Origin: Prochlorococcus sp. AG-311-D23
GTDB lineage: Bacteria > Cyanobacteriota > Cyanobacteriia > PCC-6307 > Cyanobiaceae
DNA: 42,677 bases
NCBI GenBank assembly: GCA_003284445.1
Contig: QBVH01000013.1
Span: forward strand, 1-42,677
Reading direction: 5' to 3'
Shown here piece after piece: positions 1-42,677 of this stretch. Every line of letters starts with the position of its first letter. Positions within the stretch are counted from its first letter, which is position 1. Position numbers and translations under genes: made by a program. The notes beneath the pieces are model-generated. The model saw only the letters and a program-made list of their open reading frames with translations. It was not told the origin of the DNA and ran no database searches.

Positions 1-1
1 T

Positions 2-64
2 GGATGCATTGCTTTAGTTGGTGCTTACGCAACAACAGGTCAAATCATTCCAGGTTTCGTGTAA
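2..64 (+). CDS. hli: High-light-inducible protein, C-terminal fragment (cut by window edge)
   Basis: The first 20 codons read in frame 2 and end GQIIPGFV-stop. They match the C-terminal tail of cyanobacterial high-light-inducible (Hli/SCP) proteins and of the next gene, which ends GWIIPGIV. The stop codon overlaps the ATG of that gene (TAATG), so the two form a translationally coupled hli pair. Hli proteins are single-helix thylakoid proteins that bind chlorophyll and carotenoid and protect photosystems under light stress. Only the tail is visible; the chlorophyll-binding helix lies outside the window. Confidence 0.8.
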   Translation, partial: GCIALVGAYATTGQIIPGFV

Positions 65-189
65 TGAACAAAGAAACTAACTATTGGAAAACAGCCGAGC
101 AAATGAATGGCCGCCTTGCGATGATGGGCTTCTTTGCCGCTGTAATTAACTACGGAATAACAGGCTGGATCATTCCAGGAATTGTTTAA
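64..189 (+). CDS. hli: High-light-inducible protein (41 aa)
   Basis: This is a 41-residue protein with the Hli/CAB signature AEQMNGRLAMMGF at residues 11-23, the first part of the single chlorophyll-binding transmembrane helix, and the tail GWIIPGIV typical of Prochlorococcus Hli proteins. I start it at the ATG at 64, which overlaps the stop of the upstream hli gene. A longer reading from position 4 is only the shadow of that upstream gene. A strong intrinsic terminator follows 29 bases downstream. The predicted role is photoprotection in the thylakoid membrane. Tandem short hli genes are common in Prochlorococcus and its phages, often beside genomic islands, as here. Confidence 0.92.
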   Translation: MNKETNYWKTAEQMNGRLAMMGFFAAVINYGITGWIIPGIV

Positions 190-218
190 TTCTGATTCTT
201 AAAATCTAATTAGAAAAG

Positions 219-252
219 GTCTCTTCTCTGTCATTACAGAAGAGACTTTTTT
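219..252 (+). terminator. Intrinsic terminator after hli pair
   Basis: A perfect 9-bp stem (219-227 with 238-246, GTCTCTTCT/AGAAGAGAC) and 10-nt loop are followed by six T residues. It closes the hli operon. Confidence 0.85.
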
Positions 253-334
253 AGTGATTAAGGTGCACTGTCGTAGTTTCTGATTCCTCTGACCTGAATC
301 ACTTAAAATAGAAAATCGCAAATAATGGGGACTA

Positions 335-784
335 ATGAGCGAGTTTAAGATTCCAGATGAGTGGAGAAATGAATTTATAAAAACATATATTCCGTTAATT
401 GCTGATGTGGATTCTGTTGGAGTTTATAAAAATAAAATTGAAGGTCTAACAACTGAACAGGTATATAAAGTTTTATATTTCTGTGAGGTAAGTAGTAGAA
501 AAGAGTGGTTAGAAGGAATGACTAAGTTTGATAAGCAACACAGGGATCTTGCTTTAAGATACATGAATTGCAGAGGTAGTATTGTTCCAAGGTTGGCGAT
601 TCCTTTTTCAGTTAAATATAAGAAATATAGAGATAAACTTATTAATTTAATTAAATTTCTTTCTGTACTTTCATTCGCTTCATTCTTCTTAAGTAAATAT
701 TTATGGATAAATTGGATAGTATATTTTTTATTAATTTTATCTATTCTAGTTCTAACGTTTTTATATTTTAAAATTAAAGATTAG
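335..784 (+). CDS. Hypothetical membrane protein (149 aa)
   Basis: I do not recognise this protein. Residues 1-100 are soluble and mixed-charge. Residues about 102-120 and 123-145 are two strongly hydrophobic segments, giving a C-terminal hairpin anchor and a lysine-rich tail (KIKD). The ATG at 335 follows a G-rich stretch (ATGGGGACTA) that may act as a weak ribosome binding site. It lies between the hli terminator and the decayed attachment site at 952. It may therefore be chromosomal, or cargo of an older element whose right end is the hairpin and flank at 893-951. The function is unknown. Confidence 0.6.
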   Translation: MSEFKIPDEWRNEFIKTYIPLIADVDSVGVYKNKIEGLTTEQVYKVLYFCEVSSRKEWLEGMTKFDKQHRDLALRYMNCRGSIVPRLAIPFSVKYKKYRDKLINLIKFLSVLSFASFFLSKYLWINWIVYFLLILSILVLTFLYFKIKD

Positions 785-892
785 TGAATTCTAGATCTTT
801 TGAAAGTCCACTTTTTAGTGCTTTTTATCCTGCTAATATTCCCTGATGGTCTTCTTTCGGAATTCCTCCCTCCTGATTGCAATGACTTGGCA

Positions 893-951
893 TTTTAAAA
901 GAGGCCTCAATGAGGTCTCTTGATTACGTTTGAATCTCATTGATGTTCCTA
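893..951. repeat. Hairpin and flank repeated beside att2
   Basis: This segment resembles 12323-12378 at roughly 75-80% by eye. It contains a hairpin (900-909 with 911-920, AGAGGCCTCA/TGAGGTCTCT) and then TTGAATCTCATTGATGT. At 12323 the same layout forms the right end of element A next to att2. Its presence left of att1 suggests either the right end of an older lost element or a conserved flank downstream of the tRNA. The surrounding 785-1219 interval has no gene I can support; it holds this repeat, att1, the integrase arm repeats and the alpA promoter. Confidence 0.6.
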
Positions 952-985
952 CGACGATGCCCTCGTCGGAAATTGAGTTGATATC
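952..985. repeat. att1: decayed tRNA-Thr 3' end, left end of element A
   Basis: Positions 957-969 (ATGCCCTCGTCGG) match the 3' end of tRNA-Thr at 23852 exactly, and the next ~20 bases are a degraded continuation. The core has inverted repeats CGACGA (952-957) and TCGTCG (963-968) around TGCCC, as expected for a tyrosine-recombinase core site. The integrase gene of element A starts about 480 bases to the right. Confidence 0.7.
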
Positions 986-1042
986 TCTTGAGTAGTTGTT
1001 GATTGCTGTTGAGGGATGTAATTGCTTTTTATCTCTAGTAAA

Positions 1043-1066
1043 CGGGAACAAAACAGGAACATTTTT
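1043..1066. repeat. Putative integrase arm repeats, left end of A
   Basis: Two direct repeats, GGGAACA (1045-1051) and AGGAACA (1056-1062), lie in the arrangement CGGGAACA-AAA-CAGGAACA. The same pair in swapped order occurs at the other end of element A (12220-12242). Repeats at both ends but outside the core suggest arm-type binding sites. Confidence 0.5.
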
Positions 1067-1111
1067 CCTGACTTACCCTCTCTAAACAAATGGAATTAAC
1101 TGCTCAAAAAC

Positions 1112-1147
1112 TTGTCATACCAGTGTATTTGTGCTATAATGTACTCA
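1112..1147 (+). promoter_or_regulatory. Sigma70-type promoter for alpA-int operon
   Basis: TTGTCA (1112-1117), a 17-nt spacer and TATAAT (1135-1140) form a near-consensus promoter with an upstream TGTG in the spacer. It points at the AlpA-like gene 73 bases downstream. The start site is predicted near 1147. Confidence 0.75.
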
Positions 1148-1219
1148 TTGCAGAGGACAGAATACTTCCTTTAAGTATTAATTAGAACTGTAAGTAAAAC
1201 ACTATTCGAGTCTATCATT

Positions 1220-1447
1220 ATGACTAAGATCCCAAGTGCAGGTTTAGACCTGCGTAATTATTTTTTGTTTTGGAAAGATGTAATTGCCTTAACAGGTAAG
1301 TCTGAAATGACTATCCGAAGAGCGATAAAAAGGAATGAGTTTCCTTCCCCCGTGAAATTATTTCCTGGTGGCAGAAGTGTTGCTTTCAGGCAACCAGATG
1401 TCTACCTCTGGATCGAGGGGCGATGGTCTGCCGATGGAGGTAAGTAA
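1220..1447 (+). CDS. AlpA-like HTH regulator / excisionase (75 aa)
   Basis: This is a small MerR/AlpA-type winged-helix protein. Residues ~17-40 (FWKDVIALTGKSEMTIRRAI) form the helix-turn-helix, followed by a basic wing with FPSPVKLFPGGRS and VAFRQPDVYLWIEGR, the usual order for the prophage AlpA family. Members act as excisionases or activators of excision and are typically encoded beside P4-type integrases. Its stop codon overlaps the integrase start (TAATG at 1445-1449), so the two are translationally coupled from the promoter at 1112. The predicted role is to direct the integrase toward excision of element A. Family assignment is by motif; excisionase activity is inference. Confidence 0.8.
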   Translation: MTKIPSAGLDLRNYFLFWKDVIALTGKSEMTIRRAIKRNEFPSPVKLFPGGRSVAFRQPDVYLWIEGRWSADGGK

Positions 1448-2703
1448 TGTCTCTTACGGCAAGGAAGATAAACAACATCAAAGCATCGGATAAAGAGCAG
1501 TGGGAACCACTAGGTGGAGGTTGCTATTTGGTTGTGCCTAAATCAAAAGGAGCAAGGAAAAGATTTGTTGGGAAAACGAGGATCAATTCTCTTTCCGGAA
1601 AACTTTATTCAGTGCCTCTAGGTTTCTGGGGTGAAGATTTTAAAAAACCTCAAGAGGTTCTCAATAAATGGGAAGAGATGAAACTCTGGGGCAAATCAAA
1701 CAACCATGATCTAAGGAAGTATGGGAAGCAAATTGATCTAGTTAAATCTGATAAAACCTTTAAAGAAGTTGTTGACCTTTTTATTCAACATAAATCTCAC
1801 CTTCAAAAAACTGACTCCAATCAAACTTTTAGAAATCGATTTAACCGAATTCTTCAGAGATTGCCTGAAGGTATTTTGATTAGTGATCTTGCTGGGTATG
1901 AGGGAACACAATTTATAAAACAAAGAGTTCTGAACCCAGATATTGCTCAGGGGAAATTGCCAACGGCAAAAAGATATAGGCAATTGTTGAACAATGTCTT
2001 TGAATATGCGGTTATGGATCGACTCGTACATCCAGATCAAATTCCCTATCGATTAGATCTGAAATTTCCCTTTGAGGATGCACATAAATCAAAACCCCAT
2101 CCGCATCTTCCTTGGAATGAATTTCTCGACTTTATAAAGGTTCTCAACCTAAATCATTGTCATGCTGAGCGACTAACTGATCTGGCAACAAAGGCAGTTC
2201 TTTTGTCGCTCACAAGAGTTTCTGCTGTTGTGAGTATGCAATGGAATTGGTTTGATGATCAGCGAGATTGTTGGGTAATACCTTCAGCAACTAAGGGATT
2301 AAAAAGGAAGAAAGATGACTCAGTCAATGACCACTTGATCCCTAATACTCCTCAGTTGGAGACTTTAATGAATTCGTTGAGTGTAATTAATGGCAATCAA
2401 AAATATGTTTTCTTTAGTCCTTTTAAAGGGAACAACCCTTATCTATCCAAGCAAACTCCTAATGATCATTTAATTAATCTTGGGTATAAAGATCGGCAAG
2501 ATATTCATGGATTTAGGCATGTTGCTACTAATGCATTAGTTGATCTCGGTGGCATGGATGAACTCATGGTTTCTAGGTGCCTTGGACATTTACACAATGA
2601 TGGGGCGATTGCTCATTATGACTTTGCTAAGCGTCTTGATAAAAGGAGAGAGATTCATGAGTACTGGAATCAATTGCTGATTACGAAAGGACTGAGGATC
2701 TAG
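1447..2703 (+). CDS. int: Tyrosine recombinase / integrase of element A (418 aa)
   Basis: The length is typical of P4-like phage integrases. Residues 1-90 resemble the arm-binding beta-sheet domain, ~100-200 the SAM-like core-binding domain, and ~220-400 the catalytic domain. The visible catalytic set is Arg257 (SLTRVSA), a lysine-rich beta-hairpin near 284-289 (KGLKRKK), His354 and Arg357 (DIHGFRH), His381 (CLGHL) and nucleophile Tyr391 (AHYDF). All key residues are present, so it is probably active. It lies just inside att1 and points away from it. The likely substrates are att1, att2 and the 3' end of tRNA-Thr, with GGAACA repeats as arm sites. Its start overlaps the alpA stop. Confidence 0.92.
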   Translation: MSLTARKINNIKASDKEQWEPLGGGCYLVVPKSKGARKRFVGKTRINSLSGKLYSVPLGFWGEDFKKPQEVLNKWEEMKLWGKSNNHDLRKYGKQIDLVKSDKTFKEVVDLFIQHKSHLQKTDSNQTFRNRFNRILQRLPEGILISDLAGYEGTQFIKQRVLNPDIAQGKLPTAKRYRQLLNNVFEYAVMDRLVHPDQIPYRLDLKFPFEDAHKSKPHPHLPWNEFLDFIKVLNLNHCHAERLTDLATKAVLLSLTRVSAVVSMQWNWFDDQRDCWVIPSATKGLKRKKDDSVNDHLIPNTPQLETLMNSLSVINGNQKYVFFSPFKGNNPYLSKQTPNDHLINLGYKDRQDIHGFRHVATNALVDLGGMDELMVSRCLGHLHNDGAIAHYDFAKRLDKRREIHEYWNQLLITKGLRI

Positions 2704-2780
2704 TTTTTGCTTTTTGAGTGTTAAGACGGACTTGATCGAAAACTCTTTTGCCTCATATTTCAAGTACTTGCTCCAACTTT

Positions 2781-2942
2781 ATGGACAAAATTCATAAGGC
2801 ATTTGATAACTTAGTAGACAATTGTTTTGCTGATGAAGATCTACTCAATACTTCGTGTGTGGACAATTCATTGGATGTGGAACAAGAGGGAGTTCCTAAG
2901 ACTTGTTTGGTCAGTTTGATGGATGAACCAAAGGTTGCTTAA
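2781..2942 (+). CDS. Small hypothetical protein (53 aa)
   Basis: An acidic small protein begins MDKIHKAFDNLVDNCF. I place the start at ATG 2781; an in-frame TTG at 2748 would add 11 residues but has no better ribosome binding site. Its stop abuts the stop of the convergent DUF1651 gene, with no gap. No domain is recognised. It may be a small regulator carried by element A, but its existence rests only on an open frame in a compact context. Confidence 0.4.
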   Translation: MDKIHKAFDNLVDNCFADEDLLNTSCVDNSLDVEQEGVPKTCLVSLMDEPKVA

Positions 2943-3245
2943 TTAGGCAGCAGCATCATTAATTTGATGCTCTACCAATTCCCAATCATTAGATAGAAGT
3001 TCATTCCAAGTTTCATGGGCAGATTCATAATCCAACCTTCTTGTGTTTTTTAATTTGGTAGGTATACCTTCTTCGGTGCAATACCAAAGTTGAGTGAAGA
3101 CAGTCGGTGCAACCATGACCGACTTGGGATCACGAATAAAGAACAGGCAAAATTCTCTAGTAGGAGCAACTAACCATCCTGTTGGAGTGGGCAATGCTTC
3201 TCTGATTGGTTGATTAGTGGTGTAACTCATGTCTGATGGAGTCAT
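2943..3245 (-). CDS. DUF1651-family protein (100 aa)
   Basis: The core GWLVAPTREFCLFFIRD near residue 23, the stretch LKNTRRLDYESAHETW near residue 65 and NDWELVEHQ at the end fit DUF1651, a family known to me only from Prochlorococcus and marine Synechococcus (typical pattern: GWL, then RTRR, A..LW..L...GW). The function is unknown. The start at 3245 follows a terminator-like hairpin 21 bases upstream. A 3' fragment of a second member lies at 7425-7560, and another fragment lies in the inverted copy at the right edge. Multiple copies inside mobile DNA suggest it travels as cargo. Confidence 0.7.
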   Translation of the reverse strand: MTPSDMSYTTNQPIREALPTPTGWLVAPTREFCLFFIRDPKSVMVAPTVFTQLWYCTEEGIPTKLKNTRRLDYESAHETWNELLSNDWELVEHQINDAAA

Positions 3246-3259
3246 CTATAGGAAGAGAC

Positions 3260-3284
3260 AAAAAAAGCACCTGCTCACTGGTGC
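3260..3284 (-). terminator. Terminator-like hairpin in leader of DUF1651 gene
   Basis: On the minus strand the stem GCACC/GGTGC (3284-3280 with 3271-3267) is followed by seven T residues. It lies between the divergent helicase gene and the DUF1651 start, so it could end antisense transcription or act as a leader attenuator. The GGTGC-T run resembles a segment inside the small-RNA repeats. Confidence 0.5.
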
Positions 3285-3496
3285 CTCCTTTGTGGTTCGT
3301 GACAGGGATCAAACTAATACAAATATACTACTTTTGTCTACAAGGTCAAGCATGTGAATCTTTCATCACCTCTGATAAGACAAACTGATGAGAACCTGCA
3401 AAATAGGAACAAGAACAAAGGATCCAAAAAATAAAAAGTGGCAACCTTTGACGAGTTCTATCAATCAAAAGCAATCCATCTCTGCACTTTTTTATT

Positions 3497-5842
3497 TTGA
3501 TAAATTTAAATTTAGAAGAAATTAGTTTTGCTTCTGATAAAAGAGTTCTTAATCTTATAAATTCATCGGATGATTGGGTTTCTTTTCTTGAAAATAATAA
3601 TCGATTAGAAGATACTTCTGACATAAAAAAAATCAAAGGAAATGCTTTTGAATTGTTAACAATATTGCTCTTGATTAATGATCCCGTATATTCTTTAAAA
3701 CTAAAAAATGTTTGGCATAGCAGTAATTTACCTTTTCAAATATTAGACCTTTTAGGTCTTCAAAAACCAGAGGTAGGAGTTGATATTATTGCTGAAGATA
3801 ATGAAGGTAAATTTTGGGCAATACAATGTAAATTCCATCAAGATACAAATCTAAATATCACTTACGAAGAAGTAAGTCAGTTTTTTGGAGTGACTGAAAG
3901 ATTATCTACTTATCAAAAACTTAGTCATAGAATTATTAGTACTTCTTCAATAGATCTAAGTCCAAAAATAGAAAAAATTCATAAAGATAAATTGGGATAT
4001 ATTACTTATGCAGATTATTCAAATCTTGATCAAGATGACTTTAGTAATTTTCGATTATTACTAAAAGGGGAAACCTCATTAATTGAAGAAAGAGATCCTA
4101 GAGGGCATCAAAAGAAAGCAATTAGAAATTCATATGAATACTTTATTGAGGAAAATAATTCAAGAGGCAAATTAATACATCCTTGCGGTGCAGGAAAAAG
4201 TTTGACTGGTTTTTGGATATTTAAAGAACTTCAAGCAAAGAATGCCTTAATTGCTGTTCCAAGTTTGTTTTTGATTAAACAAACATTGAAAGAATGGGCA
4301 AAGGAATCAACTGCAAGAAAAGAAACTTTTGACTGGATTGTAATTTGCAGTGATGAGAAATCTAATGATTTTTCTGATGAACCATCAATGAGAAAGATTG
4401 ATTTAGGAATAAAAGTAGAGACTGATAAGGAAAAAATTGCTGAGTTTTTAAATAATCAAAATTCAAAAAATAAGATAGTTATTACAACTTATCAGAGTGG
4501 GCAGTCTCTTATAGATGGAATTAGGTTGGCAAATAATTTTCATTTTGATTTTGGAGTTTTTGATGAAGCACATAAAACTGCTGGAGATAAAAATAAGTCT
4601 TTTGCAAAACTACTTAAAGATGAAAATGTTGTAGTACAGAAAAGATTATTTATGACTGCAACTGAGAGAGTTTATAAAGGTAATTCAGATAAAATAATTT
4701 CAATGAATGATGAAGAAATCTATGGAAAAGTAATTCATCAACTCTCATTTAAATCTGCCTTAGAGCAACATCCACCAGTTTTATCAAACTATAAAATAGT
4801 CACCAACAGAGTTAATAAAAAATATATTCAGGAATTGATAAATGAGAATAAATTAGTGAGAGCAAATAATAAACAATGGAGTTACGATGCAGACTGCTCG
4901 ACATTTGCATCATTAATTAGTCTTAGACAATTAGTGAAGAATGAGAATCTTAAACATGTTGTTTCTTTCCATAGCAGTATTCCTCGATCTAAAGAATTTA
5001 AATTATTAAATGATCAGTTAAATACTTTCTCTTCAGAATTTGGAATTATTCATGCTTCGCAGATATCAGGTAAAGATAGTTCGGGAGTTAGAACTAAAGT
5101 TCTTTCTGAATTTAAATCAATAGAACCCAGTTTAATAACAAATGCAAGATGCTTAACTGAAGGGGTAGATATTCCAGTTATTGATGCTGTTTTATTTGCT
5201 GATCCTAAGAACAGCACAGTTGATATTGTTCAAGCAGCAGGTCGAGCAATGAGAAGGTGTGAAGGCAAAAAGTATGGATATATTATTGTTCCAATTATTG
5301 TTGATGAAGATGAGGAAGGTTCAATTCACAAGGATTCTTTCAAACAAATAATTAATGTGATTTCGGCAATGGGTATGAATGATGATCGGATAATTGCTGA
5401 GTTTCAAGCATTGGTTTTCAATCAACCTAGAGAAAGTAATATTTGTGATTTTGATTTTGAAAGTGTTGCAGAATCTATAAACTTGAAAGATTTTTATTTG
5501 AATATTCAAAATAAAGTATGGGATAGACTTAGTTTTGCAAAAAGTTTTATAGATGAATCTACATTCGAAACTTGGATGAGAACAGCAACCACACTAAGTG
5601 AGTCGTCAATTAAAAAATATGTTGGGGGAGTAAATAAGATGACTAATGAGTTAATTAAAATGAAACCTGAATACAGCAATATAGATGATTTAGTTACAAC
5701 TGAAGATCTTTCATTTTTAAAAAAAGAGTGGATGTCAGTTGAGGAAAATCAAGCATTAGATAAGAGACACAAAGGTATGTACAGTGCAGGATTCAACAAG
5801 TTAATTGAATATTCAAACTATAAGAAGTCTATAAAAGAGTAA
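3497..5842 (+). CDS. Mrr-like nuclease fused to DEAH superfamily-2 helicase (781 aa)
   Basis: Residues ~50-130 look like a restriction-endonuclease fold with GVD (94-96) and QCK (110-112), the D...(Q)xK signature of Mrr-type PD-(D/E)xK nucleases. Superfamily-2 helicase motifs follow: Walker A CGAGKS (230-235), DEAH (356-359), TAT (387-389) and QAAGRAMR (579-586). Such fusions resemble type III/IV restriction or single-protein phage-defence ATPases; no methyltransferase is nearby, so type IV-like restriction or another nuclease-helicase defence role is the best inference. The only in-frame start is TTG 3497 with no clear ribosome binding site. A different frame just upstream (GTG 3438, VATFDEFYQSKAIH) looks like a helicase N-terminus and may be the true start broken by a frameshift in the T-rich tract at 3485-3498. 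Confidence 0.8.
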   Translation: MINLNLEEISFASDKRVLNLINSSDDWVSFLENNNRLEDTSDIKKIKGNAFELLTILLLINDPVYSLKLKNVWHSSNLPFQILDLLGLQKPEVGVDIIAEDNEGKFWAIQCKFHQDTNLNITYEEVSQFFGVTERLSTYQKLSHRIISTSSIDLSPKIEKIHKDKLGYITYADYSNLDQDDFSNFRLLLKGETSLIEERDPRGHQKKAIRNSYEYFIEENNSRGKLIHPCGAGKSLTGFWIFKELQAKNALIAVPSLFLIKQTLKEWAKESTARKETFDWIVICSDEKSNDFSDEPSMRKIDLGIKVETDKEKIAEFLNNQNSKNKIVITTYQSGQSLIDGIRLANNFHFDFGVFDEAHKTAGDKNKSFAKLLKDENVVVQKRLFMTATERVYKGNSDKIISMNDEEIYGKVIHQLSFKSALEQHPPVLSNYKIVTNRVNKKYIQELINENKLVRANNKQWSYDADCSTFASLISLRQLVKNENLKHVVSFHSSIPRSKEFKLLNDQLNTFSSEFGIIHASQISGKDSSGVRTKVLSEFKSIEPSLITNARCLTEGVDIPVIDAVLFADPKNSTVDIVQAAGRAMRRCEGKKYGYIIVPIIVDEDEEGSIHKDSFKQIINVISAMGMNDDRIIAEFQALVFNQPRESNICDFDFESVAESINLKDFYLNIQNKVWDRLSFAKSFIDESTFETWMRTATTLSESSIKKYVGGVNKMTNELIKMKPEYSNIDDLVTTEDLSFLKKEWMSVEENQALDKRHKGMYSAGFNKLIEYSNYKKSIKE

Positions 5843-5860
5843 TTTTATTCTTTTTGACTC

Positions 5861-6010
5861 ATGCTTCTCTCCTCTTTAATTCGAGGCATCAAAAAAGCAC
5901 CTTGCTCTCTGGCATTAAGAAAGGGACCCTGCTGCATCAGCGACCTTGAGTCCCCTTCTTTCTCTGTCGACAGAACTAATACTGGTAAGGAGTTGTTCTG
6001 CTTTTGCTTT
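5861..6010 (-). ncRNA. Diverged relative of the Yfr1-motif RNA repeat
   Basis: On the minus strand this stretch keeps the 5' hairpin arms CAGAAC and GTTCTG around a loop with AACTCCTTACC, the GGTGCTTTTTTGATGCC segment and a late AGGAG complementary to CTCCT. It is a degraded version of the four copies at ~8 kb and ~42 kb. No convincing promoter or intrinsic terminator is retained, so it may be a relic. Open frames on both strands here (5861-6070 and 5845-6060) have no recognisable protein features. Confidence 0.45.
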
Positions 6011-6053
6011 TCTAGTCCAATCAACAAAGATAAGAATCGGAAATTATTCCTAA

Positions 6054-6536
6054 TTAGCAATCAGCGTTAGCAATGCCCATACCAAGAACAGCACCTAAAG
6101 GAATAGACCATCCATAAGCATCTTTCTTAGATAGTGCAGCAGCAAGACCACCACCAAGCAATCCTCCTGTGGTTGCACTACTTGAACTACAACTTCCACC
6201 GCTGGATGTATAACTCCGAGAAACTAAAACTTGTCGGTGAGTTGGTCTGTAATACCTGCGATGAGTGTGAGGGGAATAATGAGCGTGATTATGGTGATGA
6301 CGATATTTACGAACTGGTGAATTCCAACTAAGTGAAGAGCAAGGAACTTCAACTTTATCCAGATAGGACTTCACATATCCTTTGGATGATCTTGTCCCAG
6401 CAACATATTCCTCTTTATAAATCTCCTTGTAGCAAGAGCGTTGAGTTGTGTATCCCCTCTGGTGATGATATCCATCTGCCATTGCTGCCATTGGAGACAG
6501 AAGCATTGCAGTTAGAACTAATGGTTGGATTCTCAT
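6054..6536 (-). CDS. Secreted His-rich protein with glycine-zipper tail (160 aa)
   Basis: A signal peptide spans about residues 1-21 (MRIQPLVLTAMLLSPMAAMA). A Cys-containing region follows (RSCYKE, VPCSSLSW), then a histidine/arginine/tyrosine-rich middle (RKYRHHHNHAHYSPHTHRR) and a C-terminal glycine zipper near residues 115-160 (ATTGGLLGGGLAAAL, GAVLGMGIANADC), as in 17-kDa surface-antigen-like envelope proteins. It is probably periplasmic or outer-membrane associated; the His cluster could bind metal, which is inference. It lies alone between the degraded RNA repeat and a small membrane peptide on the same strand. It is likely element A cargo. Confidence 0.7.
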   Translation of the reverse strand: MRIQPLVLTAMLLSPMAAMADGYHHQRGYTTQRSCYKEIYKEEYVAGTRSSKGYVKSYLDKVEVPCSSLSWNSPVRKYRHHHNHAHYSPHTHRRYYRPTHRQVLVSRSYTSSGGSCSSSSATTGGLLGGGLAAALSKKDAYGWSIPLGAVLGMGIANADC

Positions 6537-6682
6537 TGCTTATATTTACCTCTAATACAAACATAGGGTTGGACTGCCCCAATATCCAATAATTGAGACA
6601 CTACATATATTGATCAATCAGTTGGGAGGCAGTACTTTTAAAAAATATGGTTAATCTCTAATTAAATTTTTCTAGACTCAAA

Positions 6683-6781
6683 TCAACCAACTGAAGCAAA
6701 TACTGGTAGACCGACTGTTGCTGTACCAGCAACAAAAGCAGCAAAGATAAGGAAAGGAAGCAATGGGTACTTCTTGATCAT
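6683..6781 (-). CDS. Small membrane peptide (32 aa)
   Basis: The translation MIKKYPLLPFLIFAAFVAGT continues ATVGLPVFASVG. It has a basic N-terminus, one transmembrane segment (~residues 6-27) and a preceding AGAG that could serve as ribosome binding site. The Lys-Lys then hydrophobic pattern and clean stop support a real small protein, perhaps a thylakoid or plasma-membrane subunit-like peptide. No family is recognised. Confidence 0.5.
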   Translation of the reverse strand: MIKKYPLLPFLIFAAFVAGTATVGLPVFASVG

Positions 6782-6872
6782 CTCTAAAATTGTATTTAAA
6801 CCATCTTATAAGTAATTTTACTCAACCGTGCCTTTTGTGGATCAGTCGAGAGTGTTTCCCTACTCTAATTTT

Positions 6873-7190
6873 TTAATCATCAAAATAAGAGCATGTGTAG
6901 TTTACTAATTCTGAAACCTCCAAACAAAATGAAGAATTTTTGGGGACATTAAAATCCATACCCTCAGTTATTAATGTCCAATCTTTATCACCTGCAATTT
7001 TTACATTTAGTTTTCCAGAGTGGATTTCCATGACTTCTCTTGACGCAGTTTTAAATTCATATCCACCCTCCAACATCACTCCTAATGTTTTTTTTGAACC
7101 ATCTTTAAAAAAAATGTTCCGACTAACAACTTTACCTTCAAAATAAATATTTGCTAATTTATCAACATCTACATTTTGATAGTTATCCAT
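6873..7190 (-). CDS. ppnP: Pyrimidine/purine nucleoside phosphorylase PpnP (105 aa)
   Basis: Full-length match by eye to the YaiE/PpnP (DUF1255) cupin family: YFEGKVVSRNIFFKDGSKKT near residue 16, LGVMLEGGYEFKTASREVM near 36, SGKLNVKIAG near 58 and GMDFNVPKNSSFCLEV near 77, ending YTCSYFDD. The E. coli homologue is a 94-residue cupin that catalyses reversible phosphorolysis of several nucleosides to base plus ribose-1-phosphate. The cytoplasmic enzyme could salvage nucleosides for carbon or nitrogen. Here it stands inside a mobile element between two membrane peptides, on the minus strand, and is probably metabolic cargo. Confidence 0.85.
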   Translation of the reverse strand: MDNYQNVDVDKLANIYFEGKVVSRNIFFKDGSKKTLGVMLEGGYEFKTASREVMEIHSGKLNVKIAGDKDWTLITEGMDFNVPKNSSFCLEVSELVNYTCSYFDD

Positions 7191-7241
7191 TTAGAAATCC
7201 CTGAGTCTAATTTTCTAATCACTAATCATAATCTATAGATA

Positions 7242-7424
7242 GTGAATTTCATTTATGCACTTGTTATCCCAGTACTGATCTTGGGATTGCTTTATCTATT
7301 CATCATTGAAAATAATGGTCTTCCAGATTGGATGGAACGCGTCTCAAGAAATAGTGGTTCTGTCTGGACTTATGGAATTATTGCCATCGCCCTCGTTGGA
7401 ATTCTTAGATATCTGATTCGATGA
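7242..7424 (+). CDS. Small two-helix membrane protein (60 aa)
   Basis: The GTG start at 7242 is divergent from ppnP with 51 bases between the starts. Two hydrophobic segments (residues ~3-22 and ~41-58) flank a polar loop, ENNGLPDWMERVSRNSGSVW. The stop abuts the stop of the convergent DUF1651 fragment at 7425. No family is recognised. Confidence 0.5.
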   Translation: MNFIYALVIPVLILGLLYLFIIENNGLPDWMERVSRNSGSVWTYGIIAIALVGILRYLIR

Positions 7425-7560
7425 CTAAGCAGCAGCATCACTTATCTGATGTTCCATTAGTTCCCAATCTTGAGTTAAGAGTTCATGCCAAGTTTCCATA
7501 GCAGAATCGAGATGAATTCTTCTTGTATTTTTTAATTTGGTTGGAGTGCCTCCCTTTGCT
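7425..7560 (-). pseudogene. 3' fragment of a second DUF1651 gene
   Basis: The minus-strand reading GGTPTKLKNTRRIHLDSAM and then ETWHELLTQDWELMEHQ, ending SDAAA-stop, matches the last 42 residues of the DUF1651 protein at 2943-3245. The 5' half is replaced abruptly near 7560 by unrelated sequence. The same junction is present in the inverted copy at the right edge, so the truncation pre-dates that duplication. Confidence 0.8.
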
Positions 7561-7611
7561 TACAGAATTATTGTTTAGTTGATTATCTTTAGAAGTATCT
7601 GAATTGCTCTT

Positions 7612-7812
7612 ATGGCAAAAACTGAAAATGATCTTGATATCTACTATGCAGTAGGAAATGCAAATACTTCTAGGCAGGAAACTGAAATTGGAGAAATCAT
7701 CAAAAAAAGAAATTCATTGGGATGGAAATTAGTTTCGACCAGTACTGCTGTTGTTGATACGAGCAAACAATTCTCGAACCTCTATCTTTTTTGGGAAAAA
7801 CAATATGAGTAA
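7612..7812 (+). CDS. DUF4177-like small protein (66 aa)
   Basis: The pattern of an N-terminal strand (DLDIYYAVGN), a helix (EIGEIIKKRNSLGWKLVST) and a final strand with FSNLYLFWEK resembles small DUF4177-type proteins with their GW(E/K)LV motif. The function is unknown. It overlaps the next small gene by 8 bases (ATGAGTAA), indicating coupled translation. An identical copy lies in the right inverted repeat. Confidence 0.55.
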   Translation: MAKTENDLDIYYAVGNANTSRQETEIGEIIKKRNSLGWKLVSTSTAVVDTSKQFSNLYLFWEKQYE

Positions 7813-7948
7813 GAGAAAAGAGAATTTCAATGTGACGCAGGGCATGACCTTGTTACTTCTTAAAAAACTTTCATTGCCAGCAAACCTAGTCTTTCAAATA
7901 ATTCTCTTTATTACTGATCCTGAAAACAATATTGGGTATGAAGATTAA
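7805..7948 (+). CDS. Small hypothetical protein (47 aa)
   Basis: I start it at ATG 7805, which overlaps the stop of the upstream gene; an upstream in-frame start at 7751 lies deep inside that gene and is unlikely. The protein MSKRKENFNVTQGMTLLLL continues to a hydrophobic centre and an acidic tail (DPENNIGYED). It is an identical duplicate of 42188-42331. No function is recognised. Confidence 0.5.
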   Translation: MSKRKENFNVTQGMTLLLLKKLSLPANLVFQIILFITDPENNIGYED

Positions 7949-7954
7949 TAGGCA

Positions 7955-7984
7955 CAAAAAAACCTGCCCGAAAGCAGGTTCTTT
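7955..7984 (-). terminator. Intrinsic terminator of RNA copy 1
   Basis: The stem AACCTGC/GCAGGTT is followed on the minus strand by a run of seven T residues. The plus-strand side has a weaker TTCTTTT tract, so it could also end the small-gene operon 7612-7948. Confidence 0.85.
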
Positions 7985-8183
7985 TGTGAGATCAGGCGTA
8001 AGTGTTTCCTTGTTTCCACTACGGAGGATCTCAACTCCTCACAAATGGAACCTATCGGAACAGGATTAGGAACAAACCTTTAGCAGGTGAGTTTATTGAT
8101 TGTCACAGGTACAAAGGCACTAAAAAAGCACCCTATTGGATGCCCTTTTGGTACAGAACTATGTGTGAGGAGTTGTTCTGTCT
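7955..8183 (-). ncRNA. Candidate small RNA with Yfr1 motif, copy 1 (~229 nt)
   Basis: On the minus strand a promoter-like TTGTTG, 17 nt and TATAAG (8191-8196) precede a predicted start near 8183. The RNA would open with a hairpin (stem ACAGAAC/GTTCTGT) whose loop presents ACUCCUCACAC (8173-8163), the ultraconserved Yfr1 motif. A middle stem (GTACCAAAAGGGC with GCCTTTGTACC) follows, then UGUGAGGAGUUG (8042-8031), complementary to the loop, and a helix GGAUCUC/GAGAUC. It ends in a terminator (7980-7961) with seven U residues. No protein signature is seen in the overlapping open frames. Three further copies exist in this window. Confidence 0.6.
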
Positions 8184-8366
8184 CTCTATTCTTATATACC
8201 AAGACGAAGATTGCAACAACAAAAATAATCTCTTAAATATCGTCTTCACTATTTCCAAATGGGTTGTATCTGACATTGAAAATCAAAGTCGCTGCAATGC
8301 TTAAAAGCAAAAGTCCAAAAACAACTTGTGGAGGAGGGAAAATCATCAAATCACTCTAGAGAAGAC

Positions 8367-8602
8367 ACAAAAAAACCGCCCAGTTCTGTTTGGGCGGTTT
8401 CTTAGTGAGATCAGGCGTAAGTGTTTCCTTGTTTCCACTACGGAGGATCTCGACTCCTCACAAACGGAATTTATCGGAACAGGACTAAGAACAAACCCCT
8501 AGCAGGAGGGTTTATTGATTGTCACAGGTACAAAGGCACTAAAAAAGCACCCTATTGGATGCCCTTTTGGCACAGAACTATGTGTGAGGAGTTGTTCTGT
8601 AT
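8367..8602 (-). ncRNA. Candidate small RNA with Yfr1 motif, copy 2 (~236 nt)
   Basis: It has the same plan as copy 1: a promoter-like TTGTTG-17-TATAAG with the -10 at 8610-8615, a start near 8602, a 5' hairpin with ACUCCUCACAC in the loop (8592-8582), a complementary UGUGAGGAGU segment (8461-8452) with one changed pair beside it, and a different but equally strong terminator (AAACCGCCCA/TGGGCGGTTT, 8400-8373, then seven U). The different terminator sequence with preserved hairpin supports selection for an RNA end. Confidence 0.6.
8369..8400 (-). terminator. Intrinsic terminator of RNA copy 2
   Basis: A 10-bp GC-rich stem with a 7-8-nt loop is followed on the minus strand by seven T residues at 8375-8369. 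Confidence 0.88.
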
Positions 8603-8830
8603 CTCTATTCTTATATACCAAGACGAAGATTGCAACAACAAAAATAATCTCTTAAATATTGGGAAAAGTTAGTGTTCCAAAAAGGGCACGGTATGCAAAC
8701 GATCATTCAGTAAAATTAAAATCATTAAAAATTCCAGGAGACTATGTTCTTTGCGTTTCAATAACACTGTTTTGTTGATAAAATATTGACATAAGTAATT
8801 CAATAAGAAACGCCATAGTTTCTGGAACAG

Positions 8831-9466
8831 ATGAAAACACAATCCAAGTTCCAAAGAGAAAAACCACTATTCAGGGATAAACCTGAATACAAATGCATTG
8901 GATATGCGAGGCAATCCACCAACAAGCAAATCTCTATTGGTGCTCAAGTTGAAGAGTTAAAGAAAGCAGGTTGCGTTGTTGTTTTCCAAGAGACTGTTTC
9001 AAGTGCAGATAAAGCAAGACCACAATTTGAGGCAGCATTAGGAACCCTGGAAGAGGGAGATGAAATCGTATTCACCAAATTAGATAGAGGATTTAGAAAT
9101 CAAAGGCAGTGCATTAACACCCTCCATGACCTTCAAGAAAAAGGGATCCATGTGAGAACAACCGATGGAATGATCAATACCAGAGCACTGGGAAAGTTTG
9201 CTCCAATTGTGATTGGTCTTTTAAGTGGAATCGGAGAAGTTGAGCGTCAGATGGTGATTGAGAGAACGCAAGAATCTATTAACCACAGAAGAGAAACAGG
9301 AGGAAATCTTGGAGGTAGACCGAAGACAAATGATGAGAAAGAAGGTTTGGTTTTGCGTTTAAGAAATGAAGGTTGTTCTTACCGTTCAATTAGAAAACAA
9401 ACTGGACTTGCTTTATCAACCATCCGAAGAATTATTGTTGAGCAAGATGTGGTGATAGAGGTATGA
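8831..9466 (+). CDS. Serine recombinase, resolvase/invertase type (211 aa)
   Basis: The catalytic domain has the nucleophile Ser29 in IGYARQSTNKQ and the arginine cluster KLDRGFR (83-89), followed by SGIGEVERQMVIERT of the long E helix. The C-terminal helix-turn-helix is at ~175-205 (GCSYRSIRKQTGLALSTIRR). The length fits small resolvases and invertases rather than large serine integrases. It starts the operon 8831-10069 with overlapping genes. Its likely substrate is a nearby dyad-rich segment (8752-8830) or the flanking inverted repeats. It could resolve element multimers or invert a segment; both are inference. A truncated copy with Ser changed to Thr exists at 41138-41305. Confidence 0.9.
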   Translation: MKTQSKFQREKPLFRDKPEYKCIGYARQSTNKQISIGAQVEELKKAGCVVVFQETVSSADKARPQFEAALGTLEEGDEIVFTKLDRGFRNQRQCINTLHDLQEKGIHVRTTDGMINTRALGKFAPIVIGLLSGIGEVERQMVIERTQESINHRRETGGNLGGRPKTNDEKEGLVLRLRNEGCSYRSIRKQTGLALSTIRRIIVEQDVVIEV

Positions 9467-9657
9467 GCAAGAAGACAGAAATAATGAAGGCAATGGATGA
9501 ATGCGTAGTGAATGCTTGCGAGCAAATGAAATCTCTTAATCCTCAAGAAAGGTTCCACCTTTTGTGTGAGATGGGTGAGTGGATGTATAACCCCCTTTCT
9601 GAAGAAATAGATGATGTATTGATGGTTCCTAATTTTGGAGAGAAGGAGGCAGCATGA
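9463..9657 (+). CDS. Small hypothetical protein in resolvase operon (64 aa)
   Basis: The start overlaps the recombinase stop by 4 bases (ATGA). It is an acidic helical protein (IMKAMDECVVNACEQMKSL, FHLLCEMGEWMYNPL) without a recognised domain, and its stop overlaps the next start. In the decayed element at the right edge a different small gene takes the same position after the truncated recombinase, so this slot is variable. Confidence 0.6.
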   Translation: MSKKTEIMKAMDECVVNACEQMKSLNPQERFHLLCEMGEWMYNPLSEEIDDVLMVPNFGEKEAA

Positions 9658-9851
9658 CTAGAAAAAACATAGGCGGATTAAATGATTACATTGTCTTGAA
9701 GGAAGAGAAGGAAGTTGTCTTCTATTTGCATAATCCCTATCCAGATTGCTTAGAAATTCCAGCAATAATGAAGCAAAGGTTTCCTGATGATTACAAGAGC
9801 ATTGTCACCAGTGACTTAGAGGAGTTCAAAAAGTATGGAGAGAAAGTGTGA
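9654..9851 (+). CDS. Small hypothetical protein, paralogue of next gene (65 aa)
   Basis: The start overlaps the upstream stop (ATGA). The C-terminal pattern KEEKEVVFYLHNPYPDCLEI, then IMKQRFPDDY and LEEFKKYGEKV, parallels the following gene (KEESKEIWAL, RMKKSFPDYEL, FLRMGGKI), so the two are ancient tandem duplicates. The fold is probably strand-helix-strand. The function is unknown. Confidence 0.55.
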   Translation: MTRKNIGGLNDYIVLKEEKEVVFYLHNPYPDCLEIPAIMKQRFPDDYKSIVTSDLEEFKKYGEKV

Positions 9852-10069
9852 TGAAAAAAACTAATCAAAAAAAGAGAATTGGAAGTAGCAGTATTAGAAA
9901 TCAATATCCAACTCACATATTCAAAGAAGAGTCCAAAGAGATATGGGCACTCTGTACAAGTTCACTATCTGCGATGGCAATTTCAGCAAGGATGAAAAAA
10001 TCTTTTCCTGATTACGAACTATGCCTGTGCAATAGAGAAACTTTTTTGAGAATGGGAGGGAAAATATAA
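9851..10069 (+). CDS. Small hypothetical protein, paralogue of preceding gene (72 aa)
   Basis: It starts at ATG 9851, overlapping the previous stop (TGATG); a GTG three bases upstream is an alternative. A basic N-terminus (KKTNQKKRIGSSSIRNQ) precedes the shared KEE...MK..FPDY...F...G.KI pattern. It is the last gene of the recombinase operon. Confidence 0.55.
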   Translation: MKKTNQKKRIGSSSIRNQYPTHIFKEESKEIWALCTSSLSAMAISARMKKSFPDYELCLCNRETFLRMGGKI

Positions 10070-10163
10070 ATCAGTCAATTTGTCTAAAGAATGAAACCCC
10101 CATAAAAAATAAATCTTTTGGCGTATTTCTTTCTTAGAATTATTTTCTCTATCTCGATTGGTA

Positions 10164-10310
10164 ATGAGATTCCAAGTCACGATGATCGATAAGGACGAAA
10201 AGACCTTTGAAGAAACCATCGTTGCTGGGAATATGGAGGAAGCAAAAAAGACTGCACAAGAAAGTAACCCAGAAGCAAAAATAGTTTCTGCTAACTGGGT
10301 TTATAAGTAA
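10164..10310 (+). CDS. Small hypothetical protein (48 aa)
   Basis: MRFQVTMIDKDEKTFEETIV continues AGNMEEAKKTAQESNPEAKI and VSANWVYK. The strand-helix-strand plan with a hydrophobic N-terminal strand, an alanine-rich helix and a final strand is coherent, and the composition is typical of Prochlorococcus small accessory proteins. Its stop abuts the convergent gene at 10311. Confidence 0.55.
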   Translation: MRFQVTMIDKDEKTFEETIVAGNMEEAKKTAQESNPEAKIVSANWVYK

Positions 10311-10790
10311 CTAGTCGTTTCGCGATACATTTGCGGTCAATGTCGCATCACAATTGAAGCAGTCATAAACTTCTTGCCAAAACTTTCTTCCTTCATCATC
10401 TTCAATGAAATGAGTATCACCACCGTCATAATTTTCGATTAGTTGATAGAGGTTGTCCTTGATTACAAATGCAGATTCTTCTGCATGCTTTTGCGAAGGA
10501 AATCGAACTCTTAAAACTGATTTGTCATCGTTCAATTTTCTACATGCTCTCTCCAAATTAACTGATCTGTTTACAATCCATTCCTTGAAGTGTTCCTCCA
10601 ACTTTTCAGAGAACTTGTTGAACTCACAAAAAAGTAAAAATCCCATATCAATTCCTACTATTCCTTGCTGTAGACGATCTTTATTCTCTTTTATGTAATC
10701 TTCGTAAAGTTTTCTAGTTTCTACACCATATTTTTCCTTGTAAAATTCAAGGAATTCATTAGGTGTTTCAGGTAGTCCATTTTTATCCAT
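10311..10790 (-). CDS. Hypothetical cytoplasmic protein (159 aa)
   Basis: It is acidic and mostly helical (TPNEFLEFYKEKYGVETRKL near residue 9), with a central FLLFCEFNKF and a C-terminal part with FIEDDEGRKFWQEVYDCF. There is no signal peptide, membrane segment or recognised motif. It converges on the 48-aa gene with no gap. It lies in the accessory part of element A; an immunity or regulatory role is possible but unsupported. Confidence 0.6.
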   Translation of the reverse strand: MDKNGLPETPNEFLEFYKEKYGVETRKLYEDYIKENKDRLQQGIVGIDMGFLLFCEFNKFSEKLEEHFKEWIVNRSVNLERACRKLNDDKSVLRVRFPSQKHAEESAFVIKDNLYQLIENYDGGDTHFIEDDEGRKFWQEVYDCFNCDATLTANVSRND

Positions 10791-11052
10791 TTGTTTAGGG
10801 GGTAATTTTTATATTGCAGATTGATTAGTCAGGCGACCTGCATGCCTATTAAGATTGACTAAACTTATTAACTAACGCAGAGAGAATTTGGTCTATTCAT
10901 TCCGTTTCGTATGTAACTATTATACACTAAATCTTAATATTTTGCAACCCTGTTTAAGTGTCTTATGTGGTAGAAATATTTTTCAAATTAATTTATATAA
11001 GACTCGCTTTTTAGGTTCGTTGTAGGTTAGGTAATTTGGTTTTTCTTTTGTA
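10791..11052. other. AT-rich intergenic stretch
   Basis: I see no open frame, hairpin terminator or repeat that I can support between the 159-aa gene and the small ribbon-helix-helix gene. Confidence 0.5.
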
Positions 11053-11193
11053 TTATTTCATCAAGTAAATATAGTTAATTTTATCAATAAAGAAGTTGCT
11101 TACCTCCCTTGATGTAAATACTCTTCTCTCTCTCTTCATAACCTCTTTTAATTGTTCTTGTTGAACTTTATTGAGTTTAATTGAAATGTTCAT
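11053..11193 (-). CDS. Small putative DNA-binding protein (46 aa)
   Basis: A strong ribosome binding site (CAGGAGG at 11210-11204) precedes ATG 11193. The protein MNISIKLNKVQQEQLKEVMK continues RERRVFTSREVSNFFIDKIN and YIYLMK. The N-terminal strand NISIKL followed by two helices fits a minimal ribbon-helix-helix (CopG/Arc-like) regulator. It lies 30 bases after the upstream small gene on the same strand, probably in one operon. Confidence 0.6.
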   Translation of the reverse strand: MNISIKLNKVQQEQLKEVMKRERRVFTSREVSNFFIDKINYIYLMK

Positions 11194-11223
11194 GGTTTTG
11201 TATCCTCCTGATAATTTAAATTC

Positions 11224-11394
11224 TTATACCATTCGGATTTGATGGTATCTTTCTCGCACTAATACCTTATGTAATTGACTTCTATCGTACCCATAATGAT
11301 CCATTAGATAATCCTCCATGTTTAATACTCTTTCTTCGTGCCTTCCGTATGAGATTGTTCTTTTGACTTGTTTAGGTTCTTCGAGTAATTGCAT
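11224..11394 (-). CDS. Small hypothetical protein (56 aa)
   Basis: An in-frame ATG at 11412 exists, but an AAGGAG ribosome binding site (11406-11401) lies inside that extension, 7 bases before ATG 11394, so the true start is 11394 (MQLLEEPKQVKRTISYGRHE). The protein has HEERVLNMEDYLMDHYGYDRS and a basic C-terminus. It may be a partner or DNA-binding protein with the 46-aa gene. No family is recognised. Confidence 0.55.
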   Translation of the reverse strand: MQLLEEPKQVKRTISYGRHEERVLNMEDYLMDHYGYDRSQLHKVLVRERYHQIRMV

Positions 11395-11662
11395 AAAAGA
11401 TCTCCTTTGCATGTGCTTTGTTCTGTATGAAACTATTTAGTCCTTATGGATTACACTCTTAGATCAATAATAGATTTATATTTAAAATACTATTTCTAAA
11501 TACTTAAGGTTGATGATGTAATTCTAATGATTCTTGATTTGAGTACTTAAGTATCTTTAGCGTAAAATATCTGATTAATTTTATCCTCATACTATCTATA
11601 CAAAAAGTATACAAATAACCAATAATATGTTAAGATAGGTAAACAATAGTGAGCATAATATT

Positions 11663-12121
11663 ATGAATCAAATATATAACAACGATCCTTATGTTGAGGT
11701 TGGTTTCTTCTATGAAATGGCAAACTTGCTTAATGGAGTGAAGAGAAAAGAGCGGTTTAATGTTTTTCCTTGTTATCAAGTCCAATGTCCTAACTGTGGA
11801 AAGTCTGCAGCAAGAATGGGGTTTTTCTCTAGGGCAAACACATTTGCTATCCAATGCCCTGTGAATGGGTGCGTGTTAAACAAAAGCAAGAACAGAAAGG
11901 GTTTAACTATTCATGACCTCATCAAGCACTACGGAGGCGATGAGATATTTGATCGCTGGTGTAAGGAAACAAGAAGAATGAACTACAGGAAGACTTGGTA
12001 TCCAATTAAGAATCGAAGGGATGGTGAAAAGAAGACAAGAAATGAAAAGACCTTCAGAGAAAAGATGGATATCAAGTCAACACGATTGATGATTAATGCA
12101 AGGGCAGGGAAGTTTTCTTGA
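11663..12121 (+). CDS. Zinc-ribbon protein (152 aa)
   Basis: Residues ~42-75 carry a four-cysteine ribbon (CPNCGKSAARMGFF, then CPVNGCVLN), followed by a short helical region (KGLTIHDLIKHYGGDEIFDR) and a strongly basic tail. The CxxC...CxxxxC ribbon resembles primase or phage replication zinc fingers, but no catalytic primase domain is present. It is the last gene before the right end of element A and may act in element DNA metabolism. Function is inferred only from the ribbon. Confidence 0.65.
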   Translation: MNQIYNNDPYVEVGFFYEMANLLNGVKRKERFNVFPCYQVQCPNCGKSAARMGFFSRANTFAIQCPVNGCVLNKSKNRKGLTIHDLIKHYGGDEIFDRWCKETRRMNYRKTWYPIKNRRDGEKKTRNEKTFREKMDIKSTRLMINARAGKFS

Positions 12122-12198
12122 TCTTGGTATCAATTAAATACTTGGAGATGGAGGTTAATTATTGCTCGAAAAAAACTGAAAAATCAATTGAGGAAAAA

Positions 12199-12279
12199 AG
12201 GAACATTTGAGTTTTAAAACAGGAACAAAACGGGAACATTTGTTTTTGTTCTTTTGATTTAAACTGATGGTTCCCGTTT
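12199..12279. repeat. Putative integrase arm repeats, right end of A
   Basis: Copies of GGAACA(TTT) lie at 12200, 12222 and 12233, with an inverted GGTTCCCG at 12269. CAGGAACA-AAA-CGGGAACA (12220-12238) mirrors the left-end arrangement at 1043-1062 in swapped order. The interval 12122-12585 has no gene; it carries these repeats, a hairpin, att2 and the arm repeats of element B. Confidence 0.5.
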
Positions 12280-12327
12280 GCGTTAATTAGCAAACTCTCC
12301 AGTATTAGCAACGAATTAGCATTAAAA

Positions 12328-12352
12328 AAGAGACCCTTTGAGGTCTCTTTAG
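12328..12352 (+). terminator. Hairpin at right end of element A
   Basis: An 8-bp stem AAGAGACC/GGTCTCTT (12328-12335, 12342-12349) with a short T tract, 33 bases left of att2. The plus strand is T-rich after it and the minus strand has an A/T tract as well, so it may isolate both elements transcriptionally. Confidence 0.65.
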
Positions 12353-12378
12353 TGCGGTTGAATCTCTTTGATGTCCCT

Positions 12379-12431
12379 CCGACGATGCCCTCGTCGGGAC
12401 TTGAACCCGAGACCTCTCCCTTACCAAGGGA
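12379..12431. repeat. att2: 47-bp copy of tRNA-Thr 3' end between elements A and B
   Basis: Positions 12385-12431 are identical to 23852-23898, the 3' 46 nt of tRNA-Thr(GGU) plus one base. On its left the sequence CCGACGA (12379-12385) is a perfect inverted repeat of TCGTCGG (12391-12397) around TGCCC. This is the classic layout of a tyrosine-integrase core site in a tRNA 3' end. Confidence 0.9.
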
Positions 12432-12544
12432 ATGGTTGATATTCTTTAAATCCTTGTAATCTATTGGTATGATTGGACTATTTCTAGGTTTCCCTAGGCC
12501 TAGAAATAGCTTGATATAACCAGATACATCGACTTGTTAGCATT

Positions 12545-12638
12545 TTGGCTCTAAAATTGGCTCTAATCAGATCTGAATAATCGCAGTGATCTCAAAGGAT
12601 TTATGGGTGTCTGGATTACGGAGAAGTATTGGCTCTAA
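12545..12638. repeat. TTGGCTCTAA arm repeats, left end of B
   Basis: Three exact copies of TTGGCTCTAA lie at 12545-12554, 12557-12566 and 12629-12638, the last inside the integrase reading frame. TTGGCTCTAG and a partial TGCTCTAA occur at the right end (23750-23771). They probably bind the element B integrase. Confidence 0.6.
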
Positions 12639-13941
12639 TTTTGGTAAGGGTTGGAGGGTTATTGGAGAAGCTTCAGGGCTTACTAAATTGACCTATGTTT
12701 ATCAAGAATTTAAAGGAGTTGGAAATAAGAAAACGGCAAAAACTTTGCCTATAAAATGGGAACCAACTTCACAGGTAGAGATCCTCAAAGCAATTGAATT
12801 TATAAAGCCTCTTGTAGTTGAAAAAAATCTGACTCTTAATGAGGCCGCTAGAAGATGGAAAGCTCAGTTCATTGGAGAGGAGAAAACAGCTCCGAATAAA
12901 AACTGGAATGATTTTCTATTGATTCCTCCACTTAAAGGAAGATTGAAAACGGATAAAGAAGAGGACAGAAAAAATTATGCAGCGTACAAAAAAGAGGCTG
13001 CGAAAGTTGACCAGTTTATGACCACGAAACAGGGTCTATCAAGAAAAACTGAAAAGGATTGGGGTAGAAGAATTAATAGATTTTTAGAGGTGATGAATAA
13101 AAAGCCCGCACCAAATACAGGCACGCAGCTCATAAAACTTTGTGCTGAAAATTTTGGTGAGATTGAGCCTGATGAGAAAAAAAGATATTTAGATGCTTGG
13201 TGCGAAATCTTGCAATATGGAATCACTAGGCACTCAATGAATGAGAAAAGGTGGCAAACACCTGACGAGGATTACAGGAAAGAATTAATCGGAAAAAGCA
13301 ACAGGACTGAAGATGACAAGTTGACTCCTTATGTAGAGGAATCAGATTTGTTGAATTTGTTGGACTCTCTGGAATCAACTAACAAAGAATTATTTTTGGC
13401 CACGGCCTTGATCTCTTTATTTGGTTTGAGGCTTAGCGAGCTGGCTGTTCTAACTGTTCACGATGGGAATTTATATGTTGGTCACATCAAAAAGAATGTG
13501 AATACTTCCTCAAAGAGAAGAGAGCCTAGAAGAGCTTTCGCCATGGACTTGGTAGGCAAAACAAGCCTAGGGGCAAATGTTTTAAGACTCTATGAATCAG
13601 GAGTTGTCAAACTGCCTAAAGCGGTTCTGAACCAGATAGAGAAGGTACAAGAAAAGAACACATATGGGGATGTTGGTCAGGCTTATGTCCAAATACTTGA
13701 GAGAAATGAAGTTTGGAAAAACATCGTCAAAAACAATACTGATATAACTCCCTACTCACTAAGGCATAGGTTTGCCCATCAATGTCATAAAGGCTCTACG
13801 GTTCCTCTTTCTGTTAAAGATGCCGCCGCCGCAATGGGGCATACGCCTACTACTCACATGAATTTTTATGCAAGATATACAACAGAGTTAAGCGTTGCTA
13901 AAGCCTTCGAAAGGCATCTAGAGAATCGGATCGCAGTATGA
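12586..13941 (+). CDS. int: Tyrosine recombinase / integrase of element B (451 aa)
   Basis: The catalytic set is visible: Arg282 (FGLRLSELAVL), His394/Arg393 region (TPYSLRHRFAH, with the usual leading His replaced by Ser), His419 (AAMGHTP) and nucleophile Tyr428 (NFYARY). Residues ~80-230 form the core-binding domain. The N-terminus with RSIGSNFGKGWRVIGEASG is typical of picocyanobacterial integrases as I recall them. I keep the GTG start at 12586; no ATG with a good ribosome binding site is closer. The gene starts 155 bases right of att2 and reads away from it. Its target is predicted to be tRNA-Thr. It is unrelated in detail to the element A integrase, yet both use the same tRNA. Confidence 0.9.
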   Translation: MISKDLWVSGLRRSIGSNFGKGWRVIGEASGLTKLTYVYQEFKGVGNKKTAKTLPIKWEPTSQVEILKAIEFIKPLVVEKNLTLNEAARRWKAQFIGEEKTAPNKNWNDFLLIPPLKGRLKTDKEEDRKNYAAYKKEAAKVDQFMTTKQGLSRKTEKDWGRRINRFLEVMNKKPAPNTGTQLIKLCAENFGEIEPDEKKRYLDAWCEILQYGITRHSMNEKRWQTPDEDYRKELIGKSNRTEDDKLTPYVEESDLLNLLDSLESTNKELFLATALISLFGLRLSELAVLTVHDGNLYVGHIKKNVNTSSKRREPRRAFAMDLVGKTSLGANVLRLYESGVVKLPKAVLNQIEKVQEKNTYGDVGQAYVQILERNEVWKNIVKNNTDITPYSLRHRFAHQCHKGSTVPLSVKDAAAAMGHTPTTHMNFYARYTTELSVAKAFERHLENRIAV

Positions 13942-14005
13942 AAAAGATTAAACAATAGTTATTCCCATTTTTACGAATGTTTTAATTAACGGGCAAAATA
14001 GATAA

Positions 14006-14836
14006 ATGAAAAAGCTTTTAGCTGTTTTAATCGCAACTAGTTCTTCACTTGTTCAATTAGGTGGAGTTAGACCTGTTAATGCAAATGAAAATGAAGGATG
14101 GGTTTCTGTTGGACTTGACTTGAAAACAGGTTTCGATGCTCAGTGGATAAAAGTTAAAGAAGCTAAGCAAGTCAACAAAGACTCTTACAAAGTACCTTTA
14201 AGGGATTTAGATATTTATTCAAAAAGTCTAAAAATTAATTGCAGAAATAAGGACATCAGTTTCAAGGGATTTGGCTGGCAACAAATTCCAACTGATTCCT
14301 CCTGGGGTTTAATGGCACAGATCCTTTGCCGCTTTAATCCTGCAAGAGATCTTTGGGGAATGACTAAGGAAAATGCTTTTCTATGGAATGCTCCAATCCC
14401 TCAAACCGAGCCTGGAAGTGCTGATGGGGATTGGATTCAGGTGGTCAATAATGATAAGAATGAAGAGTACTACAACGACAAGGTGAAGAGTGATGGAAAG
14501 GTAGCTATTTTCTCGAGATATACAAGGGATAAAAAAGCAGATTATGGAGAAGGCACTCAAAGAGATGTTGAAAAATATAAATGGATAATTAGTGACTGTA
14601 ATTCAAATAAATACTTTGCTTGGTTAACGGCCTCTCCTAAATTCTTTAAGGGGTTTTGGGTCGGGCCAAGGACTGCAAGCCCTAATAGTTCTTCTATGGT
14701 CGTTAAGAGAAAATATTGTAAGTCGCCTAATTCCCCAGTTATTGGATCGTTACCAATTCCTTCACTTGATGATCTCACTCGTTTTCAAGTCAATAAAAAG
14801 AATGATTTTGGAAATAAGTATTCTTTCGATGATTAG
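14006..14836 (+). CDS. Secreted hypothetical protein (276 aa)
   Basis: A signal peptide spans ~1-26 (MKKLLAVLIATSSSLVQLGG then VRPVNA). The mature part starts with an acidic EGWVSVGLD region, has two or more tryptophan-rich strands (WQQIPTDSSWGLM, RDLWGMTKENAFLW) and four well-spaced cysteines (near 81, 112, 199 and 238) that could form disulfides. It is probably periplasmic or surface located. It resembles small beta-rich proteins that recur in picocyanobacterial islands, but I recognise no family. It sits between the integrase and the metalloprotease on the same strand. Confidence 0.7.
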   Translation: MKKLLAVLIATSSSLVQLGGVRPVNANENEGWVSVGLDLKTGFDAQWIKVKEAKQVNKDSYKVPLRDLDIYSKSLKINCRNKDISFKGFGWQQIPTDSSWGLMAQILCRFNPARDLWGMTKENAFLWNAPIPQTEPGSADGDWIQVVNNDKNEEYYNDKVKSDGKVAIFSRYTRDKKADYGEGTQRDVEKYKWIISDCNSNKYFAWLTASPKFFKGFWVGPRTASPNSSSMVVKRKYCKSPNSPVIGSLPIPSLDDLTRFQVNKKNDFGNKYSFDD

Positions 14837-15033
14837 CCGAGATCTTCAAATAAATTCTCCTCAAAAGTATCGACTAAAAGTTTTGGATAAAAAGTTTGAA
14901 TATTCGAGAGGACTTATACAAGTAATCTGATTCTATGGAATGCGTTTACCTAATAAGAGATAACGAAAGCGGTCTTTACTGAGATGACTGGTTTTGGGTA
15001 AAGTAAAAACAACTGTCACATGAATTTTAAAAA

Positions 15034-16863
15034 TTGAACTTAGATAGTCAAACTTATAAACAATCAAATCAATCAATCGAATTAGTTGATAAATCTGGAC
15101 TAATTCATATTGATCCACTTTTTAATAATCGTTATGGAAAACCAATTAGATGGATTAGTGATCCGACGTTAACTAAAAAAGAAGGATTTACAAAAATCAC
15201 CTATAGTCTTCCAGGTATAAATGGAAATAATTTATTATTTAATTATGAAGATGATAGAGGCACAATCAATGCCTCATCCTTCACATCAGAACAAGCAGAA
15301 GATATAAGAAAAATATTTAATAATATTAGTAATTATATTAATATCGAATTTATTGAGATTCAAGAAATAGGTGATAATGTAGGGACGATAAGACTTGCAT
15401 TAAATACAATTACCGATGAAGCTGGTGTTCATAGACCTGGAATAGTCGCTACTGCTGATCCACCTGCAGAAGAGGCAAGAGGAGGAGATGTATGGTTCAA
15501 TATTAATTTCAATAATTCAAACTTTAGTGATGGATTAGTGATTGGATCGCAAACGGGAGTTGGTGATGTGACTGTAATGATACATGAAATATTTCACGCT
15601 CTGGGTCTTGAACATCCAGGTGATAATAGCGCCTTTCCGGAAGATAAAGACTCGAGAGAATTCACAGTAATGGCTGGGGAGTTTAAAAAAGAAGGAGGAG
15701 CAGAATACATCAACAACAATCAATCATATATAGTTGCGTCCACTCCAATGATTTATGATATTGCGCCTTTACAATACCTCTATGGAGCTAATACTTTATA
15801 TAACTCCAGTGATACAAATTATTCATACAATCCAAATACACCCTTTATAGAGACAATTTGGGATGGAGGCGGGAATGATACTTTAGATTTCAGTAATTTC
15901 AATAAAAAAAACATACTTAATCTTGAAGATGGACAATCATCAACAATTGGTTTTGATGTTAATTGGTCCTTAGTCGACAATTTAGGAATTGCCTTTAATG
16001 CCATCATTGAAAATGCAGTAGGTGGTTCAGGTGATGATCAAATTACAGGCAATAAGTACAAAAATAATATTCAAGGCAATGCTGGTGACGATGCGATTGA
16101 TGGTGGCAGTGACTATGATATAGCAGCTTATTCAGGGAATTTCTCTGACTACACCTTTACGATTGCTGACAAGAAAGTAACTGTTAAAGATAATCGCTCA
16201 TCAACTAATGATGGAACAGATACATTATCTAATATTGAAAAACTTACCTTTGCAGATAAAAATGCTTTGGTCACAAGCAAAGAGATTAAATCAATTACTT
16301 CTCTAGGCATCCAATCAGAAAAGATTTATTCCGGTAAAAGTGATACTTATAAATTTTATGATTTAGGTAGTGATAAGTATGGTGTGGGTACAACTAGTGG
16401 GATTGATGAACTCACCGGTGCGTCTCTGCTTAAATTTGACGATAAAAGCCTTCATCTTGTAAGTGACATAAAAGCAACGTTTGATCAAGTCACAGGCTTG
16501 AAAACTGGCTCAGGTGAAATGTTCCGTCTATACAACGCAGCTTTTGCACGCTTCCCTGATGCTGATGGACTCAAGTATTGGATTGATCAATTCAGTTCTG
16601 GACGTAACACTAGACGTGTAGTTGCTCAATCATTTTTAGGTTCTGCAGAATTTACTGAGAAGTATGGAAGCAATGTAAGTGATGAGACATACGTCAACAA
16701 TCTCTATAAGAATGTGCTTGGAAGAGATGCTGACACTGAAGGACTTAACTACTGGGTAGGAAACCTAAGCAGTGGACTTGAAACTCGCTATGAAGCGTTA
16801 CTAGGGTTTGCTGAGTCAGCAGAGAATAAAGCACTCTTTACTGACATGACGGGGTTTGGGTAA
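15034..16863 (+). CDS. Serralysin-like RTX metalloprotease with DUF4214 tail (609 aa)
   Basis: The zinc-binding signature HEIFHALGLEHPG (His184, Glu185, His188, His194) defines a metzincin of the M10/serralysin type, with a Met-turn candidate Met239 (MIYDIAPLQYLYG). Calcium-binding RTX-type glycine-aspartate repeats lie at ~270-365 (GGGNDTLDF, GGSGDDQITGN, GNAGDDAIDGG). Residues ~490-600 contain a double DUF4214 repeat (FARFPDADGLKYWIDQ and VLGRDADTEGLNYWVG), often found on secreted or surface proteins. No Sec signal is present, consistent with type I secretion. Start TTG 15034 is the only suitable one. It is likely secreted or surface-bound cargo degrading extracellular protein. Confidence 0.85.
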   Translation: MNLDSQTYKQSNQSIELVDKSGLIHIDPLFNNRYGKPIRWISDPTLTKKEGFTKITYSLPGINGNNLLFNYEDDRGTINASSFTSEQAEDIRKIFNNISNYINIEFIEIQEIGDNVGTIRLALNTITDEAGVHRPGIVATADPPAEEARGGDVWFNINFNNSNFSDGLVIGSQTGVGDVTVMIHEIFHALGLEHPGDNSAFPEDKDSREFTVMAGEFKKEGGAEYINNNQSYIVASTPMIYDIAPLQYLYGANTLYNSSDTNYSYNPNTPFIETIWDGGGNDTLDFSNFNKKNILNLEDGQSSTIGFDVNWSLVDNLGIAFNAIIENAVGGSGDDQITGNKYKNNIQGNAGDDAIDGGSDYDIAAYSGNFSDYTFTIADKKVTVKDNRSSTNDGTDTLSNIEKLTFADKNALVTSKEIKSITSLGIQSEKIYSGKSDTYKFYDLGSDKYGVGTTSGIDELTGASLLKFDDKSLHLVSDIKATFDQVTGLKTGSGEMFRLYNAAFARFPDADGLKYWIDQFSSGRNTRRVVAQSFLGSAEFTEKYGSNVSDETYVNNLYKNVLGRDADTEGLNYWVGNLSSGLETRYEALLGFAESAENKALFTDMTGFG

Positions 16864-16866
16864 CAA

Positions 16867-17055
16867 ATGAAGACCTACCTAATACTTGCACTCACCGCCA
16901 CACTCATCTTCCCCACCCCATCACAATCGGACACCAATCACTTTGGTGCAGGAGGTGTCTTCGAATTGGATCTAGGTGATAGTGAAATACCTTTGACACC
17001 TAAACAAGAAAGAGAACAAAAACTTTTAGAAGAACAATTGAAGAAACAAAAATGA
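16867..17055 (+). CDS. Small secreted protein (62 aa)
   Basis: It starts three bases after the protease stop. A signal peptide (MKTYLILALTATLIFPTPSQS) precedes a short acidic segment FGAGGVFELDLGDSEIP and a lysine/glutamate coiled tail (TPKQEREQKLLEEQLKKQK). The position suggests co-transcription with the protease, perhaps as an accessory envelope peptide; function unknown. Confidence 0.6.
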   Translation: MKTYLILALTATLIFPTPSQSDTNHFGAGGVFELDLGDSEIPLTPKQEREQKLLEEQLKKQK

Positions 17056-17173
17056 CGACTTGCTAAATTTTTTTTAGGGAGTACTGGATCTGTTAAAAGT
17101 CCATTTTTAAGGGGGGTGTGATCCATTGAAAAAATAAGTTACCTTTGATACAAATTGATAGAAGTACATCATT

Positions 17174-17338
17174 TTGGCCGTATCGCAAAAGGCTTCTAAA
17201 AAGGACTATTCGAAAGTTACGATCAACCTGCCCAACAACTTGATTGACTTTGTCGATGAACTCAAAATTGAATGGGGATTGAAGAGTCGAGAAAGTGTTT
17301 TTACACGACTCCTTGAAACGATTTCCGAAAACGACTAA
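17174..17338 (+). CDS. Ribbon-helix-helix protein (54 aa)
   Basis: The TTG start gives MAVSQKASKKDYSKVTINLP followed by NNLIDFVDELKIEWGLKSRE and SVFTRLLETISEND. The strand KVTINLP, helix LIDFVDELK, turn and second helix ESVFTRLLETI are the ribbon-helix-helix (CopG/Arc) pattern, so it is probably a small repressor or copy-control regulator upstream of the replication genes. A longer open frame on the opposite strand (17093-17566) is its shadow. Confidence 0.7.
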   Translation: MAVSQKASKKDYSKVTINLPNNLIDFVDELKIEWGLKSRESVFTRLLETISEND

Positions 17339-17751
17339 GACATAAAATATGGGCCTAGGGGTGGATCTTATACAGAAGATACAACGAAAGATGATCGCTC
17401 TTGTCGGAGATATTTTTAATAGGTTTTCGTGGTAAAGGAGGCTGGAATAAAGGATTAAAAGGGGTGCAATCATTGCTGGAGTCGTAATTGCGATTTTGCT
17501 AGGTTTATTTATAAAAAAATTTCCAATATTAAAGTGTCTTCTGGGGGGGGATAGCAAACTAACCAAAAGTTATTCATCTTTCAGACAAACCTCCCGAAGC
17601 GTTTTAAATAAGTTGTTATATCTGCTTGGATGTCTATAGTATCAACAGACCAAATAGGAGAGGCTGATCCGAATCTGGATGCCTGCCATTCTCTCCACAT
17701 CTGAAGAAATTCAGGAAATAGAAGCAGATCAATAACTAATTAAATTTAAAA
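17339..17751. other. Intergenic stretch with gene remnants upstream of the primase module
   Basis: It has a hydrophobic reading (AIIAGVVIAILLGLFIKKF near 17470-17525) without a standard start, and a run of eight G at 17543-17550 where frame is lost. A 3' remnant of the 59-aa gene at 20895 follows (KVIHLSDKPPEAF-stop at 17566-17607). The stretch looks like decayed small genes. Confidence 0.45.
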
Positions 17752-18000
17752 ATGCCAGAACAAAATTGGCTGCCTACGACTCAGGCAGCGCTCTCTTTGG
17801 GGGTTTCACCCCAGCATTTAAAAAAGTGTCGAACAGATTATGAAGATGGTTTTCTAGTAGAGGAAGAGCATTATGTCTTTGGACGAAATGCCAACAGTTC
17901 TATTCTTTGGCATGTCCCAGAAGTTAGAAAGGCTTTTCACCAGAGGGGCAAGATTCACAGACTTGGGAGTCAGGTAGTAGCAGAGATAGGAGCAAAATAA
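17752..18000 (+). CDS. HTH DNA-binding protein coupled to primase (82 aa)
   Basis: The region WLPTTQAALSLGVSPQHLKK is a helix-turn-helix of excisionase/MerR-like type, followed by EEEHYVFGRNANSSILWHVP and a basic tail. Its stop overlaps the primase start (TAATG at 17998-18002). Such a small HTH gene fixed before a primase-helicase suggests a replication initiator accessory, origin-binding protein or excisionase for element B. Which of these is not decided by sequence. Confidence 0.7.
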   Translation: MPEQNWLPTTQAALSLGVSPQHLKKCRTDYEDGFLVEEEHYVFGRNANSSILWHVPEVRKAFHQRGKIHRLGSQVVAEIGAK

Positions 18001-20378
18001 TGACTGATCAAATCTCTAACCATTCCCCTAGTAAGGGAATAAATTATGCTGCAAAGTCAATTGCAAGAACTAAGTTTAGGGATATTAATTCGAGGAAATT
18101 AGAGCCAAAACTAGAGCGGGAGTTGCTTGAAAGTGGAATTGCAAAGGATCTTCAGAAGTTTTTAAATTACTTCTCTGTGAGTAGAGATCAGGCGAAAGAG
18201 CTTGTGGAACACAACTATGCAGGTTGGGTGGTTCTATACAGAGATCCTTCTGGAAAACCTTATGAACACAATGGAAAACCTTTCTACAGATTGAAGCCTG
18301 ATAGTGGTCAATTAACAGGAGATAAACCACCAAAATATTTAAGTCCTAAAGATGGAGGCTGTCGCCCCTATCTCTCGCCCTTGCTCGGTAGAGAAATTCT
18401 TTTAAATGCAAATAAGCAAATAATAATTACTGAGGGAGAAAAGAAGGCTGATTGCTTAAACGCCTATGGATTTTCGACAATTGGATTAGCTGGTGTTGAT
18501 TGTTGGACTGATGGAAGAACTGATAAGGGAGAGATGCTTCCTGAATTACAAAAAATTCCATTGAAAAATAGGGAAGTTCGTATTCTTTTTGACTCTGATG
18601 TGGTCATTAAAGACACTGTGATGGCAGCCCAGAAGAGATTATGTGAGGCACTAAAAAAGGAAGGGGCAAGAGTCAGGATTGTTCAAATGCCAACTGAATT
18701 AAATGGAGACAAAAATGGAGCGGATGATTTTATCGTTAGGCACGGCAAAGAGGACTTACAGAGGCTTATAGGAATAGCCAGAGAGGCTTTCAACGGAAAG
18801 AACTATTTATGGCAACCAGAGCCACAACAATCTCATCACGTTGCTTTAATTGCTAAACCAGCCATTGAGCAAAACTATGCTTATAGCCCTGTTCATGGCC
18901 TTATTGAATGGGTTGGTACTAAATGGGAAAGTCTGGAAGAGAAGCCTAAAGACGCCTTGTCAGTTCCTTTGCATGAGTGGATGGATTTAATGAATTGGGA
19001 GAAAAGATCTTCTCATCACTTCAATTCAATAAAAGATGAATTATTGACTCGCATAAGGCAAAAGAGCTGGAACCCTCCGCATCTATTGAGCTTTAATAAT
19101 GGGACTTACAACATCAAGACAGACTCATTTATTCCTCTCCACAATAAAAAAGATTATTTAACTCATTCCTTTGATTTTGATTTTGATCGTTCAGCAAAAT
19201 GTCCTCGGTTTGAAAAATTCTTGAATGAAAGTTTTGAGAGTGATAAGGAATTAATTGAATTACTTCGAGCAGCTTTCAAGTGGTCGCTCATTCCAAAAGA
19301 TAGAAAAAAGGCTTTTGAAATAGATCCATTTTTTGATTTATTTGGTAGAAAAGGAAGCGGCAAAGGAACCCTGTTAGAAGTGCTGATGGCGGTGGTAGGT
19401 GGAGAGGGTTCTTATGGAATTATTCGTCCTAATACTCTTGATAAACCAACAAGTAGGTATTCCTTGGTTGGAAAAAAAATCGCAATAGATCCAGACTCAA
19501 GTGGTCACATAAAAAACGTAGGGATATTTAATTCAATCGTTACTAACGAACCTGTAGAGGTTAAAAAGTTATTCCTAAATGAATTTTTTGCGAGACTAGG
19601 TGTTGTTGTCTGGAGGGCTTTCAACGACAATCCATCCGCATCTGGAGGAGGATTGGAGGGGATGGGTAGAAGAATAGTGACTTTTGAATTTAAAAGAATT
19701 TCTTCTAACCCTGATCCAACTTTAAAAACGAAGTTATTAGAGGAGGTCGCTGGAATTTTTCAATGGTGTTGGTCTATGAGCAAAGAAGATGTAATTGAAA
19801 CTTTTAAAAATAGAGGAAATATTGAATCCGTTGCAAATGCCTCAATAGAAAATCTTTTGGATAACAATCCTCATATTCGTTTTTTACAAGAAAATTATTT
19901 TGAGAGTTTTGTTGAGGTAAACGCTTCAGACCTTTATGAAAGATATTGTGAATGGTGTCAGGAGTGGAACCATGGAAAACTTTCCCAGACAAAATTTGGG
20001 AGGGAGCTGATAAAGCTGCATGGTTTGATCGAAAAGGACAGAAATGCTGCAGGGTTTTACTACAAGATCAAAGCGTTTAAAGATTTCGACTTAGCCGTTC
20101 ACTTTGGGATGAAAAATAATGCAGGGTCAACCATGCAGAAGCCGTCAACCATGCAACCCAACCCTTCATGCTCTAAGCCCAGTGAGGCAAAGGGAAGTCA
20201 AAAGGCTGTGCATAGTATGAATAGTTCTTTAAATAAGAAGGATTCAATTAAAAAAAATAAAAAAGATATAGAAAAAGAATTTATCCAAAAAACCATGCAA
20301 ACCCTTCAACCATCCATGGTTGGATCGGGTTGGGATGTTGGTTCGGATGATGATCCTTACTGCGGTGAAAACAATTAG
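18000..20378 (+). CDS. Primase-helicase (TOPRIM/DUF3854 plus superfamily-3 ATPase, 792 aa)
   Basis: Residues ~60-250 contain a DUF3854-like TOPRIM domain: IITEGEKKADCLNAYGF (Glu145) and RILFDSD (197-200). A D5/P4-type superfamily-3 helicase follows, with Walker A GRKGSGKGT (449-457), an acidic strand KIAIDPDSSG and FNDNPSASGGGLEGMGRR late in the ATPase. A winged-helix-like segment (~640-700) and a low-complexity polar tail complete it. It probably primes and unwinds DNA for element B replication. Full-length proteins of this layout are seen in phages, plasmids and phage satellites. Translation is coupled to the upstream HTH gene. Confidence 0.85.
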   Translation: MTDQISNHSPSKGINYAAKSIARTKFRDINSRKLEPKLERELLESGIAKDLQKFLNYFSVSRDQAKELVEHNYAGWVVLYRDPSGKPYEHNGKPFYRLKPDSGQLTGDKPPKYLSPKDGGCRPYLSPLLGREILLNANKQIIITEGEKKADCLNAYGFSTIGLAGVDCWTDGRTDKGEMLPELQKIPLKNREVRILFDSDVVIKDTVMAAQKRLCEALKKEGARVRIVQMPTELNGDKNGADDFIVRHGKEDLQRLIGIAREAFNGKNYLWQPEPQQSHHVALIAKPAIEQNYAYSPVHGLIEWVGTKWESLEEKPKDALSVPLHEWMDLMNWEKRSSHHFNSIKDELLTRIRQKSWNPPHLLSFNNGTYNIKTDSFIPLHNKKDYLTHSFDFDFDRSAKCPRFEKFLNESFESDKELIELLRAAFKWSLIPKDRKKAFEIDPFFDLFGRKGSGKGTLLEVLMAVVGGEGSYGIIRPNTLDKPTSRYSLVGKKIAIDPDSSGHIKNVGIFNSIVTNEPVEVKKLFLNEFFARLGVVVWRAFNDNPSASGGGLEGMGRRIVTFEFKRISSNPDPTLKTKLLEEVAGIFQWCWSMSKEDVIETFKNRGNIESVANASIENLLDNNPHIRFLQENYFESFVEVNASDLYERYCEWCQEWNHGKLSQTKFGRELIKLHGLIEKDRNAAGFYYKIKAFKDFDLAVHFGMKNNAGSTMQKPSTMQPNPSCSKPSEAKGSQKAVHSMNSSLNKKDSIKKNKKDIEKEFIQKTMQTLQPSMVGSGWDVGSDDDPYCGENN

Positions 20379-20405
20379 GACTGATATTGTTTGATTACCT
20401 ATTCT

Positions 20406-20442
20406 ACAAACTTATCAGGAAGATCTTCCCTGATAAGTTTGT
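20406..20442. terminator. Long perfect hairpin between convergent genes
   Basis: A 14-bp perfect inverted repeat (ACAAACTTATCAGG at 20406-20419 with its complement at 20429-20442) encloses a palindromic GGAAGATCTTCC centre. It separates the primase gene and the convergent secreted-protein gene and probably serves as a bidirectional terminator, although no long T tract follows on either strand. Confidence 0.6.
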
Positions 20443-20449
20443 GGTGAAT

Positions 20450-20800
20450 TTAATAATTGCCAGGTCTCTTGCCCTTGTCGCAGTAATTACCCCACATACT
20501 CTTAACATGTCCCCATCCACAGCTCTTACAAGCAGTCCTTTGAGATGATAAAGACATTGCCTTCCAAAAAGCTTTACCAGTTAGTTTATTCGCCAAATCG
20601 TTCTGCGACTTTCCTAATACATTAGCTAATTCACTTTTGCTATTCTCAGGTAAAACCTTGTAGTTCGTCTGGAATGTACATTCTCTCCCTTTGCAGCCGG
20701 CATCACATGCCTTTTTTCTGGCGTTAGCCTCAACTGGAGAACTTAAAGAACTTGCAATGACTGCTGCAGAGAAAGATAGAGCTAAAAAAGCTTTTTTCAT
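20450..20800 (-). CDS. Secreted Cys-rich protein (116 aa)
   Basis: A signal peptide spans ~1-26 (MKKAFLALSFSAAVIASSLS then SPVEANA). The mature chain has six cysteines in CDAGCKGREC near the start and ACKSCGWGHVKSMWGNYC near the end, suggesting disulfides in the periplasm. The tail CDKGKRPGNY recurs in a truncated paralogue at 21323-21487. No family is recognised. It is probably periplasmic cargo of element B. Confidence 0.65.
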   Translation of the reverse strand: MKKAFLALSFSAAVIASSLSSPVEANARKKACDAGCKGRECTFQTNYKVLPENSKSELANVLGKSQNDLANKLTGKAFWKAMSLSSQRTACKSCGWGHVKSMWGNYCDKGKRPGNY

Positions 20801-20894
20801 TAAGAAATTGAGCTACCAAAAAAATATTAAAGAGGAAAATAATTTTTGCTTTAAAAATAACATTATGTAATGAACAGCAGAACCTTTTGAAGAT

Positions 20895-21074
20895 ATGGAA
20901 GAAGCTATGGAAAAGTTTGGGGTCAAGAATGGCCGTTTCACCGATATAAATGTTGCCTATGACGTTGACCCAAACGACACGCGAACAGACAAGGAAGTTC
21001 TAGCGTATATGGAAAAAGCTGGAACAAAAGTTATTCGTCTTTCAAAGAAACCTCCCGAGGCTTTTGAAAAATAA
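20895..21074 (+). CDS. Small hypothetical protein (59 aa)
   Basis: The protein MEEAMEKFGVKNGRFTDINV continues through DVDPNDTRTDKEVLAYMEK to IRLSKKPPEAFEK. It is hydrophilic with a clear start and stop, and a degraded copy of its 3' end exists at 17566-17607, which supports a real gene family in these elements. Function unknown. Confidence 0.5.
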   Translation: MEEAMEKFGVKNGRFTDINVAYDVDPNDTRTDKEVLAYMEKAGTKVIRLSKKPPEAFEK

Positions 21075-21087
21075 GATTGTCTTTAAA

Positions 21088-21303
21088 TTAATTTTTTAGA
21101 TAACTTTTTTCATAGTTTTTTTGTAATTTCTCCAACCAAGTCAAAAGGTGTTGATACCTTTTCTTTGAAGCCGCTGAATTGTCTGGATCTATTAAATCAA
21201 ATCTTACGTTCAATAGAAACTTTAAAAAATCTTTTGGCTCACAACTTTCACCACCTTTCCATGCATGAAATTGTATATTTATTTGACTTTCGATAACTAA
21301 CAA
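21088..21303 (-). CDS. Small hypothetical protein (71 aa)
   Basis: The TTG start at 21303 is the only in-frame start; it gives MLVIESQINIQFHAWKGGES and a helical C-terminus rich in lysine and aromatic residues (RYQHLLTWLEKLQKNYEKSY). No domain or ribosome binding site is evident. It may be real or a remnant. Confidence 0.35.
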   Translation of the reverse strand: MLVIESQINIQFHAWKGGESCEPKDFLKFLLNVRFDLIDPDNSAASKKRYQHLLTWLEKLQKNYEKSYLKN

Positions 21304-21322
21304 TTATAGAAGTGTTGTTGAT

Positions 21323-21487
21323 TTAATAATTCCCCGGAGGCTTACTTTTATCGCAATAATTACTAAAAAATGTTTTGACATGACCCCAACCACAATGAGA
21401 GCAGCACCTTCTCTGTGCTTTTAGTGTTTCCCCCTTCCATCCTTTGTTAAAACGATCTCCTTCTCTCGTACATTCTGTCCCTTTACA
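21323..21487 (-). pseudogene. Truncated paralogue of the Cys-rich secreted protein
   Basis: The minus-strand reading CKGTECTREGDRFNKGW then CSHCGWGHVKTFFSNYC and CDKSKPPGNY-stop matches the C-terminal two thirds of the 116-aa protein at 20450-20800 (CKGREC, CGWGHVKSMWGNYC, CDKGKRPGNY). There is no signal peptide and no start codon in frame upstream, so the 5' end is lost. Confidence 0.7.
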
Positions 21488-21570
21488 TTAATCGTGTATG
21501 AAATGTAAGAGGTATTAATAAAAAAAAATCAAAAGACAAGACACTAAGAGTTAGAAAAGACAGATGATAT

Positions 21571-22503
21571 TTAAAAGCTTGTTCCTACTTCTAGTTTGTA
21601 TGCATTTTCTGGTTCTGGGTCTGACAAATCATGATAGATATTCTCATAACTTATCGCTGAAAATAGGTTTGAATTTAGATCCGGATAAAACTTTAATTCT
21701 GCATCTAACCTATTGCTAGATATAACTCTATCCCCCTCGTCGTTTGCAGATGTGTAGGTATTATTAAAATCAAATTCTAGATGTTTGTTTATTTTCCATC
21801 CAAATGTTGCCTCTAGATTAGTTGCATATATTAAGTCACCACAACTTGGTGTGAACGAACAGTCCTCTCCTCCTTCTGTCCAAACAAATGCGGGACCTAA
21901 TGAAATTAAAAAATCTGAACTTTCATTTTTAAAAAGATAATAACCTATACCAATAGATCCTTCTATATCATGCTTGCCAGCGTGACTTTGAGAATCAAAA
22001 AAATAATCAGATGATGTATATACTGTAAATTTATCAGTTAAAAGATAATCATTTCGTGCCTTTATTTCGCCGTCATAACTACTAAGTTTTTCTCCTGATT
22101 CTTTATCATGTTCAAGTCCGTAATTTAATCCTATCTCAAAATTAGATAAGTTCTTTTCTCCTTGATATTCCAATCCAGATTCAATTGAGAAGCCGGAATT
22201 TTTATAGTGCTCAGAATGATTTCCATCCAAACCGACGCTTACGTCAACCGACCATAACTTCTGATCTGTCGGCAATTCATCTTCATAACCTTGATAAATA
22301 CTATCAACATCAATCTCTAATCTTCCTAATATTGGATGTAATATAATTTTTTTACTATTAGTACTCTCTTCCTCTATTAATTCTCCACTAATTGCATCTC
22401 CATTTTTAAGCTCAAAAAAAACTTCTTCTGCTTTTATAGAAGGTGCAGTCGTTAAAACTATTGAATTACATATTAAAAGGAATTGTAAAAGCTTTTTTTT
22501 CAC
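21571..22503 (-). CDS. DUF481 outer-membrane protein (310 aa)
   Basis: A signal peptide spans ~1-25 (ending SIKA). A short N-terminal region with ELKNGDAISGELIE and ILHPILGRLEIDVDSI precedes alternating amphipathic strands (LWSVDVSVGLDGNH, NFEIGLNYGLEHD, SIGIGYYLF, FGWKINKHLEFDFNN), ending in Phe (YKLEVGTSF), the usual outer-membrane beta-barrel signature. DUF481 proteins (YdiY-like) are salt- or acid-stress-related barrels of unknown role. As cargo of element B it could alter the cell surface, including phage receptors; that is inference. Confidence 0.75.
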   Translation of the reverse strand: MKKKLLQFLLICNSIVLTTAPSIKAEEVFFELKNGDAISGELIEEESTNSKKIILHPILGRLEIDVDSIYQGYEDELPTDQKLWSVDVSVGLDGNHSEHYKNSGFSIESGLEYQGEKNLSNFEIGLNYGLEHDKESGEKLSSYDGEIKARNDYLLTDKFTVYTSSDYFFDSQSHAGKHDIEGSIGIGYYLFKNESSDFLISLGPAFVWTEGGEDCSFTPSCGDLIYATNLEATFGWKINKHLEFDFNNTYTSANDEGDRVISSNRLDAELKFYPDLNSNLFSAISYENIYHDLSDPEPENAYKLEVGTSF

Positions 22504-22638
22504 TTAATTATCAACTAAGATTGCTCATTGAATTAATAAAAGCACTTCTCTTGGAAAAAGCAACAAAATAAAAGTAATTGATCTCAGTCAATTAATTAGA
22601 TCGTGGCTAATGTCGATTGATAACTAATATCGCTTCTA

Positions 22639-22707
22639 ATGAAGTCACAATTAACACTTGTTGCAGCAGTATTTTTTGGAGCTATGGGAGTGTACCAACA
22701 AGTTTAA
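22639..22707 (+). CDS. Possible membrane peptide (22 aa)
   Basis: The frame MKSQLTLVAAVFFGAMGVYQ ends QV-stop. One hydrophobic segment follows a basic start. It is too short to be sure; no ribosome binding site is clear. Confidence 0.25.
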   Translation: MKSQLTLVAAVFFGAMGVYQQV

Positions 22708-22729
22708 CTCCCGAAAATTGATTCTACTT

Positions 22730-22933
22730 TTACTCTTTTGCGCCGCAATAATTGCTCTGCATTTTTAAACAATATTTGAGAAGACTTGGTGGAACATCCA
22801 GAAACTTTGCAACCTCTTCAAAACTCAAATCATCACCAAATTTATTTAAACAATCTATAAAAGCATGACCACTTAAAGCGCAGCGATACTTCAATGCTCT
22901 AACTGCTAAAAGTGCTTGATCTGGTGGAGCCAT
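22730..22933 (-). CDS. Small hypothetical protein in terminase-like operon (67 aa)
   Basis: I start it at ATG 22933, overlapping the stop of the preceding gene (TAATG); a TTG at 22939 is an alternative. MAPPDQALLAVRALKYRCAL is followed by FGDDLSFEEVAKFLDVPPSL, a likely helix-turn-helix, and a Cys-containing tail. It is the last gene of a three-gene minus-strand operon at the right end of element B. Role unknown, possibly DNA-binding. Confidence 0.6.
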   Translation of the reverse strand: MAPPDQALLAVRALKYRCALSGHAFIDCLNKFGDDLSFEEVAKFLDVPPSLLKYCLKMQSNYCGAKE

Positions 22934-23298
22934 TAACAACTTCTTCTCCCACCTCTGGAGTTGTAATTACTATCAGCAGCTAATCCAGCCAAGTTAATTA
23001 TTTGTTTTGCACAGGCCGCAACCCCGCTTGATTGGTTATGAAGTAGTCCTTTTTGCATACCTTGTTCGAGATTTACGAGTAGTTTTGCCACCATTTGCGG
23101 CCGCTCAATATTGATCTCTTCAAAGTCTTGAACGATCAAATCCATTGCCTTAGAAGTAATTCTTCGAGCTTGTCTTCTGCTTAATGCATATTCTTCGGTC
23201 ACTCGGGTCGTTACTACGGTGCAGCTGTGGCCTTGAGCGAGTAAGTCAGCAGCAAATCCTGCTCTTAATTCCATTTCCTGCTTATTGGCTTTTTTCAT
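22933..23298 (-). CDS. Terminase-small-subunit-like DNA-binding protein (121 aa)
   Basis: The N-terminal helix-turn-helix (LAQGHSCTVVTTRVTEEYAL then SRRQARRITSKAM) and the following helices (VAKLLVNLEQGMQKGLLHNQ, AACAKQIINLAGLAA) follow the pattern of phage terminase small subunits: HTH, then an oligomerisation helix pair containing an acidic stretch and a final hydrophobic helix. Such proteins select DNA for packaging. In phage satellites a lone small terminase redirects a helper phage's packaging machinery. No large subunit is present, so if real this supports a satellite lifestyle. Family assignment is by pattern only. It overlaps its upstream neighbour by 17 bases. Confidence 0.5.
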   Translation of the reverse strand: MKKANKQEMELRAGFAADLLAQGHSCTVVTTRVTEEYALSRRQARRITSKAMDLIVQDFEEINIERPQMVAKLLVNLEQGMQKGLLHNQSSGVAACAKQIINLAGLAADSNYNSRGGRRSC

Positions 23299-23473
23299 GT
23301 TCCAGCTCGATGCAATGTAGATTCAATTCCCTCTGGAGCATGTGAAAACAAAGTGCCAACTCAGGAACCAAAGAAGGCATTAGATCCCAAGCTTGATTCT
23401 TTTCTATTGTTGAAAAGGCGGAAGTCATTGCTTCTGCGACAGCTAAAAAATCAGAGTGAATGACTTTGGTCAT
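23282..23473 (-). CDS. Small hypothetical protein, first gene of right-end operon (63 aa)
   Basis: MTKVIHSDFLAVAEAMTSAF is followed by a helical chain (LVPELALCFHMLQRELNLHC) and an acidic tail. It overlaps the next gene by 17 bases. It is likely an all-helical small protein translated together with the terminase-like gene. Confidence 0.55.
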   Translation of the reverse strand: MTKVIHSDFLAVAEAMTSAFSTIEKNQAWDLMPSLVPELALCFHMLQRELNLHCIELEHEKSQ

Positions 23474-23851
23474 TTGATCTTGAACTCAGTTTCTTTCTGT
23501 CTAATGTCAGCATTTTCAATCTTGGGATCTAGCTCAAATGACTTCGACACAAAGCAAAGATGATATATCTATTGCTTCTAATATAAAGAATAGATGCATT
23601 GTAACTACTGCTATGACTACTTAAAGATTAGTAATTTTAGTCTATTTAACTCTGTTAAAGTCTTATTTACGAAGACTGAAGTGTAAGAAAAAATCGAGTA
23701 AAATCATTTATATGATTAGAGATATGGCCATAAAGTAAAAAAGAGCCGTTTGGCTCTAGTTTCTGCTCTAATTATTTTATATTTTGTGATTTGATGAATT
23801 TTTAGCAATCTTTAGTGCCTTAGATTGCTTGCCCTGACTGCGGTGAGGGTC
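23474..23851. other. Right end of element B (no gene)
   Basis: This 378-base stretch carries a hairpin (AGAGCC/GGCTCT at 23742-23747 and 23752-23757), the right-end arm repeats TTGGCTCTAG and TGCTCTAA (23750-23771) and the junction with the tRNA at 23852. A 28-codon frame from ATG 23538 exists but has no supporting feature. Confidence 0.6.
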
Positions 23852-23852
23852 A

Positions 23853-23924
<72 letters not shown>

Positions 23925-23936
23925 TTGTGGAAATGA

Positions 23937-24018
23937 TGGGCCGGGTTGGATTTGAACCAACGTAGGCGTAGCCAGCGGATTTACAGTCCGCCCCCATTAA
24001 CCACTCGGGCACCGACCC
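23937..24018 (-). tRNA. trnY-GUA: tRNA-Tyr (anticodon GUA)
   Basis: An 82-nt type II tRNA with acceptor GGGTCGG/CCGGCCC, anticodon loop CTGTAAA, a long variable arm (GCTGGCTACGCC region) and T-arm GGTTCAAATCC. It lies 12 bases upstream of tRNA-Thr on the same strand, so the two are probably co-transcribed. Confidence 0.95.
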
Positions 24019-24126
24019 GATCCACTCAATGAGATTAACAGTAAATGGTGCCACTTTTCTCTAATTTGTTGGTCCTATGTGGTTGGAATCGATACGATCA
24101 AGAAAGATATTTAATTTGCGAGGAAG

Positions 24127-24564
24127 ATGGATCTTTTACTTATTAATGGCCCGAATTTGAATCTTGTTGGAAAAAGAGAACCATCCATATATGGCGCGCA
24201 AACTTTAGAGAACATTCAAGAGGAGCTATTAACTTCAGCTATTGATCTTGATGTGAAGCTCAAATTCTTTCAAAGTAATTCAGAGGGCGACATGATTGAT
24301 TGCATTCAAAAGAGCGTTGGTTCTATTGACGGAATATTGATTAATGCAGGTGCTTATACGCATACTTCTATTGCTCTTAGAGATGCTTTGTTAGGAGTTG
24401 CTATTCCTTATGTGGAAGTACATTTAAGTAATATTTATTCTAGGGAAGAATTTCGCCATAAATCATTCCTTTCAGATAAAGCATTGGGTTTGGTTTGTGG
24501 CTTTGGAGCAAATAGTTATCACCTTGCTTTAGAGGGGATAGTTTCTTATTTAAAGCGAGTCTAA
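24127..24564 (+). CDS. aroQ: 3-dehydroquinate dehydratase, type II (145 aa)
   Basis: The typical type II start ([21 protein letters not shown]) contains the catalytic Tyr (IYG, Tyr22). [20 protein letters not shown] and [20 protein letters not shown] follow, with His and Arg of the active site, then [15 protein letters not shown]. It removes water from 3-dehydroquinate to give 3-dehydroshikimate in aromatic amino acid synthesis. The length is that of the family. It starts 109 bases from tRNA-Tyr, reading away, and is followed after 7 bases by miaE. Confidence 0.96.
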
Positions 24565-24571
24565 AAAGTTT

Positions 24572-25186
24572 ATGGATAATTCCAAATCTCAAGTTGCAGG
24601 ACAATCGAAGATTCGCTGGCTAATAAATAAAACTTCTGAGGATTGGATAGATCTAGCCATTTCTAACCCAATGGAAATTCTTTTGGATCATGCACATTGT
24701 GAGAGAAAGGCTGCAGGAGTAGCTTTGCAACTTATGTTTCGTTATGTTAGTGAACCTGGGCTTTCAGAGGTCCTAAGCCCATTAGCACGAGAAGAGCTTG
24801 AACATTTTGAGAGAGTTTTGTCTATTTTGAATACGCGTGGAAAAAAACTTCAAAAATTAGCCTCACCTCCTTATGGAGCGACTCTGGCAAAAAATATTTG
24901 CAAAGTTGAACCATTGCGAATGTTGGATAGCTTTCTGGTTGCTGGACTTATTGAGGCGAGGAGTCATGAAAGAATGAAATTATTATCTATACATTCTCCT
25001 GATATAGAACTTCGTAATTTGTACGCTGACTTAGTAAAAAGCGAGGCTAGGCATTTTGGGATTTATTGGAAGTTAGCAGATGAACGCTTTGAACGAAATC
25101 TTCTTACTTCTAGGCTGGGAGAATTGGCTAAGGTTGAATCTGATGCTTTGTTGGAAATGCATCATCAGCCAAGGATGCATAGTTAA
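24572..25186 (+). CDS. miaE: tRNA-(ms2io6A) hydroxylase-like, MiaE family (204 aa)
   Basis: A ferritin-like di-iron protein: DHAHCERKAAGVALQLMFRY (about residue 37), EELEHFERVL (~74-83), GLIEARSHERMKLL (~126-139) and SEARHFGIYWKLA (~154-166) supply the Glu/His ligands of the di-iron centre. MiaE hydroxylates the isopentenyl group of modified A37 in tRNA. It lies 7 bases after aroQ in one operon. In cyanobacteria the family is common; specificity is taken from the family. Confidence 0.88.
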   Translation: MDNSKSQVAGQSKIRWLINKTSEDWIDLAISNPMEILLDHAHCERKAAGVALQLMFRYVSEPGLSEVLSPLAREELEHFERVLSILNTRGKKLQKLASPPYGATLAKNICKVEPLRMLDSFLVAGLIEARSHERMKLLSIHSPDIELRNLYADLVKSEARHFGIYWKLADERFERNLLTSRLGELAKVESDALLEMHHQPRMHS

Positions 25187-25222
25187 TTATCTTTTTTAAG
25201 TAGACAGAAGTTACCCAATTAA

Positions 25223-25951
25223 ATGAAAGTTTTGACTATTGCTGGCGTAGGCCCAGGTGATCCTTCTTTATTAACTTTGGCAGCAGTTGAGGCCATTCAA
25301 GAATCAACAGTTGTTTCTTATCCAGTCTCTACGAGAGGAGGAGATAGTTTGGCTGAAAAAATTGCTTCAAAATGGATAACCAAAGATAAAAAAAAATTAC
25401 CTTTACATTTTCCTATGGTTGACGATCAGAACACTTTAAAAAGGGCATGGCGAGTTGCTGGGAATGAATTAATGAAAATGGTTGACAAAGGTGAAAGAGT
25501 TGTTTTCCTTGCTCAAGGAGATATCTCGCTTTTTTCAACAGGCTCTTATCTTTCAAAGGAATTAGAAAAATGTCATCCAGAGTGCGTTGTTCAGTTGATT
25601 CCAGGTGTGACATCTTTTTCCGCAGCTGCCGCTGAAAGTAGATTACCACTTGCTTTTCAGGAGGAAGAATTACTTGTACTGCCTGTTCCAGACTCATCTG
25701 ACGAGCTAAAGACTATTTTATCTGATGCGATGTCTAAGAAAAGGGTAGTCGTTTTGCTCAAGCTTGGTAAAAAATGGGAATGGGTCAAACTTTTGCTTGA
25801 GGAACTTGATCTAATAAAATTTTCTATATTCGCAGAAAAAATAGGATTTTCAGATCAACAAATTCTTAATGCATCTGATCTACCCTCAGGGAGTAGGCCA
25901 TATTTTTCTTTGCTTTTAATTCGACAAAGTTGGCCTTCGACAATGCCCTAA
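25223..25951 (+). CDS. cobI: Precorrin-2 C20-methyltransferase (242 aa)
   Basis: A class III SAM methyltransferase of corrin synthesis: GVGPGDPSLLTLAAVEAI at the start, LAQGDISLFSTGSYLSKEL (the D-SLF motif) at ~93-111 and IPGVTSFSAAAAESRLPL at ~127-144 are hallmark motifs. It methylates precorrin-2 at C20 on the route to cobalamin/pseudocobalamin. It lies 37 bases after miaE, and its 3' end converges on dus. Confidence 0.9.
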   Translation: MKVLTIAGVGPGDPSLLTLAAVEAIQESTVVSYPVSTRGGDSLAEKIASKWITKDKKKLPLHFPMVDDQNTLKRAWRVAGNELMKMVDKGERVVFLAQGDISLFSTGSYLSKELEKCHPECVVQLIPGVTSFSAAAAESRLPLAFQEEELLVLPVPDSSDELKTILSDAMSKKRVVVLLKLGKKWEWVKLLLEELDLIKFSIFAEKIGFSDQQILNASDLPSGSRPYFSLLLIRQSWPSTMP

Positions 25952-25957
25952 AACTTT

Positions 25958-26950
25958 TTAGTTAAATTTAATCAGTTCGTCTTCGAGTAGTTTGATTGCG
26001 TCTTTTGGAGTGCTTGCTCTAACTAATTTATTACGAAGAGTAGACGCACCCTCAAAACCTCTACATGTCCAATTCATATGTTTCCTAGCAATCAAAAGTC
26101 CATGATTACCTTTTTTTGAAACAAGTAATTTTAGGTGCTCTAAAGATAAGCTCACTTTCATCTTTGCATCAGGTTGTTTGAAATTTTTTTGGTTTTTAAT
26201 TTCTTCATCAATTTGCCCAATCAGCCATGGAGCGCCCATGCTTGCCCTCCCTATCATCACCCCATCGGCTTTAGTGATCTCTAGGCATTTAATAGCATCT
26301 TTAGAGTTTTTAATATCACCATTAGCTATTACAGGTATATCTAATGACTTTTTTATTTTTGAAATAGCTTCCCAGTTTGCATAACCAGAAAATCCTTGCT
26401 TTTTCGTTCGTCCGTGAACTGTTATGAGTTGTGCCCCAGCCTCTTGTAGCCCCAAAGCAAAAGATACTGGATCACTTGTGTTCTCACACCATCCCAACCT
26501 TATTTTTACTGTCAATGGAATTGATATTGCTTTTGAAACCTTCTTGACGATTAATTGAGCAAGTTCTGGTTCTTTTAATAAAGCACTTCCGCCTCCTTTT
26601 CTGGCTATTTTTTTTACTGGACAACCCATATTGATATCTATAAGAAATGCACCAGATGATTCGGCTTTTATGGCAGCATCTATCATTGAATCTGGCCGAT
26701 GGTCAAAAAGTTGAACACCAATTGGACCATTTTCTTCAGAAAGCTCGATTATCTTCTCTTCCCCATAACCTAATTCAAGACTTTTAGCATTTACCATTTC
26801 GGTAAAAAGTAAAGCTTTTGGGGACCATCTACGAACAAAATTCCTGAATATTTGATCGCTTACTCCTGCGAGTGGGGACTGAATAACCGGACACTCTAAA
26901 GATCTGGGAGTCCCATTGCCTGACAAGAAAATCGGGGATAACTCTTTCAT
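25958..26950 (-). CDS. dus: tRNA-dihydrouridine synthase (330 aa)
   Basis: The flavin-binding barrel of DusB-like enzymes shows QSPLAGVSDQIFRNF near residue 24, IDINMGCPVKKIARKGGGSA with the catalytic Cys near residue 109, ITVHGRTKKQGFSG at ~183 and IANGDIKNS with MIGRASMGAPWL for FMN binding. It reduces uridine to dihydrouridine in tRNA D-loops using NADPH. It converges on cobI with a 6-base gap and lies 24 bases after the small membrane gene on the same strand. Confidence 0.93.
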   Translation of the reverse strand: MKELSPIFLSGNGTPRSLECPVIQSPLAGVSDQIFRNFVRRWSPKALLFTEMVNAKSLELGYGEEKIIELSEENGPIGVQLFDHRPDSMIDAAIKAESSGAFLIDINMGCPVKKIARKGGGSALLKEPELAQLIVKKVSKAISIPLTVKIRLGWCENTSDPVSFALGLQEAGAQLITVHGRTKKQGFSGYANWEAISKIKKSLDIPVIANGDIKNSKDAIKCLEITKADGVMIGRASMGAPWLIGQIDEEIKNQKNFKQPDAKMKVSLSLEHLKLLVSKKGNHGLLIARKHMNWTCRGFEGASTLRNKLVRASTPKDAIKLLEDELIKFN

Positions 26951-26974
26951 CTTTAGAGTAAAATTGGATTTATT

Positions 26975-27205
26975 TCAGTCATTACATAAAGAGAAAATTT
27001 TATTTGTTTCGCTTATTTCTGAAAATAAGCAAATAATAATTATTGATGCTTTTAGGGAAATTGGAACTTGAAGAACAGGTAGCAAAATCAGAAATAATCC
27101 TATTAAAGATGGTTTGGAAATTGCTGAATTCCAATCTTTTCTGGTCAATCTTTTTATAGAAGTTTGATTTCTAAATTTCATTTTGGAATCGAACTCTTTG
27201 CTCAT
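26975..27205 (-). CDS. Small membrane protein (76 aa)
   Basis: I start it at ATG 27205 (MSKEFDSKMKFRNQTSIKRL); an earlier ATG at 27253 would add 16 residues. A basic N-terminus precedes two hydrophobic segments (SLIGLFLILLPVLQVPI and ASIIIICLFS). It is upstream of dus on the same strand and divergent from der, 72 bases away. No family is recognised. Confidence 0.55.
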   Translation of the reverse strand: MSKEFDSKMKFRNQTSIKRLTRKDWNSAISKPSLIGLFLILLPVLQVPISLKASIIIICLFSEISETNKIFSLCND

Positions 27206-27277
27206 ACTTGTAGTATGAAGAATTAATCTTAATTCTGACCTATAAAGGGTCAATAATCTTATGAAAGGTAGAGAAAT

Positions 27278-28648
27278 TTGGCGCTACCAATAGTCGCAAT
27301 AATTGGACGCCCAAATGTTGGGAAATCTACATTGGTGAATCGCTTATGTCAGAGTAGGGAAGCCATTGTTCATGATGAGCCAGGGGTAACGAGAGATCGA
27401 ACTTATCAAGATGGATTCTGGAGGGATAGAGACTTCAAAGTTGTAGATACAGGAGGGCTGGTTTTTGATGATGATAGTGAATTCCTTCCTGAAATTAGAG
27501 AGCAAGCTAACCTTGCTCTTGAAGAAGCCGTAGTTGCATTAGTAATTGTTGATGGCCAGGAGGGCATCACTACCGCTGATGAATCGATTGCGGAATTTTT
27601 AAGGTCTCATTCCTGCAAAACACTCGTGGTAGTTAATAAATGTGAATCTCCCGAACAAGGGTTAGCAATGGCCGCTGAATTTTGGAGGCTCGGTCTTGGT
27701 GAGCCCTATCCAATCTCTGCAATACATGGAGTAGGTACAGGCGATCTGCTTGATCATGTGGTTAAATTTTTTCCCTCTAAAGATTTAGATAAAGTTAGTG
27801 ATTCTCCTGTTCAATTGGCAATTATTGGGAGACCGAATGTAGGAAAGTCAAGTCTTCTTAATTCTATTTGTGGAGAGACAAGGGCAATTGTTAGTTCTAT
27901 TACGGGTACAACTCGAGATACGATTGATACTCGAATTACTCATCAGGGTAAGGAATGGAAATTAGTTGACACGGCGGGAATACGTAGGCGTAGAAGTGTT
28001 AATTATGGCCCAGAATTTTTTGGTATTAATCGCAGTTTTAAGGCAATAGAAAGAAGTGATGTCTGTGTGTTGGTTATAGATGCTTTGGATGGAGTCACAG
28101 AACAAGATCAAAGGCTTGCAGGTAGAATTGAGCAGGAAGGAAGAGCTTGTTTGATAGTCATTAATAAATGGGATGCTGTAGAAAAAGATAGTCACACAAT
28201 GTCTGCGATGGAAAAAGACATTCGTTCAAAATTATATTTTCTCGATTGGGCCGAGATGATCTTTACATCAGCACTTACGGGACAAAGAGTAGAAGGAATT
28301 TTTGCATTAGCTACTTTGGCTGTTGATCAGAGTAGAAGAAGGGTAACTACATCAGTTGTTAATGAGGTGCTGACTGAGGCATTAAAATGGAGAAGTCCTC
28401 CTACAACAAGAGGTGGAAAACAAGGGCGTCTTTATTACGGTACTCAAGTAGCTATTAATCCTCCAAGTTTTACTCTGTTCGTTAATGAACCTAAGTTGTT
28501 TGGTGAAACTTACCGAAGATATATTGAGAGACAAATTAGAGAAGGTCTTGGTTTTGAAGGGACTCCTATAAAATTGTTTTGGAGAGGGAAGCAGCAACGC
28601 GATGTCGAAAAAGATTTGGCACGCCAGCAGAGAGGGGCCCGAAATTAG
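27278..28648 (+). CDS. der: Ribosome-associated GTPase Der/EngA (456 aa)
   Basis: Two consecutive G domains: [10 protein letters not shown] (10-19) with DEPGVTRDR and DTGGL, then a second [10 protein letters not shown] near 187 with [10 protein letters not shown] and [12 protein letters not shown] at ~292 and a C-terminal KH-like domain ([20 protein letters not shown]). This double-G architecture is unique to Der, which is needed for 50S assembly. TTG 27278 is used as start because the residues directly following ([14 protein letters not shown]) match the family N-terminus. Confidence 0.96.
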
Positions 28649-28657
28649 TAATTATTT

Positions 28658-29572
28658 ATGGATTGGCTACAAAAAATTCCAATTGGTCAATATGTCTCTG
28701 GCAAATCAAGCTGGCTTCGAAATATTGATCCTCGAATTAAACTCTCTTGGGTCTTGGTGTTTTTGTTGACTCCGATTTTAGCTAATTCCTTTTGGAGAAT
28801 TTCAACAGCTTTTGTTATTTTATTAATTACATTTTTTAGCTTCCTCCCTCCACGTATTTGGTGGAGGTCTCTAGTGTTTGTATTGGCGTTCTCTTTGGTT
28901 CTTGGATCCTTGTCGATTGTTTTACCTGCTAGTCAAGCATCCTTTGAATTACCCATAAGAGCATCTGATGAAATACCAGGAGCAATTGTTTTGACTCGAT
29001 CATGGGAGGTCTTCAGGTTGGGGCCATTTGACTTCGGGGGGATTTCACTAGGTCCATTGATTGTCGATCGCCGCTCTGCCGAGTTAGGTATTAAAACTTC
29101 GACCTTGATTTTTACTGTTATTCACAGTGTTAATTTGATGTTGATTACAACACCTCCCGAAGATCTTGTGTGGGCAATAAGGTGGTTTTTTGCACCATTA
29201 ACTTTATTGGGATTTCCTTTAGAAAGGGTTTCCTTTCAACTGCTTTTGGCTTTACGCTTTTTACCTTTAGTTCAAGAAGAGCTCCAAAACCTCTTTCGCT
29301 CAATTGCTGTAAGGGGAATTGATTTTAAAAAATTTGGACTTAAAAGTTCATTGGGTTTATTAGTGACTTTAGGTGAAAGACTATTGTCAAATATCTTGCT
29401 TAGAGCAGAACAGGGGGCCGATTCATTAATGTCAAGGCAGGGACTTTGGTTATCATCAGAACAACTACGATCAAGTGCTGCTCTAAATCCCAAATATTTG
29501 TGGGTTAACACAAGTTCGATTTTTTTGCTTTTGATAGCTATTAGCTTGCGTTGTATGTATGGTACAACTTAA
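28658..29572 (+). CDS. EcfT/CbiQ-type transporter transmembrane protein (304 aa)
   Basis: An ECF-transporter T component: an N-terminal SWLRNIDPRIKLSWVLV motif, several membrane helices, and the coupling-helix motif with ALRFLPLVQEELQNLF, SIAVRGIDF and RAEQGADSLMSRQG, which matches the A-R-G signatures of EcfT. It would couple ATPase units to a substrate-binding S component for a vitamin or metal. In cyanobacteria it is found beside der and pipX, so substrate cannot be stated. It starts 9 bases after der. Confidence 0.82.
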   Translation: MDWLQKIPIGQYVSGKSSWLRNIDPRIKLSWVLVFLLTPILANSFWRISTAFVILLITFFSFLPPRIWWRSLVFVLAFSLVLGSLSIVLPASQASFELPIRASDEIPGAIVLTRSWEVFRLGPFDFGGISLGPLIVDRRSAELGIKTSTLIFTVIHSVNLMLITTPPEDLVWAIRWFFAPLTLLGFPLERVSFQLLLALRFLPLVQEELQNLFRSIAVRGIDFKKFGLKSSLGLLVTLGERLLSNILLRAEQGADSLMSRQGLWLSSEQLRSSAALNPKYLWVNTSSIFLLLIAISLRCMYGTT

Positions 29573-29587
29573 TTAAAAAAATCAGAT

Positions 29588-29854
29588 TTGAACGCTGAGC
29601 GCTATCTAAATCATCCAACTTTTGGAATGCTATATCTAGTGTCACCAGCAAGCAATGGTAGAGACGTATATGCAACTCTATATGCGCAGAAAATATTCTT
29701 TTTAGTTACGCTTCAATCACGTGGAGCAACTTTTGAAGTTATTCCATATTTGGATGCTCGACATTACTCGGAAATGCATATGACTAAATGTAGAAGAGAA
29801 AAAGCTTCCGATATTGACGTTTGGCAAGAACTATTTAATCAAACTTTTATGTAA
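29588..29854 (+). CDS. pipX: PII-interacting protein PipX (88 aa)
   Basis: The N-terminal Tudor-like fold NAERYLNHPTFGMLYLVSPA, then ATLYAQKIFFLVTLQSRGAT and the C-terminal helices ending VWQELFNQTFM match PipX of cyanobacteria almost throughout. PipX bridges PII and NtcA: it coactivates NtcA under nitrogen limitation and is sequestered by PII when nitrogen is sufficient. Start TTG 29588, 15 bases after the transporter gene and 11 before pipY. The pipX-pipY order is the cyanobacterial signature. Confidence 0.93.
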   Translation: MNAERYLNHPTFGMLYLVSPASNGRDVYATLYAQKIFFLVTLQSRGATFEVIPYLDARHYSEMHMTKCRREKASDIDVWQELFNQTFM

Positions 29855-29865
29855 TTCTATTTGAC

Positions 29866-30507
29866 TTGATTTTGACTGGATCTAATGAATTTAAGATAAT
29901 CAAAGACTCTTTACCCCTTGGGGTAAATTTACTTGCTGTAAGCAAGGGGCATGAGCATGAATCGATACGTAAACTTTATGGTTATGGCCAGTTGGATTTT
30001 GGAGAAAGTCGTTTACAAGAGGCTATCCCTAAAAAAATTGATCTAAGTGATCTAAAGCAACTGAGATGGCATTTTGTAGGAACATTACAGAAAAATAAAG
30101 TTAGAGGAGTTATTAAAGAATTTGACTTTATTCATTCTGTTGATTCATTCCCTTTGCTTGAACGAATTTCAAGGATTTCACAAGAAGAGCAAAAATCTCC
30201 GAAAATATTTTTACAAGTAAAATTTAAAGATGACCCCAACAAAGGTGGATTTTTAAAACAAGATCTTTTGAAAAGTTGGTCTGATATTCTTTCTTTGAAG
30301 AATATTCATTTGATTGGATTAATGACGATTCCACCAATAGTTCTTAATTCCCATCAAAGAAAAGATTTATTTTGTGAATGTAGAAAATTTGCAAATCATT
30401 TGGGATTAAAGGATTGCTCAATGGGAATGAGCAATGATTGGCAAGAAGCTATTCAAGGTGGTGCTACTTGGATTCGATTGGGATCTCTTTTGTTTGGAAA
30501 ACGTTAG
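29866..30507 (+). CDS. pipY: PLP homeostasis protein PipY (YggS/PROSC family, 213 aa)
   Basis: The alanine-racemase-like barrel keeps NLLAVSKGHEHESIRKLYGY (Lys binding PLP in AVSKG, near residue 26), DFGESRLQEAIPK, LRWHFVGTLQKNKVRG, GLMTIPP, MGMSNDWQEAIQGGATWIRL and G(S/T)LLFGKR. YggS-family proteins bind PLP and keep B6 and amino acid pools balanced; in cyanobacteria PipY works with PipX. TTG 29866 is the first start after pipX; a TTG at 29872 is close. Confidence 0.9.
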   Translation: MILTGSNEFKIIKDSLPLGVNLLAVSKGHEHESIRKLYGYGQLDFGESRLQEAIPKKIDLSDLKQLRWHFVGTLQKNKVRGVIKEFDFIHSVDSFPLLERISRISQEEQKSPKIFLQVKFKDDPNKGGFLKQDLLKSWSDILSLKNIHLIGLMTIPPIVLNSHQRKDLFCECRKFANHLGLKDCSMGMSNDWQEAIQGGATWIRLGSLLFGKR

Positions 30508-30668
30508 AATTAGATAAATTGTCGAAGATATGAAAAAACTAATAAAAAGCTTGCCCCTTAAGTTAAGGAACGTTATTTAAGTATATGGTTCATCCTTCAT
30601 GTTATTGAAGATGTATCAACTGTTGGCTTATCCAACTTTTTAACAAATCATCCCGAGAGGATTAACTG

Positions 30669-31244
30669 GTGTCGCTTATTTCCCGTCTTCGTGCTGTCGT
30701 CGCTGGCGATGACTTTTTAGATAGTGATTTTGATGAGCTCGATTACGAAACAAGTGATGACTTTGAGAATTTCAATAGAGGCAACAAAGAAGGAAGTACA
30801 GACATGGCAACCATCTCTCAGGCCAACCCTTTTGATGGAAGTAGTGGTTTTCCTTCCTCAAACGTTATTGGGATGCCTGGGATCTCAACAAATGATTCTG
30901 AAGTTAGTTTGATGGAACCTCGAAGTTTTGATGAAATGCCAAGAGTGATCCAAGCTTTGAGAGAGCGTAAAACAGTTATCTTAAATCTCACAATGATGGA
31001 GCCTGATCAGGCTCAAAGAGCAGTTGATTTTGTCGCAGGCGGAACGTTTGCTATTGACGGACATCAAGAAAGAGTCGGAGAAAGTATTTTCCTTTTTGCA
31101 CCTTCTTGCGTAACAGTAACTAATTCATTTCAAGAGGAAGCCTCCCCTTCATGTATGAGTAATAAAGGTAATGATTTGATTTCCAAGGAAACCTCTCCTG
31201 CGCCAGAGCCAGCTTGGGGGGAGACAGTGGCTACTGCTCTTTGA
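30669..31244 (+). CDS. sepF: Cell-division protein SepF (191 aa)
   Basis: A membrane-targeting amphipathic N-terminus ([14 protein letters not shown]) and acidic linker precede the globular domain [19 protein letters not shown] with [20 protein letters not shown] and [20 protein letters not shown], the SepF dimer fold. In cyanobacteria SepF (Cdv2) binds FtsZ. Start GTG 30669 follows GAGAGGA at a good distance. It lies 13 bases before proC. Confidence 0.93.
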
Positions 31245-31257
31245 ATGATTAAATAGA

Positions 31258-32100
31258 TTGGAAATTTCTATTGGTATAATTGGCTTTGGCAGTATGGCAA
31301 AGGCTATTATTTCTCCTCTTTTAGAGAGAGGGGAATACCATCCTCAACATGTTTTAGGAATAGTTGGTAAGAGATCAAGTATTGCATCTGCATTGAAGGA
31401 TCTTCCAAAAGAAGTAAAAGTCGTGTCTAGCGAAGATTTTTTGTCTAAAGAAGTATGGGAGGCTCCATTGAAAATATTGGCTGTAAAACCTCAACAATTC
31501 AGCCAAATAAAAGAATCTGTCTCATTATTTCAGTCGAATGATCAATTCCCTAAGCCGTTGTTGATTTCAGTGTTAGCTGGAATAACATTGAAAAGTCTTA
31601 AGAAAGCTTTCCCTAGTCACACATGTGTAAGAGCAGTGCCCAACACCCCTTCTCTTGTCGGCCAAGGGCTTACTGGTTTGGCGTGGTCAGATGATATGAC
31701 TTTAGATCAAAAGCAAGTTGTTAGAAAGATTTTTGAACCTATTAGTGAAATTTACGAGTTAGAAGAGGAAAAACTTGATTCCTTTTTGGCTTTAACTTCT
31801 TCAGGACCTGCCTATATAGCTTTAGTTGTTGAAGCAATGGCTGATGGAGCTGTTGCCGCAGGATTACCACGACACTTATCCAATCAATTAGCTCATAAAA
31901 CCCTCTCAGGCACTGCATCTCTACTAAGAGAAAAGAGTTTGCACCCTGCTGAACTCAAAGATATGGTTGCCTCCCCTGCAGGTACTACGATTAGCGGTCT
32001 TCGACACCTTGAACTTGTTGGCTTGAGATCCGCCTTGATTGAAGCAGTTGTTTTGGCAGCGCAGAAGAGTCGTCAATTGGCCGAGGAAGTTTCGAGTTAG
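31258..32100 (+). CDS. proC: Pyrroline-5-carboxylate reductase (280 aa)
   Basis: A Rossmann NADPH site IGIIGFGSMAKAI lies at 4-16. LAVKPQQF, RAVPNTPSLVGQGLTGL and the C-terminal SSGPAYIALVVEAMADGAVA with KDMVASPAGTTISGL are ProC signatures. It makes proline from P5C. TTG start at 31258, 13 bases after sepF. Its last 110 bases overlap the convergent glycosyltransferase gene. Confidence 0.94.
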   Translation: MEISIGIIGFGSMAKAIISPLLERGEYHPQHVLGIVGKRSSIASALKDLPKEVKVVSSEDFLSKEVWEAPLKILAVKPQQFSQIKESVSLFQSNDQFPKPLLISVLAGITLKSLKKAFPSHTCVRAVPNTPSLVGQGLTGLAWSDDMTLDQKQVVRKIFEPISEIYELEEEKLDSFLALTSSGPAYIALVVEAMADGAVAAGLPRHLSNQLAHKTLSGTASLLREKSLHPAELKDMVASPAGTTISGLRHLELVGLRSALIEAVVLAAQKSRQLAEEVSS

Positions 32101-33265
32101 ATGACCTAAGTACGCTTGCATATAGAGTTTCAAGTGAGTCAATATTTTGTTGAAGTGTATATTTTTCTTCTACTCTCAAGCGTGCACGTCTACCTAATTC
32201 GTGTGTAAGTACTGGCTGATCGTGCAGAACCGGTAAAAGGGTCCTTAATTGAGAAGTGACCCCCTCAGTGTTAAGTATTATGCCTGCTCCATTCTCAAGC
32301 ACTTCTCCGTCTGCCCCAGCATCTGTCGCGACACATGCTGTTCCTGTTGCCATTGCTTCGAGCAAAGCTATGGATAGTCCTTCTACAAGACTTGGAAGTA
32401 AAAATACCTCAGCGATTTGAAGAAGAGCCACTCTTTTATTTTGATCGGCTTCGTATCCCCACCAAACCACATTATCTTCTTTATTGAAGATTGAATGATT
32501 TTCGAGTGTTGGCCTTAGTGGACCATCTCCCACTATTACTAGTCGACACCCTTTTGGCTGAACAAATCTCCATGCACGTAGTAAAGCTTCAACATTTTTT
32601 TCAGAAGCTATTCTGCCCATATAGATAAAAATTCTCTCATAACCAAGCTTTTTCCTTATTTCGATTTGAAGTTCATTTTGTGAATTATTTGGTTTAAGCG
32701 AGCTCCATTTCTTTATGTCAATTCCATTAGGTATTACTTCTAGTCGGCTCTCTTTTACTCCTAGTTTTGCAAGAACCTCCGCTTGTAAATCTGAAAAAAC
32801 AATTACTTTGTCAAACTTAGCTAATGATGGAGCATATAGCTGGTAGGTAAGTTGCTGTGTATTGGCAGTAAGATTCCTGAGCTTCGAATCGAAAGCTGGG
32901 TGAAAAGTTGCTATTAAAGGTAAATTAAGTTGATGGCAAAGCTCAGGTAGTCGAAAATCCAATGGAGAAAGCGTAAGACTTGCATGGACTAAATCAGGCT
33001 TAAGTCTTGAGAGAGATTCTCTAAGCTCTTTTTGCGCATTTAAAGAGGGGATTGTATAAACCTGTGATTTTATTAAATAAGGAAGACTTACGTCGGGATC
33101 ATTTGCTAGTAGGGAAGTTTTATTATTTCCATCCCTCATTGGGTTATCAAAATGAATAAAACTTGTTTGATATCCTCTTTCTCTGAGCTCTTCAGTCGTA
33201 CTAAGCCCGTAACAGACATTCCCGCAAAAAGGTGTTTTTTTGCCTAGCCAGGCGATATGGGTCAA
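31991..33265 (-). CDS. GT4-family glycosyltransferase (424 aa)
   Basis: The two-Rossmann GT-B fold of family 4 is visible: HIAWLGKKTPFCGNVCYGLS at the start, the middle VIPNGIDIKKW, FIYMGRIASEKNVEALLRAW with the donor-binding strand, and LPSLVEGLSIALLEAMATG, the EX7E motif. It probably transfers a sugar from a nucleotide-sugar to lipid or surface polysaccharide; substrate unknown. Its C-terminal ~37 residues lie antisense within proC. This overlap is unusual in length and may reflect a stop-codon loss. Confidence 0.88.
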   Translation of the reverse strand: MTHIAWLGKKTPFCGNVCYGLSTTEELRERGYQTSFIHFDNPMRDGNNKTSLLANDPDVSLPYLIKSQVYTIPSLNAQKELRESLSRLKPDLVHASLTLSPLDFRLPELCHQLNLPLIATFHPAFDSKLRNLTANTQQLTYQLYAPSLAKFDKVIVFSDLQAEVLAKLGVKESRLEVIPNGIDIKKWSSLKPNNSQNELQIEIRKKLGYERIFIYMGRIASEKNVEALLRAWRFVQPKGCRLVIVGDGPLRPTLENHSIFNKEDNVVWWGYEADQNKRVALLQIAEVFLLPSLVEGLSIALLEAMATGTACVATDAGADGEVLENGAGIILNTEGVTSQLRTLLPVLHDQPVLTHELGRRARLRVEEKYTLQQNIDSLETLYASVLRSSNSKLPRPIDDSSALPKQLLQSRRISSQQVQGVEDR

Positions 33266-33381
33266 ACTCTAAAAGACCGGTATTTTAAATTAGCAGCTAC
33301 TATATGGTTCTTATCAAACTATTGTTAATAGTTAAATAATTTATAAATAAGATTTTCTAAGAAAAATTCAGATATAAGGTA

Positions 33382-34182
33382 CTACTTGGTATTTAGATCA
33401 TTACTAATTATTACTTCTCTTATCATTTGAAGAGATGCAATTCTTTTTTGTAAATGAGTTTCAATCCATGTTTCAACAATTCTAAGTAGTTTTAACCAGA
33501 CATCTTTAGGACCTAATAATTTCCCATTACTGTGAAAAGGTACTTTTTCTAGTAAAAGTCTTTGAAGTAAAGCAAGTTCAGATGGATTCAGCTCAGCGGT
33601 TGCATTAGGAATTGTTCCAATAGCAAAACCTTCTTCAGGGATAAAACTGCACTTCCAACTCCATTCTCCAATAGGGGGCATCAGACTTGAACCAGAATGA
33701 CAACACGTTTGAAGTGGTAAGCAATATCCTCCTAAAGCCAATAAATGAACACACGACTGAACGCTTATGGCTAAAGCTTCTAATGAATCAAATTCTGTTT
33801 TATGTAATTCATTTAATCTATTTAAGTGAATTAAAACCAATTTAAGTAAATTTTTTTGAGGATCATCATTTCCAACCAAAATCATGATTAGCTCTGAAAT
33901 TGCTTGTGCTGCTGAAAGTGTTTCGATGTTTTTCCCAAGATTTCCATAACTCTTAAGAATTTTTATTTGTGTAACTCGCCTAAGATCTTTCTTTCCGACT
34001 ATGTGTAAGTCTAAAAAATTAAAAGGGGATGTTGCTCCAAGCCTACTTTTGGGTTTTCTTGCCCCCGGTATGGCAAAACGAGATATTCCATTTTCTTCAC
34101 TAAGTATGGTTAAAAGCCTGTCATTTTCCCCAAGAGGACCAACTTTTAAAGACAGTCCTTTTAGTCTTTGATTAAAACTCAT
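33382..34182 (-). CDS. recO: DNA repair protein RecO (266 aa)
   Basis: The N-terminal OB fold (LKGLSLKVGPLGENDRLLTI, GISRFAIPGARKPKSRLG, FNFLDLHIVGK) and C-terminal part with CVHLLALGGYCLPLQTCCHSG fit RecO, which helps RecR load RecA on SSB-coated DNA. Cys pairs that bind zinc in some RecO proteins are partly present. Its ATG overlaps the deoC stop by one base. Confidence 0.9.
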   Translation of the reverse strand: MSFNQRLKGLSLKVGPLGENDRLLTILSEENGISRFAIPGARKPKSRLGATSPFNFLDLHIVGKKDLRRVTQIKILKSYGNLGKNIETLSAAQAISELIMILVGNDDPQKNLLKLVLIHLNRLNELHKTEFDSLEALAISVQSCVHLLALGGYCLPLQTCCHSGSSLMPPIGEWSWKCSFIPEEGFAIGTIPNATAELNPSELALLQRLLLEKVPFHSNGKLLGPKDVWLKLLRIVETWIETHLQKRIASLQMIREVIISNDLNTK

Positions 34183-34868
34183 TACTCCTTTTTCCTTTGT
34201 TCTTGAGTAATTTCAAACCCAAAACTTGTCCCGATATATGTTGATCCTGCTTCAATGATCTCTATTGCTTGATCAAAAGTTTTAATACCTCCAACAGTTT
34301 TAATTGAGCAGCGATTTTTAACAATTTTAGAGACATGATTAATTTGATCCTTTGAGATAGATGGACCAAAACCATTACCTAATTGAATTCCAATTGCGCC
34401 TGCATCAATTAAAGCTTCTATTGCTATGGAGATTTTTGATAAATTTAAGAGTGTATTTGAATCAATTATTACTCTTACTGGAATGCCAAGTTCACTTATT
34501 TGATTAATTTCCTCGGCAAAAAGTTCTATATTTCCTTCTTTTAATGCAAAATAATTTGGAACAAGATCTAACTCTTCTGCTCCTTTCTCTATTGCATACT
34601 CGGCTTCTTTTCGTTTGTTAGAAGTTGGGATGAACCCAAAAGGGAATGCAATTACTGAGATTAATTTTGTAGTACTTTTTTTGCTGCCTAATCTTTCACG
34701 TGCAATTGGTAGATTGGTAAGACTGGTGCATAAACCAGAAAAGCCATTACTCTTGGCTGCCTCACAAGCCTGAACAATTATCTCTTTATCAAAATGCGGA
34801 TTTAGGACTGCTTGATAAATCACATTAGAAATGTTTTCAAGTGCTTTTTCCAAGCTGTTTTGACTCAT
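34182..34868 (-). CDS. deoC: DeoC-like aldolase homologue with altered active site (228 aa)
   Basis: The TIM barrel of deoxyribose-phosphate aldolase is recognisable: ISVIAFPFGF, GAEELDLVPNYFALKEGN, VRVIIDSNTLL, DAGAIGIQLGNGFGPSISKD, IKTVGGIKTFDQAIEIIEAG and GTSFGF. Where DERA has VKTSTGF with the Schiff-base lysine, this protein has IQLGNGF (Gln in that position). The proton-relay Asp (ELDLV) and the second lysine (IKTVGG) remain. Classical aldolase activity with deoxyribose 5-phosphate is therefore doubtful. It lies between recO and hpf in a minus-strand operon. Confidence 0.82.
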   Translation of the reverse strand: MSQNSLEKALENISNVIYQAVLNPHFDKEIIVQACEAAKSNGFSGLCTSLTNLPIARERLGSKKSTTKLISVIAFPFGFIPTSNKRKEAEYAIEKGAEELDLVPNYFALKEGNIELFAEEINQISELGIPVRVIIDSNTLLNLSKISIAIEALIDAGAIGIQLGNGFGPSISKDQINHVSKIVKNRCSIKTVGGIKTFDQAIEIIEAGSTYIGTSFGFEITQEQRKKE

Positions 34869-34882
34869 TTGCTTAGAGGTAT

Positions 34883-35467
34883 TTAAATCTTTTCTTGGAT
34901 TACGCCGTATCCTCCTTGATTTCTCTTGTATATAACTCGTAAAGCTGATCCTTCTTCCTCCCTAAACACATAGAAGTCATGATCAATGAGGTCTAATTGG
35001 ACTCTTGCTTGTTCAATTGTCATAGGATCCATCTCAAAATATTTGCGTCTTACTCCTGGGCTAGGTAAATGTGGTTCTTTACCTTCAATGAGTGAATGAT
35101 CTGAGGAAGAAAAATCTTGACTTTCTTCGTTTTGGACTGATTTCGTTGACTGATTATTATGTACATTATGACTGTTATGTCGCTCTTTGTATTTACGTAA
35201 TTGTCGTGCAAGTTTATTTGCTACCAGGTCGATGCTTGCGTAAAGATTTTCACTTCTTTCTTGGGCTCTTATCACCGTTCCGTTTGCGAAAACCGTCACC
35301 TCTGCTGTTTGCTGTGGCACTCGAGGATTCCGAGCAACTGAGAGGTGGACATCAGCTTCTTGCACCATGTCTTGGAAATTGTGAGTTGCTTTGTCGATTT
35401 TTGTTTTGGTGTAATCACGAAGTGATGGAGTTAATTCAAGATTGCGTCCATGAATAAGAAGCTTCAT
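34883..35467 (-). CDS. hpf: Ribosome hibernation promoting factor, long form (194 aa)
   Basis: An N-terminal beta-alpha-beta-beta-alpha domain (MKLLIHGRNLELTPSLRDYT, VAVARNPR-like stretch, ANGTVIRAQERSENLYASID) is followed by an unstructured linker and the C-terminal dimerisation domain RRKYFEMDPMTIEQARVQLD with LIDHDFYVFREEEGSALRVI. The long form joins 70S into 100S ribosomes; in cyanobacteria it is the light-repressed LrtA. The start overlaps the lipB start by 18 bases on the other strand. Confidence 0.93.
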   Translation of the reverse strand: MKLLIHGRNLELTPSLRDYTKTKIDKATHNFQDMVQEADVHLSVARNPRVPQQTAEVTVFANGTVIRAQERSENLYASIDLVANKLARQLRKYKERHNSHNVHNNQSTKSVQNEESQDFSSSDHSLIEGKEPHLPSPGVRRKYFEMDPMTIEQARVQLDLIDHDFYVFREEEGSALRVIYKRNQGGYGVIQEKI

Positions 35468-36172
35468 TCTGTTTCGCCTGAATCAGGGCCTAATAGCAAC
35501 TTAGATCTAACCCCTCAACTTGCACAATCTTCTTCCGCTTTTCTTTTTGAACCTAAAAATATTGTGCCCTTTGAAACTGCCTTAGGTTGGCAGAAGAATT
35601 TTCAGAAAAGCCTTATTGAGAAACCGTTCTCACCACAAGCAGTATGGTTTCTTGAACATTTTTCTTGTTTTACAATAGGTAGAGGTAGTGACAAAAAAAA
35701 TTTGTTATTCGAAGAAAATAAATCCCCTTTCCCCGTTTTCAGTATTGAAAGGGGAGGTGAAGTCACTCATCATATGCCTGGGCAGATCGTTGGATACTTG
35801 GTTTTAAATTTAAGTCTTCACAAAAAAGATTTGTCTTGGTATCTGAGAGAATTGGAACAAGTTCTGATTGATGTTCTTGACTTGTTGGGATTAGAGGGGA
35901 AGAGGGTAGAGGGCTTAACAGGAGTTTGGTGTGAAGACAAAAAGGTTGGTTCAATAGGAATTGGTTGCAAGAGATGGGTTACTCAACATGGGTTTTCATT
36001 AAATGTAGCTTGTGATCTTATTGGTTTTGAGAAGATAATTCCTTGTGGACTAGATAAAGTCAAATTAGGCCAATTGAGTGATTGGATACCTGGCATCAAA
36101 GTCTGTGACGTTAAGCCTCTTTTAAGGGAATCTGTGGAAAGACGTTTTAAATTGAACTGGGAAAACATATAA
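35450..36172 (+). CDS. lipB: Octanoyltransferase LipB (240 aa)
   Basis: GGEVTHHMPGQIVGYLVLNL near residue 102 supplies the His of the active site. KRVEGLTGVWCEDKKVGSIG with the Lys, and QHGFSLNVACDLIGFEKIIP with PCGLD, the catalytic Cys, are LipB hallmarks. It moves octanoyl groups from ACP to lipoyl domains. The region before AFLFEPKNIVPFETALG is poorly conserved in the family, so the real start could be internal; ATG 35450 is the first available and overlaps hpf. Confidence 0.92.
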   Translation: MNKKLHSVSPESGPNSNLDLTPQLAQSSSAFLFEPKNIVPFETALGWQKNFQKSLIEKPFSPQAVWFLEHFSCFTIGRGSDKKNLLFEENKSPFPVFSIERGGEVTHHMPGQIVGYLVLNLSLHKKDLSWYLRELEQVLIDVLDLLGLEGKRVEGLTGVWCEDKKVGSIGIGCKRWVTQHGFSLNVACDLIGFEKIIPCGLDKVKLGQLSDWIPGIKVCDVKPLLRESVERRFKLNWENI

Positions 36173-36221
36173 ATTAACCTATAAGCATTACTAAAAAAAA
36201 TAAAAAATTATTTTTTTGCCG

Positions 36222-38195
36222 ATGACAAAAACTAACTCAAAAAAAAATATATTTGCTTCTAAAGATGCTTTAGCTTTTTGGATCCCTAATAGAAAAGAAG
36301 AACAAGCAATTAATAAAAGATCTTATCTTGAGAAGATTACTCAAGTTGATGAGATTTGGGAATTATTAAAACTTCATTTTGACGATGTATTAGCGGTTGA
36401 TTCACCGCATACTTTCCATCCAGAAAGCTTTACATATAAAGAACTTGCGGAAAATATTGCTAAGGCAGCATTTGCCTTTTCTCAGATCGGGGTAGAAGCT
36501 GATGATGTGGTCGCTCTTTTTGCAGAAAATAGTCCTAGATGGCTCATTGCCGATCAAGGCCTAATGCGAATAGGTGCAGCAAACTCTGTCAGAGGCGCGA
36601 CTGCTCCACCAAGTGAACTTAGATATATTCTTGAGGATTCAAATGCAGTTGGATTAATTGTTCAAAATGTTGATGTCTGGGAAAGACTTTCTCTAAATGT
36701 TGATCAAATAAATAATTTGAAATTTGTTCTTCAACTTGAAGGTAAACCTTGTGAAGGTGTTTTTGAATGGGAGAGTTTTTTAGAGAAGGGGTTTAATACA
36801 GAAAATGTAAGTAAACGGGAGAAAAAAATTGAGAGGCAATCTACAAGAATTGCAACCATTTTATATACTTCCGGAACAACGGGTAAACCCAAAGGCGTTC
36901 CACTAACACACTCTAATTTGTTGCATCAAATTAGATCTCTTGCTTGCGTAGCAAACCCTCCTCCTGGAGCGCCAGTATTAAGTGTTTTACCAATTTGGCA
37001 TTCATACGAACGTAGTGCTGAATATTATTTTTTTTCTTGTGGTTGTACTCAAAGTTATACATCAATTAGGCACCTAAAGGATGATTTGCCAAGGGTTAAG
37101 CCAATAGTAATGGCGACAGTTCCAAGACTTTGGGAGTCAATAAAGTTAGGGTTTGAGGATGCTGTGGATAAAATGCCAAGGCTGAGAAAGACCTTGATTA
37201 AAAATGCGATATCAAATAGTAAGAAATATAAATTGGCACGAAGAAAACTTTATTTTTTAACTATTAATCGTGTTTCTATTTTAGAACAAACTATTTCTTT
37301 TATAGAGATTCTTTTACGGTACCCAATTCATAAAATTTCCTCTATTTACTTGTGGCCAAAAATCCTTACCAAGATTTGTGGAGGAAGATTGAGATTCCCA
37401 ATTAGTGGTGGAGGTGCAATTGCTCCGCATATTGATTCTTTCTTTGAAGCTTTAGGTGTTGAATTATTAGTTGGTTATGGCTTGACGGAGACAAGTCCAG
37501 TCCTCACCTGTAGAAGACCTTGGAGAAATATACGTGGTGGTGCAGGTCAACCATTACCAGAGACTGAGATAAAGATTGTAGATCCAGAAACATTCCAAAT
37601 AAAAAAGCTTCGTCAAAAAGGCTTGGTTCTTGCTCGTGGGCCTCAAATAATGTCTGGTTATTTAGGTAAACGATCTGAATCAAAGAAGGTTTTAGATTCG
37701 ACTGGCTGGTTCAACACTGGAGATTTAGGGATGTTGCTTGATGATGGATCCTTAATCCTGACTGGAAGAGCTAAAGATACGATTGTTTTAAGTAGCGGAG
37801 AAAATATTGAGCCTGGCCCTTTGGAAGAATGCTTGATTGCTAGTCCATTGATTGAGCAGGCTTTGCTTTTGGGCCAAGATCAAAAACAGCTTGCTGCTTT
37901 GATTGTTCCAAGAATTGATTATGTAAAAGAATGGCTAGAAGAAAGGGGAGTGAAATCAAAAATTGTTCTTGGGCTATCCTCTGAAAATTATGAATTAAGA
38001 AAAACTCTGAGATTGGAAATGAATAAAGTTCTAGCAAATCGTCTTCTCTCTAGAAGTGAAGAGAGATTGTTTACCATTGCTTTAGTAGAGCCATTTACAA
38101 TAGAAAATGGCTTGTTAACGCAAACTCTTAAACAAAAACGTGAAAAAATTATTCAACGTGATTTTAAACTTATAAACGAAATATATGGTTTTTAA
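36222..38195 (+). CDS. Long-chain acyl-CoA/acyl-ACP synthetase (657 aa)
   Basis: An AMP-forming adenylating enzyme: ILYTSGTTGKPKGVPLTHSN (P-loop), then PIWHSYERSAEYYFFSCGCT, GYGLTETSPVLTCRRPW and WFNTGDLGMLLDDGSLILTG with RAKDTIVLSSGENIEPGPLE. Length and motifs match the long-chain FadD/Aas family; in cyanobacteria the single homologue is an acyl-ACP synthetase that recycles free fatty acids. I prefer ATG 36222 to the TTG two codons upstream. Confidence 0.9.
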   Translation: MTKTNSKKNIFASKDALAFWIPNRKEEQAINKRSYLEKITQVDEIWELLKLHFDDVLAVDSPHTFHPESFTYKELAENIAKAAFAFSQIGVEADDVVALFAENSPRWLIADQGLMRIGAANSVRGATAPPSELRYILEDSNAVGLIVQNVDVWERLSLNVDQINNLKFVLQLEGKPCEGVFEWESFLEKGFNTENVSKREKKIERQSTRIATILYTSGTTGKPKGVPLTHSNLLHQIRSLACVANPPPGAPVLSVLPIWHSYERSAEYYFFSCGCTQSYTSIRHLKDDLPRVKPIVMATVPRLWESIKLGFEDAVDKMPRLRKTLIKNAISNSKKYKLARRKLYFLTINRVSILEQTISFIEILLRYPIHKISSIYLWPKILTKICGGRLRFPISGGGAIAPHIDSFFEALGVELLVGYGLTETSPVLTCRRPWRNIRGGAGQPLPETEIKIVDPETFQIKKLRQKGLVLARGPQIMSGYLGKRSESKKVLDSTGWFNTGDLGMLLDDGSLILTGRAKDTIVLSSGENIEPGPLEECLIASPLIEQALLLGQDQKQLAALIVPRIDYVKEWLEERGVKSKIVLGLSSENYELRKTLRLEMNKVLANRLLSRSEERLFTIALVEPFTIENGLLTQTLKQKREKIIQRDFKLINEIYGF

Positions 38196-38275
38196 TTTGT
38201 TTGTTTGGCCAATTAAATTGACCAATACTGTCTTTAACTGAGAACCTATGAATCAAATAGTAATCTTTTGATCAG

Positions 38276-38710
38276 GTGGACACAATTTCTATTAAACGTT
38301 CAATAACGGTCAGAGCAGTTGTAACACCTTCATGGAAAGAGGAGGCTGAGCGCGAATTAAGTAATGGAATATCAGCAATAGATCAGCAACTTGGTGAATT
38401 AGAAAAAGAAGGACAACAAATTGTTGACGGTATTAGACGTCAGAGCTCTAATCCCCTTGATCCAAGAGTTCAAGAGCAAGTCGCTCAAGTTCAGAGCCAA
38501 GTTGCTTCTAAGAGATCAGAATTTGAAGAACAAAAAAGAAATCTTCTTTTACAACAATCTCAAGTTCGTGAACTAGAGATGGAACAAATCGTCGAGCAAG
38601 GACAGATTGACAGTTTTTGTGATTTAAAAGTTGGCGATAACTTAGTCAGTAAGATGGGTGTGAGTATTTTAGTTAGAGATGGTGTAGTAGAGGCAATTGA
38701 CCAAGATTGA
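38276..38710 (+). CDS. YlqD-like coiled-coil protein (144 aa)
   Basis: The N-terminal beta segment (SIKRSITVRAVVTPSWKEEA) and long coiled coil (~25-105, rich in Gln/Glu) precede a terminal beta region (VGDNLVSKMGVSILVRDGVV) resembling the YlqD family. The start is GTG 38276. It is conserved beside the acyl-ACP synthetase in picocyanobacteria as far as I recall. It is the last core gene before the decayed element. Confidence 0.75.
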   Translation: MDTISIKRSITVRAVVTPSWKEEAERELSNGISAIDQQLGELEKEGQQIVDGIRRQSSNPLDPRVQEQVAQVQSQVASKRSEFEEQKRNLLLQQSQVRELEMEQIVEQGQIDSFCDLKVGDNLVSKMGVSILVRDGVVEAIDQD

Positions 38711-38787
38711 AATTTTGTCGAACTGCAATTTATCCAATGAAGAATTTTTGATATTAAGAAGAAATCCACATAAAAACTATCGTTGTA

Positions 38788-39042
38788 GGGACACTTATGT
38801 AGAGCTAAAATTGGTATGCATTGATACTTGCAAAGCTACTAGATAGAAAAAATTGAAGCCTTGCTACAAACTCTCCATAAAGGGAATAGGGACAAATTAT
38901 GACCACTCATGAATTCTTCGTATCCTTGTTATTGCAAGGATTAAGAGTTTAGGATACGGGTTAGGACAAGAAAATTTATATGGTAAATTACTGCTATTAC
39001 TTGTCCGAAACTTGTATGGTTAGGACACTTCTTTGGACAAGT
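38788..39042. repeat. GGACA direct and inverted repeats beside decayed integrase
   Basis: The motif (T/A)(A/G)GGACA recurs at 38788, 38888, 38962, 39021 and 39034, with an inverted copy (TTGTCC) near 39001. A two-state hairpin lies at 38919-38958 (CGTATCC/GGATACG and an internal ATCCTTG/CAAGGAT). The position directly upstream of an integrase gene mirrors the left ends of elements A and B, so these are probably its former arm sites. No gene lies in 38711-39063. Confidence 0.5.
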
Positions 39043-39063
39043 TGTGCATAGTTAGTATTAGTT

Positions 39064-40500
39064 ATGGCGATCATTACTTATAAGGAATCTACCCTTAATG
39101 GTGCTGCAGATATCATTAAATACGAGTATGGGCATTTCTATTATCTAAGGGTTAAAAGGTTAGGTTTGAGGTACACGTTGACCTCCCTGAAAACAATGGA
39201 TATTCAGGTTGCTCGAAGAGTCAGCATCGACTCTTACCTAGAGATCATGAAAGATCCTTTTAAACGAAGGATCAAAAAAATCCTTCATAAAGGCGTGTGA
39301 GGAATATCTTGAACATAAACATCAACAAGTGCATCGAAAACAGATAACTCCTAGAAGTGCTGGATCATATGAACAAAGGGTGTATCAATGAATTATTCCA
39401 TTCGCTAAGTTTGCTGGCGTTAAAGATGTTAGTGATATCAACGATGATACCTTTACATCATTCAAGTATTACTACCTCGATGTGAAGACTAAGGGTAAAT
39501 GGAGTAATCCTACCTCTGGTCTGCCTCCGTCGACTATTAACTCAGGCATCAGTACCTTAAAAGAGTTGTTGAAGTGGATGATCAGACATAGATAATTAGA
39601 TTTTAATAAGGTTGGAGATCTCGAGCAAGAGATCGAACTAATTATCGAAAGGAATCTAATCCAGCATGCTTTCCACCAGATGGGGCAAGAATGTTTGATC
39701 AGTTATATAAGTTTGATCAGAATATTCAAGGTCTAGGAAAGTACCTTAACGAAACCTATGAATAAGTTAAGTGGAAGCGTAGATGGTTCATTGATTTCAT
39801 AAGATTCCAATATCAGTCTGCATGTCGTTTCTACGAGACGACTGAGATCCGTCTAAGAGACTGTCGATTGATTGAATCTAAAGATCACAATGGTAAGTTG
39901 AAAAAATATGGTCTAGTTCACATTGTCCCAGATACCAAAAGAGGTCGTAGAGACGCTGTTATGAATGGAAATACGCTACAAAAAGTTTAATCGCATTTAA
40001 AGAAGGGCATCAAACTTCGCAATGAAAAAATTAAAATGCAGAATAAAAAATTGTAGAGGAATATTCAACTGGAGATATTAGATGGTTAAAGCGTAGATTT
40101 GCCGACCTTAATGTAGACATGAGGCAAATACCACTACTAGATGAAGCTCATCCTGATGATCTGCTGATGATGAATCCATGTTTATAGGGTGAAAGGAAAT
40201 GTCTGATGTACCACACAGAACATATTCGTAAGTGGTGGAATCAAGTATTGGATCAATGTGATTTTAAAGATAGAGGTATACGCTATGCAGTCTTATCTCA
40301 ACACACATGATATTTGCATTGCTTAGGAAGATTCCTATTAAAATTATTGGCGAGAACTGTGGAATATCTCAGGCAGAAATTGAGAGAACCTATCAGAGAA
40401 TTAATAACATCCTTAATATCAAAGATCTAGGTTTTTTCTAAGACAGTGCCTTAACTAGTGATGATGAACTTGTTGTCGAACCATTGTTGAAATCAGATTA
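39064..40500 (+). pseudogene. Broken tyrosine integrase of element C
   Basis: The 5' part (39064-39300) encodes 78 residues (AIITYKESTLNGAADIIKYE, then FYYLRVKRLGLRYTLTSLKT) of an arm-binding domain. Frame then shifts to EYLEHKHQQVHRKQITPRSA, an in-frame stop, then AKFAGVKDVSDINDDTFTSF and STINSGISTLKELLKWMIRH. After further stops it continues FYETTEIRLRDCRLIESKD (catalytic Arg region) and VHIVPDTKRGRRDAVMNG. A last part with RGIRYAVLSQHT, then KIPIKIIGENCGISQAEIER and TYQRINNI resembles the catalytic tail. At least five frameshifts or stops make it inactive. Confidence 0.85.
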
Positions 40501-40510
40501 AGCAACGTAA

Positions 40511-40816
40511 TTATTTGCCTAGATTTAATTGCTGTTCAAGTGCCTTTAGTCTTCTATCAAAGTTCCTGTATGTCTTAGATGCCCCACTAATAGCATTGTC
40601 AGTATCAGATTGGTTGCCTTCAAGATCATTGACCCTTGTTATCAGATCATTCAACTCTTTATTAGGTGAGGGCATAACACCACCACTCTCTACATACTGT
40701 TCAGCTAATTGCTCAAGTACCTTCGTGTATTGCCTTCCTTGCTCCTTACAAAGTTCCCTGAAGTCATTCAGTAGCTTTGGTCGGAAATTCGCTGAAAAAC
40801 CACCTTCTCTGCCCAT
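40511..40816 (-). CDS. Ribbon-helix-helix / coiled-coil protein (101 aa)
   Basis: The N-terminal strand GGFSANFRPKLLNDFRELCK and a second helix (RQYTKVLEQLAEQYVESGG) fit a ribbon-helix-helix DNA-binding fold. A coiled coil follows (NKELNDLITRVNDLEGN and NFDRRLKALEQQLNLGK). It could be a plasmid-partition or regulator-type protein. Its start lies inside the preceding gene (40764-41141), as usual for tightly packed operons, but that upstream gene is broken. Confidence 0.6.
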   Translation of the reverse strand: MGREGGFSANFRPKLLNDFRELCKEQGRQYTKVLEQLAEQYVESGGVMPSPNKELNDLITRVNDLEGNQSDTDNAISGASKTYRNFDRRLKALEQQLNLGK

Positions 40817-41141
40817 ACCTGACCAATACCATAACTATATGATAACAGTGACTATGAATATCCTCACCAGAAGCAATTAAGTACTGCCAATCAGTCTGAA
40901 GATCTGCTCTAACCTTTTCTGCTAAGTAATCAGGAAGACTTTTAAGACTACTCTCTAGACCTTCTTCAGTGATCTCATTTTCTTTGTAGAGATTATGAAG
41001 AGCATTCGCAAGCATGATATTGATACCTCCTTCTACTAATTGCTTCTTTGTTTTTTCCTCAAGAATTGCGGAAGCAACAACATCTAATTTCTATGAGTAC
41101 TCCTCTGTAAGACGGATATATTCTTCAGAGATCACCTTCAT
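40764..41141 (-). pseudogene. Broken small gene following truncated recombinase
   Basis: Reading from ATG 41141 (MKVISEEYIRLTEEYS, then a TAG stop, then KLDVVASAILEEKTKKQLVE and further to MLANALHNLYKENEITEEGL), one nonsense codon interrupts an otherwise coherent helical protein. The last part (WYGQRR onward) overlaps the ribbon-helix-helix gene in another frame. The start overlaps the recombinase stop, the same coupling as seen at 9463. An 83-residue product from ATG 41015 remains possible. Confidence 0.5.
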
Positions 41142-41305
41142 TTCTTCTTCCCATATTCAGCATTTATTAAGTCACCAAAAAATCCTCTGGTTTCTTCTTT
41201 GCGTGCTTGCTTATTCGTAGTTTGGCGAGCGTGCCCAATGGATTTGTATTCAGGTCTTTCACTGAAAAGTGGTTTTTCTCTTTGGAATTTTGCTTGTGTT
41301 TTCAT
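41138..41305 (-). pseudogene. Truncated serine recombinase with Ser-to-Thr change (55 aa)
   Basis: The first 33 residues match the recombinase at 8831 (KTQAKFQREKPLFSERPEY, IGHARQTTNKQ), but the catalytic Ser29 reads Thr and after NKQ the sequence diverges to a short unrelated tail and stop. Over 170 residues including the arginine motifs are missing, so it is inactive. It marks where homology of the inverted repeat ends (~41205). Confidence 0.85.
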
Positions 41306-41533
41306 CTGTTCCAGAAACTATGGTGTTTCTTATTGGATTTCTTATGTCATTATTTTATCAATAAAACAGTGTTATTGGAACAGTAAAACCCTTGTTTTCA
41401 TTAATATTTTATATTTTAATTTGCACCGCCATGGTGTTCCCTTATTACCCCCTTTTTGGAACGCTAATTTTTCCCAATATTTAAGAGATTATTTTTGTTG
41501 TTGCAATCTTCGTCTTGGTATATGAGAATAGAG

Positions 41534-41769
41534 ATACAGAACAACTCCTCACACATAGTTCTGTACCAAAAGGGCATCCAATAGGGTGCTTTTTTAGTGC
41601 CTTTGTACCTGTGACAATCAATAAACCCTCCTGCTAGGGGTTTGTTCTTAGTCCTGTTCCGATAAATTCCGTTTGTGAGGAGTCGAGATCCTCCGTAGTG
41701 GAAACAAGGAAACACTTACGCCTGATCTCACTAAGAAACCGCCCAAACAGAACTGGGCGGTTTTTTTGT
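41534..41769 (+). ncRNA. Candidate small RNA with Yfr1 motif, copy 2'
   Basis: This is the inverted-repeat partner of the copy at 8367-8602. The 5' hairpin arms ACAGAAC and GTTCTGT enclose ACTCCTCACAC (41544-41554), and the terminator stem AAACCGCCCA/TGGGCGGTTT ends in seven T (41761-41767). The promoter-like TTGTTG-17 nt spacing to TATGAG instead of TATAAG shows one change in the -10 element. Confidence 0.58.
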
Positions 41770-41952
41770 GTCTTCTCTAGAGTGATTTGATGATTTTCCC
41801 TCCTCCACAAGTTGTTTTTGGACTTTTGCTTTTAAGCATTGCAGCGACTTTGATTTTCAATGTCAGATACAACCCATTTGGAAATAGTGAAGACGATATT
41901 TAAGAGATTATTTTTGTTGTTGCAATCTTCGTCTTGGTATATAAGAATAGAG

Positions 41953-42181
41953 AGACAGAACAACTCCTCACACATAGTTCTGTACCAAAAGGGCATCCAA
42001 TAGGGTGCTTTTTTAGTGCCTTTGTACCTGTGACAATCAATAAACTCACCTGCTAAAGGTTTGTTCCTAATCCTGTTCCGATAGGTTCTATATGTGAGGA
42101 GTTGAGATCCTCCGTAGTGGAAACAAGGAAACACTTACGCCTGATCTCACAAAAGAACCTGCTTTCGGGCAGGTTTTTTTG
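41953..42181 (+). ncRNA. Candidate small RNA with Yfr1 motif, copy 1'
   Basis: This is the inverted-repeat partner of the copy at 7955-8183. TATAAG at 41940-41945, ACTCCTCACAC at 41963-41973, the complementary region TGTGAGGAGTTG at 42094-42105, and the terminator (AACCTGC/GCAGGTT at 42156-42175 with seven T). A few substitutions lie at ~42090, outside the paired elements. Confidence 0.6.
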
Positions 42182-42187
42182 TGCCTA

Positions 42188-42331
42188 TTAATCTTCATAC
42201 CCAATATTGTTTTCAGGATCAGTAATAAAGAGAATTATTTGAAAGACTAGGTTTGCTGGCAATGAAAGTTTTTTAAGAAGTAACAAGGTCATGCCCTGCG
42301 TCACATTGAAATTCTCTTTTCTCTTACTCAT
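42188..42331 (-). CDS. Small hypothetical protein, duplicate (47 aa)
   Basis: Identical in sequence to the protein encoded at 7805-7948 (MSKRKENFNVTQGMTLLLL...). It overlaps the preceding small gene by 8 bases in the same way. Function unknown. Confidence 0.5.
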   Translation of the reverse strand: MSKRKENFNVTQGMTLLLLKKLSLPANLVFQIILFITDPENNIGYED

Positions 42332-42524
42332 ATTGTTTTTCCCAAAAAAGATAGAGGTTCGAGAATTGTTTGCTCGTATCAACAACAGCAGTACTGGTCG
42401 AAACTAATTTCCATCCCAATGAATTTCTTTTTTTGATGATTTCTCCAATTTCAGTTTCCTGCCTAGAAGTATTTGCATTTCCTACTGCATAGTAGATATC
42501 AAGATCATTTTCAGTTTTTGCCAT
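42324..42524 (-). CDS. DUF4177-like small protein, duplicate (66 aa)
   Basis: Identical in sequence to the protein encoded at 7612-7812, with LGWKLVST and FSNLYLFWEK. Perfect amino-acid identity between the two arms indicates a recent duplication or ongoing gene conversion. Confidence 0.55.
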   Translation of the reverse strand: MAKTENDLDIYYAVGNANTSRQETEIGEIIKKRNSLGWKLVSTSTAVVDTSKQFSNLYLFWEKQYE

Positions 42525-42575
42525 AAGAGCAATTCAGATACTTCTAAAGATAATCAACTAAACAATAATTCTGTA

Positions 42576-42677
42576 AGCAAAGGGAGGCACTCCAACCAAA
42601 TTAAAAAATACAAGAAGAATTCATCTCGATTCTGCTATGGAAACTTGGCATGAACTCTTAACTCAAGATTGGGAACT
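42576..42677 (+). pseudogene. DUF1651 3' fragment, duplicate, cut by window edge
   Basis: The plus-strand reading GGTPTKLKNTRRIHLDSAM and then ETWHELLTQDWE equals the truncated DUF1651 fragment at 7425-7560. The end is outside the window, so the length of the inverted repeat beyond 42677 cannot be seen. Confidence 0.75.

Follow-up and report, generated by a model that had tools for sequence, protein, structure and literature searches.

The locus at 7954-8601 of the window (the whole stretch of 42,677 nucleotides of Prochlorococcus sp. AG-311-D23 analysed here) very probably consists of Yfr10-Yfr2 small-RNA pairs of the high-light Prochlorococcus kind, with Yfr10 acting on mRNAs and Yfr2 titrating it, which are duplicated in island-like DNA and probably have a recombinase travelling along. 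A two-RNA unit is present twice on the minus strand: the 264-nt blocks 7977-8240 and 8396-8659 are 94% identical, with their starts 419 nt apart, in agreement with the two tandem copies described in the sequence-only reading of this DNA. That reading took each repeat for a single RNA unit of about 230 nt; the repeat holds, but it contains a Yfr10 with its own terminator and then a Yfr2 (Cyano-1, the Rfam name under which Yfr2-type loci of MED4 match). From 5' to 3', the unit is composed of a promoter-like block, the Yfr10 hairpin, the Yfr10 terminator, a spacer of ~73 nt, Yfr2 and the Yfr2 terminator. In the first pair, Yfr10 lies at 8541-8601 (minus strand; 73.1 bits with our covariance model R1 and 24.6 bits with Rfam RF02362, below its gathering score of 43) and Yfr2 with its terminator at 8370-8467 (minus; RF01701, 60.5 bits at 8403-8467; terminator 8403-8370). 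The second pair has Yfr10 at 8122-8182 (minus; R1 70.4 bits, RF02362 25.5 bits, also below 43) and Yfr2 at 7954-8048 (minus; RF01701, 61 bits at 7984-8048), with a terminator assigned from sequence. Between the pairs lies a small ORF of 38 codons, ORF38 (8233-8349, minus), for which tblastn gives relatives in 38 of 128 units, downstream of Yfr2 and on the same strand.

The Yfr10 hairpin has the stem ACAGAAC/GTTCTGT, present as first described and covarying in relatives, and its loop carries AACTCCTCACACATA. The proposal of multicopy small RNAs with the Yfr1 motif is borne out, ACUCCUCACAC being found in the hairpin loop of all four window copies. The window has 10 occurrences of ACTCCTCACAC with at most one mismatch, 0.48 being expected, and none of 100 shuffles reached this number; four of the occurrences are in hairpins, four are complementary to Yfr2 5' ends and two are elsewhere. 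The seven-U terminators reported earlier as differing in sequence and alike in form belong to Yfr2, whose terminators have seven T, whereas those of Yfr10 have six T and the same letters in both tandem copies. A promoter-like block upstream of the first Yfr10 (8602-8640, minus) contains the conserved ATnAGAA; indeed, in homologues ATnAGAA just upstream of the stem is the conserved promoter-like block of the window's Yfr10 subtype, and TTGTTG is not conserved. A consensus scan of 7900-8900 gave no sigma-70 site. From the TTGTTG-17-TATAAG promoter first suggested, the TATAAG/TATGAG variant remains, but not a conserved TTGTTG.

Since the match of RF02362 (Yfr10) to the left window copies is below its cut-off, our own covariance model, R1, was built; the Rfam model gives 99, 82.7 and 60.3 bits on MED4 Yfr10, Yfr12 and Yfr18, and its score of only ~25 bits in the window follows from the different letters of the window stem. 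R1 comprises 26 of 84 genus hairpins located upstream of Yfr2, hand-picked for diversity, with one window Yfr10 among them and no MED4-locus sequence. The 84 hairpins were required to have CTCCTCAC with at most one mismatch and a stem of at least 7, so decayed copies would escape this set. All 45 rows of the alignments of R1 and of R2, the model of the third RNA discussed below, occur letter for letter in their source loci. Scoring in the window's genus covered 96 sources, with 12 short loci left out, and the alignment kept 150 of 163 matches. In the R1 structure, 97.3% of cells are paired, compared with 36-53% in slid versions; 9 of 20 pairs are changed on both sides, seven of them in the terminator and two in the motif hairpin, and none of 500 shuffles was as good. 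Exact ACTCCTCACAC is conserved in 78 of the 84 hairpins, a selection-biased set. The case named in the sequence-only reading as refuting, hairpin and motif decaying neutrally in homologues, was not observed, stem and terminator both covarying. With R1, itself a model that includes the motif, 10 more copies came to light upstream of Yfr2, some with an altered motif. Among 251 genomes of the family, R1 reaches E 0.001 or better in 45, including 16 from the window's genus, and has no match in 186.

In the MED4 genome (G187), R1 gives three matches at E 0.001 or better, 346661-346729 (+), 383217-383286 (+) and 972253-972321 (-), which coincide with the published Yfr10 (346661..346738), Yfr12 (383230..383312) and Yfr18 (complement(972284..972388)) (Steglich et al. 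2008, PMC2518516); the first match starts at the published base 346661. The Rfam Yfr10 and Cyano-1 models match the same three loci. Since R1 leads to these published loci, the window hairpin RNA is, as judged from its sequence, a Yfr10 homologue. The window RNAs belong to a known family, and the earlier statement that no described family has this layout does not hold. According to the passages of the MED4 study available to us, Yfr10, Yfr12 and Yfr18 share the Yfr1 motif and adjoin Yfr2, Yfr4 and Yfr5; Yfr10 is located in genomic island 1, Yfr12 and Yfr18 outside islands, and Yfr10 and Yfr2 have a common 270-nt precursor (PMC2518516). The window RNA resembles this family (RF02362) by the Yfr1 motif in a 5' hairpin loop, by a terminator hairpin, by its position directly upstream of a Yfr2 RNA and by an island location like that of MED4 Yfr10; its stem letters, ACAGAAC/GTTCTGT, are different. 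It also has ACUCCUCACAC in common with Yfr1, but the Yfr1 motif is reported to be single-stranded between two stem-loops (PMC6778093), whereas the window motif is in a hairpin loop; the Yfr10 motif has likewise been placed in a loop on a stem (PMC6778093). In this assembly, which is 76% complete, no canonical Yfr1 carrying the exact ten-base motif was detected. Rfam matches to STnc370, OrzO-P and others over the locus were rejected as below gathering scores.

The four window Yfr2 copies score 60.5-62 bits with RF01701 (gathering score 41). They share the 5' GUGAGGAGU and the loop GGAAACAAGGAAACA with the Yfr2 family (Yfr2-Yfr5; 60-62 bits) and differ from it in that two copies occur at a spacing of 419 nt, each accompanied by a Yfr10 of its own. 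In the genus, 128 Yfr2 copies are distributed over 38 of 41 genomes, with one to six in each. A Yfr10-type RNA is situated upstream of 94 of them by either of two criteria, and none was detected for 34, one of which has only 34 nt of contig upstream. In 72 of the 84 pairs, the Yfr10 loop can form an uninterrupted Watson-Crick helix of at least 10 bp with the 18 nt at the 5' end of its own Yfr2, a length that none of 1680 mononucleotide shuffles attained; since the copies are related to one another and the pairs were selected by means of both motifs, this count describes pairing and does not prove it. In this respect the genus pairs differ from the MED4 Yfr10-Yfr2 pair, which has 6 contiguous Watson-Crick pairs, or 7 with G-U. 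Duplex energy did not separate the two window Yfr10-Yfr2 pairs from shuffles, 23 and 177 of 300 being at least as stable; for the third RNA with the two Yfr2, these numbers were 207 and 160 of 300. The best duplexes in this calculation spanned whole RNAs, with their own folds ignored.

In MED4, Yfr2 is reported to bind Yfr1 and Yfr10 (Lambrecht et al. 2019, PMC6778093) and to abolish the binding of Yfr1/Yfr10 to ppa mRNA in vitro; high-light strains have Yfr10 homologues upstream of Yfr2, and Yfr1 and Yfr10 targets overlap (PMC6778093). Published MED4 work describes pairing of the Yfr10 motif with mRNAs in coding and 5' regions. By analogy, the window Yfr10 (~61 nt) would expose ACUCCUCACAC in its hairpin loop and pair with mRNAs, whereas Yfr2, just downstream on the same strand, would pair with this loop by means of the complementary UGUGAGGAGU at its 5' end and titrate Yfr10. 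We infer this titration in the window because of the MED4 precedent and the uninterrupted match of at least 10 bp. Of the idea that these RNAs mimic or sponge Yfr1 regulation, the mimicry is in line with the published target overlap, but the sponge would be the neighbouring Yfr2 and not the hairpin RNA itself. The pair would then have undergone a tandem duplication and a further, inverted one, within island-like DNA that carries copies of the 3' part of tRNA-Thr; the adjacent serine recombinase probably travels with the pair.

The repeat in inverted orientation is present at 41535-42182. Its arm, 41450-42677, located 33 kb away, shows 6 differences from 7459-8686 among 1228 positions (99.5% identity) and is therefore not an identical echo; the next 216 nt are only 81% identical. 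One of the six differences is the TATAAG/TATGAG variant, and all are located within 8044-8673, which spans both Yfr10 copies up to the 5' end of the second Yfr2. The second copy is therefore likely genuine in its proximal part. The distal 585 arm positions are identical to the left copy and the contig ends exactly where the arm ends, so this part could be a repeat collapse. On the plus strand, the inverted copy includes a first Yfr10 at 41535-41595 (R1 74.2 bits, its letters being those of one of the 26 model sequences), a first Yfr2 with terminator at 41669-41766 (RF01701, 60.5 bits at 41669-41733), a second Yfr10 at 41954-42014 (R1 70.4 bits) and a second Yfr2 with terminator at 42088-42182 (RF01701, 62 bits at 42088-42152), both terminators being assigned from sequence; RF02362 gives the two Yfr10 copies 26.2 and 25.5 bits. 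A truncated serine recombinase remnant adjoins this copy (41207-41305, minus; codons 1-33, 79% identical, tblastn). Recombination between the inverted copies may keep the arms near-identical.

The location in island-like DNA also holds: the window has repeats derived from tRNA-Thr, one serine recombinase and two tyrosine recombinases, the second of these weaker. A copy of the tRNA-Thr 3' part, a likely attachment site, lies at 12385-12434 (plus; 98% of 50 nt), the tRNA-Thr gene itself being at 23853-23924. The left-hand repeat is weak: 894-976 is 80% identical to 12322-12404 and has little tRNA in it. The tyrosine recombinase at 1447-2703 (plus; PF00589, 28.9 bits, cut-off 27.1) is situated between these two repeats, and a weaker one at 12586-13941 scores 20.8 bits, under the same cut-off. 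The stretch may thus be a tRNA-targeted integrative element of the kind called tycheposon-like, for which flanking copies of a tRNA 3' part and an internal tyrosine recombinase would be expected. DNA like 12322-12434 is also found within a few kb of Yfr2 in several genus genomes, in a search biased to stretches around Yfr2, and therefore one Yfr2 copy may be anchored at the island. The stretch between the two tRNA-Thr copies, 12586-20378, carries the tyrosine recombinase-like gene, an M10 metalloprotease/DUF4214 protein and a D5_N/DUF3854 gene, and is possibly a second element. A 781-aa protein with Mrr_cat_2 endonuclease, ResIII and Helicase_C domains, encoded at 3497-5842, resembles a restriction or defence gene. 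The RNA was also considered as phage-borne. Among viral contigs, GGAAACAAGGAAACAC occurs in 20 stretches, in all of which the 45 preceding bases lack the Yfr2 5' motif, and ACAGRACAACTCCTCACAC has 0 matches; in a distant blastn, the locus matched none of 50,697 phage records. On present evidence, a phage origin was rejected.

The RNA pair is divergent from a small serine recombinase of the resolvase type (8831-9466, plus; 211 aa; PF00239, E 7.8e-28). Close homologues of it (at least 79% DNA identity over at least 438 bases) are found at 10 places in the 41 genus genomes, window included. A divergent Yfr2 copy is present 305-554 nt upstream at nine of these, and the tenth (G031:C4) lies 197 nt from a contig end. 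Of three more distant homologues, two have a Yfr2 at 1.1 kb and 3.8 kb, and the third has none within 5 kb and an R1 match 234 nt upstream. Weaker matches to the recombinase occur in G000:C6, G006, G016, G024 and G035:C24. Downstream and flank counts refer to stretches around Yfr2 copies, in which 15 of the 128 copies have a close recombinase within 5 kb. The module is ~3 kb from tRNA-Thr in G005, and the core block flanking the island is 18-29 kb from the module in G005 and the window and ~327 kb from it in G007; thus, the module occupies at least two genomic places. Alignments with G005, G007, G012, G037 and G040 end at window position 9854/9855. This break need not be the module end because the G031 alignment continues through it to 10308 and a small ORF ends at 9851. 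Two small ORFs, in a head-to-tail overlap, lie downstream of the recombinase at 9463-9851, and DNA of the second (9639-9846) also occurs near Yfr2 units that are devoid of the recombinase. Among seven named contigs with a relative of the recombinase, six are labelled Prochlorococcus and one Euryarchaeota. The latter (L068:2849-3469, labelled Euryarchaeota TMED129) encodes a 75% identical serine recombinase, carries neither the three RNA motif strings nor an R1 match, and is either misbinned or the result of a transfer.

Other interpretations have to be weighed against Yfr10-Yfr2 pairs duplicated in an island. The recovery of all three MED4 RNAs by R1 and the position upstream of Yfr2, common to MED4 and the window, make it most improbable that the hairpins form a new element-specific family, unrelated to Yfr10 and merely mimicking the Yfr1 motif, though the Rfam Yfr10 score is under its cut-off and similar loops could arise by convergence. 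If the duplication or its inverted copy were instead an assembly artefact, one could understand why arm and contig stop at the same point, why the distal 585 positions match the left copy completely, and why contig C42 of the same genome ends in a fragment whose ORF38 has the identical protein sequence. The six differences in 8044-8673, covering both Yfr10 copies, and the distinct recombinase remnant in the flank of the inverted copy render such an artefact improbable.

The pair could belong to a recombinase-borne mobile cassette, in which the enzyme moves or inverts the module, with recombination taking place at the RNA genes or at repeats close by. This would suit the divergent Yfr2 at nine of ten close-homologue places, the distance of the module from the core block (~327 kb in G007 versus 18-29 kb in G005 and the window), the five genome alignments that stop at 9854/9855 and the inverted copies that are 99.5% identical versus 81% over the next 216 nt. 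However, such a recombinase is within 5 kb of only 15 of 128 Yfr2 copies, the G031 alignment crosses 9855 to reach 10308 with 9851 being a small-ORF end, distant homologues are 1.1 kb, 3.8 kb or more from Yfr2, and neither a recombination site nor an empty site was identified; we consider this cassette rather unlikely. Slightly less than an even chance may be given to the pair being an ordinary host regulator that is in the island by history, with neutral duplications and the recombinase as a bystander. Indeed, Yfr2 is present in 38 of 41 genus genomes, in 1-6 copies each, and MED4 Yfr12 and Yfr18 are reported outside islands (PMC2518516), but the duplicated copies of the window keep motif, hairpin and pairing, and the recombinase adjacency recurs across genomes.

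A third, Yfr10-like hairpin RNA, X, lies at 5912-6001 (minus; 99.8 bits with R2, this copy being in the model), with the seed ACUCCUUACC and its own long terminator-like hairpin. It falls in 5861-6010, a region that the sequence-only reading had grouped with the four copies. In the stretches covered around Yfr2, loose blastn gave relatives at 71 places, some of them other sequence or Yfr10. The order Yfr10-Yfr2-ORF38-X was found by regular expression in 27 of 128 units, at least one of them false; false matches of the X expression fell on the Yfr2 terminator at two loci (G002:386958, G030:C8) and on other sequence at two more (G007:51198, G018:C13), although G030 carries a real X at its false-match locus. 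Among 36 downstream copies, the seed is ACUCCUUACC in 24 and ACUCCUCACA in 5, and 27 could form a helix of at least 11 bp with their own Yfr2, G-U allowed, a count with no shuffle control. R2 was built from 19 of 50 distinct X extracts. Covariation is modest in the X structure (94.3% paired; double changes in 5 of 23 pairs, none in the seed hairpin; 0 of 500 shuffles). Of the 251 genomes, 24 have an R2 match, namely 16 from the genus and eight more in which it is weak; in MED4, R2 finds nothing at E 1 or better, and X matches no Rfam family. Identity of X with Yfr11 or Yfr16 was rejected, since there are just 7-nt matches to these MED4 RNAs. A second X in the same genome (G000:C42:5319-5408) adjoins a contig-end ORF38 of identical protein sequence.

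The Yfr10-Yfr2 order, the island location, the common precursor and the sponging of Yfr10 by Yfr2 are already published for MED4, whereas the tandem and inverted duplication, the recombinase neighbour and X may be new. The portions of the open-licence literature covered do not mention a tandem pair with an inverted repeat, nor the recombinase link or the third RNA, the latter being a weak negative with most subscription papers outside its scope. On a speculative and doubtful note, islands might spread a dual-RNA cassette, with the serine recombinase beside Yfr10-Yfr2, often plus the small ORF and an X whose seed has shifted to ACUCCUUACC yet still pairs with Yfr2 via G-U wobble; copy number and seed drift would then retune the host Yfr1/Yfr10 regulon, one scaffold yielding new target sets. 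With the claim of an undescribed family corrected, the window is now tied to a small-RNA circuit on which experiments have been carried out in Prochlorococcus MED4. Should both the recombinase link and X hold true, they would illustrate the way in which a regulator in a minimal genome is multiplied and diversified by island DNA, and the many natural copies, with their covarying stems and shifted seeds, would constitute a test set for the loop bases that set the targets.
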